Assembly (NCBI GenBank): GCA_031291415.1
Contig: JARLJB010000234.1
Span: forward strand, 1-61,454
Reading direction: 5' to 3'
Length of the DNA stretch: 61,454 nt
From: Telmatospirillum sp.
GTDB lineage: Bacteria > Pseudomonadota > Alphaproteobacteria > Rhodospirillales > Magnetospirillaceae
This document shows, piece after piece, positions 1-61,454 of the stretch (the stretch's first letter is position 1; every line of letters begins with the position of its first letter). The notes beneath the pieces were generated by a model. It saw only the letters and a program-made list of their open reading frames with translations. It was not told where the DNA came from and ran no database searches. Both the position numbers and the translations under genes were made by a program.

Positions 1-141
1 AAGAACGTGTTCGTCTATCTCACCCTGGGCGAGGTGCTGAACTCGGGCAACTCCGATTTCGCGGTCAATATCGGATCGGCTCCGCCGAAGGCGGGCCATT
101 CGCAATTCGGCGGCTATAACGGTATCAGCGTCCAGTTCTGA
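1..141 (+). CDS. C-terminal end of an unknown protein (partial)
   Basis: An open frame runs from the first base to a TGA at 139-141, giving 46 residues that start KNVFVYLTLGEV and end in GISVQF. The gene begins outside the window, so its length and start are unknown. The piece is rich in Gly, Ser and Asn and ends in Phe, which would fit a secreted or outer-membrane beta protein, but no family is recognised. Confidence 0.5.
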   Translation, partial: KNVFVYLTLGEVLNSGNSDFAVNIGSAPPKAGHSQFGGYNGISVQF

Positions 142-273
142 TCACGGTTTCCATGCTAGGCTTCTTCCGGTCGTTCGTTTTCCTTGATAAAAGGAGCGAA
201 CGGCCGGGGAGTCCGGCTCCTTTCCAAACAGGGGCTGGGCCAATGGTACATGTGCCCATGCGGGAGGAAATTC

Positions 274-1233
274 GTGAACAGCTTGTTTGCTCATTTTACA
301 GGAAGGTGGAGGGGGGGCCGTCTTGGCGCGGCCTGCCTTGGTATTTTGGCGCTCGGGGCCTGCAACTCGACGCCGCCACCGGTGCACTATGATGCCGAAG
401 GCGTTCCAAATCGGTCGGTTCGACCAGGCTATGCAAACCTTGGACATGAGCCGGTCGACGGTCCTGGTGTCGCGGCGGTCATATGGGAGGACGGACGTCA
501 GTTCGTGCGCATCGACAGCCTGGACCCCCAAGCCGCCACCCATTCTTCGCCGACCTTCGTTCTATCGACCAACGAGGTCCGCCGGGCTTTAGAAGCGGTG
601 CTTCTGGTCAATAGCGGCGGCAATCCGACACCGGCGCTCGATGATCGTCAGGTCAATGCTCTGGCCGACCCGGTGACCAGGGCGCTGGCTGCGCTGAGAC
701 CTGGCCAGGATGTGTCCTTTTTAGTGCATTACTCTGCCGGTCTGGCTTCTCTGGGTCATAAATCCTTCACGGCCGGCCGCATTTTTCCGGATAACGGTTC
801 GCTCGATATTATTTTCGGCACGGTTCGCGCGCCGGAAGACCCGGAAACGATCGTTGGCGGCGAGTCGCCGACCCGTAAGACCGGTTCGCGCGGCGAACGA
901 ACGCAAACCGATTATACCGTGGTTGTCGAGGGGGCTGTTTCTTTGGCTGATCCGGCACGTCCCGACTGGGCGAAGGTGGCTCCCGCCGCATGGGGCAGAT
1001 CCGTCGCGTCGCCGGGCATTCAGCCGGCAACCAGCCAGCCGGCGATGGCTCCGGCCACAACGGGAACGGGGGCGGTCGTTGCTCCGGTGCCGGAAGCCGT
1101 GCCGTCGAGCAATCTGCACGATCCGGACGATATCGCCAAGCGCCTGGAGGTGCTGAATGGGATGCGGCAGAAGCACCTGATCACCGAAGAGGAATATGTC
1201 CGTTACAAAACCGATCTGCTGAAGCGGCTTTAG
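274..1233 (+). CDS. Lipoprotein with C-terminal SHOCT domain
   Basis: The start is taken as GTG at 274 because GGGAGG lies six bases upstream and a lipoprotein signal follows: a basic stretch, a hydrophobic core and the lipobox LGAC, with Cys about 30 residues in. The frame is open upstream to 184. The mature protein is predicted to be lipid-anchored. Its middle has no family I recognise, a Pro/Ala/Thr-rich linker follows, and the last 33 residues (from IAKRLEVLNGMRQ to YKTDLLKRL) look like a SHOCT domain, a short oligomerisation module. Role unknown. It is separated from the kinase downstream by about 100 bases. Confidence 0.75.
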   Translation: MNSLFAHFTGRWRGGRLGAACLGILALGACNSTPPPVHYDAEGVPNRSVRPGYANLGHEPVDGPGVAAVIWEDGRQFVRIDSLDPQAATHSSPTFVLSTNEVRRALEAVLLVNSGGNPTPALDDRQVNALADPVTRALAALRPGQDVSFLVHYSAGLASLGHKSFTAGRIFPDNGSLDIIFGTVRAPEDPETIVGGESPTRKTGSRGERTQTDYTVVVEGAVSLADPARPDWAKVAPAAWGRSVASPGIQPATSQPAMAPATTGTGAVVAPVPEAVPSSNLHDPDDIAKRLEVLNGMRQKHLITEEEYVRYKTDLLKRL

Positions 1234-1290
1234 TCACAATTTTTCTTATTTCGAATCAGGCAGCCGGTACCACCGACTTCGATGTCTTCG

Positions 1291-1319
1291 TTGCCTGCGG
1301 CCCAATGGGCCGCAGGCAA
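1291..1319. repeat. Perfect 14-bp inverted repeat before the PfkB gene
   Basis: TTGCCTGCGGCCCA at 1291-1304 is followed after one base by its exact reverse complement at 1306-1319. The hairpin ends about 16 bases before the PfkB ATG, just before its GGGAG ribosome binding site. There is no T-run on either side, so it is not a typical terminator; it could control translation or mRNA stability. Confidence 0.6.
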
Positions 1320-1335
1320 GGAAAGGGAGTTTTCT

Positions 1336-2448
1336 ATGAGGGTGCTTACCGTGGGTGGGGCGATGATCGATACCATCGCCATCATCGACAGCGACCGCAT
1401 TGAGCGGATGAAGATGTTCAATGCCGAGAGTTCTTTTCTTCTGCTTGAAGAGGGAGGGAAAACCGAGGCGAAAAATGTCTCCACGCATTGTGGTGGCGGT
1501 GCCGTCAACGCGGCGATTGCCATGTCTCGCCTGGGCTTGGATGTCGCCGCGCTGGTCAAGCTGGGACGGGATTCGCGCGCCGAGGTTTTGCTGGCCCGTC
1601 TGATGGAAGAGGGTGTGTCGAGTCGTTGGGCGTTACGTGACAATCGGGCGCCGACGGGATGTTCAGTCTTGATTTCATCGCATGATCGCAACGCTGCCAT
1701 CTTTACGTTCCGGGGCGCCAATACGCTTCTCGAACCTGTCGATTTGCAAGACGACGCTTTTGCCGTTGACGCGGTCTACGTGTCCAATCTGACCAATAAG
1801 TCCGGCGAATGTCTTCCTGAGATCGTGAAAAAGGCCAAGGATCACGACGCGATTGTCGCCGTCAATCCCGGCCTGCGTCAGTTGTCGGCTTATGGACCGG
1901 TGTTCCAGGAGTGTCTGGGCATGATCGACATCTTGTCGATCAACCGCATAGAAGCTGGCGCCCTGGTGCCGCACCTGGCGACCAAAGTGGGTGAAGGTGG
2001 GGTGGCGTTCCCGCTGGCTCCTGGGGAAGAACCCCCGTTTCTGGCGGCCAAAGGTCTGAGCGGTGGTGGCTTCGAAATGAGCCTGATGGGCTTTTGTCAG
2101 GCGCTGATCGCCCTGGGGCCGAAATATGTCGTTCTGACCGATGGCGGTCGCGGTGCTTTCGTCGCCACCAGGAAAGAGCTTTTCTATTGCCCAGCCGCGA
2201 AATGTACCGTTGTTGGTACGGCCGGAGCTGGTGATGCTTTTGCCTCGACTTTTACGGCCTTCATCGCGCTTGGTCGAACGGAGGCTGAGGCTCTGCGTGC
2301 CGCGACGCTTAACGCGGCGTCAGTCGTCGGGCATGTCGATACCCAAACGGGGTTGCTTCGGATGGATGCCATCGAGGCGGCGCTCGGCGACAAATCGTTG
2401 CTGCCGGCGGTCCGCCGCTGGCCGTGTCCGTCACCGACGGGGCTGTGA
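1336..2448 (+). CDS. PfkB-family carbohydrate kinase
   Basis: 370 residues. The start ATG at 1336 has GGGAG seven bases upstream. It belongs to the ribokinase/PfkB family, which phosphorylates sugars or nucleosides with ATP. An N-terminal GGGAVNAAIAMSRLG motif (PfkB signature 1) lies near residue 53, and the catalytic anion-hole motif GTAGAGDAF with its Asp base lies near residue 295. An insertion of about 30 residues containing PLAPGEEPPF lies between them, longer than in plain ribokinases. It is upstream of the AraD-type gene on the same strand, suggesting a shared sugar pathway whose substrate cannot be named from sequence. Confidence 0.85.
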   Translation: MRVLTVGGAMIDTIAIIDSDRIERMKMFNAESSFLLLEEGGKTEAKNVSTHCGGGAVNAAIAMSRLGLDVAALVKLGRDSRAEVLLARLMEEGVSSRWALRDNRAPTGCSVLISSHDRNAAIFTFRGANTLLEPVDLQDDAFAVDAVYVSNLTNKSGECLPEIVKKAKDHDAIVAVNPGLRQLSAYGPVFQECLGMIDILSINRIEAGALVPHLATKVGEGGVAFPLAPGEEPPFLAAKGLSGGGFEMSLMGFCQALIALGPKYVVLTDGGRGAFVATRKELFYCPAAKCTVVGTAGAGDAFASTFTAFIALGRTEAEALRAATLNAASVVGHVDTQTGLLRMDAIEAALGDKSLLPAVRRWPCPSPTGL

Positions 2449-2610
2449 GCCATAATCGACGGCGTTGCCATATTCATGGTTTCGGCTCGTATCAGTCGGA
2501 CGGAGTCCTTAATTTTTCGCGTACCAAGTAAACGTTTTCCATATTCAAATGCCCCCTTTGCGCATCCGGCTACGCAGGCTTCGGCACTAGGCGGGGGAAG
2601 GACACAGAAA

Positions 2611-3306
2611 ATGCTTGAGCAATTGAAGCAAGAGGTCTTGGCGGCGAATCTCGCCTTGCCCAGTCATGGTCTGGTGACATTTACCTGGGGCAATGTCTCG
2701 GGCATCGATCGGCAACGGTCCTTGGTGGTGATCAAGCCGTCCGGCGTCGAGTATGCGGCGATGACTGCCGCCGATATGGTCGTGGTCGACCTCGAAAACG
2801 GCAAGGTGATCGAGGGTTCGTTGAAGCCGTCATCGGACACCCAGACACATTTGGTGCTGTATCGCGCTTTTGCGTCGCTTGGCGGTATCGTTCATACCCA
2901 TTCTCGTCATGCCACTGTCTGGGCTCAGTCGGGAAAAGACATCCCCGCGACCGGAACGACTCAGGCCGATTATTTCTATGGCGCGATTCCCTGTACCAGG
3001 CCGTTGACGGACGACGAAATCGCCGGTGACTATGAGGCGGAAACAGGACAGGTCATCGTCGAGACCTTCGAGACGCGTGGCTTGCTTCCCGAGCGCATTC
3101 CGGCGGCGCTCGTTCATTCGCATGGCCCGTTTGCTTTCGGCAAGGATCCCCACGAGGCTGTACACAATGCTGTGGTTCTGGAGGAAGTGGCCTACATGGG
3201 CATTTTCACGGAACTTCTGGCTCCCCGCACGCCTCCCATGCAGCAGGCGCTGCTCGACCGTCACTATCTGCGCAAGCATGGCAAGGGTGCTTACTATGGG
3301 CAGTAG
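2611..3306 (+). CDS. araD: Class II aldolase/epimerase, AraD-like (L-ribulose-5-phosphate 4-epimerase)
   Basis: 231 residues, the same length as E. coli AraD. The start ATG at 2611 has AAGGA upstream. The family uses a Zn2+ held by three His to interconvert L-ribulose-5-phosphate and D-xylulose-5-phosphate, or in relatives to cleave fuculose/rhamnulose phosphates. The Zn-binding motif VHTHSRHAT and the later [10 protein letters not shown] motif are present, followed by the NAVVLEEVA helix typical of AraD. The whole-length match makes AraD the best name, but neighbouring substrates are unknown and a related epimerase such as SgbE/UlaF type is possible. It follows the PfkB kinase by 160 bases. 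Confidence 0.8.
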
Positions 3307-3392
3307 CATTACCGGCAAGATCGCGCACGGCACCCACCGATCGGCCGGACGAACAGAGCGTCCGTCAATTATTTCAAGGTGGTGGCGTTTAG

Positions 3393-3446
3393 TATGATGA
3401 ATGAACGCATCTGGACGGATGTAATGATAAATGTTATATGATGAAT
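3393..3446. promoter_or_regulatory. Direct repeat in the promoter region of the GntR-GalK gene
   Basis: TATGATGAAT occurs exactly twice, at 3393-3402 and 3437-3446, 44 bases apart (about four helical turns), in an AT-rich stretch upstream of the GntR-galactokinase start. An ATAA-ATG-TTAT dyad lies between (3427-3437). This is a candidate operator for the downstream GntR-type protein. Confidence 0.35.
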
Positions 3447-3499
3447 AAAGGGATGCTGGTGGTCTGACCAGACTTTGTCCGTTTGGGGGCGTCAGGGCG

Positions 3500-5455
3500 G
3501 TGGAAAAAAAGCAGGGCAAGCCTCGGGTTCATGACGACATCGTGGAGCGCTTGGCGGAAAGCATTTTCAGCGGCGCGGTCAAGCCTGGCCAGACATTGCC
3601 AAGTGAGATGACACTGTGCCAGCAGTTTGGCGTCAGCCGAACCGCCATCCGCGAGGCCATAAGGGTGCTTTCGGCGAAGGGACTGGTGCAGGCCCGATCG
3701 CGAAGCGGAACGACCGTATTGGCGCCCAGCAACTGGAACTTCATGGATGCCGGTGTCATCGATTGGATGCAAAAATCATACAAAGGTGCCGATTTTTTCC
3801 GATCTTTGATTGAGGTTCGACTTTTGATCGAGCCATCGGTTGCCGTATTGGCGGCCGAACGGGCGACGGCGCAGGAAGTGGCCAATCTCGAGCAAGCCTA
3901 CAATACCATGGTGTCCGCCGAACCAGGCGATTTCGAAGCTTGCAGCCAAGCCAGTCTGGATTTTCACATTGGCGTGATCACCGCCAGCCACAATCTGGTT
4001 CTGCGCCATTTTGTCTCGGCCATCCGCGTGGCGCTGCTTGCCAGCTTTCGTATGACATTTCGCGCCAATTTGTCGTGGAATCGCACGATTGAACATCACC
4101 GTCAGGTCGTCGAGGCCATTCGGTTGCGCCAAGCCGAAGGGGCGAGGAAAGCCATGCTGGCGTTGCTTAACACCAGCCGCGACGAACTGCTGGCCGATCC
4201 GGAACCGCGGCGCTGGCCGACCCGCTCCTCCAATACGCCCTGTTTTCCCGCCGGGTTGGCTGGCGAGCATAGGCCGCCGGTCAGTCTTGACGGGCTGGTC
4301 GCGCAGTTTCGCAATCTCTTTGGCGAAGTGCCGCAAATCTACCGCGCACCGGGTCGGCTGAATTTGATCGGGGAGCACACCGATTACAACGACGGCTTCG
4401 TCCTGCCTGTGGCCTTGGACCTGTCGACCTGGGTGGCCATTTCACCGAGAACGGATCGTCGCGTCTGTATCCATACCGACGTGCTGTCGGAAGCGATTGA
4501 ATTTGATTTGGACGAGCCAGATCCAGAACGAAGGCAGGATTGGAGCGACTATGTCCGCGGCGTCGCGCTGATGCTTGAGCGAACCGGTCATTGGCTGAAG
4601 GGCGCCAATCTGCTTCTCAAAAGCGATGTATCGGTTGGCGCCGGCTTGGGATCGTCGGCGGCATTGGAGGCCTCGGTCGGCTATGCTCTCGTCCGCAATT
4701 CCGGGCGGACGATCGACCCGATCGAATTGGCCCGCTGCTGCCAACGGGCCGAAAACGAGTTCGTCGGCATGCGTTGCGGCATCATGGACCAGTTCATTTC
4801 GTGTCACGGCGCGGTCGACCATGCGGTGCTGCTTGACTGCCGCAGTCTGGAATCACGACTTGTGCCGATCGATCCGCGAGCTCGCTTGGTGATTTGCAAT
4901 ACCATGGTCCGTCACGAATTGGCTGGCAGCGAGTACAACCTGCGCCGGCAGGATTGCGAGCGCGGCGTGGCATTGTTGTCGCAAGCCTTGGGGCAGATCA
5001 CGGCGCTGCGCGATGTCACCGCTCCTCAATTGGATCGCTATGCCGGTCTGTTGCCTGAGGTCACTTACCGCCGCTGCCGACACGTCGTCAGTGAAAACGA
5101 TCGGGTGTTGCGGGCCGCCGCCGCCTTGGAAAACGGTGAACTGCATCTGTTCGGAAAGCTGTTGGGCGAATCGCACCGCAGCCTGCGTAACGACTTCCAA
5201 GTGAGCTGCCTGGAACTCGATCTAATGGTCGAGCTGGCTCTGTCTGTGGACGGCGTCTACGGCTCGCGTATGACTGGTGGCGGCTTTGGCGGTTGCACCA
5301 TCAACCTGGTCGAGGTTGGAGCCGTCGAACGATTTAGCGAAACGGTCTCGAAGGCCTATCAGGAAGCGACGGGACTGACACCCTCCATTTTTTCGTGTTT
5401 GCCCGGCGCGGCTGTCGGGGCGGAGACTCTTCTCAAGACTGCTGCCGTCCGGTGA
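3500..5455 (+). CDS. GntR/FCD transcription regulator fused to galactokinase
   Basis: One uninterrupted 651-codon frame begins at GTG 3500 with a G-rich Shine-Dalgarno region. Residues 1-75 are a GntR winged helix (LPSEMTLCQQFGVSRTAIRE). Residues about 95-240 are an FCD effector domain with Asp/His metal-ligand positions (LDFHIGVITASHN, TIEHHRQVV). A short Pro/Arg linker follows. Residues about 262-651 are a complete galactokinase: signature GRLNLIGEHTDYNDG, ATP motif VGAGLGSSAALE, catalytic Asp in GIMDQFISCHG, and MTGGGFGGC. Galactokinase makes galactose-1-phosphate from galactose and ATP. The kinase half is roughly 70% identical to the next gene. All kinase motifs look intact, so it may be bifunctional. 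In-frame internal starts at the junction lack a good ribosome site. Confidence 0.88.
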   Translation: MEKKQGKPRVHDDIVERLAESIFSGAVKPGQTLPSEMTLCQQFGVSRTAIREAIRVLSAKGLVQARSRSGTTVLAPSNWNFMDAGVIDWMQKSYKGADFFRSLIEVRLLIEPSVAVLAAERATAQEVANLEQAYNTMVSAEPGDFEACSQASLDFHIGVITASHNLVLRHFVSAIRVALLASFRMTFRANLSWNRTIEHHRQVVEAIRLRQAEGARKAMLALLNTSRDELLADPEPRRWPTRSSNTPCFPAGLAGEHRPPVSLDGLVAQFRNLFGEVPQIYRAPGRLNLIGEHTDYNDGFVLPVALDLSTWVAISPRTDRRVCIHTDVLSEAIEFDLDEPDPERRQDWSDYVRGVALMLERTGHWLKGANLLLKSDVSVGAGLGSSAALEASVGYALVRNSGRTIDPIELARCCQRAENEFVGMRCGIMDQFISCHGAVDHAVLLDCRSLESRLVPIDPRARLVICNTMVRHELAGSEYNLRRQDCERGVALLSQALGQITALRDVTAPQLDRYAGLLPEVTYRRCRHVVSENDRVLRAAAALENGELHLFGKLLGESHRSLRNDFQVSCLELDLMVELALSVDGVYGSRMTGGGFGGCTINLVEVGAVERFSETVSKAYQEATGLTPSIFSCLPGAAVGAETLLKTAAVR

Positions 5456-5504
5456 GCCGGGATAGGCGCTTAACTGTTCACTTCCTATCGACGGGGATGA
5501 TGTG

Positions 5505-6680
5505 ATGACCAACGCGAAGTCTCTCTCCGACGAATTCCGACGTGCCTGGGGTGCAACGCCTCGGCTTTATCGCGCGCCGGGACGTGTCAACCTGATGGGC
5601 GAGCACACCGATTACAACGAGGGATTCGTCTTGCCGGCGGCTCTCGAATTCTCGACGATGGCGGCCATTCTGCCCCGTCGGGATCGGCGCCTAAGGGTCC
5701 ATTCTCTGGCACAGTCCGAGTCTCTGGCGCAGTCCGAGACCGCTGAGTTCGATTTGGACGAGCCTGATCCTTCGCCTCGTCACGACTGGACCGACTATGT
5801 GTTCGGCGTCGCCATCATGCTCGAACGCGCCGGCTACCGCCTGTGCGGAGCCGATCTGATGCTGCAAAGCACGGTGCCGCGTGGCGCCGGGATGAGTTCT
5901 TCGGCGGCACTCGAAGTCTCGGTGGGCTTTGCCCTGCTTACGGAATCCGGGCTGACGGTCGATCTGATCGACTTGGCGCGTTGCTGCCAAAGGGCCGAGA
6001 ACGAGTTCGTCGGCATGCGTTGCGGCATCATGGATCAGTTCATCGCCTGCCATGGCGTGGCCGGCCATGCGCTGTTGCTCGATTGTCGAAGCTTGGAATT
6101 CCGGCTGGTGCCGGTCGATCCGCGGGCTTGCCTGGTGATCTGCAACACCATGGTCCGACACGAGTTGGCCAGCAGCGAATACAACCTGCGCCGCCAGGAC
6201 TGCGAGCGCGGTGTCGCGCTGCTGTCACAGGCCCTGGGGCCGATCAAGGCGTTGCGAGATGTCACGGTGGCAGAACTGGAGCAACACGCTGCTCTGTTGC
6301 CGGAGGTCACCTACCGCCGTTGTCGCCATATCGTCAACGACAACATCCGTGCCGTCCAAGCGGCCGAGGCCTTGGAAAAAGGTGATCTACATCGCTTCGG
6401 TGCACTGATGGCGGAGTCGCACATAAGCACGCGTGACGACTACGAGATCAGCTGTCGCGAACTCGATCTGATGGTCGAATTGGCGTTGCCGATCGAGGGC
6501 GTGTACGGATCGCGCATGACGGGCGGCGGATTTGGCGGCTGTACCGTCAGTCTGGTCGAGGCTGGAGCCGTCGAGCATTTCACCGAAACCATAGCCAAAG
6601 CTTATCGGGAGGCGACCGGGATCGTCCCGGAAATTTTCACATGTTCTCCCGGTCCGCACGTCGGACCCGTGGTTCTGTAG
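5505..6680 (+). CDS. galK: Galactokinase
   Basis: 391 residues of the GHMP kinase family, cytoplasmic, first step of the Leloir pathway. The ATG at 5505 has GGGGA seven bases upstream (a GTG at 5502 is also in frame). It carries GRVNLMGEHTDYNEG, the ATP motif PRGAGMSSSAALE, the catalytic Asp in GIMDQFIACHG and the C-terminal MTGGGFGGC. It starts 50 bases after the fused copy and is very similar to it, so the pair is a tandem duplication. Near residue 70 an 18-base tandem duplication (about 5703-5738) repeats LAQSES, extending a surface loop relative to the fused copy. Confidence 0.93.
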   Translation: MTNAKSLSDEFRRAWGATPRLYRAPGRVNLMGEHTDYNEGFVLPAALEFSTMAAILPRRDRRLRVHSLAQSESLAQSETAEFDLDEPDPSPRHDWTDYVFGVAIMLERAGYRLCGADLMLQSTVPRGAGMSSSAALEVSVGFALLTESGLTVDLIDLARCCQRAENEFVGMRCGIMDQFIACHGVAGHALLLDCRSLEFRLVPVDPRACLVICNTMVRHELASSEYNLRRQDCERGVALLSQALGPIKALRDVTVAELEQHAALLPEVTYRRCRHIVNDNIRAVQAAEALEKGDLHRFGALMAESHISTRDDYEISCRELDLMVELALPIEGVYGSRMTGGGFGGCTVSLVEAGAVEHFTETIAKAYREATGIVPEIFTCSPGPHVGPVVL

Positions 6681-6694
6681 CGGAGGAGAGGGCG

Positions 6695-7684
6695 ATGAAC
6701 GTTCTGGTGGTTGGTGGCGCCGGTTACATTGGAAGCGCGACTATCGTCCAGCTTCTGAAGGCCGGGCATAAGGTCGTCGCTTTCGATAATCTGAGCCATG
6801 GACACCCCGAGGCGATACCTGCGGGAGTTCCCTTGGTGGTCGGCGATATTGGTGATGCCGACGCCCTGGATGGCCTGTTCAAACGCTATCCGATCGATGT
6901 CGTCATGCATTTCGCCGCATTGATCGAGGCCGGCGAATCGATGAAGGCGCCGGAACAGTTCTTCCGAAACAATACGGCCAGTACGTTGACTTTGTTGGAA
7001 GCCATGCTGCGCCACAACGTGAAACGGCTGGTGTTTTCCTCGACCGCTGCATTGTTTGGCAATCCAGATCGTGTGCCGGTCGCCGAGGATGCTCCCTTAC
7101 AACCGACCAATGCCTATGGCGAATCGAAATTGCTGGTGGAGCGCATGCTCGACTGGCTGAATCGTATCCATGGCCTGCGGTTTGTCTGTTTGCGCTATTT
7201 CAATGCGGCCGGTGCCATCAGCCCAGATCGGGGAGAAGATCACCAGCCGGAATCCCATTTGGTGCCGCTGATTCTGAAGGTTGCCTTGGGGCAGCGGGAC
7301 TCGATTTCGGTATTCGGCACCGATTATCCGACGCCCGACGGAACCTGTGTACGTGATTACATTCACGTCGCCGATTTGGCGCAAGCGCATCTGTTGGCGC
7401 TGGATGCTTTGTCCGAGCACGACAGACTGCACTTCAATCTGGGCAACGGTGCCGGTTTCAGCGTCCGCGAGGTGGTCGAGGCGGCACGCAAGGTGACAGG
7501 CCATCCGATTCCTTGCATCGAGGGGCCGAGACGACCCGGTGACCCGGCCATTCTGGTCGCCGCATCGCAAAAGATCCGCAACGAGTTGGGGTGGCAGCCC
7601 CGATATACGTCGCTGGAAGAGATTATCCGAAGTGCGTGGGAATGGCACCGTGGTCACCCCAACGGTTATGCGAGTGCGAAATGA
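6695..7684 (+). CDS. galE: UDP-glucose 4-epimerase
   Basis: 329 residues. The start ATG at 6695 follows a strong GGAGGAGAGG site, 15 bases after galK. It is an extended short-chain dehydrogenase: the Rossmann motif GGAGYIGS at the N-terminus binds [11 protein letters not shown] supplies the catalytic Ser/Thr region and YGESK the Tyr-Lys pair. It interconverts UDP-galactose and UDP-glucose. Its stop overlaps the galT start (ATGA), so translational coupling is likely. The position in the galK-galE-galT order supports the GalE call over other sugar-nucleotide epimerases. Confidence 0.94.
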
Positions 7685-8736
7685 TGAATGGTCTGCAGCA
7701 GTCGTCCCACCGCCGCTACAACCCACTGATCCGCGAATGGATCCTGGTGTCCCCCCATCGGACACAGCGTCCCTGGCAGGGGCAAACCGAGAAACAAGAC
7801 ACGCCGACGGCGCGGACCTTCGATCCCGACTGCTATCTTTGTCCCGGTAACCGACGGGCCAATGGCGATCACAACCCGGCCTACGGGAGCACCTTTGTCT
7901 TCGATAACGACTTTGCGGCGCTCCGGCCCGATGCTCCTGTCGACGAATTTGACGAGGGCGGGTTGTTGCGAGCCAGCGGCGAACCCGGTCTATGCCGCGT
8001 GATTTGTGTCTCGCCACGGCATGACCTGACGATATCGCGGATGTCCGTTCCCGAAATTCGCCAGGTGGTCGATGTCTGGGGGCAGCAATATCGTGATTTG
8101 GGGAGCCTCGATTTCATCAATTCCGTGCAGATTTTTGAAAATCGCGGCGCCATGATGGGAGCGAGCAACCCGCATCCACACTGCCAGGTGTGGGCCAGTC
8201 ACAGCATTCCTAATGAAACCGCCAAGGAAGGGGCCGCTCAGGCGGACTATTGCCACGATCATCACTCGTGCCTGTTATGCGATTATTTGGCACTGGAGGA
8301 AAAATCCGGCGAGCGGATCATCTATCGCAATGATCATTTCGCGGTGCTGGTGCCGTTCTGGGCGATTTGGCCGTTTGAAACCATGGTTTTGCCACGTCGT
8401 CACATGGGGGCTCTGGATGAACTGACCTCCGACGAGGCGACGGCTTTGGCTGACGCGATAAGCCATCTGACCATTGCCTATGACAATCTTTTTGAAACGT
8501 CGCTTCCGTATTCGATGGGATTCCACCAAAAGCCCACCGATGGGCAAGACCATCCCGAATGGCATTTCCATGCCCATTACTATCCGCCGCTGTTGCGGTC
8601 GGCGACCATCCGGAAATTCATGGTGGGGTTCGAGATGTTGGGGTCGCCGCAACGGGACATCACCCCGGAAAGCGCCGCCCAACGGCTGCGCGATATGCCG
8701 GCGATCCACTATCTGGATGCCCCCGGCGGCCGTTGA
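7681..8736 (+). CDS. galT: Galactose-1-phosphate uridylyltransferase
   Basis: 351 residues. It starts at ATG 7681, overlapping the galE stop by four bases. It transfers UMP between UDP-glucose and galactose-1-phosphate via a uridylyl-His intermediate. The active-site motif NPHPHCQVW is present, as is the N-terminal Zn pair CYLC and the C-terminal [11 protein letters not shown] His cluster. It is the last gene of the plus-strand galactose operon and converges on nagA, 18 bases away, with no clear terminator between. Confidence 0.95.
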
Positions 8737-8754
8737 TCGGCCCCGGTGGCGGCA

Positions 8755-9930
8755 TCAGGCGGGCGGTGTCACCCAAACGGCTTCGCCGCAAACCCACGTG
8801 GCCTTGACCGCCAGATCGCCGTCGAGCAGCGCGAGGTCCGCCTGGAATCCGGGGGCCAGACGGCCGAGGCGGTCGTCGAGGCCCAGGAAGGTCGCCGGAT
8901 AGAGCGCGGCCATGCGTAAGGCTTCCTCAAGCGGTAGCCCTAACAATGACAGGCAGTTGCGGACGGACTGGGCCATGTCGATATCGGCGCCAGCCAGGAC
9001 ACCGTCGGCGTTGACCAGACATCCGTTCCGGCGAAACACCTGTTGCCCCAGAAGAATGAAATCCTCGGCTGCGGTACCGACCGGCGGCATGGCGTCGGTG
9101 ATCAGGAACAACTTTCCGGCCGGTTTGGCGGCATGCATCACGCGCAGCAGCGCCGGATGCACGTGATGGCCGTCGGCGATGACACTGCACCAGGCGTCCT
9201 GCGCATCCAGTCCGGCCACCACCGGGCCGGGGTTGCGGTTGACGATGGGCGGCATGGCGTTGGAAAGATGGGTGAAGCCGCGCAAACCATGCGCCAAAGC
9301 CTGTTGGATGCGCTCGACGCTGGCCAGAGTGTGGCCGGCGGAAACCACGACACCGGCTGCCGTCAGACGGGCGATGACGTCGTCGGCCACCAGTTCGGGG
9401 GCCAGGGTCAGCAGCAACCTCCCGCCGCCGTTCGCCAACCGGGCCGACAGCGTCAACAGATCCGTCATGTCGCTATCGTCGGGCGTGCGGGCGAAACGGG
9501 CGTTGTGGATGCCCTTGCGGGCCGGATTGATGAACGGTCCTTCGAGATGCAGCCCCAGAATGCCTGAGCCAGGCTCATCCACGGCGGCTGAGGCGGCTTC
9601 CATCGCCTGGCGCATCTTGGCGCGATCGTCGGTGATGAATGTGGGGAGCAACCCGGTGGTGCCAAACGGGCGCAGGGTGGCAGCGATGGTTTTGGCCGCC
9701 GCCGCCGTCGGATGATCGTTGAACAGGATTCCTCCGGCGCCGTTGACCTGTAGATCGATGAAGCCGGGGACTAGCAGACTGCCGGCCGGCAGATCGACAC
9801 GCAGGGCGTCGACCTGACGCGCGACGGGTATCAGATCGATGATGCGCGCCCCGTCCAGCAGCAAGGCGTGATCCTCCAGGATGCTGCTGCCGGTGAACAG
9901 CCGGGCGCCGGCCAGAAGACGACGCATCAT
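8755..9930 (-). CDS. nagA: N-acetylglucosamine-6-phosphate deacetylase
   Basis: 392 residues of the amidohydrolase superfamily; it removes acetate from GlcNAc-6-phosphate. The start ATG at 9930 overlaps the stop of the upstream SIS gene (ATGA), implying translational coupling; the next codon is also ATG. Metal and substrate motifs are present: HLEGPFINP with the Glu ligand, SAGHTLA, THLSNAMPP, and LITDAMPP with the catalytic Asp. It works with the neighbouring SIS deaminase and the NagE transporter across the divergent promoter region. Confidence 0.93.
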   Translation of the reverse strand: MMRRLLAGARLFTGSSILEDHALLLDGARIIDLIPVARQVDALRVDLPAGSLLVPGFIDLQVNGAGGILFNDHPTAAAAKTIAATLRPFGTTGLLPTFITDDRAKMRQAMEAASAAVDEPGSGILGLHLEGPFINPARKGIHNARFARTPDDSDMTDLLTLSARLANGGGRLLLTLAPELVADDVIARLTAAGVVVSAGHTLASVERIQQALAHGLRGFTHLSNAMPPIVNRNPGPVVAGLDAQDAWCSVIADGHHVHPALLRVMHAAKPAGKLFLITDAMPPVGTAAEDFILLGQQVFRRNGCLVNADGVLAGADIDMAQSVRNCLSLLGLPLEEALRMAALYPATFLGLDDRLGRLAPGFQADLALLDGDLAVKATWVCGEAVWVTPPA

Positions 9931-10985
9931 ACTGTTTCCGTAACCTTGCGCAGATGGGCCGGCACGTCGGGATCGTATCCCCGGCAGCGAGCCAGGCGCG
10001 CCACCGCCATGTAGAAGCTTTGGATCTGGCAAAGTGGCGCGATGGCCGGCGGCAGGCCGGGCAAGGTCGGTAGAAGCGCGGCGCCTTTGGCCGGCAGGGC
10101 CGACCAGACCATGCCTCCCTGGGCGGCAATGCGTTCGACCGCCTGTCGGGTGGACGAGGCCGAAAGGTCGTCCTGTCCCAGGGCGAGAACGGGAAGGCGT
10201 GGGCCGATCATCGCCAAGGGGCCGTGAATCACCTCGGCGATACTGAATGCCTCGGCATGCAGACAGCAGGTTTCCTTGAGCTTGAGGGCAATTTCACAAG
10301 CCACGCCGAGACTTGGGCCACGGCCCACCACGAACAGGCCTTCGGCCAAGCTCAGACGGTCAAGGACCGGCCACCAGTCGAGGTCACGGGCGGCGGCCAG
10401 AGCATCGGGGAGCGCCTGGACGGCCTCCTTGAGCGGTTGCGAATTCGACCAATGGGCCGTCAGCGACAGAAAGGCCAGTGTCGAGGCAAGATAGGATTTG
10501 GTCGCCGAGATGCTGATCTCCGGGCCGGCACTCAACGGCAGGCTGATGTCGCAAAGCCCGGACAGCGGCGAGGTCTCGTCGTTGATGAAACCGACCACCA
10601 GGGCGCCGCCGGCCTTGGCTTTCTCGGCCAATTTCAGCAAGTCGGGGCTGCGGCCCGATTGCGAGACCGTGATGAACAGGCTGTTTTTCAGATCGAGGTC
10701 GGTGTCGTAAAGCGAGGCAACGCTGGGACCGACCGACGCCACGACGGTTTTCAGCGTCGTTTCGATCAGATATTTGCCATAGCTGGCGGCGTGATCGGAG
10801 CTGCCGCGGGCGCAGGTGACGACGAAGCGGGGCGGCGTTTTGCGCAGCCTTGACCCCAATTCGGCGAAGGCATCGGCATGACGGACGATTTGCCGCCGGG
10901 CGACATCCGAAGCTTCGGCGGCTTCGCTGGTCAGCGCGCTCGGCTTGAGGGCCGGTGCCGTCGACGGGGTTGGCGTAACAGTCAT
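9927..10985 (-). CDS. SIS-domain glucosamine-6-phosphate deaminase (NagB-II type)
   Basis: 352 residues. ATG 10985 has GAGGAGAT six bases upstream. Two SIS (sugar isomerase) domains resemble the C-terminal half of GlmS without the glutaminase: the first carries CARGSSDHAASYGKY and SQSGRSPDLL, the second GRGPSLGVACEIALKLKE. Proteins of this shape next to nagA are the non-orthologous deaminase NagB-II, giving fructose-6-phosphate and ammonia from glucosamine-6-phosphate. The relative AgaS is the main alternative; the nagA/nagE/HutC-regulator context favours GlcNAc. Confidence 0.85.
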   Translation of the reverse strand: MTVTPTPSTAPALKPSALTSEAAEASDVARRQIVRHADAFAELGSRLRKTPPRFVVTCARGSSDHAASYGKYLIETTLKTVVASVGPSVASLYDTDLDLKNSLFITVSQSGRSPDLLKLAEKAKAGGALVVGFINDETSPLSGLCDISLPLSAGPEISISATKSYLASTLAFLSLTAHWSNSQPLKEAVQALPDALAAARDLDWWPVLDRLSLAEGLFVVGRGPSLGVACEIALKLKETCCLHAEAFSIAEVIHGPLAMIGPRLPVLALGQDDLSASSTRQAVERIAAQGGMVWSALPAKGAALLPTLPGLPPAIAPLCQIQSFYMAVARLARCRGYDPDVPAHLRKVTETV

Positions 10986-11004
10986 GGACTATCTCCTCGC
11001 GGCC

Positions 11005-11778
11005 TTACCGGGACCATCCGGCAAGGCTCAGTTCAACCAGGAAGTCATATATGTCGCCGCGATAGTGGGACCGGACGAATTCGACCGGGCGTCCGCTTTC
11101 CAACAGTGTTCGGCGTTCGATATAAAGCGCCGCGCTGCCGGCCTTGATGTCGAGCAGGGGGGCCAGTTCCGGGGGCAGGATGACTGCCCGCAAGAGCTGC
11201 AGGGCCCGAAACGGTGGATAGCCCAGTTCTTCCAGTTTTTCGTAAAGAGATCCAGTGACGATCGACGGATCGGGAAGAAAACTGGTCGGAATCACCGCCA
11301 GTTCGACGGCGACCGGCACCTCGTCGGCCAACCGTTGCCGATAAAGCCGGCTGACCGTTGTTCCTGGCGAAAGATCGAGCGCCAGCGCCTCTTCCGGCGT
11401 CGCCACGGCAACGCTGTATTCCAGCCAGCGCGATCCGGCGGTCAGGCCACGCGACTGCATGTCGTCGGTGAAACTGGTCAGCATCGACAACCGCTGTTCG
11501 ACATGCGGCGCCGGTGTGATGAAGGTGCCGGCACCCTGCCGCTGGCTCAACAGCCCTTCACCGGTCAATTGATGAAGCGCCTTGCGGACGGTGACCCGCG
11601 AGACACCGAAACTTTCGGCGAGATCCCGTTCGCTGGGCAGCGCGCCCAGCGCATCCAGGCGTCCCTCCTGCATCAAGCGACGCAGGTGGCGGGCCAGTTG
11701 CAAATAGAGCGGCAAAGGGCTGTCGCTGGAAAGAGCGCTTTTGTCAAAAGGGGCGGTGGCTTGTTCGAGCGCGGACAC
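11005..11778 (-). CDS. GntR/HutC-family transcription regulator, NagR-like
   Basis: 257 residues. The start is taken as GTG 11778, preceded by GGGAA at a normal distance; upstream codons in the frame look non-coding. An N-terminal GntR winged helix (LPSERDLAESFGVSRVTVRKAL) is followed by a UTRA effector domain (from about residue 95) of the kind that senses GlcNAc-6-phosphate or glucosamine-6-phosphate in NagR/DasR. It is the first gene of the nagB-II/nagA operon and divergent from the MurQ/NagE pair, so it probably controls both sides. Confidence 0.85.
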   Translation of the reverse strand: MSALEQATAPFDKSALSSDSPLPLYLQLARHLRRLMQEGRLDALGALPSERDLAESFGVSRVTVRKALHQLTGEGLLSQRQGAGTFITPAPHVEQRLSMLTSFTDDMQSRGLTAGSRWLEYSVAVATPEEALALDLSPGTTVSRLYRQRLADEVPVAVELAVIPTSFLPDPSIVTGSLYEKLEELGYPPFRALQLLRAVILPPELAPLLDIKAGSAALYIERRTLLESGRPVEFVRSHYRGDIYDFLVELSLAGWSR

Positions 11779-12100
11779 GGGAGATTCCCAACCAGTCGAG
11801 AGTGGATATGGATGATACCAATATAAGCCAAAATTACAAGCTGCCCCGGTGCCAATCCGGAAATTGTTCCTGCATGACACTCGACAAAGGTTATATCTGC
11901 TGCGGTCACGAAGATTCATAAAACAACATAAAATCAAATAGATATAATGGTTACGCGGTAAGATTTGAGACCCTCTTGGCGATATCTGATGGCCGCATGG
12001 GTGGACTATTGGTTGTTTCATCTTGCGCGATGCCGGTAGTCTGGATAAGCTTTTGTATAAGTCCAATATAATGCCAATTGTGCAGCGGAGAGATCAGGCG
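11779..12100. promoter_or_regulatory. Divergent promoter region of the amino-sugar locus
   Basis: These 322 bases between divergent regulator and etherase genes are AT-rich and hold no gene I can support. The 9-mer CCAATATAA occurs at 11818-11826 and 12063-12071, 40 bases before one start codon and 30 before the other, in the same orientation; it may be part of a regulator site. Clear DasR/NagR palindromes were not found by eye. Confidence 0.4.
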
Positions 12101-13030
12101 ATGGATCCGACGGAAGAGGCCGCCTCGCGCTATCGCGGCATGGATGTCTGGCCAGTCCAGGACGTTCTTCATGCGTTGTGGTCGGGGCAAATGACTGCCG
12201 CGGCCGCCTGTCTCCACACGCTGCCGGCCTTGACGCAAGTGGTGGAGGCCGCGGCCAGTCGGCTGGGGGCGGGACATGGGCGTCTGATTTATGTCGGAGC
12301 CGGTTCGGCCGGCATGGTGGCAGCTCTTGACGCCAGTGACCTGGGCGACACCTTCGACTGGCCGTCGGACCGGCTGGAAATTCTTTTGGCTGGTGGACTT
12401 GACCTTTCTCGCGGCTTGGCCGCCGAGATTGAGGACGACGGCGCCGCCGGACGGGACGGTCTGCGGGCATTGACCGCCGGCCCCGACGATGTGGTGATCG
12501 GCGTGTCGGCAAGCGGTCGCAGCGTCTTTACCATCGCCGCCATTGAGGTGGCGCGGCAGGCTGGCGCGTTGACCGTCGCGGTGACCAGCAACACTGGGAC
12601 ACCATTGATTGATGCCGCCCAGTACCCCTTGGTCGTTGTCACCGGTCCGGAAGTGGTCGTCGGGTCGACGAGATTGGGAGCCGGTACCGCCCAAAAAGTC
12701 ATCCTCAATCTATTTTCGACGGCCGTGATGGTTCGTTTGGGCCGTGTCCACGACAATCTGATGGTCGATGTCCGTCCCCGAAACGCCAAGCTGCGTCGCC
12801 GTTGCACCACCATGGTGGCCCGCATCTCCGGCGTCGAGGAGGCTGTCGCGGACGAGGCGTTGGCCCGCTATGGCGACGTGAAGAGCGCCGTCCTGGGTCT
12901 CGCCGGGGCGTCAGCCGACGACATTCCGGATCTGTTGGCGGCTGTCGGAGGAAACCTCCGCCGGGCCTTGGCCAATGTCCGGCCAGACGTGCGCCCAACG
13001 GTGGAGGCGCCGTCGTCACAGCAAAAATAG
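12101..13030 (+). CDS. murQ: N-acetylmuramic acid 6-phosphate etherase-like protein (MurQ family)
   Basis: 309 residues. ATG 12101 with GGAGA upstream; an earlier in-frame start at 12023 adds 26 atypical residues. MurQ cleaves the lactyl ether of MurNAc-6-phosphate to give GlcNAc-6-phosphate, feeding nagA. A SIS domain with YVGAGSAGMVAALDASD, GVSASGRSVFTI and the family signature GTAQKVILNLFSTAVM ... NLMVDVRPRNAKL is seen. In E. coli MurQ the first of these motifs reads LDASE with a Glu believed to be catalytic; here it is Asp, while the second acidic motif (AAEIEDD) is kept. Function is therefore likely but not certain. NagE follows after 58 bases. Confidence 0.8.
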   Translation: MDPTEEAASRYRGMDVWPVQDVLHALWSGQMTAAAACLHTLPALTQVVEAAASRLGAGHGRLIYVGAGSAGMVAALDASDLGDTFDWPSDRLEILLAGGLDLSRGLAAEIEDDGAAGRDGLRALTAGPDDVVIGVSASGRSVFTIAAIEVARQAGALTVAVTSNTGTPLIDAAQYPLVVVTGPEVVVGSTRLGAGTAQKVILNLFSTAVMVRLGRVHDNLMVDVRPRNAKLRRRCTTMVARISGVEEAVADEALARYGDVKSAVLGLAGASADDIPDLLAAVGGNLRRALANVRPDVRPTVEAPSSQQK

Positions 13031-13088
13031 GACCCGAAAATGCATGACGGGGCGATGCCCCGCCGCTTCGTCGTAGGAGATGTCAGAG

Positions 13089-14543
13089 ATGAGCGCGATG
13101 AAATTTGGAGGGGTGCAGAAACTGGGCCGCGCCTTGATGCTGCCTATCGCCGTGCTGCCGATTGCCGGCTTGCTCTTGCGGTTGGGCCAACCGGACCTGT
13201 TGGCAATGCCGTTCGTCGCCGCGGCCGGTGACGCGATCTTCGCCAATTTGGGCATCCTGTTCGCCATCGGCGTTGCCGTCGGATTTGCCGAGGAAAATCA
13301 CGGAGCGGCCGGCTTGGCCGGCGTCGTCGGCTATTTCGTTACTATCGTTGGCGCCCAATCGATCGTCGCGGTGCCTCCCGATATCGCTGCCGATGTCGTC
13401 AAGGCGGCCGCCTACAAGGCCGGCATGGCCAAACACATCAGCATTCCGGTCGGCATTCTGTGCGGTCTGACCGGTGGTTGGGTCTATAACCATTTCCACA
13501 ACATCAGGTTGCCGGACTATCTGGCGTTCTTCGGCGGCCGGCGGTTCGTGCCGATCGCCACTGGATTCGCCGCCCTGTTTCTCGCGGCGGCCTTCGGGTG
13601 GGGCTTGCCGTCCATCGAGAGTGGACTCGATGCCCTGGCCCGTGCCGTTTTCGCCATGGGCGACTTCGGCCTGTTTCTCTATGGCGTGTTCAACCGGTTG
13701 CTGATCGTCACCGGTCTGCATCACATCCTGAACAGTCTGGCCTGGTTTATTCTGGGAAACTTCAATGGCACCACCGGTGATCTGAACCGGTTCTTCGCCG
13801 GCGATCCGACGGCCGGCGCCTTCATGGCCGGCTTCTTCCCGGTGATGATGTTCGGTCTGCCGGCCGCCTGTCTGGCCATGTATCATGCGGCACCCAAGGC
13901 GAAGCGTGCCCGGGTCGGCGGTATCCTGCTGTCGATGGCCTTGACCGCCTTCCTGACCGGCGTTACCGAACCGGTGGAATTCTCGTTCATGTTCCTGGCG
14001 CCATCCCTGTACGCCGTTCATGCCGTGTTGACCGGCCTTTCGCTGGTGATCATGGATCTTTTGAATGTCAAACTGGGATTTGGTTTCTCGGCTGGTCTTT
14101 TCGACTATGTGATCAATTTCAAGAAGGCGACCAATCCCTGGTTGCTTATGCCGGTCGGAGCTGTGTATTTCGCGCTTTATTACGGTCTGTTCAGAGTGGT
14201 GATCGCCAAGGCCGGTCTGCGGACCATCGGGCGCGAGGACGACGGCGAGGTGGAGACCGCGACGGTGCCGCTGGCCGCTGGCGAACGGGGGCTGTCCTAT
14301 CTGCAGGCGTTGGGCGGTGCCGCCAATGTCAAAGTGTGCGAATCCTGCGCGACCCGGCTTCGGATTGAGGTGGCCGACAACGACCGGATCGACGATCGCG
14401 CTTTGAAGGCCCTGGGAGCGCGCGGTGTCGTGCGGCTGGGCGTGGGGACCATTCAAGTGGTCATCGGCCCGATTGCCGAACAGATTGCCGACGAGGTTCA
14501 GGCGGCGATACGGCTGGCGCGGGCACCTCGACCACAGGGCTGA
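13089..14543 (+). CDS. nagE: PTS N-acetylglucosamine-type permease, EIIC-EIIB
   Basis: 484 residues. ATG 13089 is chosen because AGGAG ends nine bases before it; the ATG at 13080 overlaps that site. Residues 1-380 form a multi-pass EIIC glucose-family domain (LPIAVLPIAGLLL, FAEENHG, GVTEPVEFSFMFLAP). Residues about 405-480 are an EIIB domain with the phosphorylatable Cys in SCATRLRIEV. No EIIA domain is attached, so EIIA, HPr and EI must come from elsewhere. It imports and phosphorylates GlcNAc or a relative (possibly MurNAc, given the adjacent etherase). It lies downstream of murQ in a likely operon. Confidence 0.88.
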   Translation: MSAMKFGGVQKLGRALMLPIAVLPIAGLLLRLGQPDLLAMPFVAAAGDAIFANLGILFAIGVAVGFAEENHGAAGLAGVVGYFVTIVGAQSIVAVPPDIAADVVKAAAYKAGMAKHISIPVGILCGLTGGWVYNHFHNIRLPDYLAFFGGRRFVPIATGFAALFLAAAFGWGLPSIESGLDALARAVFAMGDFGLFLYGVFNRLLIVTGLHHILNSLAWFILGNFNGTTGDLNRFFAGDPTAGAFMAGFFPVMMFGLPAACLAMYHAAPKAKRARVGGILLSMALTAFLTGVTEPVEFSFMFLAPSLYAVHAVLTGLSLVIMDLLNVKLGFGFSAGLFDYVINFKKATNPWLLMPVGAVYFALYYGLFRVVIAKAGLRTIGREDDGEVETATVPLAAGERGLSYLQALGGAANVKVCESCATRLRIEVADNDRIDDRALKALGARGVVRLGVGTIQVVIGPIAEQIADEVQAAIRLARAPRPQG

Positions 14544-14895
14544 TAACGAAACGGCAAATGTCCCGGGGTGGGCATACGGTCAAGAGGTATTCAGGATAAC
14601 AAAAAGAGCCCCTGGAAAACGCGCGCTATCGCAAAAGTATGCGGGCAAAGATAATCGTCAGTGTAACGGAAATGAAATTTGACGATTCAGGTTGCCGCCG
14701 ATTTGCGATGGCGCGGTCTTGCTCGGCCCATCGACGGTCGCGCCGCGGTGTTCGCGCTTGCCGGCCCGAGGGGAGTATGGCGCCCTGTTTGTTGCCACAA
14801 TTATGCAGCCGATTCACTTTTCTCGATTCGGTCGTGAAATTTGTTGCGGATAACTCGTGATTACTTGTTGACGGCGGGAATCAGAGTGTGATTCC
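14544..14895. other. Intergenic region without a supported gene
   Basis: 352 bases between nagE and ftsB. Short open frames here have no recognisable product. A small inverted repeat, GGAATCA at 14877-14883 and TGATTCC at 14889-14895, directly abuts the ftsB ATG and could hide its ribosome site. No terminator with a T-run was found. Confidence 0.4.
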
Positions 14896-15222
14896 ATGCC
14901 CGCCATGGCCATCTTGAACGAAATACGCCGCCGCGCCCGCCATGTGGTCGGTCCCTTCATCGGACTGACGGCGGTCGTCTATTTCGCCTACCATACGGTG
15001 CAGGGCGATCGCGGCTTGCTGGCCTGGTGGCGACTGACCCAGGAAATCAAGCAGTCCGAAGAGACGCTGTCCCATCTCGAAGAGGTGCGGGACAATCTTG
15101 ATCATCGCGCCCAACTTCTGCGTCCGGAACATCTCGATGCCGACATGCTGGAAGAGCGGTCGAGGCTGATGTTGAACATGGGGCGCGACGACGAGGTCGT
15201 CATCTTGCGGCCGCATTCCTGA
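14896..15222 (+). CDS. ftsB: Septum formation initiator FtsB/DivIC family protein
   Basis: 108 residues: a short cytoplasmic N-terminus, one membrane segment (about residues 18-34, VGPFIGLTAVVYFAYHT), then a periplasmic coiled coil with LTQEIKQSEETLSHLEEV and a conserved C-terminal ERSRLMLNMGRDDEVV. The family bridges FtsQ and FtsL in the divisome. ATG 14896 is used; ATG 14905 is also possible and the Shine-Dalgarno signal is weak. In many alphaproteobacteria this gene sits between eno and pdhA; here it is isolated, about 15.7 kb from pdhA. Confidence 0.85.
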   Translation: MPAMAILNEIRRRARHVVGPFIGLTAVVYFAYHTVQGDRGLLAWWRLTQEIKQSEETLSHLEEVRDNLDHRAQLLRPEHLDADMLEERSRLMLNMGRDDEVVILRPHS

Positions 15223-15246
15223 TCGGATCTTGGCCGGGCGGGGCTG

Positions 15247-15280
15247 GCCACGTTTCGGGACCAATGTCCCAAAACGTGGC
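15247..15280. terminator. Hairpin between convergent ftsB and dehydrogenase genes
   Basis: GCCACGTTTCGGGAC (15247-15261) pairs with GTCCCAAAACGTGGC (15266-15280), 15 bp with one G-T wobble and a four-base loop. It sits between two converging genes, which suits a shared terminator, though the T-tract is poor. Confidence 0.45.
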
Positions 15281-15294
15281 TTATCCAGGCAAGG

Positions 15295-16329
15295 TCAGGC
15301 GGTCGCCAGACTGGCTTTCGCTTCCATCATCTGTTGCCAGGTCTCGTCGTCGACGTCGATTCCGTCGTGCGTCCGTTCGGCTTTTCGACGTTGCTCGGGC
15401 TCGCCCGGGAACAGGATCTCCTCGCCTTCGACGGTGCGCGATTGGCGGACCCAGGGCAGAAACGCATCGATTTCGGAGCGGAAGCTGTCGGCGCCGCCCA
15501 GCATGGCGGGGTTGATCAGGATGGACAGCATGCCGTTCAAGACCCGCATGTCGCCCGGAGTGGATTGACGCTCGGTCAGGCTGCCGGTCATGGCTGCACC
15601 CAGCAGGGAACAGATCAACGCCAGTCCGCCACCTTTATGCTTGCCGAAGGGAAGTAGCGCGCCGAAAGGTTCCTTGATCATGCAGGTCGGATCTGTCGTC
15701 GGTTGGCCATCGGCATCGACGACAAGGCCGGGTTCCAGCGGTTTTTCGGTGTTGAAGGCGACGCGGGCCTTACCGAGGGCGATGCCGCTGGTGGCGAAGT
15801 CGAGAATCATCGGTGTCTGGCCGTCGCGCGGCACCCCGACGCAAAATGGATTGGTCCCCAGCTTGGCATCGACGCCATTCCAGGGAGCGACCAGCGGGCG
15901 GAAGAACGCGTTGACGAAGTGGATCGAAACAAGACCGGCGCTTGCGCAACGCTCCGCCCAGGCGCCGATACGGGCCAAATGATGGGCATTCTTCAGGCTG
16001 ATGACGCAGACGCCGGCGCTTTTGGCACGCGCGATGCCGGCATCCATCACCTGGGCGCCGATCACTTGGCCATAACCGCTCTGGCCATCGAAAACCAGAA
16101 TGGCCTGATGGTCGGCCAGTAGTTTCGCCGAGGTGTTGGGTTTCAGGCCACCCTGCCTGATCGAGGCGACATAATGGGGAATCATGCCGACCCCATGGGA
16201 ATCGTGACCTTGGAGATTGGCCTCCACCAGATTGGTGGCAACGATTTTGGCTTCGTCCGCTGAACTTCCGGCCAGACGAACGATTTCGGCGACGGTCGCC
16301 GTGAGCTGTTGTGGTGAAAAGCGGGGCAT
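15295..16329 (-). CDS. Malate/L-lactate dehydrogenase family (Ldh_2) oxidoreductase
   Basis: 344 residues. ATG 16329 has GGAAGAG upstream. The Ldh_2 (YlbC/YiaK) family is a non-Rossmann NAD(P)-dependent dehydrogenase acting on 2-hydroxy acids, 2,3-diketo-gulonate, ureidoglycolate or delta-pyrroline carboxylates. Seen: the catalytic-His region NLQGHDSHGVGMIPHY near residue 45, KNAHHLARIG, and the cofactor segment TNPFCVGVP ... LDFATSGIALGKARVA. Substrate cannot be assigned. The gene is read alone on the minus strand and converges on ftsB. Confidence 0.85.
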   Translation of the reverse strand: MPRFSPQQLTATVAEIVRLAGSSADEAKIVATNLVEANLQGHDSHGVGMIPHYVASIRQGGLKPNTSAKLLADHQAILVFDGQSGYGQVIGAQVMDAGIARAKSAGVCVISLKNAHHLARIGAWAERCASAGLVSIHFVNAFFRPLVAPWNGVDAKLGTNPFCVGVPRDGQTPMILDFATSGIALGKARVAFNTEKPLEPGLVVDADGQPTTDPTCMIKEPFGALLPFGKHKGGGLALICSLLGAAMTGSLTERQSTPGDMRVLNGMLSILINPAMLGGADSFRSEIDAFLPWVRQSRTVEGEEILFPGEPEQRRKAERTHDGIDVDDETWQQMMEAKASLATA

Positions 16330-16682
16330 GGACTCTTCCGGGTGCTTAAGAACGATGGGTTTGACACAAGGATCGGACCTGGCCCGCCCAGTCATTGAGA
16401 CCGGCAAACGATTGGACCATCACGGAGGCGACCGACCCGGATTCCCATCCTACGGATCTTCTGTGGCTCGGCAACAGTTAGAAAACTTTTTTTCTTCCTG
16501 GGCCGGCCCAGAAACGCGAAATAATGTTTCGTGACTGCTCGCATCCTCATTTCCCGAGCAAGTTGCTTCAGGGTTTCGGTCAAATGGCATGACCCTATCG
16601 GCGCTCCGGAGAGGAAAGGGCTTGCTCCAGATCGTCCTGCAATCGATGACGCGGCTGTCAGCCATTGTCGCGACGTCCTCGG
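16330..16682. other. Intergenic region without a supported gene
   Basis: 353 bases between the Ldh_2 gene and the first GlpP-fusion gene. It contains a perfect 14-bp palindrome CTGGGCCGGCCCAG at 16498-16511 next to a run of T on the plus strand. No coding frame resembles a known protein, and no remnant of a transposase catalytic ORF was recognised. Confidence 0.4.
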
Positions 16683-17687
16683 CTAAAGAATCCAGAGGGA
16701 CGAATTACTTGTGGCCACCGAAGTTACGCCATGCTGCACCAATTCCTCGATCTGACGCATGCTGTTGACCAGGCCGGTTGCGACAACAGGCAGCTCTGGA
16801 TTGGATGCGCGCAAAGAAGGCACCAACAATGGAGCGACGACCGCGGGCAGCACTTCAATGGCATGAGGCACAAAGTGGTGGAGTGAGCGGGTGATGTTAC
16901 GCGAGGCGATCGAGTCGACGGCAAACGTTCTCTGCATGGCGATAATACCTTGCGAATGCGCTGCCCTGAGAACGGACTGGTGGGTCGAGACAACTCCCGC
17001 GACTCCCAACTTGACCAACAAAGTGACCGCATCACAATCCTGGGCGAAACCTGTCAGCAGATCGAGGTTGGCGATGGGAAGTTTGCCGGCGCCACGCAGT
17101 TTTCTCAGTACGTATCCGATCGTCATCGGATTGCCATAGAGCAACGAGACAACCAGCGAGGGAGAAGCAATCGCGGCCGGAATGAACTCGAAACTTCGCA
17201 GGGCCGGAATGATGCGCGACTGCTCCAGTATGCCGCGAACAGTCTTATGCATCTCGGATGCCTGGCCATTGGCGGCTTCCATCGGGACGCCTTGCGCATC
17301 GACCTCGCCTTGTTCGGCAGGCACGGTCTCATCGGCGCGCGACGCTCCCGGTTCTGCGGGAGGAACGTCAGCCGCGCTTTGTTCGCAATCCGTCAGACCG
17401 CAATAGGATCCATCGTCCTGCAAAGCCTCAGAAGAAATGCGGTACTTGAGAAGGGCGCGCCGCTCGAGCAAGAAATCGGTCACGATCTGCTTGAGAATGC
17501 AGTTTTCATCCTCCAGCATCTTCATCCCGGGTTTGCCGCTTGCTTGCGAACCGTACTGCTCCATCCACTGATGAAGCACGTCTTCTTCAACACCGTAGAT
17601 GTGAGACAAATCCGCGACGCCCATGCCCGATTCAAGCTGGCGTAGAATTTTGCAGATTTCTGTTTTGCTTAAGCTGGGATTGCCCAC
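16683..17687 (-). CDS. IS3-OrfA-type HTH fused to GlpP (G3P-responsive antiterminator) domain, copy 1
   Basis: 334 residues from GTG 17687 (GGGGG upstream); a TTG at 17705 is also in frame, but copy 2 supports the GTG. Residues about 6-45 are a helix-turn-helix like IS3/IS911 OrfA transposase (ICKILRQLESGMGVADLSHI, then HQWMEQYG). About 55-84 are a zipper-like coil (MLEDENCILKQIV). An acidic linker follows to about 150. Residues 153-334 match GlpP of Bacillus: LDLLTGF, GVVST, QRTFAVDS, EVLPAVVAPLL, ATGLVNSMRQIEEL, VATSNSSLW. GlpP binds glycerol-3-phosphate and antiterminates glp leaders in Firmicutes. It is the last gene of the glp block, so autoregulation by G3P is plausible. No transposase catalytic domain is attached. 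Confidence 0.85.
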   Translation of the reverse strand: MGNPSLSKTEICKILRQLESGMGVADLSHIYGVEEDVLHQWMEQYGSQASGKPGMKMLEDENCILKQIVTDFLLERRALLKYRISSEALQDDGSYCGLTDCEQSAADVPPAEPGASRADETVPAEQGEVDAQGVPMEAANGQASEMHKTVRGILEQSRIIPALRSFEFIPAAIASPSLVVSLLYGNPMTIGYVLRKLRGAGKLPIANLDLLTGFAQDCDAVTLLVKLGVAGVVSTHQSVLRAAHSQGIIAMQRTFAVDSIASRNITRSLHHFVPHAIEVLPAVVAPLLVPSLRASNPELPVVATGLVNSMRQIEELVQHGVTSVATSNSSLWIL

Positions 17688-17809
17688 AAAATTCCCCCGT
17701 TCCAAATATTTTTACAGAGAAGCGATGTTTTTCATAAGTCTTCCCTAAAATCATTTCTACAAGATCTCCCCCCTGCAGAGGGCGGCTTTCTATATACTCT
17801 CGAATTGTA

Positions 17810-18046
17810 TCAATCACCCCAGCACAGAGCTGGCGTTTTTACCGGCGCGTCCCAATATCCGACCAACTCGTCGTTGGCGCGCAACACCGTGATCGAGGTT
17901 CCGGCCATTTCGAGGCTGATGATGTAGCTGCCGACCAGGCTGCGGACGATTTTGAGGCCGTGCTTTTGGGCGATTGCCGCTGCCTTCCGGTAAATGATGT
18001 AAAGTTCGATCAGTGGCGTGCCGCCCATGCCGCTGCCGTCGCCGTT
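17810..18046 (-). pseudogene. dhaK: Remnant of dihydroxyacetone kinase subunit DhaK (C-terminus only)
   Basis: About 76 codons read GMGGTPLIELYIIYRK ... SLVGSYIISLEMAGTSITVL ... DAPVKTPALCWGD, a clear match to the last fifth of DhaK (E. coli ends DAPVHTPALNWGK). The remaining 280 or so N-terminal residues, including the His that binds dihydroxyacetone, are absent. The frame stays open upstream to an ATG at 18097, but that part is a GC-rich inverted repeat (18057-18094), probably the deletion junction. DhaK phosphorylates dihydroxyacetone; its decay leaves the island without that step. Confidence 0.8.
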
Positions 18047-18056
18047 CCAATGCGGT

Positions 18057-18139
18057 CCTTCCCGGCCCCAGGCCAGGGGCCGGGGACGGGAAGGCATTAT
18101 TGTGTCCGGACCCCAAGGTCGGGTTGGGGCTTAAGCCCC
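18057..18139. repeat. GC-rich palindromes between glpF and the dhaK remnant
   Basis: An imperfect inverted repeat at 18057-18094 (CCTTCCCGGCCCC against GGGGCCGGGGACGGGAAGG, with a bulge) lies at the break in dhaK. A perfect 14-bp palindrome, GGGGCTTAAGCCCC at 18126-18139, lies just after the glpF stop on the minus strand. They may be a mobile palindromic element or transcript-end structures. Confidence 0.5.
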
Positions 18140-18144
18140 ACCTG

Positions 18145-18873
18145 TTACAGAATACCGGTCGCCTTGCAGATGATTGCTCCGACGATGCCGCCGAGCAACG
18201 GAGCGAGGATCGGCACCAGGGCATATCCCCAATCGGAGCCGCCCTTGCCGGCGATCGGCAGGAGTTGATGGGCGATACGCGGGCCCAGGTCACGAGCTGG
18301 ATTGATGGCATATCCGGTCGGTCCGCCGAGGGACAGGCCAATGCCCCAGATCAGCATGCCCCAGAGGTAGGGGCCAAAGCCCGCCGTCAGGCCGTTGGCG
18401 GCCAAGCCCTTGGAGCCGATGGAGAATCCCACGACCACCAGCAGGATGGTGACGAGGAACTCGCACAGTGCGTTGGTGGGAATATTGCGGATGGCTGGGG
18501 CGGTGCAGAAGATGCCGAGCTTCGCGCCCTTGTCTTCGGTGATTTCCCAGTGCGGCAGATAGATCAGCCAAACCAGGATGCCGGCGCAGAAGGCGCCGGC
18601 CATCTGCGCCGCGATATAGGGCACCACAGTTTCGTAGGTGCCGTTGGCGACCGCAAGCGCAATGGTCACCACCGGATTGAGATGCGCCACACCACCGACA
18701 CCAAGGCTGGTGATGATGCCGCAAAGGACCGCGATACCCCACCCGGCGGTGATGACGATCCAGCCGCTGTTGCCTCCCTTGGAATCTTTTAAAAGCACGT
18801 TGGCGCAGACGCCGTCACCCATCAGGATCAGCACGAGCATCCCTAAGAATTCACCAAAAATCGGGCCATTCAT
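18145..18873 (-). CDS. glpF: Aquaglyceroporin / glycerol facilitator
   Basis: 242 residues, inner-membrane channel with about six membrane helices and two re-entrant loops. ATG 18873 follows AAGGGATGGA. The first pore motif is HLNPVVT (NPV in place of the usual NPA) and the second GYAINPARDLGPR, where the Asp after NPAR is typical of glycerol-conducting GlpF rather than water-only aquaporins. The insertion before the second motif (FSIGSKGLAANGLTAGFGP) also matches GlpF. It is cotranscribed with glpA and glpK on the minus strand. Confidence 0.9.
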   Translation of the reverse strand: MNGPIFGEFLGMLVLILMGDGVCANVLLKDSKGGNSGWIVITAGWGIAVLCGIITSLGVGGVAHLNPVVTIALAVANGTYETVVPYIAAQMAGAFCAGILVWLIYLPHWEITEDKGAKLGIFCTAPAIRNIPTNALCEFLVTILLVVVGFSIGSKGLAANGLTAGFGPYLWGMLIWGIGLSLGGPTGYAINPARDLGPRIAHQLLPIAGKGGSDWGYALVPILAPLLGGIVGAIICKATGIL

Positions 18874-19030
18874 GGTCGTTCCATCCCTTATTGTTATCGA
18901 TTGTTCTTGTTTGCTTGGAGACTTTCATTCGACCCGGTCGAGGGTCTCGGCCTCCCACCAGAAATGACAGAGGCTCTCCCGCATTCGGCACCGACGACGA
19001 CCGTGTCGAAATGGTTGCCGTGGACGGCCG

Positions 19031-20653
19031 TCATTCCTCCTGACCGGCGTGGAAATTGTAGGTCACGCCGAATAGGTTTTGGCTCAGGTAAAGCTGTTCG
19101 ATCTGCTTGCCGCGATGGACAAAATCCTGACCTTTCCAACGTTCGTCGAGATAGCGGCTGAATTCGTCGGCGGCTTCATCCGCCGACCACTGACCGCTGC
19201 GGAATCCGGCGAGCATGGCTTTGTAGCCGCAGAAAGTGCCCTGGCAGGGACCGAATCCCAAGCGCGTCCGGCGTCCCAGGTCGCTGATGCCACGAATCGG
19301 CGCGGGATAGTCGTCGCCCAGGACATAGTCGATTTCAGCGCGGGTCACCTGTTCGCATTCACAGACGATTTCGGCCATTTCCTGATGCGCCTCGATGATT
19401 CGGACGATCTGGCCCAGCGCCGGCCCCAGCCGGCGTTCGGCGATGGCCGCCGCCTGGGGTGGCAATATCCTGCGGGCGCGATTCAAGGTCTGCGCGTCGA
19501 TCAACGCCCGTAGTGGCTTGGTCGCGGTGCTGCAGGGGCGGTCGTTACCGAGCTTTCTCGCCACCAGGTCCGACGTGACCTCTGCCATCAGGCGGTAGGT
19601 GGTGAGCTTGCCGCCGACGATGGAGACGAAACCTCCGAGTTCGTTCAGATTCTCATGGTCGAGCAGGGCGAAGGCGCGGCTGATCTCGCGTCCGCCGGCG
19701 CTGCCGGCGTCCTTCGGAATGTAAAGCGGACGAACACCCGAAAAGATGCGCAGGATACGGGCTTCGGCCAAGGCCGGAATCAGTTCGATGCCGAGGTCGC
19801 GCAGATAGTCAATTTCCGCATCGTCGGCTGTCAGTCCTTCCGGGCCCGGTACCGTTTTCGAACTGGTGCCAAGGAGGCAGACCGGGCCGGACGGGACCAC
19901 GAGGTCGGCATCGCCCGGCTTGCGGCAACGGTTGACGACACGGCTGACCAAGGTGTGATTGAATACCAGCAGCGACCCTTTGTCGCACCGTACCGGCACC
20001 TCGATTCCGGCCAAGGCAGCCACCTTCTGGGCCCAACCACCGGACGCGTTGACCACTATTTCGCAACGGATACGGTTGATCTCTCCCGTCCGGGTATCGC
20101 TGTAATCGACCGAACGGACGCGGCCGTCTTCGATGTTGATGGCCGTGACCTCGCTGCAAGTACGGAGTCCGGCGCCCAGAGAGACGGCAGCCGTGACATT
20201 GGCCAGCGTCAGTTGAAAGACGTCGATATGGGCGTCGGCGCAGGTGAAAGCGCCCAGAATGCCCTTCGGCAGGTTGGGCTCCATCTCGAGGACTTCGTCG
20301 GTCGACAGTCGCTTCGTCGGCAGGCCGACTTTCTCGCTGGCCTGTTCCCACTGCGCGAAATAGGCGGGATCGTCCTGGGGATATTTCACGAAGATGCCGC
20401 CGACGTCGTGAACGCAATGCGGCGCGATCTGCTTGATGATGCGGTTTTCCAGCACGCATTCCCGCGCAGCCTCGGCGTCCTTCACGACATAGCGGGCGCC
20501 GGAATGCAGCAGTCCGTGGCAGCGGCCGGTGGCACCGTTGGCGATGTCGCTCTTTTCCAGAAGGACTGCCTTGATGCCTCGTAACGACAGATCCCAAAGA
20601 ATGCCGGTGCCGGTGGCTCCTCCACCGATGATTACGACTTGTGTTGAGTCCAT
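19031..20653 (-). CDS. glpA: Glycerol-3-phosphate dehydrogenase, GlpA type with C-terminal Fe-S domain
   Basis: 540 residues. ATG 20653 follows GAGAAGGG. An N-terminal FAD dinucleotide motif VVIIGGGATGTGILWDL and a DAO domain with LLEKSDIANGATGRCHGLLHSGARY and SIVGGKLTTYR are followed, from about residue 430, by a BFD-like [2Fe-2S] domain with CEC and GPCQGTFC cysteines. This C-terminal domain distinguishes GlpA of the anaerobic GlpABC complex from aerobic GlpD. It oxidises G3P to dihydroxyacetone phosphate. No glpB or glpC is present in the window, so the electron acceptor is unclear. Confidence 0.85.
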   Translation of the reverse strand: MDSTQVVIIGGGATGTGILWDLSLRGIKAVLLEKSDIANGATGRCHGLLHSGARYVVKDAEAARECVLENRIIKQIAPHCVHDVGGIFVKYPQDDPAYFAQWEQASEKVGLPTKRLSTDEVLEMEPNLPKGILGAFTCADAHIDVFQLTLANVTAAVSLGAGLRTCSEVTAINIEDGRVRSVDYSDTRTGEINRIRCEIVVNASGGWAQKVAALAGIEVPVRCDKGSLLVFNHTLVSRVVNRCRKPGDADLVVPSGPVCLLGTSSKTVPGPEGLTADDAEIDYLRDLGIELIPALAEARILRIFSGVRPLYIPKDAGSAGGREISRAFALLDHENLNELGGFVSIVGGKLTTYRLMAEVTSDLVARKLGNDRPCSTATKPLRALIDAQTLNRARRILPPQAAAIAERRLGPALGQIVRIIEAHQEMAEIVCECEQVTRAEIDYVLGDDYPAPIRGISDLGRRTRLGFGPCQGTFCGYKAMLAGFRSGQWSADEAADEFSRYLDERWKGQDFVHRGKQIEQLYLSQNLFGVTYNFHAGQEE

Positions 20654-20757
20654 GACGCCCTTCTCTGCAGGGGGGGGCGGCAAGCGAGATGGCTGCCGTC
20701 ATGCCGTAGCCGACCGGAAATCCGGTTCTTCTCGATGCGGGACGGATGGCAAAATCT

Positions 20758-21432
20758 CTACCCCTGACTTCGGTAAAAACGGCCATCCGCGTTCTTAGGC
20801 GGTATTTCCGAGTTGAGAAGCAACTTGGCCAACTCGCGGCTGGAGTCCGGAGACTCAAAAAGCATCGTTTTCATGCCGACCCGCTCCGCTCCGTCGATGT
20901 TCGGTTGTCGATCGTCAATGAAGAGAGCTTCAGTCGGGTGGACGCCGAGCAATTTGGCCGTATGCAGAAAAATTCCGGACGACGGCTTGGCGATGCGCAA
21001 TTCGCAAGAAAAGACCTGAACGTCAAACTCACTGAACCATAAGTGATTTTTCCGGACAAAAGACAGCATGTCGAATTGAATGTTCGACAAAACAGCGACC
21101 TTCAAACCGGTGGTGCGCGCAGTCCGCACCATCGCTACGGAATTGGGGTTTGGGCGGCCCCATTGCTGATTATCGAGATCGACCAGTCTGCGGACGTCGT
21201 CGTCCGTCAGTTCGCGTCCGAAGGTGGTCGCAATATTTCGCCAATAGGATGCGGAGTCGAATTGGACCATGTCGTAGGCATCACGGTTCCTCCAATACTC
21301 CTGATGAAACGAGGAAAGTGGAGCACCGACGATCTCTGCCAGAGCCTGCCAATCCCGATCGGTGGGCGAAAACGTGAGAACCCCCCCGTAATCGAAGATG
21401 ATGGAGCGAAATTGAGACAATAAATGAGTCAT
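20758..21432 (-). CDS. HAD-superfamily hydrolase
   Basis: 224 residues. ATG 21432 is chosen because GGAG lies seven bases upstream and the HAD fold starts just after it. The nucleophile motif is FDYGGVLTF, in which the usual second Asp (D+2) is Gly, as in epoxide-hydrolase N-terminal-like and some phosphatase HADs. Later motifs are AVLSNIQ, the Lys of RIAKPSSGIF and the acidic FIDDRQPNIDGAERVG. Lacking the D+2 acid it may be a weak or altered phosphatase. It lies between glpK and glpA, so a phosphorylated C3/C4 compound is a reasonable but unproven substrate. Confidence 0.8.
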   Translation of the reverse strand: MTHLLSQFRSIIFDYGGVLTFSPTDRDWQALAEIVGAPLSSFHQEYWRNRDAYDMVQFDSASYWRNIATTFGRELTDDDVRRLVDLDNQQWGRPNPNSVAMVRTARTTGLKVAVLSNIQFDMLSFVRKNHLWFSEFDVQVFSCELRIAKPSSGIFLHTAKLLGVHPTEALFIDDRQPNIDGAERVGMKTMLFESPDSSRELAKLLLNSEIPPKNADGRFYRSQG

Positions 21433-21487
21433 TCCGATTCTCCAGATAACTTTGGAACCGTTATCGAGCTCATACAACGCAAGATGT

Positions 21488-21521
21488 GGATGAGAACAAA
21501 GCACTTTCCTCGTTCTCATCC
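21488..21521. repeat. Perfect 10-bp inverted repeat between glpK and the HAD gene
   Basis: GGATGAGAAC (21488-21497) and GTTCTCATCC (21512-21521) form a stem with a 14-base loop in the 125-base glpK-HAD spacer. Just beside it, on the minus strand, CGATAGATCT is a 10-mer shared with the operon promoter palindrome near 25012. No T-run, so an mRNA structure or protein site rather than a terminator. Confidence 0.45.
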
Positions 21522-21557
21522 CGTCAATATTATGGAAGATCTATCGAATTATACGTT

Positions 21558-23150
21558 TCATGAGACCTGCAACATGCCGGACTCGGCGTAAGCTCGAGGG
21601 CGAGCCTTCTCCAGTTCTTGGCTGCGCACGGATTCTTCCGCTTTCGTTTTGCATTCAGCGAGCTTTGTAACCCATCCGCAGGACAGTTTCAGGGCTTCCT
21701 GCCAGCCACCATAGAGTTCCTGGCGGTGTACTTCCGTCATATCCGGCTGGAACACCTTATCGACCTGCCACTGCGCCGCGATCTCATCGGTGCTCTTCCA
21801 AAAGCCGCAAGCCAGACCGGCCAAATAGGCAGCCCCCAGTGCCGTCATTTCGGTAACCTTGGGCCGCACAACCGGGATTCCCAGAATGTCGGACTGGAAC
21901 TGGCAGAGCAGATTGTTTTTCGTCGCCCCGCCATCCACTCTCAGTTCAGGAATCACTATGCTCAGGTCGGCCACGACAGCATTGATAATATCCTTGGTCT
22001 GGTAGGCCATAGCTTCCAGCGCGGCGCGAATAAGATGATCACCGGTGGTGCCGCGAGTAATTCCGACGATGAGGCCCCGGGCGTACATATCCCAATGCGG
22101 GGCGCAAAGTCCGACAAACGCAGGCACCAGATACACTCCGCCGGTGTCTGCAACCATGTTGCCGTACCACTCCGTATCGGCAGCGTTCCGGATGAGCCTC
22201 ATGTTGTCGCGAATCCACTGGACCGTGGCACCAGAAATGAAGACCACGCCTTCCAGGGCATAGTTTATTTTTCCGTTCAGGCCCCAGGCAATGGTGGTCG
22301 TGAGACCGTCACGGAAAAGCGGCTTCTCGCCGGTATTCATCACGAACACGCCCGCGGTACCGAAGGTGTTCTTGGCCATGCCTGGTTTGTAACAGGCCTG
22401 ACCGAACAGCGCGGCCTGCTGGTCGCCGGCGTCGCCAAGAATCGGAATTTCCGCACCGAAAATAGATTTTGTGGTGATGCCGAATTGTCCGGAGGATGGA
22501 AGCACCTTGGGAAGAACGCTCATCGGAACATTCAGCTTGCGGCACAGTTCTTCATCCCACTTAAGATCGATAATGTTGAACAGCATCGAGCGGGAGGCGT
22601 TGGAATAATCTGTGACGTGAGACTTTCTGCCGGTCAGATTCCAGATCAACCAACCATCAATGTTGCCGAACAGCAGGTCGCCTTTCGCGGCTTTCTCCCG
22701 GGCACCTTCGACGTGGTCGAGAATCCAGACAATTTTTGAAGCCGAAAAATAGGCGTCGTTAATGAGACCCGTCTTCTCGCGAATCTCCCTGTCATAACCG
22801 ACCGCTTTCCATTCTTCGACGATATCGGCGGTTTGGCGAGACTGCCATACGATGGCATTGTAAATTGGTTTACCTGTATTTTTGTCCCAAACAACCGTGG
22901 TTTCTCTCTGGTTGGTGATGCCGATTGCGCAGATCTGTTCTGGGGAAATGCCTGCTTTTTCAATAGCTTTTCGTGCCACGTTGATCTGCGCTTCGAGAAT
23001 CTCCTCCGGGTCATGCTCTACCCAGCCTGGGCGTGGAAATATTTGGGAAAACTCCTCGGCAACATCACTGACGCTTTTCCCTTCCTGATCGAACACAATT
23101 GCGCGAACCCCGGTAGTGCCTTCGTCGAGAGCCATTACATAGTTTTTCAT
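21558..23150 (-). CDS. glpK: Glycerol kinase
   Basis: 530 residues of the FGGY family. ATG 23150 has GGGAAGAG upstream. The N-terminal LDEGTTGVRAIVFD phosphate motif, the glycerol-binding Arg-Glu in NQRETTVVW, the Trp in IVWQSRQT, the Tyr in DAYFSASK and the Asp in GDAGDQQAALFGQ all match true glycerol kinases. It makes sn-glycerol-3-phosphate, the presumed signal for the GlpP-domain proteins at either end of the island. About 30 residues longer than E. coli GlpK, with a charged C-terminal tail (from about residue 500) of unknown role. Confidence 0.92.
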   Translation of the reverse strand: MKNYVMALDEGTTGVRAIVFDQEGKSVSDVAEEFSQIFPRPGWVEHDPEEILEAQINVARKAIEKAGISPEQICAIGITNQRETTVVWDKNTGKPIYNAIVWQSRQTADIVEEWKAVGYDREIREKTGLINDAYFSASKIVWILDHVEGAREKAAKGDLLFGNIDGWLIWNLTGRKSHVTDYSNASRSMLFNIIDLKWDEELCRKLNVPMSVLPKVLPSSGQFGITTKSIFGAEIPILGDAGDQQAALFGQACYKPGMAKNTFGTAGVFVMNTGEKPLFRDGLTTTIAWGLNGKINYALEGVVFISGATVQWIRDNMRLIRNAADTEWYGNMVADTGGVYLVPAFVGLCAPHWDMYARGLIVGITRGTTGDHLIRAALEAMAYQTKDIINAVVADLSIVIPELRVDGGATKNNLLCQFQSDILGIPVVRPKVTEMTALGAAYLAGLACGFWKSTDEIAAQWQVDKVFQPDMTEVHRQELYGGWQEALKLSCGWVTKLAECKTKAEESVRSQELEKARPRAYAESGMLQVS

Positions 23151-23497
23151 GGTCTGTCTCTTCCCGGTTAGTTGTATTTATTTCTAAGTTCTGTGCATGC
23201 TGCTTTCGCCATAACGGCACAATGTTTTGACAATGCGCGCGATAAAATCAGTTCTTTGCAGGCCGTACCGTCTTCGGCTGAGAATTGTCGGCCTGCAGTT
23301 CAAGTATCTAAGGATCTGGAGAAAATAATCTCTCCAGATCCTTAGATTTCGTACGATGTCGCCTCATCCCAAAGGCATAACGGTTGCCCATGCCGAATTA
23401 GCGATAATTGTCATCGTTGGCGATGCGGTCCGCTGCGAATTAGTTACACAATCAGTCCGCAATCCGACATATGGCAGCTGCCAGTTTTTCTTAGCTT
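23151..23497 (-). promoter_or_regulatory. Structured spacer between the RuBisCO-like gene and glpK
   Basis: 347 bases without a gene. Two hairpins are visible: a perfect 17-bp stem (23306-23322 with 23331-23347, eight-base loop) and a 9-bp stem TGCAGGCCG / CGGCCTGCA (23257-23265 with 23289-23297). Neither is followed by a T-run in the operon direction. They may separate transcripts, stabilise mRNA ends, or form a leader of glpK. Confidence 0.55.
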
Positions 23498-24826
23498 CTA
23501 AGCTTCTATTTCATAGAGCTTGCTATAGTCGTCTTCGCCGTAAACGCGCCAGGTATCGATGGCGGCCTGCAACTCGGGGTGCTTTTTGCCGGCATCCCTG
23601 ATATCGATGTGGTCCATCACCGCATCGATAACCTGCCGGAAAGCCATTGCTCCAGCCCTCGCTCCCATGGGATGCCCATGGATTCCGGCACCAGCGCCGA
23701 CAATAAAGTCGGTCCCCAATTGATCGGCAAGATAAGGAACCATTCCGGGGGTCACGCCGCCGCCAATCATGTTGAACATCGGCTTGATGTGGTACATGGG
23801 GGAGTGCGTAACTTGGAAGACCCGAATGAATTTTTCCTGCAGGGCGTTGAACTTTGCCGAGGGGGCGACATTGAGCGTAATGTCTGCGCCGCAGAGGCGG
23901 ATCAGCTTTTGCGCAACTTCCGTGCTGATGCCCTGGAACGGCGAAACTGTCTGTGCGCCGCCATAGCAGGTGTGAGCACAGATCGGGACGTTGATGTTCG
24001 GGTCTTCTGCCAGCATGCGCAATGCCGAAAATCCAGTTCCAAACGCGTCAACCATGATAGCGTTGGCACCCGCCTCAATAGCCTTGTAGGCATTGTCCTT
24101 CAGACGAACGATCTCGTCGGTGACGTTAACGGTATAGAGTGTCTTTTCGCCCTTTTCACGGTCAGCTCTGTGGGCAGAGTCCATATAGGCCTTGATGCGA
24201 TCTTCCTGATGAGAAAATGCCGGACTGCCGGCGATCAGCTCGTCGTCCTTGATCCAGTCGGTTCCACCCACCGCCGCTTCATAGAACAACTTTGCCCCTG
24301 CGGCCGGTGTGATTCCTGTGCAAGGCTTGATCATGTTGTTCAGTAGAGGGCGTTCGGGGACGTTTAAGTACTTGCGAACGCCTGCAATGCCAAACTTTGG
24401 TCCCTTGAACTGTTTGACGTAGGACTTCGGGAATTCCAGGTCGACCAGTTTCAGGTTCGGCATCGAGGAGATGTTGCCGATGACCGAAGAGAGCATCAGG
24501 GGAATGTTGTCGTAGAAATCAACCCATGGATAGGCGATCCTGACGATGGCCCATCGTGGTTGGTCTTTGGGCAGGTTTGCTATCAGTTCGTAGTTGGGGA
24601 CTGAATAAATGCCGATAACCTTGGCCGCGTATTTTTCGCGTACTTCGTCGGTTTCGCCCGGTACCCGGTACCAAGAACCGGTGGATTGCTCGATCGCGAT
24701 TGCCGACGATTTCGCCACCAGATCTGCCTGAGGACCACCGCCGACAAAATACGTCGCTACAATGTAGTCTTCGCCGACCAGACCTTCACTGGTAGGAAAC
24801 AACAAAGGATCATATTCGTTTTTCAT
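23498..24826 (-). CDS. RuBisCO-like protein (form IV type)
   Basis: 442 residues. ATG 24826 follows GAGG. It aligns along the whole RuBisCO large subunit. Retained by eye: Glu46 in EQSTG, Asn118, Lys167 (IKP), the carbamate/metal triad Lys193-Asp195-Glu196 (WIKDDE), His285, and a Lys near the loop 6 position (APSAK). Changed: Lys177-equivalent is Cys169, Arg295-equivalent is Thr286, and the active-site His327 and Ser379 positions are not kept. This argues against bisphosphate carboxylation and for a form IV enolase/isomerase/decarboxylase-like activity. It is the first gene of the glycerol operon. Relatives act on methylthioribulose or oxo-isoapionate phosphates, but no such partner genes are here. 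Confidence 0.85.
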   Translation of the reverse strand: MKNEYDPLLFPTSEGLVGEDYIVATYFVGGGPQADLVAKSSAIAIEQSTGSWYRVPGETDEVREKYAAKVIGIYSVPNYELIANLPKDQPRWAIVRIAYPWVDFYDNIPLMLSSVIGNISSMPNLKLVDLEFPKSYVKQFKGPKFGIAGVRKYLNVPERPLLNNMIKPCTGITPAAGAKLFYEAAVGGTDWIKDDELIAGSPAFSHQEDRIKAYMDSAHRADREKGEKTLYTVNVTDEIVRLKDNAYKAIEAGANAIMVDAFGTGFSALRMLAEDPNINVPICAHTCYGGAQTVSPFQGISTEVAQKLIRLCGADITLNVAPSAKFNALQEKFIRVFQVTHSPMYHIKPMFNMIGGGVTPGMVPYLADQLGTDFIVGAGAGIHGHPMGARAGAMAFRQVIDAVMDHIDIRDAGKKHPELQAAIDTWRVYGEDDYSKLYEIEA

Positions 24827-24895
24827 GGTCCGATACCTCGCCTTTGTGACGGTTGTGCTTATCTGGATGCGGGTTTTATTCCGCTATAGGCAAAG

Positions 24896-24967
24896 AAAAA
24901 GCCGCCCGAAAACACACATAGGCCAACTGGCTACTGCCAACTTGTCCTATTCGTGTTTTCGGGCGGC
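24896..24967 (-). terminator. Intrinsic terminator in the leader of the RuBisCO-like/glp operon
   Basis: A perfect 15-bp stem, GTGTTTTCGGGCGGC at 24953-24967 with its complement at 24901-24915, encloses a 37-base loop that can fold further (ATAGG / CCTAT, TGGC / GCCA). On the minus strand the GC-rich base of the stem is followed at once by TTTTTCTTT (24900-24892). No minus-strand gene lies upstream, so it sits inside the leader, about 65 bases before the RuBisCO-like start, as expected for attenuation/antitermination control. Confidence 0.85.
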
Positions 24968-25009
24968 TCGTCGAATCACTCTGCCGCACGTAAATATGTA
25001 TCACCGAAC

Positions 25010-25038
25010 ACGATAGATCTATCTGTGACGCGCGTCAA
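25010..25038 (-). promoter_or_regulatory. Candidate sigma-70 promoter with 12-bp palindromic operator
   Basis: On the minus strand TTGACG (25038-25033) is followed after 17 bases by TATCGT (25015-25010). The perfect palindrome GATAGATCTATC (25012-25023) overlaps the -10 element and is flanked by CAC/GTG arms with a one-base offset. The predicted transcript would carry a leader of about 175 bases including the terminator at 24896-24967. Confidence 0.55.
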
Positions 25039-25283
25039 CAGCGGTTCCGCGGCGCAGTCCTGGTCAAGGCCGCGTGTTCAAGACTGCCGGACGGTCAATT
25101 CGCCCTATGATTCGCCTGAATTGTCGGGAACGGCGCCTGTGACGCAAATGGCTCGACAGTACTCCTCTCATCATGCAAGGTAGCTCGCCGTTGACGCCGG
25201 GCGAAACGCCGTCCGGGATGTCGATAGGGCGCTGTTTGAGTAACGCGGCGGCGCTGTGGAAACGGTTGGAACCGGAGCACCCC

Positions 25284-26288
25284 GTGTGCAATCCCAGCTT
25301 AAGCGAAACAGAAATTTGCAAGATCCTGCGTCAGCTTGAATCGGGTATGGACGTTGCGGACCTGTCTCACATCTACGGTGTTGAAGAAGACGTGCTTCTG
25401 CAGTGGAAGGAGCGGTACGGCTCGCAAGCAAGTGGCAAACCCGGGATGAAGATGCTGGAGGATGAGAATTGCATTCTCAAGCAGATCGTGGCCGATTTTT
25501 TGCTCGAGCGGCGTGCGCTTTTCAAGCACCGCATTTCTTCTGAGGCTTTGCGGGACGATGGATCCTATTGCGGTCTGACGGATTGCGGACAAAGCGCGGC
25601 AGACGTGCCTTTTGCAGAACCGGGGGCGTTGCGTGCCGATGAGACCGCGCCTGCCGAACATGGTGAAGGCGATGTGCCGGGCTTCCCCATGGAAGCCGCC
25701 GATGGCCAGACATCCGAGATGCATAAGACTGTTCGCGGCATACTGGAGCGGTCGCGCATCATTCCGGCCCTGCGAAGTTTCGAATTCATTCCGGCTGCGA
25801 TTGCCTCTCCCTCATTGGTTGTCTCGTTGCTCTATGGCAATCCAATGACGATCGGATACGTACTGAGAAAGCTGCGTGGCGCCGGCAAACTTCCCATCGC
25901 CAACCTCGATCTCCTGACTGGTTTCGCCCAGGATTGTGATGCGGTCGCCTTGTTGGTCAAGCTTGGAGTCGCGGGAGTTGTCTCGACCCGTCAGTCCGTT
26001 CTCAGGGCAGCGCATGCGCAAGGCATTATCGCCATGCAGAGAACTTTTGCCGTCGACTCCATCGCCTCGCGCAACATCACCCGCTCGCTCCACCACTTTG
26101 TTCCGCATGCCATTGAATTGCTGCCCGCGGTCGTCGCTCCATTGTTGATGCCCTCCTTGCGCGCGACCAACCCAGAGTTGCCTGTCGTGGCGACCGGCCT
26201 AGTCAACAGCATGCGTCAGATCGAGGAATTGGTGCAGCATGGCGTAACTTCCGTGGCCACAAGTAATTCGTCCCTCTGGATTCTTTAG
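25284..26288 (+). CDS. IS3-OrfA-type HTH fused to GlpP (G3P-responsive antiterminator) domain, copy 2
   Basis: 334 residues from GTG 25284, with GGAACCGGAG upstream, matching the start of copy 1. An in-frame ATG at 25173 would add 37 unrelated residues. HTH (about 6-45, ILRQLESGMDVADLSHIYG), zipper-like coil (about 55-84), acidic linker, then a full GlpP domain (153-334). About 28 residues differ from copy 1, most of them in the HTH and linker; the GlpP halves are nearly identical. Known GlpP proteins have no DNA-binding domain, so this fusion may act on DNA, RNA or both. It diverges from the glycerol operon, as a local regulator would. The two copies could have different DNA targets because HTH residues differ. 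Confidence 0.85.
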   Translation: MCNPSLSETEICKILRQLESGMDVADLSHIYGVEEDVLLQWKERYGSQASGKPGMKMLEDENCILKQIVADFLLERRALFKHRISSEALRDDGSYCGLTDCGQSAADVPFAEPGALRADETAPAEHGEGDVPGFPMEAADGQTSEMHKTVRGILERSRIIPALRSFEFIPAAIASPSLVVSLLYGNPMTIGYVLRKLRGAGKLPIANLDLLTGFAQDCDAVALLVKLGVAGVVSTRQSVLRAAHAQGIIAMQRTFAVDSIASRNITRSLHHFVPHAIELLPAVVAPLLMPSLRATNPELPVVATGLVNSMRQIEELVQHGVTSVATSNSSLWIL

Positions 26289-26523
26289 CGCGGCGCCGAT
26301 GTTGGTAAGCAAGGTTCTTTTTGTCGGTTCGTCTGCTATCCCGCTTGTTCCTTAACATGAATTGTCCCTTCGTCTGGCCATTTGACAATCCAAGGGGTAT
26401 TTAAGACGGCAATGGAGTCCAGCCACCCGCCTGGGGCCGTGGAAGGGGGGCCAGTTGCGGCTATTGCGACTAGATGATAGTGACGGACGTTCCGGCCTCG
26501 CGTTTTCCCAGGAGCCTATCGCC

Positions 26524-28302
26524 ATGAACCGCAAAGAGCGCCGAGCACGCGGTATGATCGGAGGGCGGCAGCCTCAACAGCCGTCGACCATGGTCCGGGG
26601 GATTTTCGTCAGCGCGGTTCGTTACCATCAGGCCGGTCATCTGCGCGAAGCGGAGGCTCTTTATCGACAAGTCCTCGCCCTCGATTCCCGCCACGCCGAC
26701 AGCCTGCACCTGCTCGGAGTGATTGCTCAACAGCGGGAACAGTATGTCTTGGCGGCCGATCTCATCCGCAAGGCGATCGCCATCGAGTCGAAGATTGCTC
26801 CCTATCATTTCGACCTTGGCGTCACTTTGCAGATACAGGGCCGATTGGACGAGGCCGGGGGCGCCTATGGCAAGGCCATTGCACTTGGGCCCCGCTATGC
26901 GCAGGCACACTACAATCTCGGCCTCGTTTTCAAGGATCAAGGCCGGCTGGACAAAGCTGTCGCCTGCTGGAAGACGGCCCTTGCCGCCGACGAAAACCAG
27001 CCCGAAGCCCACAACAACTTGGGCGTCGCCATGCACGACCTCGGGCAGATGAGTGAGGCCATCGCTTCTTACCGCAAGGCCATCGCCTTGAGCCCGGACT
27101 ACGCGGAAGCGCACAATAATCTGGCCGCGGCCCTCCAGGAAGAGGAACTCCTTGACGAGGCCTTAAGTCACCACCTCAAGGCCATCGCCTTGCTGCCCGA
27201 TTTTCCCGACGCCTACACCAGTCTTGGCAACACGCTGCACGAACAAGGGCGGTGGGCCGACGCGGCAACATGTTTCAGCCGGGCTCTGGTCCTCGACCCG
27301 AATGACGCGCCGGCCAACTGGAATTACGCCATGGCGTTACTGACGCAAGGCGAGTTTCGGCGGGGATGGGAAAAATACGAGTGGCGTCTCAGCGAGGACT
27401 TTCCTTGGACCAAGCCGCGGCACCTGTCCTTTCCGAAGTGGACGGGTGAGCCCCTGGCCGGGCGGACCATCCTGCTGACCGCCGAGCAAGGGTTGGGGGA
27501 TCAACTACAGTTTGCCCGCTATGCGACGTTGCTGGCCGAGGAGGGCGCTCGGGTCACTATTGAAACCGATCGATCGCTGACGCGACTGCTGGCCAGTGTT
27601 CCCGGTGTGGCGCAGGTCATCACCACGGGCGACCCTTTGCCGGAAGCGGATTTTTATCTGCCACTCCTGAGCGCTCCTCATCGTGTCGGGACCGCCGGCG
27701 ATTCTATCCCGGCCCAGGTACCCTACGTCTTCGCCGATACCGAGGCGACCAAGACCTGGGGCCAGCGGCTGTCCGCTTTGACCGGGCTGAAGGTCGGCCT
27801 GGTTTGGGCCGGTGAACGTCGGGCGCACGACCAGCGGGCAAATACCCTCGACCGCCGTCGCAGCCTGGACCTGACGCAGATGGCGCCGATTCTTCGCCTG
27901 CCCGGCGCCAGTTTCGTCAGCCTGCAAAAAGGTGAAGCGGCTACGCAGATTGCCTCCACGCCTGCCGAATTGCGATTGCACGACTGGATGAACGAAATCG
28001 GTGACTTTGCCGACACCGCGGCTCTGGTCGCCAATCTGGACCTGGTTATCTCGGTGGACACATCGGTGGCCCATCTGGCGGGTGCGCTTGGCAAACCCGT
28101 ATGGATCCTTTGCCGGTTCGCCGGCGATTGGCGGTGGCTTACTGATCGCGACGATTCGCCCTGGTACCCGACGGGTCGATTGTTCCGCCAAATCCGCCGC
28201 GGCGACTGGCAATCGGTGATCGAAAAAGTGGCAAAGCAGTTGGCTCAGTTGATTGGGACGCAAAGGTCTGCGGCAATGCCGGCGACGCTTCCATCTCAAT
28301 AA
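26524..28302 (+). CDS. TPR protein with C-terminal glycosyltransferase-like domain
   Basis: 592 residues. ATG 26524 has AGGAG nine bases upstream. Residues about 25-300 are tandem tetratricopeptide repeats (repeated AxAHxNLGxxxxxxGRLDEA type units). Residues about 320-580 resemble the glycosyltransferase-9/heptosyltransferase-like domain often following TPRs (LTAEQGLGDQLQFARY, then VGLVWAGERR, then VISVDTSVAHLAGALGKPVW). Such proteins are linked to protein or flagellin glycosylation and surface polysaccharide, but the donor and acceptor are unknown. It converges on the chemoreceptor gene 65 bases away. Confidence 0.85.
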   Translation: MNRKERRARGMIGGRQPQQPSTMVRGIFVSAVRYHQAGHLREAEALYRQVLALDSRHADSLHLLGVIAQQREQYVLAADLIRKAIAIESKIAPYHFDLGVTLQIQGRLDEAGGAYGKAIALGPRYAQAHYNLGLVFKDQGRLDKAVACWKTALAADENQPEAHNNLGVAMHDLGQMSEAIASYRKAIALSPDYAEAHNNLAAALQEEELLDEALSHHLKAIALLPDFPDAYTSLGNTLHEQGRWADAATCFSRALVLDPNDAPANWNYAMALLTQGEFRRGWEKYEWRLSEDFPWTKPRHLSFPKWTGEPLAGRTILLTAEQGLGDQLQFARYATLLAEEGARVTIETDRSLTRLLASVPGVAQVITTGDPLPEADFYLPLLSAPHRVGTAGDSIPAQVPYVFADTEATKTWGQRLSALTGLKVGLVWAGERRAHDQRANTLDRRRSLDLTQMAPILRLPGASFVSLQKGEAATQIASTPAELRLHDWMNEIGDFADTAALVANLDLVISVDTSVAHLAGALGKPVWILCRFAGDWRWLTDRDDSPWYPTGRLFRQIRRGDWQSVIEKVAKQLAQLIGTQRSAAMPATLPSQ

Positions 28303-28367
28303 AGTTGGACACTGCGTCACAAATCGAGTTGGTCGGCTGCAAGCGCCGCCGCGCAATGCGCTGGACA

Positions 28368-30389
28368 TCAACACAGGCGCGTATGCAGTCCTCTGTCGCG
28401 AACACCGACGAGGAAGCTGTCGACAATGGTCCGCAGAGTTTCCGACTGAACATTGAGATCTTCCGCCGCCTCCAAAACTTCTCGTGCGACCCCATTGTTT
28501 TCCTGCGTGTTATTTCCGACTTCGGCAATGTGATGGGCAACCTCGGCTGTTCCCTGATGAACCTCTTGAATATTGCGGGCAATCTCCTGAGTTGCCGAGC
28601 CCTGCTGTTCAATAGCGGTGGCGATGACACCCGATATCTGGTTCATCTGATCGATGGTGTCGGCGATGTTGCGGATCGCTTCGACGGCGTGATTAGTGCG
28701 ATCCTGGACATCGGCGATCTGGCCGCTGATTTCGTCGGTCGCTTTGGCCGTTTGGTTGGCCAGGGATTTGACTTCATTGGCAACGACGGCAAATCCCTTG
28801 CCGGCATCGCCGGCACGAGCCGCCTCGATGGTGGCGTTCAAAGCCAGAAGATTGGTTTGGCCGGCGATGTCGTTGATCAGTTTGACAACATCGCCGATTT
28901 TGGCTGATGCCTCCGCCAAACCTCTTACCAGATTGTCGGTGGTGGCCGCTTCGGTGGCGGCGCTGCGGGCAATTTCGCTGCTGCGCATGACATGGTTGGC
29001 GATTTCCCGGCTTGAGCCGGAAAGCTCTTCCGTGGCCGCCGCCACCGTCTGGACGTTCGAGGCGGCTTGGTCGCTGGCCGAGACCACCGAGGTGGCTTGC
29101 TCCAGGGTCCGATCCGAAGCGCTGGTCATGCCGGCCGCCGATTGCCGGAGTTTCTGGGCTTCCGAGGTGACGGCCCGCACGACGTCGACGATTTTGCGTT
29201 CAAAATCTTCCGTCAAACGGGAGATCGCTTCGGCGTGCTGCTCTTTGAGCTGTCTCTCCTCGGCGGCTGATTCTTCCAACGCCCGCCGCTGAATTTCATT
29301 TTGGCGCAGTATGTCGGCGGTTCTGGCTATTTCTCCGACTTCGTCCCGTCGGTCTTGACCGTTGAAGACGTTGTCGAGATTGCCACCCGTTACCAAAGTC
29401 AGTCCGCCCGCCAACCGTCGTAATGGTTGGGCGATCGATATGGCGATGAGCCAGGCGAGTAAGCAGGACCCGGCGAAGACGGCAAGCGTGATTGCCAAAT
29501 GCAGATACATTTTTCGATTGAGCCCGTCGACTCTCGCTTGCAGAAGGTGGTCGAGTTCCGACAGAGCCGACATGCTCAATTGGTTGGCGGAAGCCTGTAG
29601 TTGAGTGTGGGCAGTCTGGATTTCCTTGATCGTCGGCTTCGCGGAATTCTGGACGGCGATGGCGTCGAGTTGTTTGGCAAACTGCGCGGCGCCGGCGGCA
29701 AATTGCGCGTAGGGCGTATCAAGGGATGTCTTGATGGTTCCGTCGGGATTACCCCTTTGCCCCGACGACAGATCTGTCTCCAATCCGGAAAGGGCGCTGG
29801 TCAAAGAACTTTTCTGAGTGAGGAAGGCGACGATCGTCTCCGGGGACGGCGATGTCTCGGTGACCATCGGCAGGGCGGCAGCCAGGGCCCGGCTTGCGGC
29901 AACCATGATCGCGGGCAACTTCACGGTGGCGAAATCCTGCATGTAGTAACTGTCGAGATCGGGGTCGAGCGTCAGATTCGATCCATCCTCAACCCTGGCC
30001 ATATGGTCGATGACGGCATCGAGCGCGGCATCATAGGCGTCGGGGCTGCTTCCTGCCGGCAGGGAGGCAGCGGCGTCCGTCAATTCGGCCGCCTTTGTCG
30101 CCGAATCCCCTAGATTCATCGTCGTGGCGAAGAGTCCGTCTGATCTGCGCACCTCGGATTGCGCCGTCTTCAATGCCGTACTACCGGGGGTGTTCCACGA
30201 CGTCGCCAGAAGAGCGCTTAATTCCGTTCTAATTGCCGAAAAATAGGTGCTTCCTTGCAGCTCTTTTTCGGCAAAAACGACGTCCTTTTGTGTCTGGCTA
30301 ACGAATAGATAAATCAGAAGAAGGATTGGGATGAGAAATGCGGAACAAACAAGGGCGAGCTTGTATTGTATCTTGAGATTATTGAGCAT
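28368..30389 (-). CDS. Methyl-accepting chemotaxis protein
   Basis: 673 residues. A membrane helix at about 11-30, a periplasmic sensor of about 265 residues with no recognised ligand, a second membrane helix near 295-317, a HAMP domain (QPLRRLAGG ... [13 protein letters not shown]), then the coiled-coil signalling domain with the conserved tip motif [20 protein letters not shown] near residue 545. It passes ligand signals to CheA/CheW; no che genes are nearby. No CheR-binding pentapeptide is seen at the C-terminus (GLHTRLC). Confidence 0.93.
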
Positions 30390-30939
30390 GAGTGACGGCT
30401 TTCCGATGGCTCATGGGCCTTTTCCCTCGCCTCTTTCTTCGAACGTTAGCTGTTGGCCATGAGTAATGAATCCATTCCAATAACACAGTGACTCAAAATT
30501 GTGCAGTTCGCAACTTCCATACACAAACTGGGTAAAATATGGGCATACAGGGGTGGTTCTCTAGGAAATTCGCTGTGTTAACACGGTGATAAAAATGGAC
30601 GGCGTGATTATTATTATCATTCCTATGGAAAATCCCTTGCCGAGATTATTTGCATGGCAATTAAACCTATAGTTGTTGACGGCAGTGTTGTGACGACGAT
30701 CTCGCGTCATCTCGGATTCATGGCTTGCAGTTCCTGGGCAGAGATGGCGACGCAGCCGCCGAAAGCCGTGTGACGCGGGCATGAAAGGTTGATTTGGACA
30801 TCGAAAGATAAGTTAACCGAAATCCAGTTAATTGTTCGTTGTGCATTGCAAAACAACGATTTAAGTGTGTGTTTGCGACTTGCACTTGGCGAGGGGAGTC
30901 GCTACCTGTTGGGCACCGATTGACCTTCGGAGAGGGTAG
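30390..30939. other. Long intergenic region upstream of pdhA
   Basis: 550 bases between the divergent chemoreceptor and pdhA genes. AT-rich, with a perfect GTGTTAACAC palindrome at 30575-30584. Small open frames on both strands show no known product. It probably holds both promoters; no regulator site could be named. Confidence 0.4.
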
Positions 30940-31950
30940 ATGATGGCCGCCAGCAGGCGTAGGACGAAACCGGGAGATTCCGTCGTGAAGACGGAAGATC
31001 TCATCGCTTTTTATAAGGACATGCTGCTGATCCGCCGCTTTGAGGAGAAGGCGGGCCAGCTTTACGGCATGGGGTTGATCAACGGATTCTGCCACCTCTA
31101 CATCGGCCAGGAGGCCGTCGTGGTGGGGATGCAGTCGACGATCGGCATTGACCGCGACTCAGTGATCACCAGCTATCGTGACCATGGGCACATGTTGGCT
31201 TGTGGCATGGATCCCAAAGGGGTGATGGCCGAACTGACCGGACGGGCCGGCGGCTATTCCAAGGGCAAGGGCGGTTCGATGCATATGTTCAGCCGCGAGA
31301 AGCGTTTCTTCGGCGGCCACGGCATCGTCGCGGCCCAGGTGCCCTTGGGAACCGGTTTGGCTTTCGCTCACAAATACAACGGGGACGGTGGCGTCTGTCT
31401 TTGCTACCTGGGTGACGGTGCCGTCAACCAGGGACAGGTCTACGAGTCCTTCAACATGGCATCGCTCTGGAAACTGCCGGTCATCTATGTGATCGAGAAC
31501 AACAAATATGCCATGGGCACGTCGGTCGAGCGCTCGGTGGCCAATGTCGACCTTTATCGTCGCGGCGGCGCCTACAATATTCCCGGGCAGCAGGTCGACG
31601 GCATGGATGTGTTGGCGGTCAAGGCCGCTGGTCTGGAAGCCGTTGCCCATGCGCGTGCCGGCGAGGGGCCATACATTCTTGAAATGAAGACCTATCGCTA
31701 CCGCGGCCATTCGATGTCCGATCCGGCCAAATACCGGACCAAGGAAGAGGTGGCCAAGATGCGCGAGCAGCACGACCCGATCGACCAACTCCGCAAGAAG
31801 CTTCTCGATGACAAACTGGTGACGGAAGAGTTGCTGAAAGAGATGGACCGCGACGTCAAGGCGGTGGTCAGCCAGGCCGCCGATTTTGCCCAGGCCAGCC
31901 CGGAGCCGGATCCATCCGAGTTGTTTGCCGACATCCTGATCGAAGCCTGA
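30940..31950 (+). CDS. pdhA: Pyruvate dehydrogenase E1 component, alpha subunit
   Basis: 336 residues. ATG 30940 follows GGAGAGGG (ATG 30943 also possible). The thiamine-diphosphate motif [17 protein letters not shown] ... [10 protein letters not shown] is intact, as is the FHLYIGQEA-like segment [13 protein letters not shown] and the regulatory-loop region [15 protein letters not shown]. With E1 beta it decarboxylates pyruvate and reductively acetylates E2 lipoyl groups. First gene of pdhA-pdhB-pdhC-lpd-lipA; pdhB follows after 11 bases. Confidence 0.96.
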
Positions 31951-31961
31951 GGGGAACGGAC

Positions 31962-33338
31962 ATGCCGATTCAAATTCTCATGCCGGCGTTGTCGCCGACC
32001 ATGACCGAGGGGAAATTGGCCCGTTGGCTGAAAGCCGAGGGCGATGCGGTAAAGTCGGGCGACGTTCTGGCGGAGATCGAGACCGACAAGGCGACCATGG
32101 AGCTGGAGGCCGTCGACGAAGGCACGCTGGGACGGATTCTGGTGGCGGCCGGCACCGAAGGCGTCGCCGTCAATACACCGATTGCCTTGCTGCTGGAGGA
32201 AGGTGAGAACACGTCGGCGCTCGACGCCGCTGTTGCTCCTGTTGCTTCTGTCACTCCGGCGGCCCCGGCTGCCGTCGCCGCTCCGGCCCCCGCGACGGTG
32301 ACGGCAGAGCCGGCCTATACCGGTTCCGGCCTGCCGGCCGAAAAGAGTTATGACAAGACGGTCAGGGTGACGGTGCGCGAAGCGTTGCGCGACGCCATGG
32401 CGGAAGAGATGCGCCGTGACGAGAAGGTTTTCCTGATCGGCGAAGAGGTTGCCCAATATCAGGGCGCCTACAAAGTGAGCCAGGGCTTGCTTGATGAATT
32501 CGGGGCCAAGCGGGTGATCGACACGCCGATCACCGAAATGGGCTTCACCGGTTTGGCCGCAGGCGCCGCCTACGCCGGCCTGAAGCCGATCGTCGAATTC
32601 ATGACGTTCAACTTCGCCATGCAGGCGATCGACCACATCGTCAATTCCTCGGCCAAGACTCTCTACATGGGCGGCGGGCAATTGCCGTCGTCGATCGTTT
32701 TTCGCGGTCCCAACGGCCCCGCCTCGCGCGTCGCCGCCCAGCATTCGCAGTGTTACGCCTCCTGGTATGCCCATGTTCCGGGTCTCAAGGTCGTGGCGCC
32801 TTATTCGGCCGCCGACGCCAAGGGCCTTTTGAAGGCGGCGATCCGCGATCCCAATCCGGTGATCGTGCTGGAAAACGAGCTGCTTTACGGCCATAGCTTC
32901 GATGTGCCGGATGATCCGGATTTCGTCGTTCCGATCGGCAAGGCCAAAGTCGAACGGGCCGGCAGCGGCGTGACCGTCGTCGCCTTCTCGCGGATGGTGC
33001 AACTGGCCCTCGAAGCGGCTGAGATCCTTGCCAAGGATGGTATCGATGTCGAGGTGATCAATCTCAGAAGCATCCGGCCGCTCGACGTCGAGACGCTCGT
33101 CCGTTCGGTGCAGAAGACCAATCGCATCGTCACCGTGGAAGATGGTTGGCCGTTCGCCGGCATCGGCGCCGAGATATCGGCCCTCATGCAGGAAAACTGT
33201 TTCGACTGGCTGGATGCCCCGGTGACCCGGGTCACCGGCAAGGATGTCCCCATGCCTTACGCCGCCAATCTGGAACGACTGGCTTTGCCACAGGTCGACG
33301 ACATCATCGCGGCTGTAAAAGCCGTTTGTTACGCCTAG
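31962..33338 (+). CDS. pdhB: Pyruvate dehydrogenase E1 component, beta subunit, with N-terminal lipoyl domain
   Basis: 458 residues. Residues 1-78 are a lipoyl domain with the lipoylated Lys in [13 protein letters not shown], then an Ala/Pro-rich flexible linker, then the E1 beta transketolase-like domain ([53 protein letters not shown]). A lipoyl domain on E1 beta is a known alphaproteobacterial trait. Spacing of 12 bases to pdhC supports one operon. Confidence 0.96.
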
Positions 33339-33350
33339 GGAGCGCTCGTC

Positions 33351-34631
33351 ATGCCTATCCAGATTTTGATGCCGGCTCTTTCCCCCACCATGAGCGAGGG
33401 CAACCTTGCTCGGTGGCTGAAGAAGGAGGGCGATACCGTCAAGGCCGGCGACGTGCTGGCCGAGATCGAGACCGATAAAGCCACCATGGAGTTCGAGGCG
33501 ACGGACGAAGGCACCCTGGGCAAGATCCTGGTGCCCGGTGGAACGCAAGGCGTTGCGGTCAACACGCCGATCGGCCTGTTGCTGGAAGAGGGTGAAGACG
33601 CCTCGGCTCTTGCCGCCGTGACGCCGGCTCCCGTTGCCGCTGCCACCCAGACGCCGGCTGTTCCGATTGCACCAACGCCAGCACCGACACCGGCTCCGGC
33701 TCCGGCGGCGGTTGCCGCCCAGGCTCCGACGGCCGGTGCCCGGATCTTTGCTTCGCCTTTGGCCAAGCGGATTGCCAAGGACGCCGGTCTTGATCTCAAG
33801 GCGGTCGCTGGTTCCGGGCCGCACGGCCGGATCATCCGTGCCGATGTCGACCGCGCCATCGCCGGTGGCGTCGCTTCGCCGGCCGCCGCCGTTCCGCTTG
33901 CGGCGCCGGCCGCCAAGCCGGCTCCCGTACCGGTCCCCGAAGTCGGGCCGGCCTATACCGAGGTGCCGCTGTCGTCGATGCGCAAGGTGATCGCCCGGCG
34001 CCTGTCAGAAGCCAAGCAGACGGTGCCGCATTTCTATCTGACGGTCGATTGCCAGCTCGACAAATTGCTGACGTTGCGCACCGATCTCAATGGGCGCTCC
34101 GACTCCTACAAGCTGTCGGTCAACGATTTCGTGATCCGCGCCGTGGCGTTGGCGCTGCGCAAAGTGCCAGCGGCCAACGCCTCCTTCACCGAGACGGCGA
34201 TCCGCATGTACACCGACGTCGATGTTTCGGTGGCGGTGGCGACGCCCAACGGCCTGATCACGCCGATCATCAAGCATGCCGACCACAAGGGGCTGGCCGC
34301 CATTTCCGGCGAGATGAAGGAACTGGCTGTCAAAGCGCGTGACGGCAAGCTGAAACCCGAGGAATTCCAGGGCGGTGGCTTCACCATTTCGAACCTCGGC
34401 ATGTATGGCGTCAAGGAGTTCGCCGCCATCATCAATCCGCCGCAGGGCTGCATTCTGGCGGTCGGCGCCGGCGAGCGGCGTCCGGTGGTGAAGGACGGCG
34501 CTCTGGCCATCGCGACGGTGATGAGTTGCACATTGTCGGTTGACCATCGGGTGGTCGACGGAGCGATCGGCGCGGAATTCCTGGCAGCTTTCAAGAAGCT
34601 GATCGAGGAACCGCTGACGATGCTGCTGTAG
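33351..34631 (+). CDS. pdhC: Dihydrolipoyllysine acetyltransferase (pyruvate dehydrogenase E2)
   Basis: 426 residues: one lipoyl domain ([13 protein letters not shown]), an Ala/Pro/Thr linker, a peripheral-subunit-binding domain ([20 protein letters not shown] near residue 140), a second linker, and the acetyltransferase core with the catalytic His and Asp-Gly in [13 protein letters not shown] close to the C-terminus. It transfers acetyl groups to CoA and forms the complex core. Its lipoyl domain is very similar to that of pdhB, suggesting sharing by duplication. Confidence 0.96.
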
Positions 34632-34682
34632 CAAAGGTGTCGCAAACGTCATCGAAGCGGAAGTAACGCATCTTTTCGCAGT

Positions 34683-34774
34683 AGCCCCCACCCTGGCCCT
34701 CCCCACAAGGGGGAGGGAGCCCAAGTTTCGAATCACCCCTCCCCCTCGTGGGGAGGGGATTGGGGTGGGGGGCT
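34683..34774. repeat. Long inverted repeat in the pdhC-lpd spacer
   Basis: AGCCCCCACCCTGGCCCTCCCC near 34683 mirrors GGGGAGGGG ... GGGGTGGGGGGCT ending at 34774, an imperfect stem of more than 20 bp. It has the look of a dispersed intergenic palindromic element. Lying inside the pdh operon it may also attenuate transcription. Confidence 0.65.
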
Positions 34775-34804
34775 GGCGCCGGACTGGACGAGGAGCAGAT
34801 ATTT

Positions 34805-36205
34805 ATGTCCGACAACACATTTGACATCATCGTCATTGGTGGTGGCCCCGGCGGTTATGTGGCGGCGATCCGCGCTGCGCAGCTTGGGATGAAGACTGCT
34901 GTGGTGGAACGTGAGCACCTGGGCGGCATCTGCCTCAACTGGGGGTGCATTCCGACCAAGGCGCTGCTGCGTTCGGCCGAGGTTTTCCGCAACATGAAGC
35001 ATGCCGAATCCTTTGGCCTGTCGGCGCAAGGGATCGGCTTCGACCTTTCGAAGGTTGTGGCCCGTTCGCGTGGCGTTGCCGCGCAACTGCAAGCCGGTGT
35101 CAAGCATCTGCTGAAGAAGAACAAGGTCACCGTCTTCGATGGCCAGGGCAGGCTCGAGGGCCAGGGTCGGGTCGCGGTTGCCAAGGACGGCAAACCGGTT
35201 GCCACGCTGTCGGCCAAGCATATCATTCTGGCGACGGGTGCACGGGCCCGCGCTCTGCCAGGTCTGGAACCCGACGGCAAGCTGGTGTGGACCTACAAGG
35301 AGGCAATGGTTCCCGATGCTATGCCGAAACGCCTCCTGGTCGTCGGATCGGGTGCCATCGGAATCGAGTTCGCCAGCTTCTACAATGCGTTGGGGGCCGA
35401 CGTGACGGTGGTCGAAGTGATGGACCGCGTCCTGCCGGTGGAAGACGCGGAGATATCGGCCTTTGCCCGCAAGTCCTTCGAAAAGCAGGGCATGAAGATT
35501 CGCACCAGCGCGGCCGTCAAGAGTCTGGTGAAGTCGGCCAATGAGGTCACGGTGACCGTCGAGGCGGCGGGCAAAAGCGAGACGATCGTCGTCGATCGGG
35601 TGATCCTGGCCGTCGGTATTCAGGGCAATGTCGAAAATCTCGGCCTGGAAAATACCAAGGCGGTGGTCGAAAAAACCCATGTGGTGATCAACGAATGGGC
35701 GGCGACCGCCGAGCCGGGCGTCTACGCCATAGGCGATCTCGCCGGACCGCCATGGCTGGCTCATAAGGCCAGTCACGAGGCGGTGATCTGCGTCGAGAAG
35801 ATCGCCGGGGTCAAGGACGTGCATCCATTGAACACGCGCAACATTCCCGGCTGCACCTATTGCCATCCGCAGGTGGCGAGCGTCGGCCTGACGGAAGCCA
35901 AGGCCAAGGAGCAGGGGTATCAGGTGAAGGTCGGGCGCTTCCCCTTCGTCGGCAACGGCAAGGCGATCGCGCTTGGCGAGACGGAAGGCATGGTCAAGAC
36001 CGTGTTCGATGCCAAGACCGGCGAGTTGCTGGGGGCCCACATGGTCGGCGCCGAGGTGACTGAACTGATCGAGGGCTACATGGTCGCCAGGACCTTGGAA
36101 ACGACCGAGGTCGAATTGATGCAGGCGGTGTTCCCGCATCCGACCTTGTCCGAGATGATGCACGAGGCGGTTCTCGACGCCTATGGCCACGCCATTCATA
36201 TCTAA
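34805..36205 (+). CDS. lpd: Dihydrolipoamide dehydrogenase (E3)
   Basis: 466 residues. ATG 34805 follows GAGGAGCAG. FAD motif IIVIGGGPGGYVAAIRAAQ, redox-active disulfide GGICLNWGCIPTK, NAD motif VVGSGAIGIEFASF, and the C-terminal His-Glu pair in FPHPTLSEMMHEA. It reoxidises dihydrolipoyl groups of the pyruvate dehydrogenase complex with NAD. Position after pdhC fits a dedicated E3. Confidence 0.96.
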   Translation: MSDNTFDIIVIGGGPGGYVAAIRAAQLGMKTAVVEREHLGGICLNWGCIPTKALLRSAEVFRNMKHAESFGLSAQGIGFDLSKVVARSRGVAAQLQAGVKHLLKKNKVTVFDGQGRLEGQGRVAVAKDGKPVATLSAKHIILATGARARALPGLEPDGKLVWTYKEAMVPDAMPKRLLVVGSGAIGIEFASFYNALGADVTVVEVMDRVLPVEDAEISAFARKSFEKQGMKIRTSAAVKSLVKSANEVTVTVEAAGKSETIVVDRVILAVGIQGNVENLGLENTKAVVEKTHVVINEWAATAEPGVYAIGDLAGPPWLAHKASHEAVICVEKIAGVKDVHPLNTRNIPGCTYCHPQVASVGLTEAKAKEQGYQVKVGRFPFVGNGKAIALGETEGMVKTVFDAKTGELLGAHMVGAEVTELIEGYMVARTLETTEVELMQAVFPHPTLSEMMHEAVLDAYGHAIHI

Positions 36206-36246
36206 AATCCGGCTTTAGGCGTTCCGCGGAAATGAATGGCTCACCT

Positions 36247-36310
36247 CGTCATTCCCGCGAAAGCGGGGATCCATACCGCCGGCTGGATTCCCGCTTTCGC
36301 GGGAATGACG
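36247..36310. repeat. 27-bp palindromic repeat between lpd and lipA
   Basis: CGTCATTCCCGCGAAAGCGG and the next seven bases (36247-36273) pair with 36284-36310, one mismatch, ten-base loop. The CATTCCCGCGAAAGCGGG core is a type of dispersed extragenic palindrome found in many proteobacteria. Confidence 0.75.
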
Positions 36311-36422
36311 AAAGAGGTGTGGTTATTATTGCGCGGTTCCTTAGTCTTTTTTTGAAGAGGAGGAACCGGCCGGCGACAAGGATCTCCTTGACCTTGTCGC
36401 CGGCCTGTTCAATATCGAGGTC

Positions 36423-37364
36423 ATGAACGAAGTTCGTCCCGTCCGTCATCCGGAAAAGATCAATCGCCCCGACAATCCGTCGCCGCGCAAGCCCGAGTGG
36501 ATTCGCGTCAAGGCGCCGACTTCGGTGGAAGCCGCCGAGGTCCGCCAGTTGATGCGTGACAAGAACCTGCATACGGTTTGCGAAGAAGCCGCATGTCCGA
36601 ATATCGGCGAGTGCTGGAAACATCGGCACGCCAGCTTCATGATTTTGGGCGACACCTGTACCCGGGCCTGCGCCTTCTGCAATGTGAAGACCGGCAAGCC
36701 GGGCGCCGTCGATCTGACGGAGCCAGAGAATCTGGCGCAGTCGGTCAAGGCGATGGGGCTTAAGCATGTGGTGATTACTTCGGTCGACCGCGATGATCTC
36801 GATGACGGCGGTGCTTTTCAGTTTGTCGCCTGCATCGAGCGGATTCGCGCCGTTTCGCCGGAGACCACGATAGAAATTCTGACGCCCGACTTTCGGGACA
36901 AGGCCGGCGCCATCGACCGGGTCGCCGCCGCCCGGCCGGATGTCTTCAATCACAATCTGGAGACGGCGCCGCGCCTCTACCCGACCGTTCGGCCGGGCGC
37001 GCGCTATTTCTCATCGCTCCGGCTGCTGCAACGGGTCAAGGAGGTCGTTCCCGACATCTTTACCAAGTCGGGGATCATGGTCGGCCTCGGCGAGGAGCGG
37101 ATCGAAGTGCTGCAGGTGATGGATGACCTGCGCTCGGCCGGTGTCGATTTTCTTACCATCGGCCAGTATTTGCAGCCGACACCCAAGCATGCCGCCGTGC
37201 AGCGCTTCGTCACCCCTGACGAGTTCGAAGAATATAAGACGCTGGCCCGGGCGAAGGGCTTTCTGATGGTTTCGGCATCGCCGTTGACCCGGTCGTCACA
37301 CCATGCGGATCGTGATTTCCAGGAGTTGCGGGACGCGCGCGCCCGACAACTCGGCCGACCCTGA
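36423..37364 (+). CDS. lipA: Lipoyl synthase
   Basis: 313 residues, radical SAM enzyme inserting two sulfurs into octanoyl groups on lipoyl domains. The N-terminal auxiliary cluster [12 protein letters not shown] and the radical [13 protein letters not shown] motif are both present, and the conserved ending with RSSHHAD carries the Ser ligand of the auxiliary cluster. It serves the three lipoyl-dependent proteins just upstream. Confidence 0.96.
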
Positions 37365-37366
37365 TC

Positions 37367-37831
37367 ATGCCGACCCATGCCGAGAAGCGGCATCTGCCCT
37401 ATACGCCGGAGCAGCTTTTCGACCTGGTCATCGACATTGAGCGGTATCCTGAGTTTCTGCCCTGGTGCGTCGCCGCGCGAATCCGGCGCCGCGACGGGGC
37501 CGTGTTGTTTGCCGATCTGATGATCGGCTTCAAGATGGTGCGCGAACGGTTCACCTCGAAAGTGACCTTGGGCAACCACCGGATCGATGTCGTCTACACT
37601 GATGGTCCGTTCAAATATCTGAAGAACTACTGGATTTTCGAACGGGCCGATGACGGCGGCACCAATATCGATTTCTTCGTCGATTTCGAATTTCATTCCA
37701 AAGTGCTGAGTACGCTGATTGGCGCTTTTTTCAGCGAGGCGGTCCGCGTGATGGTTGCGTCGTTCGAACGGCGCGCCAGGGAATTGTATAGTCCCGCCGT
37801 TCCCCATCTCGTGGGCCTGTCGGGGCATTGA
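37367..37831 (+). CDS. SRPBCC (COQ10/RatA-type) protein
   Basis: 154 residues, starting two bases after the lipA stop, so probably cotranscribed. The polyketide-cyclase/START-like fold is shown by LFDLVIDIERYPEFLPWCV near the N-terminus, FTSKVTLG, and the C-terminal helix with FFSEAVRVMVASFERRA. In alphaproteobacteria this family is linked to coenzyme Q (COQ10-like); in gammaproteobacteria the relative RatA was described as affecting ribosomes. COQ10-like is favoured. Confidence 0.87.
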   Translation: MPTHAEKRHLPYTPEQLFDLVIDIERYPEFLPWCVAARIRRRDGAVLFADLMIGFKMVRERFTSKVTLGNHRIDVVYTDGPFKYLKNYWIFERADDGGTNIDFFVDFEFHSKVLSTLIGAFFSEAVRVMVASFERRARELYSPAVPHLVGLSGH

Positions 37832-37933
37832 CTGCGGCGCCGTCCTGTCATCAAAGCAAGCATGCAATCTTGCCATATTTTGGGCATTGTTCGGCGCCAC
37901 TTATCACATCGATCTTGACCCGGGGATGCCGCC

Positions 37934-38530
37934 ATGTTCCGTCCGCAGGTGCCGACCTTGCTGGCCTTGCCGCTTTGTTTGCTTGCCGGTTCGGCCGAAA
38001 GTCACCCGCATGTCTGGGTCGACTATGACCTGACCGCCCTGTTCGAGCAGGGGCGCATCGTCGCTTTGCGTCAGGATTGGAGTTTCGACGAGGATTTCAG
38101 TGCGTCGGTGCTGACCGATGTCGTAAAGCACCGCAGCAAAGGACCGCTTTTGCCGGGCGAGGTCGCCAAACTGGAAAGGTCGGCGTTTTCCAATCTCAAG
38201 AACTACGGCTATTTCAACCATGTTTGGGCCGGCGACAAGCCGGTCGCCCTCGACAAGGATGTCAAGGATTTCGAAGCCCGGCTGGATGGCGATCGCCTGG
38301 CCTATCGCTTCACTGTGGTCCTGTCTCAACCGGTTGATCCACGTGCCGGAGCGATACGAATCGGCATCTGGGACGACACCTATTACGTCGATGTCGGCCC
38401 CGCCAAGGGACACGCTCCGCGTCTCGAGGGGGCGGGCGCCGAAGGCTGCAAGGCCAGTATCGGCGAAGATAAGAAGCATCCGATCTATTTCGGCTCGGTC
38501 TTTCCTCCATCCGTGCAAATTTCCTGCTGA
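37934..38530 (+). CDS. DUF1007 periplasmic protein
   Basis: 198 residues. A signal peptide (LLALPLCLLAGSAES) is followed by the family start HPHVWVDYDLTALFEQG; the His residues at the mature N-terminus are a plausible metal site. DUF1007 proteins usually precede a NicO/RcnA-like transporter, as here, where the next ATG is eight bases after the stop. Probably a periplasmic partner in Ni/Co or other divalent metal handling. Confidence 0.87.
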   Translation: MFRPQVPTLLALPLCLLAGSAESHPHVWVDYDLTALFEQGRIVALRQDWSFDEDFSASVLTDVVKHRSKGPLLPGEVAKLERSAFSNLKNYGYFNHVWAGDKPVALDKDVKDFEARLDGDRLAYRFTVVLSQPVDPRAGAIRIGIWDDTYYVDVGPAKGHAPRLEGAGAEGCKASIGEDKKHPIYFGSVFPPSVQISC

Positions 38531-38537
38531 GGCATTC

Positions 38538-39587
38538 ATGTCCCGTCGTCTGCCGGTCTTCCTGGTTCTGTCGCTTCTTTTTCTTGGCGTTCCAGCTCGG
38601 GCTGCGGACTATTTTGGTCGTCCCGATGAAACCAGGACGGTAGAGCCGCCGGCGCACCAGACCGTCCAGTCGCTTCCTCTCGTGCCATCATCATCGGTCG
38701 GCATTCTTCCCGCGCCGTTGCGAAGCATTTTGGGGGGGCTGGTGGTCATGCAGTCCCGCCTCAATGCCGAATTGCGCAGCCAATTGCGGGCCGCTCGCGA
38801 CGATCAATCGGTGCGTCCGGCCGTGGCCATTGTGTTGTTCTCGTTTCTTTACGGGGTGTTCCACGCGATTGGACCGGGCCACGGCAAACTGGTTGTCGGC
38901 AGCTATTTTCTGACCCGGCGAGCCCGCCTCGCGCAGGGACTGTCCATGAGCCTGTCGGCCGCCCTGATCCAGGCTTGTTCGGCGATTCTGCTGGTTGGTC
39001 TATTGTCTGCGCTGTTCGACATCGGTACCCGGGCCATCCTGGACCAGGCGGCTTGGCTGGAAGGCGTCAGCTACGCTGCCATCGTTCTGCTCGGTCTGTG
39101 GATGGGCTGGGGGGTGGTCAGCGGCCGGGTCTGCTGCGATCATGACCATCATGAGCATCATGACCACGACGGGCCGCATGGTCCGCACTGCGGCTGCGGC
39201 CATGAGGTTGATCATCTTGAGATCGAGGCGCCGTCGTCATCGCGCACCGAGTGGTGGCATGTCCTTTCCACCGGTGCGGCCGTGGGCGTGCGTCCCTGTT
39301 CGGGCGCTATCCTGGTTCTGCTGTTCACCTTGGCCAACAACATCTTCGTCGTGGGGGTGATTGCCACCTTCGCCATGGCTCTGGGCGTGGCGATCACCGT
39401 GTCGGCGGTGAGCCTGGGGACCCTTGGACTCAATCGCTGGCTCTCGCGCCTGGGGACGGGAAATCAGCATATGGCGGCGCTGGCCCGCAAAACCGCCGCC
39501 CTCGGCGGTGCCTTCCTGATTGTCGCCTTCGGGCTTCTACAGTTGTTGGGCATATGGACCGGCGCTATCACGCCGATGGCCGGATAG
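38538..39587 (+). CDS. NicO/RcnA-family nickel/cobalt transporter
   Basis: 349 residues. ATG 38538 follows TGAGG. Signal-like N-terminus, about six membrane helices, the motif FHAIGPGHGKLVVGSYFL in the first conserved helix pair, a cytoplasmic or periplasmic His-rich loop (HDHHEHHDHDGPHGPHCG near residue 205) suited to metal binding, and VGVRPCSGAILVLLF in the second conserved block. Efflux (RcnA) and uptake (NicO) members cannot be told apart by sequence here. Confidence 0.88.
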   Translation: MSRRLPVFLVLSLLFLGVPARAADYFGRPDETRTVEPPAHQTVQSLPLVPSSSVGILPAPLRSILGGLVVMQSRLNAELRSQLRAARDDQSVRPAVAIVLFSFLYGVFHAIGPGHGKLVVGSYFLTRRARLAQGLSMSLSAALIQACSAILLVGLLSALFDIGTRAILDQAAWLEGVSYAAIVLLGLWMGWGVVSGRVCCDHDHHEHHDHDGPHGPHCGCGHEVDHLEIEAPSSSRTEWWHVLSTGAAVGVRPCSGAILVLLFTLANNIFVVGVIATFAMALGVAITVSAVSLGTLGLNRWLSRLGTGNQHMAALARKTAALGGAFLIVAFGLLQLLGIWTGAITPMAG

Positions 39588-39620
39588 AGCGCGCCTCTCT
39601 CTCAATAAAGTAGAGCGCGA

Positions 39621-40118
39621 TCAGGTGCGGATTCGGCTCATCAGCAGATCCATGGCGGCCAGGGCAGCGGCATGGCGGACCTCGTCGCGGTCGCCCTTCA
39701 GCAGCAGACGCTGGTGCAGGGTCACCCGGTTCCGGTGGGCGGCGGCGATATGGACGAGGCCGACGGGCTTGTCAGGCGATCCGCCGGTGGGACCGGCGAT
39801 GCCGGTGATGGCGACGCTGGCCGTCGCCGCCGACCGATCGAGGGCTCCTTCGGCCATGGCGCGGGCGACGTCTTCGCTTACCACGCCGAACCGTTCGATC
39901 AAGGAAGCATCGACGCCCAGGAGATCAATTTTCGCCTGGTTGGAATAGGTAATGAACCCGCGGTCGATCCAGGCGGAGCTGCCAGGGATGGCAGTCAGCG
40001 ACGCGCCCACCAGTCCGCCGGTACAGGACTCGGCGACGGTCAGCGACGTCGTGGTCGCCGCGCAAAGGTCAAGGACTTGCAGCGCCTTGGCGGTGAGGTC
40101 AATAGAAAGGCATTGCAT
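39621..40118 (-). CDS. pncC: Nicotinamide-nucleotide amidohydrolase (PncC / CinA C-terminal domain)
   Basis: 165 residues, a stand-alone CinA C-terminal domain deamidating NMN to nicotinate mononucleotide in pyridine salvage. Signature TVAESCTGGLVGASLTAIPG with catalytic Ser, and AITGIAGPTGGSPDKPVGLV. ATG 40118 overlaps the pgpA stop, so the two are coupled. It converges on the NicO gene with a 33-base spacer. Confidence 0.92.
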   Translation of the reverse strand: MQCLSIDLTAKALQVLDLCAATTTSLTVAESCTGGLVGASLTAIPGSSAWIDRGFITYSNQAKIDLLGVDASLIERFGVVSEDVARAMAEGALDRSAATASVAITGIAGPTGGSPDKPVGLVHIAAAHRNRVTLHQRLLLKGDRDEVRHAAALAAMDLLMSRIRT

Positions 40119-40600
40119 CAGGCTCTCCAGACGAGGGACAGGGCGAGCAGAACGACAATCCCGTAAATGCCGGCCAAAACGTCGTCAAGCATGACACCAA
40201 GGCCGCCCTTGATCTGCCGGTCGGCCCAGCTTACCGGCCAGGGTTTGGCGATATCGAAAAGACGGAACAGCACGAAACCGAGCAGATAATGCCATGGTTC
40301 CAGCGGGACGGGCAGCAGCACCAGCCACTGGCCGACAACTTCATCGATGACGATCAGGCCTGGATCTTCGACGCCCATGTCCGTAACCACGCGATCGGCG
40401 GCCCACCACCCGACCAGGAAGACGACGATCGCGGCGGCGCTCAGGGCTTGCCAGCCACCGATAGCCATAATGACCCAGGCGAAGGGCAGGGCAGCCAGCG
40501 AGCCCCATGTGCCGGGCGCTTTGGGCAGCAGCCCTGCACCGAACCATGTGGCCAGCAGTGCTGCGGGATCCTTGAGGGAAACAGGAGAAGGCGTACTCAT
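40118..40600 (-). CDS. pgpA: Phosphatidylglycerophosphatase A
   Basis: 160 residues, membrane enzyme dephosphorylating phosphatidylglycerol-phosphate. Seen: LPKAPGTWGSLAALPF near residue 25, the metal-binding VIDEVVGQWL, and FRLFDIAKPWPV, all family hallmarks, with about four membrane segments. ATG 40600 overlaps the stop of the GntR gene upstream, so this housekeeping gene is transcribed behind a sugar-acid regulator, an odd coupling. Confidence 0.93.
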   Translation of the reverse strand: MSTPSPVSLKDPAALLATWFGAGLLPKAPGTWGSLAALPFAWVIMAIGGWQALSAAAIVVFLVGWWAADRVVTDMGVEDPGLIVIDEVVGQWLVLLPVPLEPWHYLLGFVLFRLFDIAKPWPVSWADRQIKGGLGVMLDDVLAGIYGIVVLLALSLVWRA

Positions 40601-41316
40601 GTCGCGGCACCGGGGGCGGTACGCCGACGGCGGGGCGGGAGAGCGTTGGTCGCTTCGGTCAGGCCGAGTTTTTCAACGGTGGTGAAGACTTCTCGCAAAT
40701 GCCGGCGCAACGCGGCTTTCGCCTTGACGCCGTCGCCGGCGATAAGGTTGTCGGCTATTTCCTTGTGCTGTTCCAGCAGTTTGCCGTTTCGTCCAGGTTC
40801 CTGAACACTGAGATATCGGACCCGGTCGAATTGCGTTTTCGTCTGCGAGATGACGTTCCAGACTTTCGGGTTGCCGCCGAATTCGGCGATCATCGCGTGG
40901 AATTTGTTGTCGAGGCTGTAAAACTCTTCGGCATCGCCGTCTTCCACGGCCTTCGCCTGGGCTTCCATGCTGTCTTGGATGCGGCGGATGGCATCGGCGT
41001 CCATGCGGCGGGCGGCATCGGAAATCAAAGCGCATTCGAGATGCTCGCGGATATACTGCCCAACCGCGACGGCCTCCAGGGAGATCGGGGCGACGAACGA
41101 GCCGAATTGCGGATAGATCTTCACCAGCCCTTCTTCCGCCAACTTGATCAAGGCTTCCCGAACGGGCGTTCGGCTGACCTGCAGGCGATCGCACAGGTCA
41201 AGTTCCGACAACGGCGCATTGGGAGGAAGGACGCCACGAACGATATCCTCCCGCAAGGTGGTGAATACTTGGCTGGCGAGGCGGGAATTACGTCGGTCTC
41301 TATCGATTGCACTCAT
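40597..41316 (-). CDS. GntR/FCD-family regulator, UxuR/ExuR-like
   Basis: 239 residues from ATG 41316 (weak ribosome site; an upstream in-frame extension looks non-coding). GntR winged helix with LCDRLQVSRTPVREALIKLA, then an FCD domain with metal-ligand segments (LDNKFHAMIAEFGGN, LLEQHKEIADNLIAG). Next to uxuA, a hexuronate-type transporter and uxuB, it probably controls hexuronate catabolism and senses fructuronate or mannonate. The C-terminus ends in an Arg-rich tail. Confidence 0.85.
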   Translation of the reverse strand: MSAIDRDRRNSRLASQVFTTLREDIVRGVLPPNAPLSELDLCDRLQVSRTPVREALIKLAEEGLVKIYPQFGSFVAPISLEAVAVGQYIREHLECALISDAARRMDADAIRRIQDSMEAQAKAVEDGDAEEFYSLDNKFHAMIAEFGGNPKVWNVISQTKTQFDRVRYLSVQEPGRNGKLLEQHKEIADNLIAGDGVKAKAALRRHLREVFTTVEKLGLTEATNALPPRRRRTAPGAAT

Positions 41317-41406
41317 CTCGGAACAGTTCGAAACCAAATTGAATCTCCACCTATCCCTATCACAAGAGTGATGAAACCGCACAACAATTGCCGAATACGG
41401 ACGTCT

Positions 41407-41443
41407 CAAGAGCGTGATGGGTTAAATTCTCATCACGCTCTTG
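41407..41443. repeat. Perfect 13-bp inverted repeat between uxuA and its regulator
   Basis: CAAGAGCGTGATG (41407-41419) and CATCACGCTCTTG (41431-41443), loop 11. It lies 31 bases past the uxuA stop and upstream of the GntR gene, both on the minus strand. Without a T-run on the minus strand it is either a weak terminator or a regulator site. Confidence 0.55.
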
Positions 41444-41473
41444 GATAAAGTAACGTTCCTCGCCGGGCGTGCC

Positions 41474-42664
41474 CTAGCTGATGCGACCGGACCGGAAGGC
41501 GTCCACCGTTTCCATGACGCCCCGCAGTTCGGCCAATCCCTTGAGGCGTCCGACGAAGGAATAACCGGGGTTCATCTTCTTGTCGATGTCATCGCCCAGA
41601 AGATGTCCATGGTCGGGCCGCATGGGGATTTGGGCGTCGGCGCGTCCTTCCTTGGCTCGCCTCGTTTCCTCAGCCATGACGGCGGCCGCGACGCCGATCA
41701 GGTCGGTGTCGCCGTTCAGATGTTCGGCTTCGTAGAACGATCCATCGGCGTCGTGGTGCGTATTGCGCAGGTGGACGAAATGAATGCGCTGTGCGAACTC
41801 CTTGGCCATCGCCACCAGATCGTTTTTCGGATTGGATCCAAAGGACCCTGTACACAAGGTCAAGCCACAGGCTGTCTCGGGCACGCCGGCGAACATGGCG
41901 CGGACGTCCTCGGCATTGGACATGACGCGCGGCAGGCCGAAGATCGGGAAGGACGGATCGTCCGGATGGATGCAAAGACGCGCTCCTTCCTCCTCGGCCA
42001 CCGGTGTGATCTCGCGCAGGAATTCGATGAGATTGGCACGCAGATCTTCCGTCTTTATTTCTTGATATAGTTCAAGCATTTGCTTGAAGCTGCTACGGTT
42101 ATAGGCGAAGTCGCGGGCTGGCAGCCAGTCGATCAGAACCCGTTCCAGTTCGGCAATCTGCTCCTGGCTCATGGCCTTGTAGCGCTCTTCGGCCTGGCGT
42201 ACCCGCTCGGGCGGATAGTCCTTTTCGGCGCCCTTGCGCTTAAGGACGCAAAGGTCGTATGCCGCGAAGTCGATACTGTCGTAGCGGAGCGCATAGCCGC
42301 CGGTCGGCAACCGGTACATCAGGTTGGTCCGGCTCCAGTCGGTGATGACCATGAAGTTGTAGCAGATCACCTTGACGCCGGCCCGCGCCACATTGCGGAT
42401 CGACTGCTTGTAGTTGTCGATCTTCTCGCGGAAATTGCCGGTGCGTGTCTTGATTTCCTCTCCGACCCCGATGCTTTCCACGACCGACCAGACGAGACCT
42501 GCATCGGCGACCTGCTTGCGTCGCTTGAGGATTTCGTCGGTCGTCCAGACGGTTCCCTGGTTCATGTGGTGGAGGGCCGTGACGATTCCCGTCGCGCCCG
42601 CTTGTCTCGCGTTTTCAAGGGTCACCGGATCATCGGGACCGAACCAACGCCATGTCTGTTCCAT
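41474..42664 (-). CDS. uxuA: D-mannonate dehydratase
   Basis: 396 residues, Fe2+/Mn2+-dependent enzyme making 2-keto-3-deoxygluconate from mannonate. Begins MEQTWRWFGPDDPV, carries ICYNFMVITDWSRT, the metal-ligand segments CIHPDDPSFPIFGLPR and FVHLRNT, and RPDHGHLLGDD near the C-terminus, all UxuA hallmarks. Full length. In one minus-strand block with the MHS transporter and uxuB. Confidence 0.95.
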   Translation of the reverse strand: MEQTWRWFGPDDPVTLENARQAGATGIVTALHHMNQGTVWTTDEILKRRKQVADAGLVWSVVESIGVGEEIKTRTGNFREKIDNYKQSIRNVARAGVKVICYNFMVITDWSRTNLMYRLPTGGYALRYDSIDFAAYDLCVLKRKGAEKDYPPERVRQAEERYKAMSQEQIAELERVLIDWLPARDFAYNRSSFKQMLELYQEIKTEDLRANLIEFLREITPVAEEEGARLCIHPDDPSFPIFGLPRVMSNAEDVRAMFAGVPETACGLTLCTGSFGSNPKNDLVAMAKEFAQRIHFVHLRNTHHDADGSFYEAEHLNGDTDLIGVAAAVMAEETRRAKEGRADAQIPMRPDHGHLLGDDIDKKMNPGYSFVGRLKGLAELRGVMETVDAFRSGRIS

Positions 42665-42732
42665 TGTTTTCTTCCTAACGTTTGGAAAAAGGGATGAGAT
42701 CGCGGGCCTTCGCTTGCGTGGCCCACCTGTTC

Positions 42733-44073
42733 TTATTCACCAGCCGCTTCGGCCATGACGTCGGCCGGTTGGGTTTTAAGGACGGCCGTCTCACGCATAA
42801 TGAAGACACTGACGGCGGTTACCGCGGCGGTGAAGGCCACGTAACCGGCCAGCAGCCAGGGCGTGCCGTCGCCGACCTTGAGCAACCAACCAGCTCCGAA
42901 GCCGCCGATCGTGCCGATCAACGCGCCGAATTGCTGAACGATGGCGACGCCAGTAGCCCGGACAGAGACTGGGAAAAGTTCGGCGAAAAACGCCGCCTGC
43001 GGGGCGTACATGGCGCTATGCCCGACGGCCAAAGCGCCGATCAGGCCAAGCCAGATCAAGCCTTGCTGGTCGTAGTAGACCAGGCCGAACATCGGGAATG
43101 CCAACAGGAGGGTGATGACGGCGCCCAGAATATAGACTTTGCGCCGGCCGATCCGATCCGAGAGAGCGCCGAACAGCGGCAATGTGACCAGTTCGACGAG
43201 GATTGCGACGAGAATTGACGCGGTCATCACCGACTTCGGGATGCCGCGGCTGACCGCATAGGCCGAAATCATCACGGCATAGACCGAGAATATGGTGCTT
43301 TCCGATAGTTTCGCGCCCCAACCGAGAAGGACGTCCCGGGTGTGTTTTTTCAGCATGGTGGTCATCGGCACGTGAACGCGTTTTTCCCGGTGCGCCGCCG
43401 CGAACAGCGGCGATTCGCTTAAATGCAGACGAATGTAAAGACCGATGCCGATCAGAAGAATGCTGAGCAGGAAGGGAATTCTCCACCCCCATTCGATAAA
43501 GGACTCGTCGCTGATCGTCACCGTCAAAAGAGCGAACAAGGCCAGCGGCAGCACGAATCCGGCCGGCGCCCCGATTTGCACCAGAGAGCCGTAGAAACCG
43601 CGCTGCTCGGCGGGAGCATGTTCGCAGGTGATGAGGATGGCGTTGCCCTGTTCGCCGCCGATGCCGAAGCCGTGCAGCATGCGGATGCAGATGAGAATGA
43701 TCGGTGCGGTAATGCCGATCGTCCCATAGGTCGGCATCAGGCCAATGACGAAGGTCGCGATACCGACGATCAACAGGGTCGTCACCAGTGCTTTCTTGCG
43801 ACCGAAGCGATCGCCGATGTAACCGAAAACCAAGCCGCCGATCGGCCGGGCGATGAAGCCGGCCGCATAGGTTCCAAGGGCTACCAGCGACCCGACCAGC
43901 GGATCGAACTGGGGGAAGAACAGTTTATTGAAGACCAGTGCGGCGGCCGTTGCATAGATGAAAAAGTCATACCATTCGACAGTACTTCCGATGCAGGACG
44001 CCAAGGCCACGCGACGAATCATCGCCGGTGACGAAGCATTCGGGACACCATTGTCCTCTGTGCCTGACGACAT
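42733..44073 (-). CDS. MHS-family major facilitator transporter
   Basis: 446 residues from ATG 44073 (GGGAGAGG upstream). Twelve hydrophobic segments; metabolite:H+ symporter hallmarks STVEWYDFFIYATAAALVF in helix 1, RPIGGLVFGYIGDRFGRKKA after helix 2, and GALSDRIGRRKVYILGA in the second half. Relatives carry shikimate, proline/betaine or dicarboxylates. Between uxuA and uxuB it is the likely importer of a hexuronate or aldonate. Confidence 0.87.
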   Translation of the reverse strand: MSSGTEDNGVPNASSPAMIRRVALASCIGSTVEWYDFFIYATAAALVFNKLFFPQFDPLVGSLVALGTYAAGFIARPIGGLVFGYIGDRFGRKKALVTTLLIVGIATFVIGLMPTYGTIGITAPIILICIRMLHGFGIGGEQGNAILITCEHAPAEQRGFYGSLVQIGAPAGFVLPLALFALLTVTISDESFIEWGWRIPFLLSILLIGIGLYIRLHLSESPLFAAAHREKRVHVPMTTMLKKHTRDVLLGWGAKLSESTIFSVYAVMISAYAVSRGIPKSVMTASILVAILVELVTLPLFGALSDRIGRRKVYILGAVITLLLAFPMFGLVYYDQQGLIWLGLIGALAVGHSAMYAPQAAFFAELFPVSVRATGVAIVQQFGALIGTIGGFGAGWLLKVGDGTPWLLAGYVAFTAAVTAVSVFIMRETAVLKTQPADVMAEAAGE

Positions 44074-44107
44074 GTTTCCTCTCCCTAACAATTATTTTTT
44101 CCGGCAC

Positions 44108-45619
44108 TCATGCCGTTTTCAGAAAATCCGTCAGGGTCTGTTTGACACCATGGGTCAACAGGCTCTCCAGATAGCTTTCCACGCCGCTGCGGAAGGCTTC
44201 GTTGGCCGCCAGCTCAGGGAAGAAGATGTCCTCGACGGCAAACAAGCCGGCCACCATCTGTTTGGCATTCCGGTTTCCGTTCTTGGCAATCGTGGTCAGC
44301 CGTTCCGCGAATGGATCGCTGATCGCATAAGTCTGTCCCTGTTCGTTAACGCCAAGGAGGAAACGCATCCAGGCGGCGACGGCCAGCGGAATGGCCTTGG
44401 GAGAGGCGCCGGCCTTGATCCGGTCAAGCGCCGGTTCGAGCAGGCGTGGCGGCAGCTTTTGCGATCCGTCGGACGAGATCTGCAGGGTCTTGTGGCGGAC
44501 GCCGGGGTTGCGGAATCGTCCTTCCAGAGCGACCGTATAGGCGGCGACATCGGTGCCGGGAACCGGCGGCAAGGTCGGGATCAGGTCATTGTCCCACAAG
44601 CTGCGGATGACTTTCGGTAAAAGCGGGTCGGCCATCGCGTCGGCGATCGTCTCGATACCGGCGACGACGGACAGATAGGCCAACGTCGAATGGGCGCCGT
44701 TCAGGCAGCGCAGCTTCATCAGTTCGAAAGGATGGACGTCATCGACCATGACGGCGCCGGCGTCTTCCCATTTCGGGCGACCCAGCGCGAAGCGGTCCTC
44801 GATGACCCACTGCCGGAAAGGCTCGCAGACGACCGGCCAAGCGTCTTCGAGACCGATGCCCGCTGCCACCGCGGCGCGGTCGGCATCCTGGGTGGCCGGC
44901 GTGATACGATCGACCATGGTGCAGGGGAAGGAGATGTTGTCTTCGATGAAGCGACCGAGCTCAGGATCCCTGAGCGTGGCGAAACGTGTGACGATACGGC
45001 GCACCTTGATTCCGTTTTGCGCCAGATTGTCACAAACCAGGACGGTGAAGGGGGGCACACCCGCGGCTCGCCGGAGCCGGATCGCTTCGGTCAACAGGCC
45101 GGGAGCGCTGCAGGGCGCGGTCGGGTTGGCGAGGTCGGCGCGAATCATCGGATGGGTCTCGTCGAGTGTTCCGATGGCCGCGTCCTGGCAATAACCCTTT
45201 TCGGTCACGGTCAACGTCACGATGCGGATTTCCGGCCGAACCGCCAGATCGAGGACGTCGCGCAACTGGTCGCTGGTCGCCATGGCGTCGAGCATCGATC
45301 CGACGACCTGGAAATGGTCGACACCATCTTCGCGGGTCAGCACCGTGTAGAGGCAGTCCTGCGGCTTCAAGGCGGCGCGGATCGCCGGTGACATCAGGTC
45401 GACGCCGATGATTCCCCAATCACGGGCCCCGGCTTCCAGAATTTGATCGGTGTAGGTCGCGAGATGGCCACGGCAGAACGCGCCTAGACCGATATGCAGG
45501 ATGCCCGCCGAAACAGCGGAACGGTCATAGCGGGGACGTTTCACATCGGCGGGAAGGGCCCCGAGACTAGCCAGCGACAAGCGGGGAAGCTTGCTGGTTG
45601 AGCCCGTCACATTGCTCAT
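44108..45619 (-). CDS. uxuB: Mannitol dehydrogenase-family oxidoreductase, probable fructuronate reductase
   Basis: 503 residues from ATG 45619 (GAGGTGAATG upstream). Long-chain polyol dehydrogenase: N-terminal Rossmann region with ILHIGLGAFCRGHLATYTDQ, and the catalytic Lys motif MKLRCLNGAHSTLAYL near residue 300. Length fits both mannitol dehydrogenase and UxuB. Next to uxuA the UxuB role, reducing fructuronate to mannonate with NADH, is favoured. Confidence 0.85.
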   Translation of the reverse strand: MSNVTGSTSKLPRLSLASLGALPADVKRPRYDRSAVSAGILHIGLGAFCRGHLATYTDQILEAGARDWGIIGVDLMSPAIRAALKPQDCLYTVLTREDGVDHFQVVGSMLDAMATSDQLRDVLDLAVRPEIRIVTLTVTEKGYCQDAAIGTLDETHPMIRADLANPTAPCSAPGLLTEAIRLRRAAGVPPFTVLVCDNLAQNGIKVRRIVTRFATLRDPELGRFIEDNISFPCTMVDRITPATQDADRAAVAAGIGLEDAWPVVCEPFRQWVIEDRFALGRPKWEDAGAVMVDDVHPFELMKLRCLNGAHSTLAYLSVVAGIETIADAMADPLLPKVIRSLWDNDLIPTLPPVPGTDVAAYTVALEGRFRNPGVRHKTLQISSDGSQKLPPRLLEPALDRIKAGASPKAIPLAVAAWMRFLLGVNEQGQTYAISDPFAERLTTIAKNGNRNAKQMVAGLFAVEDIFFPELAANEAFRSGVESYLESLLTHGVKQTLTDFLKTA

Positions 45620-45642
45620 TTCATTCACCTCGAACAAGGGTA

Positions 45643-45668
45643 CTAGGATACAAGTGCTAGTATCCTAG
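45643..45668. promoter_or_regulatory. Palindrome upstream of uxuB, candidate regulator operator
   Basis: CTAGGATAC (45643-45651) and GTATCCTAG (45660-45668), a perfect 9-bp dyad with eight bases between, 24 bases upstream of the uxuB start. Candidate site for the GntR-type regulator of the cluster. Confidence 0.55.
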
Positions 45669-45732
45669 CATCCAGATGAGGGAGAGGCAAGCAGGGGCGC
45701 GCGCCGTCAGCGCGTTTGATCGACGAAAGGGT

Positions 45733-46560
45733 TCAGGCGGAGTTTGCCGCTGTTCGCCCGCGCGGCCGCTCCAGCCACATCAAGGCGCGCATGATTAGAA
45801 TAACCGCGATATAGACCGTCAGCTGCAGGCCGGTGGGGACGTCGGTGTAGCCGACCAGAGCATGAAGCAGGCGACCGACCAAGCTGTTTTCCGACAGCAG
45901 CCAGGAACTGTCCCACAAGGGGATGGATAGGGCCGTGGCGTAACCGCCTTGCTGCAGGAAGGCTACCGCCTGCGAGGCCATGCCGGCGGCGAGCAGGGTG
46001 ATGAGGCCACAGGTGACGGCAAACAAGCGGCTGGCGGGGATGACCAGAAGGCCGCCGTACATGAGGGCCGAAATCCCCGCTCCGGCGGCCACGCCCAGAG
46101 TGCCACCGGCCAGCATGGCCGCCGCCGACGTACCGCCTTGGGCGGCGATTCCATAAAGGAACAGCACGACTTCGGCGCCTTCGCGGAGCACGGCCACACC
46201 GACCACGACTGCCAGCGCGGTGAGCGGGCGGTGGCCGGCCGCCACCGCCGTTCCCAGCGCCCGCATCTGTCCGGCGATGGCGCGGCCATGACTGGCCATC
46301 CACACATTGTGCCAGGTCAGCATGGCCACCGCGATCAGCAGAATGCTGGCATTGAACAATTCCTGGCCGGAACCGGCGAAGGCGTCGGCGATCGTTCCGG
46401 CAAAGGCGGCGACCAGACAGGCCGCCGCCAGGCCGCCGGCGATGCCGCCGCCAACCCACCAGCCGCGCTGCGGGACTCCTTTGGTGGCGGCCAACACGAT
46501 GCCGACGATGAGACCAGCCTCGATGACCTCGCGGAAAACGATGAGCAATGCGGCGAGCAT
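45733..46560 (-). CDS. efeU: FTR1-family iron permease (EfeU)
   Basis: 275 residues, seven membrane helices. The two iron-binding REXXE motifs are seen as REVIEAG (near residue 10) and REGAEVV (near 127). It transports iron oxidised or released by partner proteins. Last gene of the minus-strand iron operon, nine bases after the cupredoxin gene. Confidence 0.92.
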   Translation of the reverse strand: MLAALLIVFREVIEAGLIVGIVLAATKGVPQRGWWVGGGIAGGLAAACLVAAFAGTIADAFAGSGQELFNASILLIAVAMLTWHNVWMASHGRAIAGQMRALGTAVAAGHRPLTALAVVVGVAVLREGAEVVLFLYGIAAQGGTSAAAMLAGGTLGVAAGAGISALMYGGLLVIPASRLFAVTCGLITLLAAGMASQAVAFLQQGGYATALSIPLWDSSWLLSENSLVGRLLHALVGYTDVPTGLQLTVYIAVILIMRALMWLERPRGRTAANSA

Positions 46561-46569
46561 GGCGGTGTC

Positions 46570-46917
46570 CTACTCTGCGATGATGGTGCCGGTGGCGGTA
46601 TCGGCGTGGAATTCGCCGATGAAGGCATAGCGACCAGGTCCCAACGGCCGCAGCCTTACCTCGCCCGAGCCGCCGGCGGCGATAACCTTCTCGATGGCTA
46701 ACTGGCGAACCTCGAACTCCTCTGGCGTCGCATCTTCATTGACGACATGGAGAAAGGCGGGTTTCCCCGTTGGCACATGGATCTCGGCTGGAAAGAACTG
46801 GTGGTTCCTGAGTGAAACGACGATCGGTGGAGGATGATCCTCCGCCTGAGCCGTCGTCCCGAGAAGGTTGGAGCCGAGCAATAGGCCGATCGCCAGTGTC
46901 CGGACGGGTGCAATCAC
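46570..46917 (-). CDS. Cupredoxin-like periplasmic protein (EfeO N-terminal-domain type)
   Basis: 115 residues from GTG 46917, preferred because GGAGA lies upstream and a signal peptide follows at once (VRTLAIGLLLGSNLLGTTAQA). ATG 46968, overlapping the efeB stop, is an alternative. The mature part is a small beta sandwich with FFPAEIHVPTGKPAFLHVVN and EEFEVRQL, like the cupredoxin domain at the start of EfeO. The C-terminal imelysin-like half of EfeO is missing, so this is a short form, probably for ferrous iron or copper-aided oxidation. Confidence 0.8.
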   Translation of the reverse strand: MIAPVRTLAIGLLLGSNLLGTTAQAEDHPPPIVVSLRNHQFFPAEIHVPTGKPAFLHVVNEDATPEEFEVRQLAIEKVIAAGGSGEVRLRPLGPGRYAFIGEFHADTATGTIIAE

Positions 46918-46964
46918 TTCAGATTCTCCATCAATCGATGTCCAATTGCCGATGCTGGCGGCGG

Positions 46965-48248
46965 TCATGTCCGATCGAACAGGCGTTGTCCGATGAATTC
47001 GCCCTTGGCGGTTCCGCCGGGACAAGCGAACAGGCCGCCGCCGACATGCGTGGTGAACTGGTTCATCGCGTCCATCCGTGACAGCTTTTGGTGGATTGGA
47101 ATGAAGCCGGTGCGAGGGTCACGCTGATAGCTGACGAAGAAGAGGCCCGCGTCATACTCGTTGCCCTGCCGCCATGGCGGCCACCGTTCGGCGGTGAAGT
47201 TCAGTCCGTCGTTGTAGGAGTACGCCCGCCGCAGGATCTGCGCGCCGTCGTTGACCTCAGGAGCGGACAGCCGGACATGGGAGTTTTCGGGATTTATCGG
47301 ATTGCCATCCTGATCGTTGGCGTCGAGGTTCAGCGGATCGAATTCATGTTTGCCGCCCAATGGGGCTCCCGAATATTTGTGGCGTCCAACGACGCTTTCC
47401 TGGAAGGCGACCGTCATCTTTTCCCAATGTTCGAGGGCGATGCGGATGCGCCGCGTCACCAGATAGCTGCCGCCTCGCATCCAGTCGGGCCCCTCGTTGC
47501 CGACCCAGACAAAGCGGTCGAAATCGGTGGGATTGATGGTCCCGTCCTTGAAGCCCATCAGGTTGCGCCCGGTACCCTTGCTGGCCGGGCCGGCGGCAAA
47601 GCCGGTCTGCGCCCAGCGAATCTGTGCCGTCCCGTCGGCCAAGCGGGCCAGTTGGCGGACGGCATGGAAGGCCACCTGCGGGTCGTCGGCGCAGGCCTGT
47701 ATCGACAGATCGCCTCCGGTATGTTCCTCGACCAATTGGTCGCCGGGAAATTTCGGCAGATCGCCCAGCGCTTCCGGTCGTCGCTCGGCAAGCTGATAGC
47801 GGTCGCGGCCCTCCTTGCTGAACAGTCCCTGACCGAAACCAAAGGTCAGGGTCAGCCTCGCCGCCGGCAGACTGAGGGCGTCACCGGAATCGCTTGCTGG
47901 AACCGTCGTGTCGTCGCTCAATTGGGCGGCGGTCTGTCCGGCCGTCATCCTCTCCGCGGCCAAACTCCAGACGCGCAGCAACGACGCGACATCGTCCCGC
48001 TTGTCGGTCGCCAGGTCGAAAGCCGCGAAATAGCTGTTGGTCTGCTGCCGGGTGGCGATGCCCCCCTGATGCCTGCCCCAGAAGGGCTCTATCTTATGAA
48101 TGTCCTGACCACCGCCGCTCATGACGTTGGCCGGAGCGGTCGGTTCCGCCGCCACCGCGCCGAAGCCGGAGCCAGCCGCCGCCATCAGTCCGGCTGTGCC
48201 GGCCAGGAAACCTCGGCGCGTGGCCATCTTGTCGTTTTTTCCGTTCAC
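46965..48248 (-). CDS. efeB: DyP-type heme peroxidase (EfeB)
   Basis: 427 residues. A Tat signal (TRRGFLAGTAGLMAAAG) exports the folded protein. The DyP catalytic motif GFKDGTINP (Asp near residue 235) and the proximal heme His region IPIHQKLSRMDAMNQF are present. EfeB is thought to take part in iron uptake from the periplasm and in peroxide handling. Its start overlaps the end of the preceding gene by four bases. Confidence 0.92.
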   Translation of the reverse strand: MNGKNDKMATRRGFLAGTAGLMAAAGSGFGAVAAEPTAPANVMSGGGQDIHKIEPFWGRHQGGIATRQQTNSYFAAFDLATDKRDDVASLLRVWSLAAERMTAGQTAAQLSDDTTVPASDSGDALSLPAARLTLTFGFGQGLFSKEGRDRYQLAERRPEALGDLPKFPGDQLVEEHTGGDLSIQACADDPQVAFHAVRQLARLADGTAQIRWAQTGFAAGPASKGTGRNLMGFKDGTINPTDFDRFVWVGNEGPDWMRGGSYLVTRRIRIALEHWEKMTVAFQESVVGRHKYSGAPLGGKHEFDPLNLDANDQDGNPINPENSHVRLSAPEVNDGAQILRRAYSYNDGLNFTAERWPPWRQGNEYDAGLFFVSYQRDPRTGFIPIHQKLSRMDAMNQFTTHVGGGLFACPGGTAKGEFIGQRLFDRT

Positions 48249-49414
48249 CGCGTGGCCTCCACGAGAGTATTCACGTCATCTTCGACGTAATAGAAGCTGT
48301 TGCCGTCCGGGGTCATGGCGATCCCGAAAAGGTCGCCGTTACCCGGTGGGGATTGCGCCTGATCGGTGTCGATCCACTGGGCGTAAAGTTGTTCCTTGGC
48401 GATCGGGTCGATTTCGACCACCTGACCGTTCTTGGCGTTGCAGGCCAGCAGATGCCCCTCCTGGGTGATGGCCAGGGCGAGCGGACGCTGCATGAGGCCG
48501 TCCTTGGTGACAACTTCGCCGGTCTTGGCGCTGTCGGTGCGGGTGAGTGGATCGGCGATGGCGACGATCCGGTTCTCCAAAGCATCCGAGACGTAAAGCG
48601 TTTTTCCGTCGGCGGCGAGTGCCAGTCCTGTCGGGCCGATCAGGAAGACGTCCTTGTCGGCCCGGTGGCTGAAGCCATCGGCGATTACCGTCTGATGCGC
48701 GATTTCCGGCGGTTTGCCTTCGGCGATGGTCAAATCGATACGCAATACCGTGGCTTTCTTTATCGTTACCGGGAGGCCCGAGGCCGGATCGATGACCTCG
48801 GGGCCGGGAACGTCGAAGCCGGCCATGCTGACGAACAGGCTGGCTGTGTCGCCATTATCGAGGGCGGCGATGTTGCCCCACGGCATATTGATATTGGGGC
48901 CGCTCCAGGCCGTAACCATTTGACCTTCGGAGTTGAAGACGATCAGGCAGCCGCTCCCCCTGGTCCGGGTGGTGCCGTCGGTGCTGGGCGCGCTGCCGAC
49001 GATCACCCAGCCGCTTTTGAGCATCGTCATTGCTGTCGACAGGCCGATGCCGCCCGGGCACTGCGGCAAGTGTTGCGGCAGCTTGGCGAAAAGCGACGTT
49101 TTCTTGGTGCCGGGGTTGTAGTCGATGATGGTGCCGCCGGTTCCCTGCAGGTTCGAGATGTTGTTGAAGTTGTCGACCAGGACGTCATCCTTCTGGATCT
49201 TGCCGGCGGAAACCGGGGCGACGATGACGGCGTAGGGATTGAGATCGCCATTGTCTGGGATCGATGAGGTCAGCGTGACATGCCGATGAATGGTCTTGAG
49301 CAGTCCCTGCGGGGTCTCCGCCAGCGCCGGTCCGGCCGACATGGCGATCAAGACCGACAGTACCCCCAGGATGCTCCGGCCTCTCGCCGGAAGGCACCGC
49401 GAACAATAGGTCAT
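48245..49414 (-). CDS. Secreted beta-propeller (NHL-like) protein of the iron operon
   Basis: 389 residues with a signal peptide (ILGVLSVLIAMSAGPALAE). Repeated blade-like units such as PTGLALAADGKTLYVSDALENRIVAI and FGIAMTPDGNSFYYVEDD suggest a six- or seven-bladed propeller. No catalytic motif is evident. It overlaps efeB by four bases and follows the OprB porin gene, so it belongs to the iron operon; role unknown. Confidence 0.75.
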   Translation of the reverse strand: MTYCSRCLPARGRSILGVLSVLIAMSAGPALAETPQGLLKTIHRHVTLTSSIPDNGDLNPYAVIVAPVSAGKIQKDDVLVDNFNNISNLQGTGGTIIDYNPGTKKTSLFAKLPQHLPQCPGGIGLSTAMTMLKSGWVIVGSAPSTDGTTRTRGSGCLIVFNSEGQMVTAWSGPNINMPWGNIAALDNGDTASLFVSMAGFDVPGPEVIDPASGLPVTIKKATVLRIDLTIAEGKPPEIAHQTVIADGFSHRADKDVFLIGPTGLALAADGKTLYVSDALENRIVAIADPLTRTDSAKTGEVVTKDGLMQRPLALAITQEGHLLACNAKNGQVVEIDPIAKEQLYAQWIDTDQAQSPPGNGDLFGIAMTPDGNSFYYVEDDVNTLVEATR

Positions 49415-49447
49415 GGTCGTATTCTCCTCGACTCGACTGAACGTGGA

Positions 49448-50920
49448 TTAGAAGGCGATATTGGTGCGCACGCCGATAACGGCCTCGTCGCCGATTTTTT
49501 CGGCGCCGCGGGAGTTCAGCGCACCGGCGCCCGGGTTGAAGACGTATTGGAAATCCGGTTGCATCTGCCACCAGGGGGTGAGGGCATACTGGTAAGTGAC
49601 CTCGACAAAGGTTTCCGAACCGCGCACGGGGTAATAGCTGCCCGAGAAGGTGCCGGTGTTCTGGTCGAGAAGGCGGGCATGGCCGCTGACCTGTGTGTAG
49701 CCGATGCCCAGGCCGAAGGTATCGTCGTCGCGTCCGAGGATCGGTTCGTGGACGGTGACGCCGGCATTCGCGCTGAAATCGATCAGGTTGCGGTCTTCGT
49801 CGGGCGTTCCCATCACGCGCGCGAAGAGGTTTATGGTACGGTCCGGTTCGTCGAAGGACCGCCACACCATCTGGTCGGCCACGGCGTAAATGGCATAGTT
49901 GCCGCGATGGGTCCGTGGCGTTCCGCTGCTGTCGGGATCGGCCAGGGACAAGCCGGTATCGTCGATGGCAAGATCGTCGAACCGTTCGTTGTTGTACCAG
50001 AATCCCAGCTTATAGGTCCTCGCCAACGGTTCCGCCTCACCGGCCATGACCATGGTGTTGAGGGACGGGTAGGAATACTGCAGTTCGGCGATTCCCAGGA
50101 TATTGCCGTTCATGGCGAAGCTGGTCCCCGACTTGTTATCGTCGGTACCGCTTTTGAGTGGATTGCCGTTGTATAACCCGGCCAGAACTGTCGTTGAATC
50201 GGTGACGTGATATCGGCCGCGGATACCCAGCGCCGACAGTGGATAGGCCGGACCGCCGCCGGGCATGTCTGCCGAGGGCAGCATCGGCCAGCCGAACATG
50301 GTGTTGACGAAAAGCAGAGCGTTCTGGCTGACCATGAATTCCTGGTCCAGGCTCTGCTGGCCGACCTTGACGTCCAGGCGATCATCTTCCAGGAATTTCT
50401 GCTGGTACCAAAGTTCCCACAGACGGGTGGACCGGTCGGACTCGATGCCGCTCGCGGTCTGCAGGCTGGAAAGATTGTCGGAGCTCAGATTGCGGCCGTG
50501 AATCTGCAGGCCGCTGACATTGAACGTACCGCCATGCCAACCGAACGCCCGTTCGGTATCCATTTGCAGGGTCGCCGTGGTCAGGCCGTCGTAATCGAAG
50601 CCCTTGTGGTTGCCCCCACTGACATTGCCGAGGACTTCGCTGGTTTCCAGAGCCGAGAAAGTCACGCCATATTGGCTAAGCCAGGGACGCAGGCCCCACA
50701 TGTCGCCCAGCATGAGGCTGCTGCGCGAAATACCGTCGAGGAAACCGAGGGCGCTATCACCGCCTTGCATCGGGCTGGATTGAGAGGCATCGGAATCCGG
50801 CGAAGCCGGAAGGGATGGGGCGGCGGCATTGACGGAATTTCCCAACAGGGAGATGGCGAAGCACGTCGCGGGAACAAAAAGTATATTATTCAATAGCTTG
50901 AAGGCTATCGGCCGCATCAA
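49448..50920 (-). CDS. OprB-family outer-membrane porin
   Basis: 490 residues: signal peptide (FVPATCFAISLLGNSVNA), OprB-type start (YGVTFSALETSEVLGN), alternating beta-strand pattern and C-terminal Phe (VIGVRTNIAF). OprB is known for sugar uptake, but here it is first in an efe-type iron operon with a Fur-like site upstream, suggesting a role in passing iron chelates. ATG 50920; the next ATG is at 50917. Confidence 0.88.
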   Translation of the reverse strand: MMRPIAFKLLNNILFVPATCFAISLLGNSVNAAAPSLPASPDSDASQSSPMQGGDSALGFLDGISRSSLMLGDMWGLRPWLSQYGVTFSALETSEVLGNVSGGNHKGFDYDGLTTATLQMDTERAFGWHGGTFNVSGLQIHGRNLSSDNLSSLQTASGIESDRSTRLWELWYQQKFLEDDRLDVKVGQQSLDQEFMVSQNALLFVNTMFGWPMLPSADMPGGGPAYPLSALGIRGRYHVTDSTTVLAGLYNGNPLKSGTDDNKSGTSFAMNGNILGIAELQYSYPSLNTMVMAGEAEPLARTYKLGFWYNNERFDDLAIDDTGLSLADPDSSGTPRTHRGNYAIYAVADQMVWRSFDEPDRTINLFARVMGTPDEDRNLIDFSANAGVTVHEPILGRDDDTFGLGIGYTQVSGHARLLDQNTGTFSGSYYPVRGSETFVEVTYQYALTPWWQMQPDFQYVFNPGAGALNSRGAEKIGDEAVIGVRTNIAF

Positions 50921-51234
50921 AGGGTCCTCCGATCTTGTAAACGGTACTTATTGATAATAATTCTTAATATCATCTCAATATGATGAGTTTGTGGTCTTGT
51001 CAACCGCGTTCAATCAAAATCTGTGGGGGGATTAACGGGACGACGCATCCGACGCGAAGGTTGGAGGAACCATCCCCGTCACAAAAATATCATTTGGCCT
51101 CACGAGCTCATGCTCGTATTCCGAATGAGAAACCTTGATCTCAGACAAACTGATTAAACATAATGGCAATTGTATTCTTATATTATTGAAGAAATAATAT
51201 CATCGACGTGATTGTATAACATAAAAATAGGTTA
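50921..51234. promoter_or_regulatory. Divergent AT-rich control region of the iron operon and TonB receptor
   Basis: GATAATAATTCTTAATATC at 50953-50971 matches the 19-base Fur-box consensus at 14 positions and lies 33 bases before the OprB start. A second AT dyad, ATATTATT / AATAATAT (51180-51187, 51193-51200), lies before the TonB receptor gene. Both sides are likely iron-regulated. Confidence 0.6.
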
Positions 51235-53967
51235 ATGACGTATCGTGGGCCATTAATGAGAAATTGCGTAACTATATGTGCGTATATTATTATTCTAATC
51301 GCGCAGTCGGGCGCGTTATGCGCCGAGGTGCCGGTAGACGCTGTCGGGGAGGTCGTGGTTTCCGGTCAGCGCGAGCGATCGATTGACATCACCAGTGTCA
51401 GTCCAGTCACGGTCATCGATGGCGATACCATCGCGGCGTCTGGCGCTGCCAGCCTCGACCAAGTCCTCAACAAGCTGCCCATCTTCGGTTTTCAGGGTGT
51501 CAACGGCAGCCAGAACGACGGCGGCTATGGCGCCGCCTTTCTCGATCTGCGCAATCTGAACTTCAATCGCACGTTGGTCCTGGTTAACGGCCGACGCTTT
51601 GTCCTCAGCGGCATCAAGACCGATGAAGCGGTCGACATGAACAATATACCGCTGGCGCTGATTGACCATGTGGAGGTCCTGCGAGACGGATCCGAGCCAA
51701 AATACGGAGCCGATGCCATCGCCGGGGCCGTCAATATCGTCCTAAAGAAGGATTTCGAAGGCGTCGCCGCCTCCGCCATGGGCGGTGTGTCGGGGCATGG
51801 CGACGGCGCCACCGACCAAATTTCAGCGACCTTCGGCCACAATTTCGGCCAGGCTGGCAACGTCACCTTCAGCGCCAGCCAGTCGCACAGCAACCCGATC
51901 CGTCAGTCCGACCGCTCATGGGCGCGCGATCCGATTACCTCGGCGGAAACCACAAGCGATGGATCGGTTCAACTGGCCCGCGGCGAGACGGCGACACCAA
52001 GTGGACATGCTGTGTCCACCGGCGGCATCGACGCCGTGATGCTGAGGGGCGGGCAGTACCGTGACTTCAATGCGGCGACCGACTCCTATGACTTTTCGCA
52101 GGCGCGTTATCTGCAGGCCGGGCAGGACCGCAAGACGGCGACGCTGCTGGCCCATGGCGAGCTGGCCGAGACTGTTTCGGCGTTTACCGAGCTTTCTTAT
52201 GTTTTGCGCAACTCGGGCACGCTGGAGCCGCCGACAACGCTGGGATTGGCCGGGACCGCCAAATATCCCTCGGGTTTTGTCGTTCCTGCCAACAATTCCT
52301 ATAACCCGTTTGGCGAGGACGTCACCTTGCAGCGGGTCCTCTCCGAACTGGGAAATCAACTCACGCAAACCGAGGCCACCACTGCTCGAGCCGTATTTGG
52401 ATTAGAAGGCTTGGTGGCCGGCGGAAATTGGTCGGTGTCCGTCAATCACGGCGAGACCCACCAGACCTACAGCACCTCGGGCGCCGTCAATCTGTCCAAG
52501 GTCTTCAACACGCTGAGTGACGATCCGACGGTCTGCGCCGCCGCCGTTGGATGCGTCGAGGCCAACTACTTCGGTAATGACAGCCTGTCGCCGGCGGCGG
52601 CCAATTACATCGGCTATACCGATATCGCCCACTCGGCGTACCGGGAGAATGCCCTGCAGGCCTCGTTCGGCCATCCGGTCGTCAGCCTGCCGGGCGGTCT
52701 CTGGACGGCCACCCTGGGAGGCGAATATCGAACGGAGTTCGGTTCGACCAATCCCGATCCGGTGACCGCCGCCGGCGATCAGGCGGCCAGTGACCAGGCG
52801 GCGACCGGCGGCGGATACCGAAGCCGCGAGATCTACCTCGATACCTCGCTGCCCTTGCTCAAGGACCAGACGATGGCCAAGAGCGTGGTCGTCGACGCGT
52901 CGATCCGCTATTCCAGCTATGACCGCTTCGGGGAATTTCCCACATGGAAAACCGCGCTCTCATGGGCGCCGATCAGCGATATCCGTTTCCGCGGCACCGT
53001 CGGGGCAGGGCGGCGGGTACCGGCCATCACCGAGGCCTACGGCGGCAGTACGGCAAGTTTTCTCGCGGTGCAGGATCCCTGCGACAGCGTCAGTGGGGCG
53101 CTTTCCAATCCGGTGGTTGCCGCCAATTGCCGGAAACTCGGGTTGTCCTCGCAGTTTACCCAGGCGTCGTCGCTGCTCAATGTGTCGAACGGCGGCAATC
53201 CCAACCTGACGCCCGAGTCTTCGGAAAACTTCACGGTGGGCGCCGTCGTCACGCCGCGCTGGCTGAAGGATCTGACGATTTCGGCGGACTACTACAATAT
53301 CCGCGTCAAGAACGCGATCGACGCGCTGTCCGACGCCGATCCCAACTTCATTCCGGACCAGTGCTATGCCAGCGTCAATATGTCGAGCCCGTACTGCGCC
53401 CTGATCACCCGGGTGCCCTCCGGTCCGAGCGCCGGACAGATCAGCAAGATCCTTTCTCCGGACGAAAACATCGGGGCGATCCACACCGACGGCATCGACG
53501 TCGGGCTTGCCTACGGCATCGGCTTGGGCGACGTCGGACGACTGTCGTTCGATTGGCAGAATACCTTTCTCATCAATTACCTGGTGCAGGAAACACCCGG
53601 TTCGCCCTTCGTCCAATATGCCGGCACCTTTCCGGGACTGGTCGATTCGGGTGCCTACAGCCGTTACCGGAGCTCGCTTTCCACTCGCTTCGAAACCGAA
53701 TCATGGATCTATGATTGGACCACGCGCTACATCGATGGCGCCAAGGTCCAGGGGCAGGATGTCGCCCTCTATTCGAAGGCGCCGGGCGTCTTTTACCACG
53801 ATGTCGAGGCAAGCTGGCGGCTCAAACCGCTGACGGTGCGTTTCGGCGTCGATAATGTCTTCGACCAAAAGCCGCCGACTTTGATGGATGGGCAGAGCAA
53901 TACCGATCTCAATACTTACGACGTGGTCGGACGTTTCTTTTTTGTCAGCACCAGCGTCGTGTTTTAG
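51235..53967 (+). CDS. TonB-dependent outer-membrane receptor
   Basis: 910 residues (903 if ATG 51256 is used, which gives a tighter signal peptide). Signal sequence, then a plug domain (VVVSGQRERSIDITSVSPVTVI, LRDGSEPKYGADAIAGAVNIVLKKDF), then a 22-strand-type barrel ending in VVF. A TonB box-like stretch (EVVVSG) follows the signal peptide. The long loops and the SENFTVGAVV and FGVDNVFDQKPP motifs match the SusC-free, TonB receptor group common in alphaproteobacteria. Substrate unknown; the neighbouring iron operon suggests iron, the next operon a sugar acid. Confidence 0.9.
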   Translation: MTYRGPLMRNCVTICAYIIILIAQSGALCAEVPVDAVGEVVVSGQRERSIDITSVSPVTVIDGDTIAASGAASLDQVLNKLPIFGFQGVNGSQNDGGYGAAFLDLRNLNFNRTLVLVNGRRFVLSGIKTDEAVDMNNIPLALIDHVEVLRDGSEPKYGADAIAGAVNIVLKKDFEGVAASAMGGVSGHGDGATDQISATFGHNFGQAGNVTFSASQSHSNPIRQSDRSWARDPITSAETTSDGSVQLARGETATPSGHAVSTGGIDAVMLRGGQYRDFNAATDSYDFSQARYLQAGQDRKTATLLAHGELAETVSAFTELSYVLRNSGTLEPPTTLGLAGTAKYPSGFVVPANNSYNPFGEDVTLQRVLSELGNQLTQTEATTARAVFGLEGLVAGGNWSVSVNHGETHQTYSTSGAVNLSKVFNTLSDDPTVCAAAVGCVEANYFGNDSLSPAAANYIGYTDIAHSAYRENALQASFGHPVVSLPGGLWTATLGGEYRTEFGSTNPDPVTAAGDQAASDQAATGGGYRSREIYLDTSLPLLKDQTMAKSVVVDASIRYSSYDRFGEFPTWKTALSWAPISDIRFRGTVGAGRRVPAITEAYGGSTASFLAVQDPCDSVSGALSNPVVAANCRKLGLSSQFTQASSLLNVSNGGNPNLTPESSENFTVGAVVTPRWLKDLTISADYYNIRVKNAIDALSDADPNFIPDQCYASVNMSSPYCALITRVPSGPSAGQISKILSPDENIGAIHTDGIDVGLAYGIGLGDVGRLSFDWQNTFLINYLVQETPGSPFVQYAGTFPGLVDSGAYSRYRSSLSTRFETESWIYDWTTRYIDGAKVQGQDVALYSKAPGVFYHDVEASWRLKPLTVRFGVDNVFDQKPPTLMDGQSNTDLNTYDVVGRFFFVSTSVVF

Positions 53968-53977
53968 TGGATTTTTC

Positions 53978-54739
53978 TCAAGTTTTTTCGGGAGGCTGTT
54001 TCCGGTCGGAGGCGGGTGACGGGACGAATTGCGCCCAATCGATCTTTTCCCAGGTGCTGCGGACATGGTGATGAAGAAAAGCTCCCAGTTCCTCAGCTTT
54101 GCGCTCCGCCAGCAGGCGCACGATGGTGTCGTGTTCCTCGATGGCGGTTCGCCAGGTGTCGGTATTGAGGCTGCCCTGGTAGCGATAGCGCAGAAGCTGG
54201 CGGTTGATCGCCGCGTGAACGTCGCGCAGGGTGTTGTTGCCGGCCGCCGCGACGATGGCCGAATGGATGGCCTGGTTGAGGCGGAAGTAATTGGCGCGGT
54301 CCTGTCGTTCGAAAGCGGCCAACATCTCGTGGTGCAGGGCGCGGATCTCCGCGAGGTCCGTTTCGGTGGCCCGCCGGCAGGCCTGGACGCCGGCAAACCC
54401 CTCAATCAGTCCTAAGACATCGAGTTTTTCCTGAACCTCCTCGGCGGTCAGTGCCGTCACCACCGCTCCGCGGTTGGGAAGCAGCGTGACCAGGCCGTCA
54501 CCTCTCAGAATCTTGAGGGCTTCGCGCAATGGTGTCCGTGAAACCTGGAGCAATTCAGCCAAGGCCCGTTCGCGTAGCCGCTCGCCAGCCTTCAGTTCGT
54601 CGGCGGCGATCATCGTCCGCAGGCGCACGGCGATCTGTTGCGACAACAGATCTTCGGCTGGAGTCTGTGGGCCCGGATCCGCTGACGCGGGCTTGTTCGG
54701 TGTGAGGGGGGCTGCTGCCTCGATTTTTTTGTATGCCAT
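53978..54739 (-). CDS. GntR/FCD-family transcription regulator
   Basis: 253 residues from ATG 54739 (54784 also possible). An N-terminal disordered Ala/Pro segment, winged helix LLQVSRTPLREALKILRGDG, then an FCD domain (NQAIHSAIVAAAGNNTL, IEEHDTIVRLL, HHHVRSTWEK). It is divergent from the GntP permease operon, and TGGTATACCA-type palindromes lie between them, so it probably controls that operon and itself. Confidence 0.87.
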   Translation of the reverse strand: MAYKKIEAAAPLTPNKPASADPGPQTPAEDLLSQQIAVRLRTMIAADELKAGERLRERALAELLQVSRTPLREALKILRGDGLVTLLPNRGAVVTALTAEEVQEKLDVLGLIEGFAGVQACRRATETDLAEIRALHHEMLAAFERQDRANYFRLNQAIHSAIVAAAGNNTLRDVHAAINRQLLRYRYQGSLNTDTWRTAIEEHDTIVRLLAERKAEELGAFLHHHVRSTWEKIDWAQFVPSPASDRKQPPEKT

Positions 54740-54816
54740 TCCAAAAATCCAACCATCGTTTTCTACGTGATGCGGCGCAATCAATGAGGTGACGTCGCTT
54801 GCAGCCTCATAAAATC

Positions 54817-54978
54817 TGGTATACCATTTTGCGGATGGTGTTTCCTTTTGTCGCTGCTGACGGTCGAAGACACCGAAAAAACAAAAATATATCCCGGATG
54901 ACAGTCGCTTCTGGGAAGGAGGAACGATGACCCAAGATATGGTGGACGGAGCTTACTCTACCGTCTTTTGGTATGCCA
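54817..54978. promoter_or_regulatory. TGGTATACCA-type operators of the GntR regulator
   Basis: TGGTATACCA, a perfect palindrome, lies at 54817-54826, and TGGTATGCCA, one base off, at 54969-54978, between the regulator and the permease operon. The first is 78 bases from the regulator start. A related GTATGCCA stretch spans the regulator ATG. Candidate binding sites for autoregulation and repression of the operon. Confidence 0.6.
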
Positions 54979-55058
54979 TCGGCCGCGATAGCGGTCGTTG
55001 GCGTATGTCGCGTCACTGGACCGGCGTATCGCGCAAGGCACCTCGCGCCATCGTCTGA
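54927..55058 (+). CDS. Possible small protein or leader peptide upstream of the GntP permease
   Basis: 43 codons, beginning MTQDMVDGAYSTVFWYAIG and ending RAPRAIV-like in a basic tail, with a near-perfect AGGAGG five bases before ATG 54927. The second GntR-type palindrome lies inside it. No family is recognised. The strong ribosome site supports translation; it ends 144 bases before the permease gene. It could be a leader peptide or a chance frame. Confidence 0.35.
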   Translation: MTQDMVDGAYSTVFWYAIGRDSGRWRMSRHWTGVSRKAPRAIV

Positions 55059-55202
55059 TCCCGGTCGCGAGCCAGCAATTTTCCTTCGAACGGTTTTTCG
55101 ACCGGCGCCAACGACGCCGGACGGACGGAGCATGTTTGTCTCCGGACGTGAACCGGCGGGTTGCCACCGATCGAAGGAGTCCTGACGGACGTGGGGGAAC
55201 CT

Positions 55203-56567
55203 ATGCAACCGGACCTCATTCAGATCTTTATTTCCACGTTTTCCATCGTTCTATTGGTTCTGCTGATTACCCGGGTGAAGCTTCACCCGTTCCTCGCCTT
55301 GATGATCGCCTCGGCGTTCCTCGGTGTGGCGAGCGGATTGGCACCGACGGCGACGATCAAAGCCTTCCAGAAAGGATTCGGCGGGATCCTGAGTTCCGTG
55401 GGACTGGTGGTCGGCCTGGGCAGCATGCTGGGCGGACTTCTGCTCAGTTCCGGCGGCGCCGACAAGATCGCCAACGCTTTTGTTGGTGCCGGGTCGAAAT
55501 TCTGGATCCCGACATCGATCTGCGGTGCCGCTCTTCTCATCGGACTGCCGCACCTCTTCGACGTCAGTTTCGTCATGTTGGTGCCGCTGGTATTCGCCAT
55601 TTCCCAGCGAACCGGCAACCATCTGATGCGACTCGGACTGCCGATGGCGGCTGGTCTCTATGTATCCCACGGTTTTCTTCTGCCGCATCCGTCGCCAACT
55701 TTGGCCCTGGCGGTCTTCCATGCCGATGCCGGCCGGACCATTCTTTACGGCTTCATGCTGGCGATACCGATCGCCATCCTGACCGGACCAATGCTGACTC
55801 CCTGGGTGATGCGTTGGTTTCCCAAGCCGCTCGATGTCGCCGGCAGCCCGATCATGGCTGCTGCGGCACGTAACGATGCCGCTGACAGCAAGCGCCGCAG
55901 TCCGGCCCTGCCGTTGGTTCTGCTGACGGTGCTGCTGCCTCCGGGCCTGATGTTGTTGCGGACCAGCCTGCGCTCCTTCTTGCCAGCAAACGGTATGTTG
56001 CACGAAGTGATTGACGGAATCGGCGATCCGATCGTGTCGCTGGCTATCGCCGTACTGTTCGCCATTTATGCTTTGGGCGTTCGTTCAGGCATGGGGCTGG
56101 GCCAGATACAGAAGCTGTTGGGCAAGAGTCTCGCGCCGGCGGCTGGCGTCATCCTTATTCTCGGGGCGGGTGGCGGTCTCAAGGAGATGCTGATGGCCAC
56201 CCATATCGGCGACATGATCGCCCAAGGGGCCAGCCATTGGCAGATATCTCCCTTGCTGTTGGCCTGGTCGGTGGCGGCGCTGATGCGCATCGCCGTCGGC
56301 TCGGCCACTGTCGCCACGGTCACCGCCGCTGGTCTGGTTGCCCCGATCGCCGCGGTCCACCCGGAAATCAGCCCGGAACTACTGGTGCTGGCCGTCGCTT
56401 CTGGTGGCGTGATGCTGTCGCATCTGAACGATTCCGGGTTCTGGCTGTTCAAGGAATATTTCCAACTCACTGTCGCGCAAACGCTGAAGAGCTGGACTTT
56501 GCTGGTTTCCCTGCAGTCTCTGCTCGGGCTGACCGGTGTCTTGATGATCAACGCCTTGGGCGGGTAA
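55203..56567 (+). CDS. GntP-family gluconate-type permease
   Basis: 454 residues from ATG 55203 (GGGGGAA upstream; the frame is open back to 55161). About twelve membrane helices with GntP hallmarks: LVLLITRVKLHPFLALMIAS, GFLLPHPSPTLALAVFHAD, and VASGGVMLSHLNDSGFWLFK near the C-terminus. The family imports gluconate and related aldonates by proton symport. Next to a SAF-domain dehydrogenase, a less common sugar acid is possible. Confidence 0.88.
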   Translation: MQPDLIQIFISTFSIVLLVLLITRVKLHPFLALMIASAFLGVASGLAPTATIKAFQKGFGGILSSVGLVVGLGSMLGGLLLSSGGADKIANAFVGAGSKFWIPTSICGAALLIGLPHLFDVSFVMLVPLVFAISQRTGNHLMRLGLPMAAGLYVSHGFLLPHPSPTLALAVFHADAGRTILYGFMLAIPIAILTGPMLTPWVMRWFPKPLDVAGSPIMAAAARNDAADSKRRSPALPLVLLTVLLPPGLMLLRTSLRSFLPANGMLHEVIDGIGDPIVSLAIAVLFAIYALGVRSGMGLGQIQKLLGKSLAPAAGVILILGAGGGLKEMLMATHIGDMIAQGASHWQISPLLLAWSVAALMRIAVGSATVATVTAAGLVAPIAAVHPEISPELLVLAVASGGVMLSHLNDSGFWLFKEYFQLTVAQTLKSWTLLVSLQSLLGLTGVLMINALGG

Positions 56568-56619
56568 CCAGTGCCTCAATGTCCTGCGGGCGCTCTCCGA
56601 CATTCAGACGAAAGACCTC

Positions 56620-57993
56620 ATGATGAATTACCTGTCTTTGTTTTCCGAACTCCGCGATCGCAGCATTCGCATGGCGCTGACCGGCGCGAAAGGCGGATTT
56701 TCGCGGACGTTGCTGGCTCAATGCCGTTTGATTCCAAAAATCACCGTCAGCGCCTTGTGCGATCTCGATCCGGAGGGGACGGCAAGCCTCTTGCGTTCGC
56801 TGGGGTTCGCGGCAGCATCCTTTACGATCTGTGCCGACGCGCAGCACGTAAAGGCGGCCGTGGCACAGGGCAAAACGGCCATTGTCGCCGACCACCGGTT
56901 GCTCGACGAGGTTCCTCTCGACATCGTGGTCGAGGCAACGGGCAATCCGGAGATCAGCATGCAGATTGCCCTGGCGGCTATCGGCCGGCATGTCCATGTG
57001 GCGATGGTGTCGAAGGAAACCGATTCCGTGGTCGGGCCGCAATTGAACCGTCTGGCGCGGGAAAACGGCGTCGTCTACACCACCGCCGACGGTGACCAGC
57101 CGAGCAATCTGATCGGTTTGGTTACCTGGGCGAAGCTGCTTGGTTTCGACGTCGTTGCTGCCGGCAAATCCAGCGAATACGACTATGTTTTCGACCACGC
57201 AACCGGCGAGATCGACTACACCGGACGACTGCTGTCGGTGCCCAAGATGGAACAGCTGTGGTGCCTCGGCGACGACGTTCCCGGCCGCTTGCGGGCTCGT
57301 GCCGAGGCGATCGCCGAACTGCCGCAAAGCGCCACGCCCGACTATTGCGAAATGAATGTGGTGGCCAATTCCACCGGTTTCGGGCCGGCCTGTGACGCGC
57401 TCAGCTATCCGCTCTGCCGCGTCGCCGAACTGGCCGACGTTTTCGTTCCCGAGGAAGACGGTGGCATTCTCAAGCGGACCGGCGTGGTCGATGTGTTCAA
57501 TTGTCTGCGGCGTTCCGACGAAGCGAGTTTTGCCGGCGGCGTCTTCGTGGTGGTCCGGGCCACTGATGGCGAATCCTGGGAAACCTTGCGTCAGAAGGGG
57601 CATCTGCTCAGCCGTAACGGGAAATATGCCTGCATTTATCTGCCCTACCATCTGATGGGACTGGAAACGCCGATTTCCCTGTTTTCGGCGGTGCTGCATG
57701 GCCGGCCTTCGGGTGCCGTCGATCAGGCGCGTCATGCCGTCATGGCGATGCGGACCACGCGGCCGTTCAAGGCCGGGGATGCTCTGCGGATGGGCGGGCA
57801 CCATCACGTCGTGACCGGGGTGGATGCGTTGCTGTTGCCGGCCGGGGAAGAGAATTTTCGCTTAGCGCCGTTCTATCTTGCGGCCAACAAGACCCTGAGG
57901 ATCGATATCCCGGCCGGGACGCTGATCCGCCCGGAGATGATCGATCTCGATGGATCGGCTTTGTACGAGCTTTGGCGGACGTCGGCAGCCTGA
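56620..57993 (+). CDS. NAD(P)-binding oxidoreductase (homoserine dehydrogenase-like) with SAF domain
   Basis: 457 residues, ATG 56620 or 56623. N-terminal Rossmann region (MALTGAKGGFSRTLLAQC, then IVVEATGNPEISMQIALAA, typical of homoserine dehydrogenase/GFO-IDH-like NAD folds), a middle catalytic-type domain (YTTADGDQPSNLIGLV), and a C-terminal SAF-like segment (LAANKTLRIDIPAGTLIRPEMIDLD). SAF domains occur in sialate synthase and altronate dehydratase. It follows the GntP permease by 52 bases. Acts probably on a sugar acid; substrate unknown. Confidence 0.75.
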   Translation: MMNYLSLFSELRDRSIRMALTGAKGGFSRTLLAQCRLIPKITVSALCDLDPEGTASLLRSLGFAAASFTICADAQHVKAAVAQGKTAIVADHRLLDEVPLDIVVEATGNPEISMQIALAAIGRHVHVAMVSKETDSVVGPQLNRLARENGVVYTTADGDQPSNLIGLVTWAKLLGFDVVAAGKSSEYDYVFDHATGEIDYTGRLLSVPKMEQLWCLGDDVPGRLRARAEAIAELPQSATPDYCEMNVVANSTGFGPACDALSYPLCRVAELADVFVPEEDGGILKRTGVVDVFNCLRRSDEASFAGGVFVVVRATDGESWETLRQKGHLLSRNGKYACIYLPYHLMGLETPISLFSAVLHGRPSGAVDQARHAVMAMRTTRPFKAGDALRMGGHHHVVTGVDALLLPAGEENFRLAPFYLAANKTLRIDIPAGTLIRPEMIDLDGSALYELWRTSAA

Positions 57994-57998
57994 AAGTG

Positions 57999-58943
57999 TT
58001 ATGCCATGTCCGGATGGGAAGCCGTCCGGACATGCTGACGGATCACTTTGATGAAATTGACGATCGCTGGCGATTGTTCGTCGCGGCGGAAGGCTGCCAT
58101 CAGTTCGGCCGAGATGGCGCAATCGGCGATCGGCCGGTAAACGACATCGGCTGGTTGCACGCATTGCAGGGAGGCCGGGACCGCCGCGATTCCGATGCCG
58201 ACGCCGACCAGACTCAACACCGAAATAAAATCTCGCATGTGATGAGAAAAATGCGGGGTGAACCCTCCTTGTCGGGCGATGGTCGCGACATGCCGGGAGA
58301 ATCCCGCCTCATCGTCGGATTGCGGCACGATGAAGTTGCAGCCCGCCAGATCCGCCGCCAGGATCGGTGTGGCGCGGTCGATCAGAGGGTGATCGCGCCG
58401 TAAGGCGATGATCACCGGTTCTTGCAGCAAGACGATCGCCTCGATGCCGATGGGATAGTCGGGAAGCGGACGAAAGAAGCCGATATCGATTTCGCCAGCG
58501 GTCAGGGCCGCGGTTTGCCGCGTGCTTTCCATCTCCTTGATGTCGATGTCGACGTTCGGCCATTGCTGTCGGAAAGCGAAGGCGGTGGCCGGCAGCAGTC
58601 CGGAAAAAGTGGCTGAGGCGACATAGCCGATTTTCACTTTTCCTAACTCGCCACGCCCCAACCGCCGGCCGACCAGTTCCGTCCGGTTGAAATGTTCCAG
58701 CGCCGCTCGGGCGGCGGCAAGAAACTGCTTTCCGGCCTCGGTCAGGTGAATTGGAGCGCGCTTGTTACGATCCAGAAGCCGGATGCCGATTTCCTCCTCC
58801 AGCAACTGAATCTGGTGACTGAGCGCCGACTGCGCGACATGCAGCCGCAGGGCGGCTTTCCCGAAGTTCAGCTCTTCGGTGACGGCGATCAGATATTTCA
58901 ACTGACGAATGTCCAACGCCCGCTCCCTATGCTTGTAAGTCAT
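57999..58943 (-). CDS. LysR-family transcription regulator
   Basis: 314 residues. Winged helix with LDIRQLKYLIAVTEELNFGKAALRLHVAQSALSHQI near residues 10-45 (two motifs joined here by family layout), then a periplasmic-binding-like effector domain (GKVKIGYVASATFSGLLP, GEIDIGFFRPLP, VGVGIGIAAVPAS) resembling the BenM/CatM branch. Divergent from the SSS transporter gene with a 130-base control region including ATTAGACCAGATTAAAC (58985-59001), a T-N11-A-like LysR site. Confidence 0.88.
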   Translation of the reverse strand: MTYKHRERALDIRQLKYLIAVTEELNFGKAALRLHVAQSALSHQIQLLEEEIGIRLLDRNKRAPIHLTEAGKQFLAAARAALEHFNRTELVGRRLGRGELGKVKIGYVASATFSGLLPATAFAFRQQWPNVDIDIKEMESTRQTAALTAGEIDIGFFRPLPDYPIGIEAIVLLQEPVIIALRRDHPLIDRATPILAADLAGCNFIVPQSDDEAGFSRHVATIARQGGFTPHFSHHMRDFISVLSLVGVGIGIAAVPASLQCVQPADVVYRPIADCAISAELMAAFRRDEQSPAIVNFIKVIRQHVRTASHPDMA

Positions 58944-59076
58944 AATTTAATCGTCAATAGAGATTAAAAATGACGTGATCGATATTAGACCAGATTAAAC
59001 ATCTATGTCATTGTTTTTGCACTCATTCTGAGGCGGGGTGACGATCCTTCGCCCGTTACGCTTTAGCGCGGAAACC

Positions 59077-60483
59077 ATGATCTCTTTGACATTGGGCCAT
59101 GTGGTCAGCCTTGTGGCGACCCTCGTCGTCATCGTTTCGATTACGGTCTATTCGGCGCGCGCCGTGACCTCAGCCGAGGGATTCAGTCTGTGCGGCCGGT
59201 CCTCGGGTGCCATGCTGATCGCCGGGGGTATCTCCGGAACCTGTGTCGGCGGTGCCGCCACCATCGGCACGGCGCAAATGGCCTTTTCGATCGGCTTGTC
59301 GGCCTGGTGGTTTACTGCCGGCGTCGGATTGGCGCTGATCTTTCTGGCCGTCTTTTACGCCTATCCCTTGCGCAAAAGCGGCCTTGAAACGCTTCCGCAA
59401 TATCTGAACATCCATTACGGCCGGAAGGCCGGACCGCTGGCCAGTATCATATCGTCGCTCGGCATCCTGTTCAGCGCTGTCGCCAGTTCGCTTTCCGGCA
59501 TTTCGTTGATCGCACTCATCTTTGGTCTCGCGTCTTGGCAAGCGGCGGCGGTCATCATCATTCTGGTCACCGCCTGCGTTTTGTTCGGCGGTTTGAAAGG
59601 GGCGGGGGTCTCGGGCCTTTTGAAAATGGCCGTCATCTGGACGACACTGTTCGCCGCCGGCCTTTTGGCCTGTCTATCTCTGTCCCACATGCCCGATTTC
59701 GATGCGGTCTTTCCGGCCTTTCCCTGGTTCAGTCTGGCTGGACGGGGAATGCCCGATTGCCTGGGTAATCTGGCGTCGTTGATTGTCGGAACGATCTGCA
59801 CGCAGACTTACATCCAGGCGATCTATTCGGCATCGAACAGCAAGGTGGCGGCGATCGGCACGCTGACGGCGGCCGTGATTACCATACCGGTGGGCCTGCC
59901 ATCCGTCGCCGTCGGCATGTTCATGCATGCGATGCATCCCGACATCGAGCCCATTCTCGCTTTGCCAATGTATCTGGCGCTCTATCTACCGTCCTGGTTG
60001 GGTGGGATCGGCCTGGCCGGCATCCTTTTTTCCATCGTCGGTTCCATCGCCGGACTGGCGCTGGGAATCGGCACCATGGTGTCGAACGACATCGGTCGCG
60101 GGATTTTGCGGATTGCCGATGGCCGGCGGATCCTGCTGATCAACCGCGGCACCGTGCTCCTTGTCACCTGCCTGGCCATGGCTATCGCTCTGGCCAACGC
60201 CGGTACCTATGTCCTTGATTGGAATTACATGTCGATGGCGTTGCGCGGCGCCGGCGTGTTCGTGCCGATGACACTGGCCATCTTCTGGCCGCGCCGGCTT
60301 TCCGCCGCCTGGGCCGTGCTGTCGATGATGGCCAGCACGGCATTCGCGGTTTTCGGACGCTTCGGGCTGGGGCTCTCTGTTAATCCGTTGTTTACCGGCT
60401 TGTCCGTCAGTCTGTTGATCATCAGCCTTGGATTGATGATTCCGCTGGCGCGCCAACGCCGGGCGGAACGCAGTGGCCAATAG
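59077..60483 (+). CDS. Sodium:solute symporter family transporter
   Basis: 468 residues from ATG 59077; a GTG at 59038 with GAGG upstream would add 13. About thirteen membrane helices with SSS hallmarks: AEGFSLCGRSSGAMLIAGGI, a GAATIGTAQMAFSIGLSAWW segment, LETLPQYLNIHYG, and IVGSIAGLALGIGTMVSNDI. Solute unknown; the divergent LysR gene and the downstream dehalogenase hint at a small organic acid. Confidence 0.87.
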   Translation: MISLTLGHVVSLVATLVVIVSITVYSARAVTSAEGFSLCGRSSGAMLIAGGISGTCVGGAATIGTAQMAFSIGLSAWWFTAGVGLALIFLAVFYAYPLRKSGLETLPQYLNIHYGRKAGPLASIISSLGILFSAVASSLSGISLIALIFGLASWQAAAVIIILVTACVLFGGLKGAGVSGLLKMAVIWTTLFAAGLLACLSLSHMPDFDAVFPAFPWFSLAGRGMPDCLGNLASLIVGTICTQTYIQAIYSASNSKVAAIGTLTAAVITIPVGLPSVAVGMFMHAMHPDIEPILALPMYLALYLPSWLGGIGLAGILFSIVGSIAGLALGIGTMVSNDIGRGILRIADGRRILLINRGTVLLVTCLAMAIALANAGTYVLDWNYMSMALRGAGVFVPMTLAIFWPRRLSAAWAVLSMMASTAFAVFGRFGLGLSVNPLFTGLSVSLLIISLGLMIPLARQRRAERSGQ

Positions 60484-60492
60484 GGCGATGTT

Positions 60493-61173
60493 TCAGGACA
60501 GCAGGTCCGGCAGAGACGCCAGCGATGTCACTTCGGCATGGGGAACGGCCGGCAGGATATCGCGGGGCAGGCCGTCACGGTTGACCCACACGACCTGAAA
60601 ACCGAACGCCGAGGCCCCGGCCGCGTCCCATCCGTTTGACGACAGGAATGCGACATTAGCGGCCTGGCAGTCGAAATGGTCGGTCACCAGACGGTAAACC
60701 GTCGGATGGGGCTTGTAGATGCCGACGGTCTCGACCGAAAGGACTGCATCGAAATGTTCGGCGAGACCGGCCGCCTTGGTCGCCGACGTCAGCATGGTAG
60801 GCGAGCCATTCGACAAAATAGCCAGGCGATGGCCGGTCGTCTTCAGTTTTTCGATCGTCGCCTTGACCTCGGGATAGGTCGCCGGGCTGAGGTAGGCTTC
60901 CATCAGGCGGGATCGCAAGCTGGGATCATCAATCGACATGGCCTTCAAGGCGTAGTCGAGGCTTTCCCCGGTGACATGCCAAAAATCCGAGTGGCGGCCC
61001 ATCAGGCTGCGCAGCCAACTATATTCAAGCTGCTTGCGCCGCCAGAGCCCCGAGAGCTCGTCGGCGCGGTCGCCAAGTACCCGCCGGCCCGTCTCCACCA
61101 CGGCCTTGAGATCGAAGAGGGTGCCATAGGCATCGAAGACACAAACGGAAATGCCGGACATCGGTGCGGGCAT
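60493..61173 (-). CDS. Haloacid dehalogenase, type II (L-2-haloacid dehalogenase-like)
   Basis: 226 residues from ATG 61173, AGGAG seven bases upstream (GTG 61176 also in frame). HAD nucleophile motif VCVFDAYGTLFDLK, AILSNGSPTML, Lys in VGIYKPHPTVYRL, and SSNGWDAAGASAFGFQVVWV, the last typical of type II haloacid dehalogenases rather than phosphatases. It would release halide from 2-haloacids; native substrates of such genomic copies are often uncertain. It converges on the transporter gene, ten bases away. Confidence 0.9.
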   Translation of the reverse strand: MPAPMSGISVCVFDAYGTLFDLKAVVETGRRVLGDRADELSGLWRRKQLEYSWLRSLMGRHSDFWHVTGESLDYALKAMSIDDPSLRSRLMEAYLSPATYPEVKATIEKLKTTGHRLAILSNGSPTMLTSATKAAGLAEHFDAVLSVETVGIYKPHPTVYRLVTDHFDCQAANVAFLSSNGWDAAGASAFGFQVVWVNRDGLPRDILPAVPHAEVTSLASLPDLLS

Positions 61174-61326
61174 CACAGGACTCCTTCAGGTGGCATGTTG
61201 TTCGATCATTATCTCACGGCCGGGAAACCGGCCACGACTGTATTCTCGTGGCGTTGGAGGGGGGCACTCTAGTGTTCTGACTCCAACAGAAAGTACCCGC
61301 GTCCGCCATTCCCTTAGGGCGTGTCC

Positions 61327-61454
61327 TCAATTGAGCCAGACCACAGAGGCCGCCAGGTGAACGGCGGCGAGGAAATTTCTCGCAGTTTTATCGTAGCGGG
61401 TCGCAATGGCTCGAAACTGCTTGAGTCGACAGAAGAAATTTTCGATCAAGTGGC
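61327..61454 (-). mobile_element. IS5-family transposase, C-terminal end (partial)
   Basis: Reading the minus strand from the right edge gives HLIENFFCRLKQFRAIATRY followed by DKTARNFLAAVHLAASVVWLN and a stop at 61327, the usual end of IS5-family (DDE) transposases. The catalytic Glu is the E of LIENFF. The GGCGTGTCCTCAATTG sequence at the stop is probably part of the terminal inverted repeat. The rest lies outside the window. Confidence 0.85.

Follow-up and report, generated by a model that had tools for sequence, protein, structure and literature searches.

A fusion of an IS3 OrfA-like module with GlpP in Telmatospirillum, and a putative antitermination leader preceding a run of glycerol genes

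This study focused on a 61,454-nt stretch of DNA (the window) from a genome of the genus Telmatospirillum (7.14 Mb in 412 contigs), which carries two copies of a 334-residue protein that joins an N-terminus like the OrfA of IS3-family insertion sequences to a full-length GlpP domain. By domain and fold the fusion is a GlpP and not a transposase, and purifying selection acts on both its OrfA half and its GlpP half. The architecture is new among everything searched, and the mode of action is probably one that is known already. The reading preferred here, to which about even credence is given, is that the fusion is a glycerol-3-phosphate (G3P)-responsive antiterminator on the leader of a RuBisCO-like-protein/glpK/glpA gene run, its N-terminus serving as a zipper oligomerisation module and not as a DNA reader.

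Results

Copy 2 of the fusion occupies 25,284–26,288 on the plus strand, and copy 1, of the same architecture and inverted relative to it, 16,683–17,687 on the minus strand; they form a 1053-nt inverted repeat of 90% identity. The first-pass annotation had given copy 1 the right coordinates and domains without naming its strand, and a plus-strand reading of that segment has stops. One uninterrupted frame covers both halves in each copy (381 aa between stops in copy 2 and 342 aa in copy 1), which rules out two separate genes or a frameshift. Translation probably begins at a GTG, at 25,284 in copy 2 and at 17,687 in copy 1, as GGAG and GGGGG lie 6 nt upstream. Between the copies, dN/dS (NG86) is 0.12 over residues 1–84, 0.42 over residues 85–152 and 0.09 over residues 153–334, with no frame break. 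These ratios, the domain matches, the identity to OrfA and the similarity of the copies indicate that the fused form is a real, maintained gene. Between its halves lies a linker under relaxed selection (residues 90–139 of copy 2; 25,551–25,700, plus strand) that is predicted to be disordered (pLDDT 33–46 over most of it).

The GlpP domain is complete, and in copy 2 spans residues 153–334 (25,740–26,285, plus strand). In each copy the Pfam profile PF04309 falls on residues 159–332, scoring 135.9 bits (E 1.3e-39) and 136.7 bits (E 6.9e-40) where the cut-off is 27, with profile positions 1–173 of 173 covered. The GlpP barrel of the AlphaFold model is confident (pLDDT mostly >90), and its best PDB matches are 3kts, with a TM-score of 0.91 by target length, and 1vkf. 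With the GlpP family (PF04309; Bacillus subtilis GlpP, 3kts, 1vkf) the fusion shares the complete domain, the fold, a glp neighbourhood and a leader with a terminator and possible antiterminator, but it differs in its 95-residue OrfA-like N-terminus and linker, in being present as two gene copies, and in changes at near-invariant positions (I251M, L256A and G304T). A tree groups its GlpP domain with that of locus L060 (support 90/88), a placement that is unsure, the meeting of long branches having been flagged. The genome holds a third, ordinary GlpP (C320), which sits behind glpABC. Ordinary GlpP, which lacks an HTH, is also found in Rhodospirillales, Acidobacteriota and other groups and is not confined to Firmicutes, a detail in which the earlier description was wrong.

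The N-terminus matches IS3 OrfA over its full length. HTH_Tnp_1 (PF01527) covers residues 7–69 and 7–67 of the two copies (E 5.9e-5 and 3.6e-4), scoring 23.6 and 21.1 bits and so narrowly missing the curated cut-off of 24.1, the better by 0.5 bits; of the two profiles that had been predicted to match both proteins, PF04309 is therefore above its cut-off and PF01527 just below. IS3-type OrfA ORFs in same-family genomes align at 30–39% identity over some 65–100 residues (best E 2.9e-9, at 39%), and the 88-position PADLOC model PDLC02590 matches residues 6–79 (E 4.1e-11). NCBIfam transpos_IS3 matches residues 12–82 (E 0.0039) with a score far below its cut-off, as expected because OrfA is only part of the fusion protein. 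To judge from the sequence comparisons, a chance N-terminal match of a GlpP paralogue-like kind is not expected at these E-values, and the annotation of an IS3 OrfA-like N-terminus and a full-length GlpP within one 334-residue protein was borne out. PDLC02590 bears the PADLOC name DrmC, but the model, matched here at 25,284–25,523, looks like an IS3 OrfA and not like a defence protein.

Both the three helices and the leucine zipper of IS3 OrfA are present, by residues and by predicted structure. Residues 5–46 of copy 2 (25,296–25,421, plus strand) form a three-helix HTH part (predicted helices 8–19, 24–31 and 35–49; pLDDT in the 80s for residues 11–40), and residues 58–89 (25,455–25,550, plus strand) a long leucine-zipper-like helix modelled at low confidence; the zipper residues L58, E59, E61, N62, L65, K66 and L79 are the same in all 16 sequences compared. 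When only the N-terminus was used for a PDB fold search, nothing matched at E 0.001 or better, and a profile search against solved structures was weak, with 2jn6 at E 0.0038 followed by an unrelated kinase at 0.012. Neither fusion contains the catalytic OrfB part, nor do the ten neighbouring ORFs that were scanned. A recent IS3 insertion is not supported: a search of the genome itself with the N-terminus, at E up to 10, gave no further match (three in all), and the scanned neighbours include no transposase.

Relative to IS3 OrfA, the fusion thus retains the full-length match with its three helices and zipper residues, but differs in lacking the catalytic part of the transposase, in falling under the Pfam cut-off and in having an acidic HTH. 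The net charge of the HTH part is −3/−2 in the fusions against +2 to +7 in 20/20 same-family IS3 OrfAs, and that of the third helix −2/−4 against +1 to +3, so that the positively charged, DNA-binding HTH typical of IS3 OrfA is not found. An account of IS2 transposase (PMC3219604) describes DNA binding by the OrfA parts of the IS3 family and a disturbance of binding by third-helix substitutions that remove positive charge, such as R50H. Together with the acidic HTH this makes oligomerisation a better reading than ordinary DNA binding, though neither is proved. The OrfA-derived N-terminus is probably in the main an oligomerisation module that joins copies of the protein, which its residues make more likely than a DNA reader, and it possibly adds tethering.

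The two copies flank a run of genes and its leader. On the minus strand the order is a RuBisCO-like protein of the form IV type (23,498–24,826), which is the first gene after the leader, glpK for glycerol kinase (21,558–23,150), a HAD-family phosphatase (20,758–21,519), a glpA-type glycerol-3-phosphate dehydrogenase (19,031–20,683; TIGR03377 above cut-off), a MIP-family channel of GlpF/LarD-like type (18,145–18,873), a DhaK remnant (17,810–18,028), fusion copy 1 and a member of the malate/lactate dehydrogenase family (Ldh_2; 15,295–16,407), while copy 2 is divergent from the gene for the RuBisCO-like protein. The remnant consists of 72 aa from the C-terminal end of DhaK (Dak1; PF02733 positions 247–313 of 313, E 2e-19) and lies in the 457-nt gap between copy 1 and the channel gene. 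Also upstream of copy 1 is AGAGTATATAGAAAGCCGCCC (17,780–17,803, minus strand), recognised by eye and with no model match, a possible relic of a GlpP-type leader that has lost its 5′ stem and terminator. With an N-terminus that is related to IS3 OrfA and kept by selection, and with glp genes beside both copies, the earlier suggestion that an insertion-sequence module was domesticated is supported for this putative glycerol regulator.

Other features of the window deserve mention. The RuBisCO-like protein that heads the glycerol gene run is nearest to MtnW-type enolases, at scores below the NCBIfam cut-offs, and nothing was found in the open-licence literature on such a protein sharing an operon with glycerol kinase. 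The gap between its gene and glpK contains a near-perfect palindrome, TCTAAGGATCTGGAGAGATTATTTTCTCCAGATCCTTAGA (23,306–23,347, minus strand; −29.4 kcal/mol), without a T tail. At 3,500–5,455 (plus strand) lies another fusion of a regulator with a metabolic protein, a 651-aa ORF with GntR (residues 12–73), FCD (103–224) and galactokinase (269–620) domains, followed by a second galactokinase (5,502–6,680), an epimerase (6,641–7,684) and GalT (7,591–8,736).

The leader that opens the glp run (24,894–24,987, minus strand) resembles the antiterminator/terminator switches found next to ordinary glpP. It contains two mutually exclusive hairpins: a putative antiterminator, GCGGC..GCCGC (24,963–24,987, minus strand; −9.3 kcal/mol alone), and an intrinsic terminator (24,899–24,969, minus strand) that overlaps its 3′ arm. 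A terminator with an overlapping alternative hairpin is what a GlpP target should have, although the loop is divergent and the score of the leader overlaps those of generic terminators. The loop, AGAGTGATTCGACGA, is without the second AGAGAA kept by ordinary leaders, and a scan for two-repeat loops missed the window leader. Upstream is a weak promoter-like site (25,010–25,038, minus strand), one of 5 sites found against 5.9 expected by chance.

The window leader aligns with the leaders of six ordinary-GlpP loci and was matched at 32.1 bits (E 5.3e-8) by a model built without the window, a score that falls among the 28–33.8 bits of generic terminators in genomes without GlpP; among those listed, the GCGGCAGAG half is lacking. 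With filters off it scored 15.7 bits (E 0.002), still the best in 16.5 kb. The window has a single instance of the core pattern GCGGCAGAG-N6-14-AGCCGCC, and 100 shuffles have none. A looser pattern gave five matches in the 7.1-Mb genome, three of them with a terminator (the window leader, a glpK leader and a chemotaxis-receptor leader); since the reversed control also gave three matches, the pattern does not amount to proof by itself. Only two terminators in the genome have the form AGCCGCCC..GGGCGGCTTTTT, and these are in the window glp leader and the glpK leader. Rfam at its gathering thresholds had no match in the window, and below them only mir-1277 (32.4 bits against 81), which was taken as chance; the leader at the ordinary GlpP locus C320 has seven sub-threshold Rfam matches.

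At all six ordinary-GlpP loci, one in the same genome as the window and five in others, the arrangement GCGGC-AGAG..GAGAA-GCCGCC..terminator stands between glpP and glpK, that is, GCGGC, a loop of AGAGA..AGAGAA, GCCGC and then a terminator that reuses GCCGC. These loci, which occur in Telmatospirillum and its relatives in the order glpABC-glpP-[leader]-glpK, share their leader type and gene content with the window but differ from it in that GlpP stands alone; the window has, behind its leader, the additional RuBisCO-like protein along with the glp genes. The terminator helix has two-sided changes at 9 of its 21 pairs, and pairing holds in 98.4% of cells against 53% at most when slid. For the antiterminator, a chosen set of 12 sequences shows pairing in 98.3% of cells and two-sided changes in 7 cells (0/500 shuffles as high), while the number of pairs with a two-sided change (2/5) is not above shuffles; this count left out L052 and the identical or near-identical rows L058, L059, L104 and L043, and L066 is misaligned. 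Taken alone, the antiterminators of seven leaders are weak, with folding energies of −3.5 to −9.3 kcal/mol where the terminators have −28 to −49; such weakness is expected if the hairpin depends on a protein to hold it.

Ordinary GlpP was found in 10 of the 317 genomes of the order. The leader model matched at 37 bits or more in nine of these ten, and the tenth matched on a direct search of the locus, whereas only one of the 307 order genomes without a GlpP match (G197) reached this score; the 37-bit line was drawn after the results had been seen, and the window leader lies below it. Among 15 genomes outside the order, eight had leader matches of 20.9–32.1 bits, which is within the range of generic terminators. 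The leaders of L052 and L066, beside glpD and glpP, are alike by eye. The two-repeat loop scan gave 15 matches over 27 sources, several of them chance-like (L054, L062, L068 and the minus strand of L061), and missed L052 and L056; downstream of a Lachnospiraceae match that was examined (L063) are genes for a metallophosphatase and an MFS transporter.

Leaders of the GlpP type also stand in front of other genes. In two Telmatospirillum genomes they lie directly upstream of methyl-accepting chemotaxis proteins (L103, 5,786–5,854; L104, 6,572–6,641), an arrangement that suggests a chemoreceptor under G3P control. Locus L060 (1,342–6,546) has a leader of this type followed by a sugar-type ABC transporter, glpP and a glycerol-3-phosphate dehydrogenase gene. 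The L103 locus further contains an ORF (2,374–4,101) in which T6SS Hcp and phage-lysozyme domains are joined.

The fusion was absent elsewhere in 55 genomes of the family, in 317 of the order (E up to 1e-15) and in samples of 385 from the class and 398 from the phylum, sets that overlap and all include the genome of the window; the search for other proteins with both domains, which the first-pass annotation had suggested, thus returned none beyond that genome. Short-peptide scans of genome contigs and viral contigs, whose reach is limited to close relatives, found no fusion, and of 189 plasmid records with a match none covered 80%. All 26 GlpP loci taken from genome contigs hold a GlpP frame, and in 0/26 does that frame carry an OrfA match, with an OrfA profile that includes the fusion itself. 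No description of a GlpP with an added HTH was found in the open-licence literature.

Discussion

In Bacillus, GlpP-controlled promoters are described as consisting of a promoter, a GlpP site and a terminator in the 5′ UTR (PMC9604022), and the antiterminator is described as being bound by GlpP that carries G3P (PMC7430163). By analogy, G3P-dependent antitermination on leader RNA would be the likeliest action of the fusion, because the leader resembles the switches of ordinary GlpP. At high G3P the GlpP domain would stabilise the weak GCGGC..GCCGC antiterminator (24,963–24,987, minus strand) in the nascent leader, and the stabilised hairpin would block the overlapping terminator, allowing the RuBisCO-like-protein/glpK/glpA run to be read. 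The OrfA-derived zipper may oligomerise the protein, so that several GlpP domains would act together on one leader. Binding of G3P and of RNA by the fusion, and its use of this leader in place of the ordinary GlpP, are presumed in this scheme. A bolder version is offered only tentatively: that a transposon-derived module made an RNA antiterminator promoter-tethered or cooperatively oligomerising, acting on the diverged GlpP leader of a glycerol operon whose first gene encodes a RuBisCO-like protein, with the gene pair and leader having a specificity of their own apart from ordinary GlpP.

The first-pass annotation had allowed for action on DNA, on leader RNA or on both. A DNA-binding transcription factor, with an operator recognised by the OrfA HTH and a GlpP domain confined to sensing G3P, would fit the predicted HTH fold, the purifying selection on residues 1–84, the DNA binding described for IS3-family OrfA parts and the position of copy 2 divergent from the glp run, which is a usual one for a regulator. 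It is nevertheless unlikely, given the reversed charge of the HTH part and its third helix, the differences between the copies at 3 of 17 positions in residues 30–46 (dN/dS 0.53, on few changes) and the presence of a GlpP-type RNA switch at the head of the operon. Action on DNA is accordingly disfavoured, while action on leader RNA is supported by the antiterminator/terminator leader in front of the first gene of the run, which is like those beside ordinary glpP genes. Unlikely too is an antiterminator whose N-terminus parks it at the promoter, on DNA or RNA polymerase, from where GlpP is handed to the emerging leader; two conserved modules joined by a long flexible linker, and a leader directly adjoining copy 2, would suit such an arrangement, but the acidic HTH would not.

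The ordinary GlpP (C320) could itself control the leader of the RuBisCO-like protein gene, leaving the fusion to do something else, such as competing with or modulating it through mixed oligomers. The genome does carry an ordinary glpABC-glpP locus, and the leader type is that found beside ordinary glpP genes. However, the leader and gene run are flanked by two fusion genes and not by the ordinary one, and the loop has diverged from that of ordinary leaders, which makes this explanation quite improbable. That the OrfA piece is a neutral passenger in a degrading region, as the DhaK remnant beside copy 1 and the weakly constrained linker might hint, is very unlikely with the frame intact in both copies and a dN/dS of 0.12 over residues 1–84.

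If the preferred reading of the fusion as a G3P-responsive antiterminator is true, the domestication of an insertion-sequence domain within a regulator that acts on RNA would represent an unusual route to a new regulator, in which the protein gained an oligomerisation or tethering part and not a DNA reader. The comparison also yields a candidate GlpP site outside Bacillota, consisting of a weak hairpin with an AGAGA-type loop and a 3′ arm shared with the terminator. This candidate site recurs at glpK leaders and at chemotaxis-receptor leaders in Telmatospirillum, which makes GlpP control directly testable in Pseudomonadota.

Follow-up and report, generated by a model that had tools for sequence, protein, structure and literature searches.

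A doubled inverted dyad before uxuB as the probable operator of a small hexuronate regulon in Telmatospirillum

Results

The gene block and its regulator

The DNA analysed here (the window, 61,454 nucleotides of a Telmatospirillum sp. contig) belongs to a genome of 7.14 Mb in 412 contigs (G000). Its minus strand carries, in order of reading, uxuB, an MFS transporter gene, uxuA, a GntR gene, pgpA and pncC (Table 1). This is the order given in a preliminary description of the window, a uxuB-transporter-uxuA block with the regulator at its far end, followed by pgpA and pncC. The regulator gene was also said there to run into pgpA and pncC by overlapping starts, and in this genome it does: the TGA of gntR overlaps the ATG of pgpA (ATGA, 40600-40597), and the TGA of pgpA overlaps the ATG of pncC by one base, at 40118. 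The regulator combines an N-terminal GntR helix-turn-helix domain (PF00392, 61.6 bits) with an FCD domain (PF07729, 101.2 bits), both above cut-off. Its scores were far below the curated cut-offs of the UxuR equivalog NF007588 (33.5 bits, cut-off 442), of NanR (NF003011, 88.2 bits, cut-off 260), of the ExuR equivalog (27.2 bits, cut-off 396) and of the phnR model. Among solved structures, 7u5q is the closest in sequence. Elsewhere in the window, at 53978-56567, a second GntR/FCD gene is divergent from a long ORF, a putative permease.

Table 1. Features of the uxuB block, its upstream site and related sites
Feature	Position	Strand	Basis
pncC, CinA C-terminal family, start overlaps pgpA stop	39621..40118	-	ORF list, profile match
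pgpA, start overlaps gntR stop	40118..40600	-	ORF list, profile match
GntR/FCD regulator, inferred to bind the operator	40597..41316	-	PF00392 + PF07729
37-bp inverted repeat, perfect 13-bp arms, in uxuA-gntR gap; dispersed-repeat copy	41407..41443		RNA folding, repeat scan
uxuA, mannonate dehydratase	41474..42664	-	TIGR00695 495.8 bits, above cut-off 199.55
MFS transporter, metabolite:H+ symporter type	42733..44052	-	TIGR00883 381 bits, below cut-off 443
uxuB-like fructuronate reductase, mannitol dehydrogenase family	44108..45619	-	NF011611 439 bits, below curated cut-off 603
36-bp stretch identical to L004:6015-6050 (G000:C119), before ACS-type MFS gene	45635..45670		blastn
26-bp palindrome, two inverted GntR dyads 2 bp apart	45643..45668		pattern search
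uxuB-proximal dyad CTTGTATCCTAG, then TAC to 45640	45643..45654	-	site comparison
uxuB-distal dyad CTAGTATCCTAG, inverted relative to proximal	45657..45668	+	site comparison
putative -10 box TAGGAT, inside distal dyad	45662..45667	-	shared TAGKAT motif
putative -35 box TTGCCT	45685..45690	-	TTGnC at 17 or 18 spacing, 5/5 sites
paralogue operator CTRCCATGGTAGTATAC	L082 7777 and ~8007 (variant); L078 7123 and 7222		sequence scan
paralogue operator CTRCCATGGTAGTATAC	L080 1910 and 2019; L084 710		sequence scan

A palindrome before uxuB and its second copy in the genome

The 26-mer CTAGGATACAAGTGCTAGTATCCTAG has perfect 9-bp arms around 8 bp (CTAGGATAC-N8-GTATCCTAG) and ends 23 bp upstream of the uxuB ATG, just before the gene, where the preliminary description had placed it. 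With up to three mismatches allowed, the palindrome pattern matched once in the window and never in 100 shuffles. In the whole genome exactly two perfect matches were found, the one in the window and one at G000:C119:6023-6048 (0 for the reversed control pattern); one further place, with three mismatches, lies on contig C343 inside a 954-residue open frame. The two perfect copies share 36 identical bp; apart from these, blastn matched nothing in the window to contig C119 (8,170 bases). The C119 copy lies 128 bp before an ACS-type MFS gene (best family D-galactonate transporter type, 239 bits, below the cut-off of 395). The gene after it belongs to the YhcH/YiaL family (166 bits, above cut-off). 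The search of the genome for the palindrome, which the preliminary description had proposed as a check, thus yielded one more perfect copy, before a sugar-acid-type transporter gene. Neither of the two transporters, nor uxuB, reaches the curated cut-off of the family it is named after, so that the substrate is assigned from context. We read the palindrome as a hexuronate operator because only two exact sites occur in 7.14 Mb, both before sugar-acid-type genes. The accessible parts of the open-licence literature yielded no description of the site, and no open-licence paper on Telmatospirillum together with uronate was found.

Sites in a sister genome face orthologous units

Among 55 genomes of the family, palindromes with 0-1 mismatch were confined to the window's genome and G052, a member of the same genus. 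G052 has three sites, with 0, 1 and 3 mismatches. One lies before uxuB-uxuA-gntR; the other two precede MFS genes, in one case the orthologue of the window's in-operon transporter (83%) and in the other that of the ACS-type transporter (89%). The in-operon MFS gene of the window thus has its own locus and its own site in G052, and the three sites face three orthologous units. The operator is present wherever the transporter gene lies in these two genomes, and therefore travels with the hexuronate genes; sites precede more than one hexuronate unit in each genome (two in G000, three in G052). The 150 bp upstream of the uxuB site are 55% identical between G000 and G052 (50 shuffles: mean 51%, maximum 56%), that is, unalignable, and the site therefore stands out as a footprint, or conserved island. 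The G052 copies differ in detail, with the proximal dyad retained. Without mismatch, the 15-mer CTWGTATCCTAGTAC matches at the two G000 sites and the three G052 sites, and at no other place in the five genus members. Full sites are found in the two of five genus members that have an orthologue of the local GntR (75-77% identity) adjoining uxuA.

With up to two mismatches CTWGTATCCTAGTAC gave 14 places in the genus vs 44 for the reversed control, so that the seven places beyond the five exact sites and the two G000 distal dyads were not counted. A two-mismatch version, CTTGTATCCTAGTTA, occurs at G000:C175:61016-61030 (L083 ~3017-3031), immediately upstream of a gene of the zinc alcohol-dehydrogenase type; TRAP transporter genes and a third GntR paralogue lie nearby. 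Outside the genus, six of 50 family genomes have one palindrome each with two or three mismatches, all in long open frames; in tblastx, L003 matched L010 and L012 (among the matches listed), the letters of these places fit what we take to be a DTGIGIP-type box of histidine-kinase ATPase domains, and tblastn found no uxu genes in these loci. An exact scan of the genome collection with CTAGKATAC-N8-GTATMCTAG gave ten places: one G052 contig, two homologous Clostridium loci (L020 and L025) and seven where no hexuronate link was found.

The palindrome as two inverted 12-bp dyads

The 26-mer is best read, from the comparison of sites, as two inverted 12-bp GntR dyads CTWGTATCCTAG with centres 14 bp apart. 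Its downstream part is CTWGTATCCTAG and its upstream part an inverted copy, each a 12-bp dyad; the coding-strand form of the sites is approximately GCTAGGATACYAGCRCTTGTATCCTAGTACYC. The proximal dyad with its following TAC keeps the same 15 bases across the five G000 and G052 sites bar one A/T position, and the distal dyad varies more. Variation falls mostly in the upstream half, and the ACS site of G052 deviates most. The 12-bp dyad was taken as the unit because paralogous GntR genes in four genomes adjoin CTRCCATGGTAG-TATAC in the same register. The single palindrome of the preliminary description is therefore real, but it is better seen as two inverted dyads around a promoter start. The dyad core, GT-AT-CC, is one base off the GT-N2/3-AC consensus of FadR-type GntR sites; this departure from the canonical core concerns the operator and not the family of the GntR protein. 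A NanR-like reading as direct repeats (TWGTAT-NN-TAGTAY), prompted by the weak NanR-subfamily score and by the accessible part of a paper on NanR (PMC8012715), was dropped once the paralogue clusters proved to carry CTRCCATGGTAG, an evident 12-bp dyad of the same register.

A promoter-like frame overlaps the dyads

All five sites (two in G000, three in G052) share a promoter-like frame, TTGnC-N17/18-TAGKAT, with the -10 box within the upstream dyad. The best -35 boxes 16-18 bp before TAGKAT reached 22 of 30 matches, against 11.2 (sd 2.0) for a null of mononucleotide shuffles, with 0 of 20,000 shuffles as high; the motif had been chosen after inspection of the sites. When the anchor was varied, TAGKAT and one base before it gave 22/30 and one base after it 18, and the others (30 to 74) gave 7-14. 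Placing the -10 box at TATCCT or TAGTAC in the proximal dyad was rejected, there being no -35-like box at the right distance. A consensus promoter scan, which needs 9 of 12 matches, found none in the region; the putative promoter scores 8. Transcription would then start near 45655, in the middle of the palindrome and 36 nt upstream of the uxuB start.

With this start, the distal dyad would cover the -10 box and the proximal dyad roughly +1 to +15 of the uxuB promoter, an arrangement that fits steric repression by the operon's own GntR/FCD protein. This protein, whose gene stands last in the operon, would bind the operator, probably as two dimers, and block RNA polymerase until an intermediate of the hexuronate pathway releases it. 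What the DNA shows directly is where the sites lie and how they are distributed, that they share a promoter-like motif and that they are linked to the GntR gene. From this we infer GntR binding, repression, the number of dimers and the effector. No copy of the operator was found upstream of gntR itself.

A long perfect palindrome, present in two copies within 36 identical bp, could also be an RNA element, a terminator or a mobile repeat with no operator function. We consider this extremely improbable: the only two exact copies in the genome both precede genes of related function, the G052 copies vary in detail yet keep the proximal dyad, and a transcript starting in mid-palindrome, as inferred here, would not include both arms.

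GntR paralogues and their operators

Two further GntR paralogues are encoded in G000, on contigs C167 and C175 (51-52% identity at E <= 1e-40), along with more distant ones. Both share the recognition-helix sequence VSRTPVREAL with the local GntR, which raises the question of whether the site is read by one of them, or by both, and not mainly by the local protein; the two-mismatch motif before the alcohol-dehydrogenase-type gene near the C175 paralogue points the same way. We nevertheless regard such a reading as improbable. Paralogous GntR genes beside a second UxuA homologue, those of the C167 type, have a different operator of their own, CTRCCATGGTAGTATAC, in all four clusters looked at, and the full site tracks the orthologue of the local GntR. 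Beside these paralogues, CTRCCATGGTAG-TATAC was present in two copies each in G051 and G053, in one copy plus a variant in G000 and in one copy in the G052 stretch.

The other genus members are arranged differently. The ACS transporter gene is divergent from uxuB in G051, G053 and G054, an independent link between the two units. The uxu-linked GntR of G051 and G053 is a different sequence, with 47-51% identity to the G000/G052 protein; a GntR match was not found in the 0.9-Mb assembly of G054. Single dyads of the form CTWGTATGGYAG were seen in the promoter regions of uxuB and of the ACS gene in G051 and G053. The right half of the operator is TGGYAG in these genomes vs TCCTAG in G000 and G052, and both pairs have CTWGTA as the left half. 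The paralogous GntR clusters have TGGTAG as their half-site (CTRCCATGGTAG). The motif CTWGTATnnYAGTA was not found in the uxaC loci L093-L099. Supports in the GntR tree were 0.68-0.72, and regulator exchange and fast divergence were not separated. It is possible, as a tentative account, that the hexuronate operon changed its GntR within the genus and that operators changed one half-site at a time, with the double dyad as the outcome of a stepwise route through hybrid operators.

Linkage to pgpA and pncC

The preliminary description further proposed that sugar-acid signals could affect pgpA and pncC. In its full form, the operator would govern both genes through one long transcript, uxuB-...-gntR-pgpA-pncC, and hexuronate would alter the expression of phospholipid and NAD-salvage genes. 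Six genes on one strand are consistent with such a transcript, as are the start/stop overlaps of gntR with pgpA and of pgpA with pncC, which leave no intergenic pgpA promoter. The arrangement is not general among relatives. The gap between gntR and pgpA in G052 is 274 nt if pgpA starts at the ATG closest to the part that aligns with its relatives, and 154 nt if the start in the ORF list, a TTG further upstream, is used. Across 30 family loci examined, gntR lies upstream of pgpA in two, those of the window's genome and G052, whereas pncC lies beside pgpA in 29. In G051, G053 and G054, pgpA and uxuA are on different contigs, and in G051 mlaC precedes pgpA.

The gap between uxuA and gntR also speaks against a single transcript: its 157 nt, able to hold a gntR promoter, contain a strong hairpin, the stretch with the 37-bp repeat folding at -22.8 kcal/mol (z -5.8). 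The corresponding place in G052 has an unrelated hairpin (z -1.86; 10 of 200 shuffles as good). The repeat is a copy of a dispersed element, GAGCGTGATGnnnATTTAACnCATCACGCTC, which with up to three mismatches occurs 24 times in the window's genome, 13 times in G051, 89 times in G053 (at some places every 100 bp) and 0 times in G052; it is present in 16 of the 55 family genomes (0 for the reversed control). Each of the 55 has one pgpA, and the gene of the window is the only PgpA match in its genome at E <= 1e-15, which would make strict dependence on hexuronate implausible.

A long transcript under the uxuB operator is accordingly unlikely on the comparative evidence, which speaks against the cross-link as a conserved feature, and the proposed effect of sugar acids was not borne out as a general one, given the gap in G052, the two of 30 loci and the hairpin. 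Strict hexuronate control of pgpA and pncC is unlikely; some read-through into these genes may occur in this genome. The proposed link from sugar acids to phospholipid and NAD genes would, if real, be of greater consequence.

Discussion

We propose, with considerable confidence though from sequence comparison, that the palindrome is the two-dyad promoter operator of a small hexuronate regulon, bound by the GntR/FCD repressor of its own operon and released by a pathway intermediate. In G000 this regulon would comprise uxuB-MFS-uxuA(-gntR) and the ACS-type MFS-yhcH unit on another contig. The hexuronate operator suggested in the preliminary description is well supported by the second copy in G000, the three sites in G052 and their co-occurrence with the orthologue of the local GntR. 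It is very probably a real operator of the ordinary kind for a local GntR regulon; what is uncommon is that an inverted pair of dyads lies over the putative -10 and +1 and that a half-site differs between species. From a palindrome noted in one copy the analysis arrives at a predicted regulon, for which it names a regulator, two transcription units and a model of the promoter. For comparing how GntR operators evolve inside one genus, these genomes make a compact case.

The double-dyad form also occurs in the two Clostridium loci, as CTAGTATAC-N8-GTATACTAG (L025 6728-6753 and L020 2067-2092). As in the window, L025 (a contig of Clostridium sp. K13) combines the exact double-dyad with a GntR-like (29%) and a uxuA-like (37%) gene; its gene set, however, differs, the core is the canonical GTATAC and the phylum is distant. 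The Clostridium double-dyad could be convergent or a matter of chance.

The hexuronate regulon of E. coli is controlled by UxuR and ExuR, members of the GntR/FadR subfamily, with the regulator near uxuA/uxuB. The window resembles it in having a GntR/FCD regulator near uxuA/uxuB and palindromic operators before catabolic genes and transporters. It differs in that its protein falls far below both equivalog cut-offs and that its operator doubles the dyad and reads GTATCC where the consensus has GT-N2/3-AC. FadR-type sites, in the accessible part of a comparative account, have GT-N2/3-AC cores, with 2 nt between GT and AC in the UxuR group, and palindromic sites of the subfamily often come with additional, weaker boxes at 7-12 nt from their centre; the same account also names proteins of the FadR type that have other motifs (PMC4494728). 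Like the sites with extra half-sites in that text, the site before uxuB is palindromic and has a second element, but in its case that element is a whole inverted dyad, and CC takes the place of the AC half. In the Thermotoga UxaR regulon, as far as the available text describes it, a GntR regulator with a 17-nt motif has sites before uxuBA and transport genes, and transporter systems have been exchanged between species (PMC3750489). Compared by description, the window shares with it a GntR regulator, sites before uxu and transport genes, and transporter differences between genomes, whereas the UxaR motif is 17 nt long and belongs to a different phylum.
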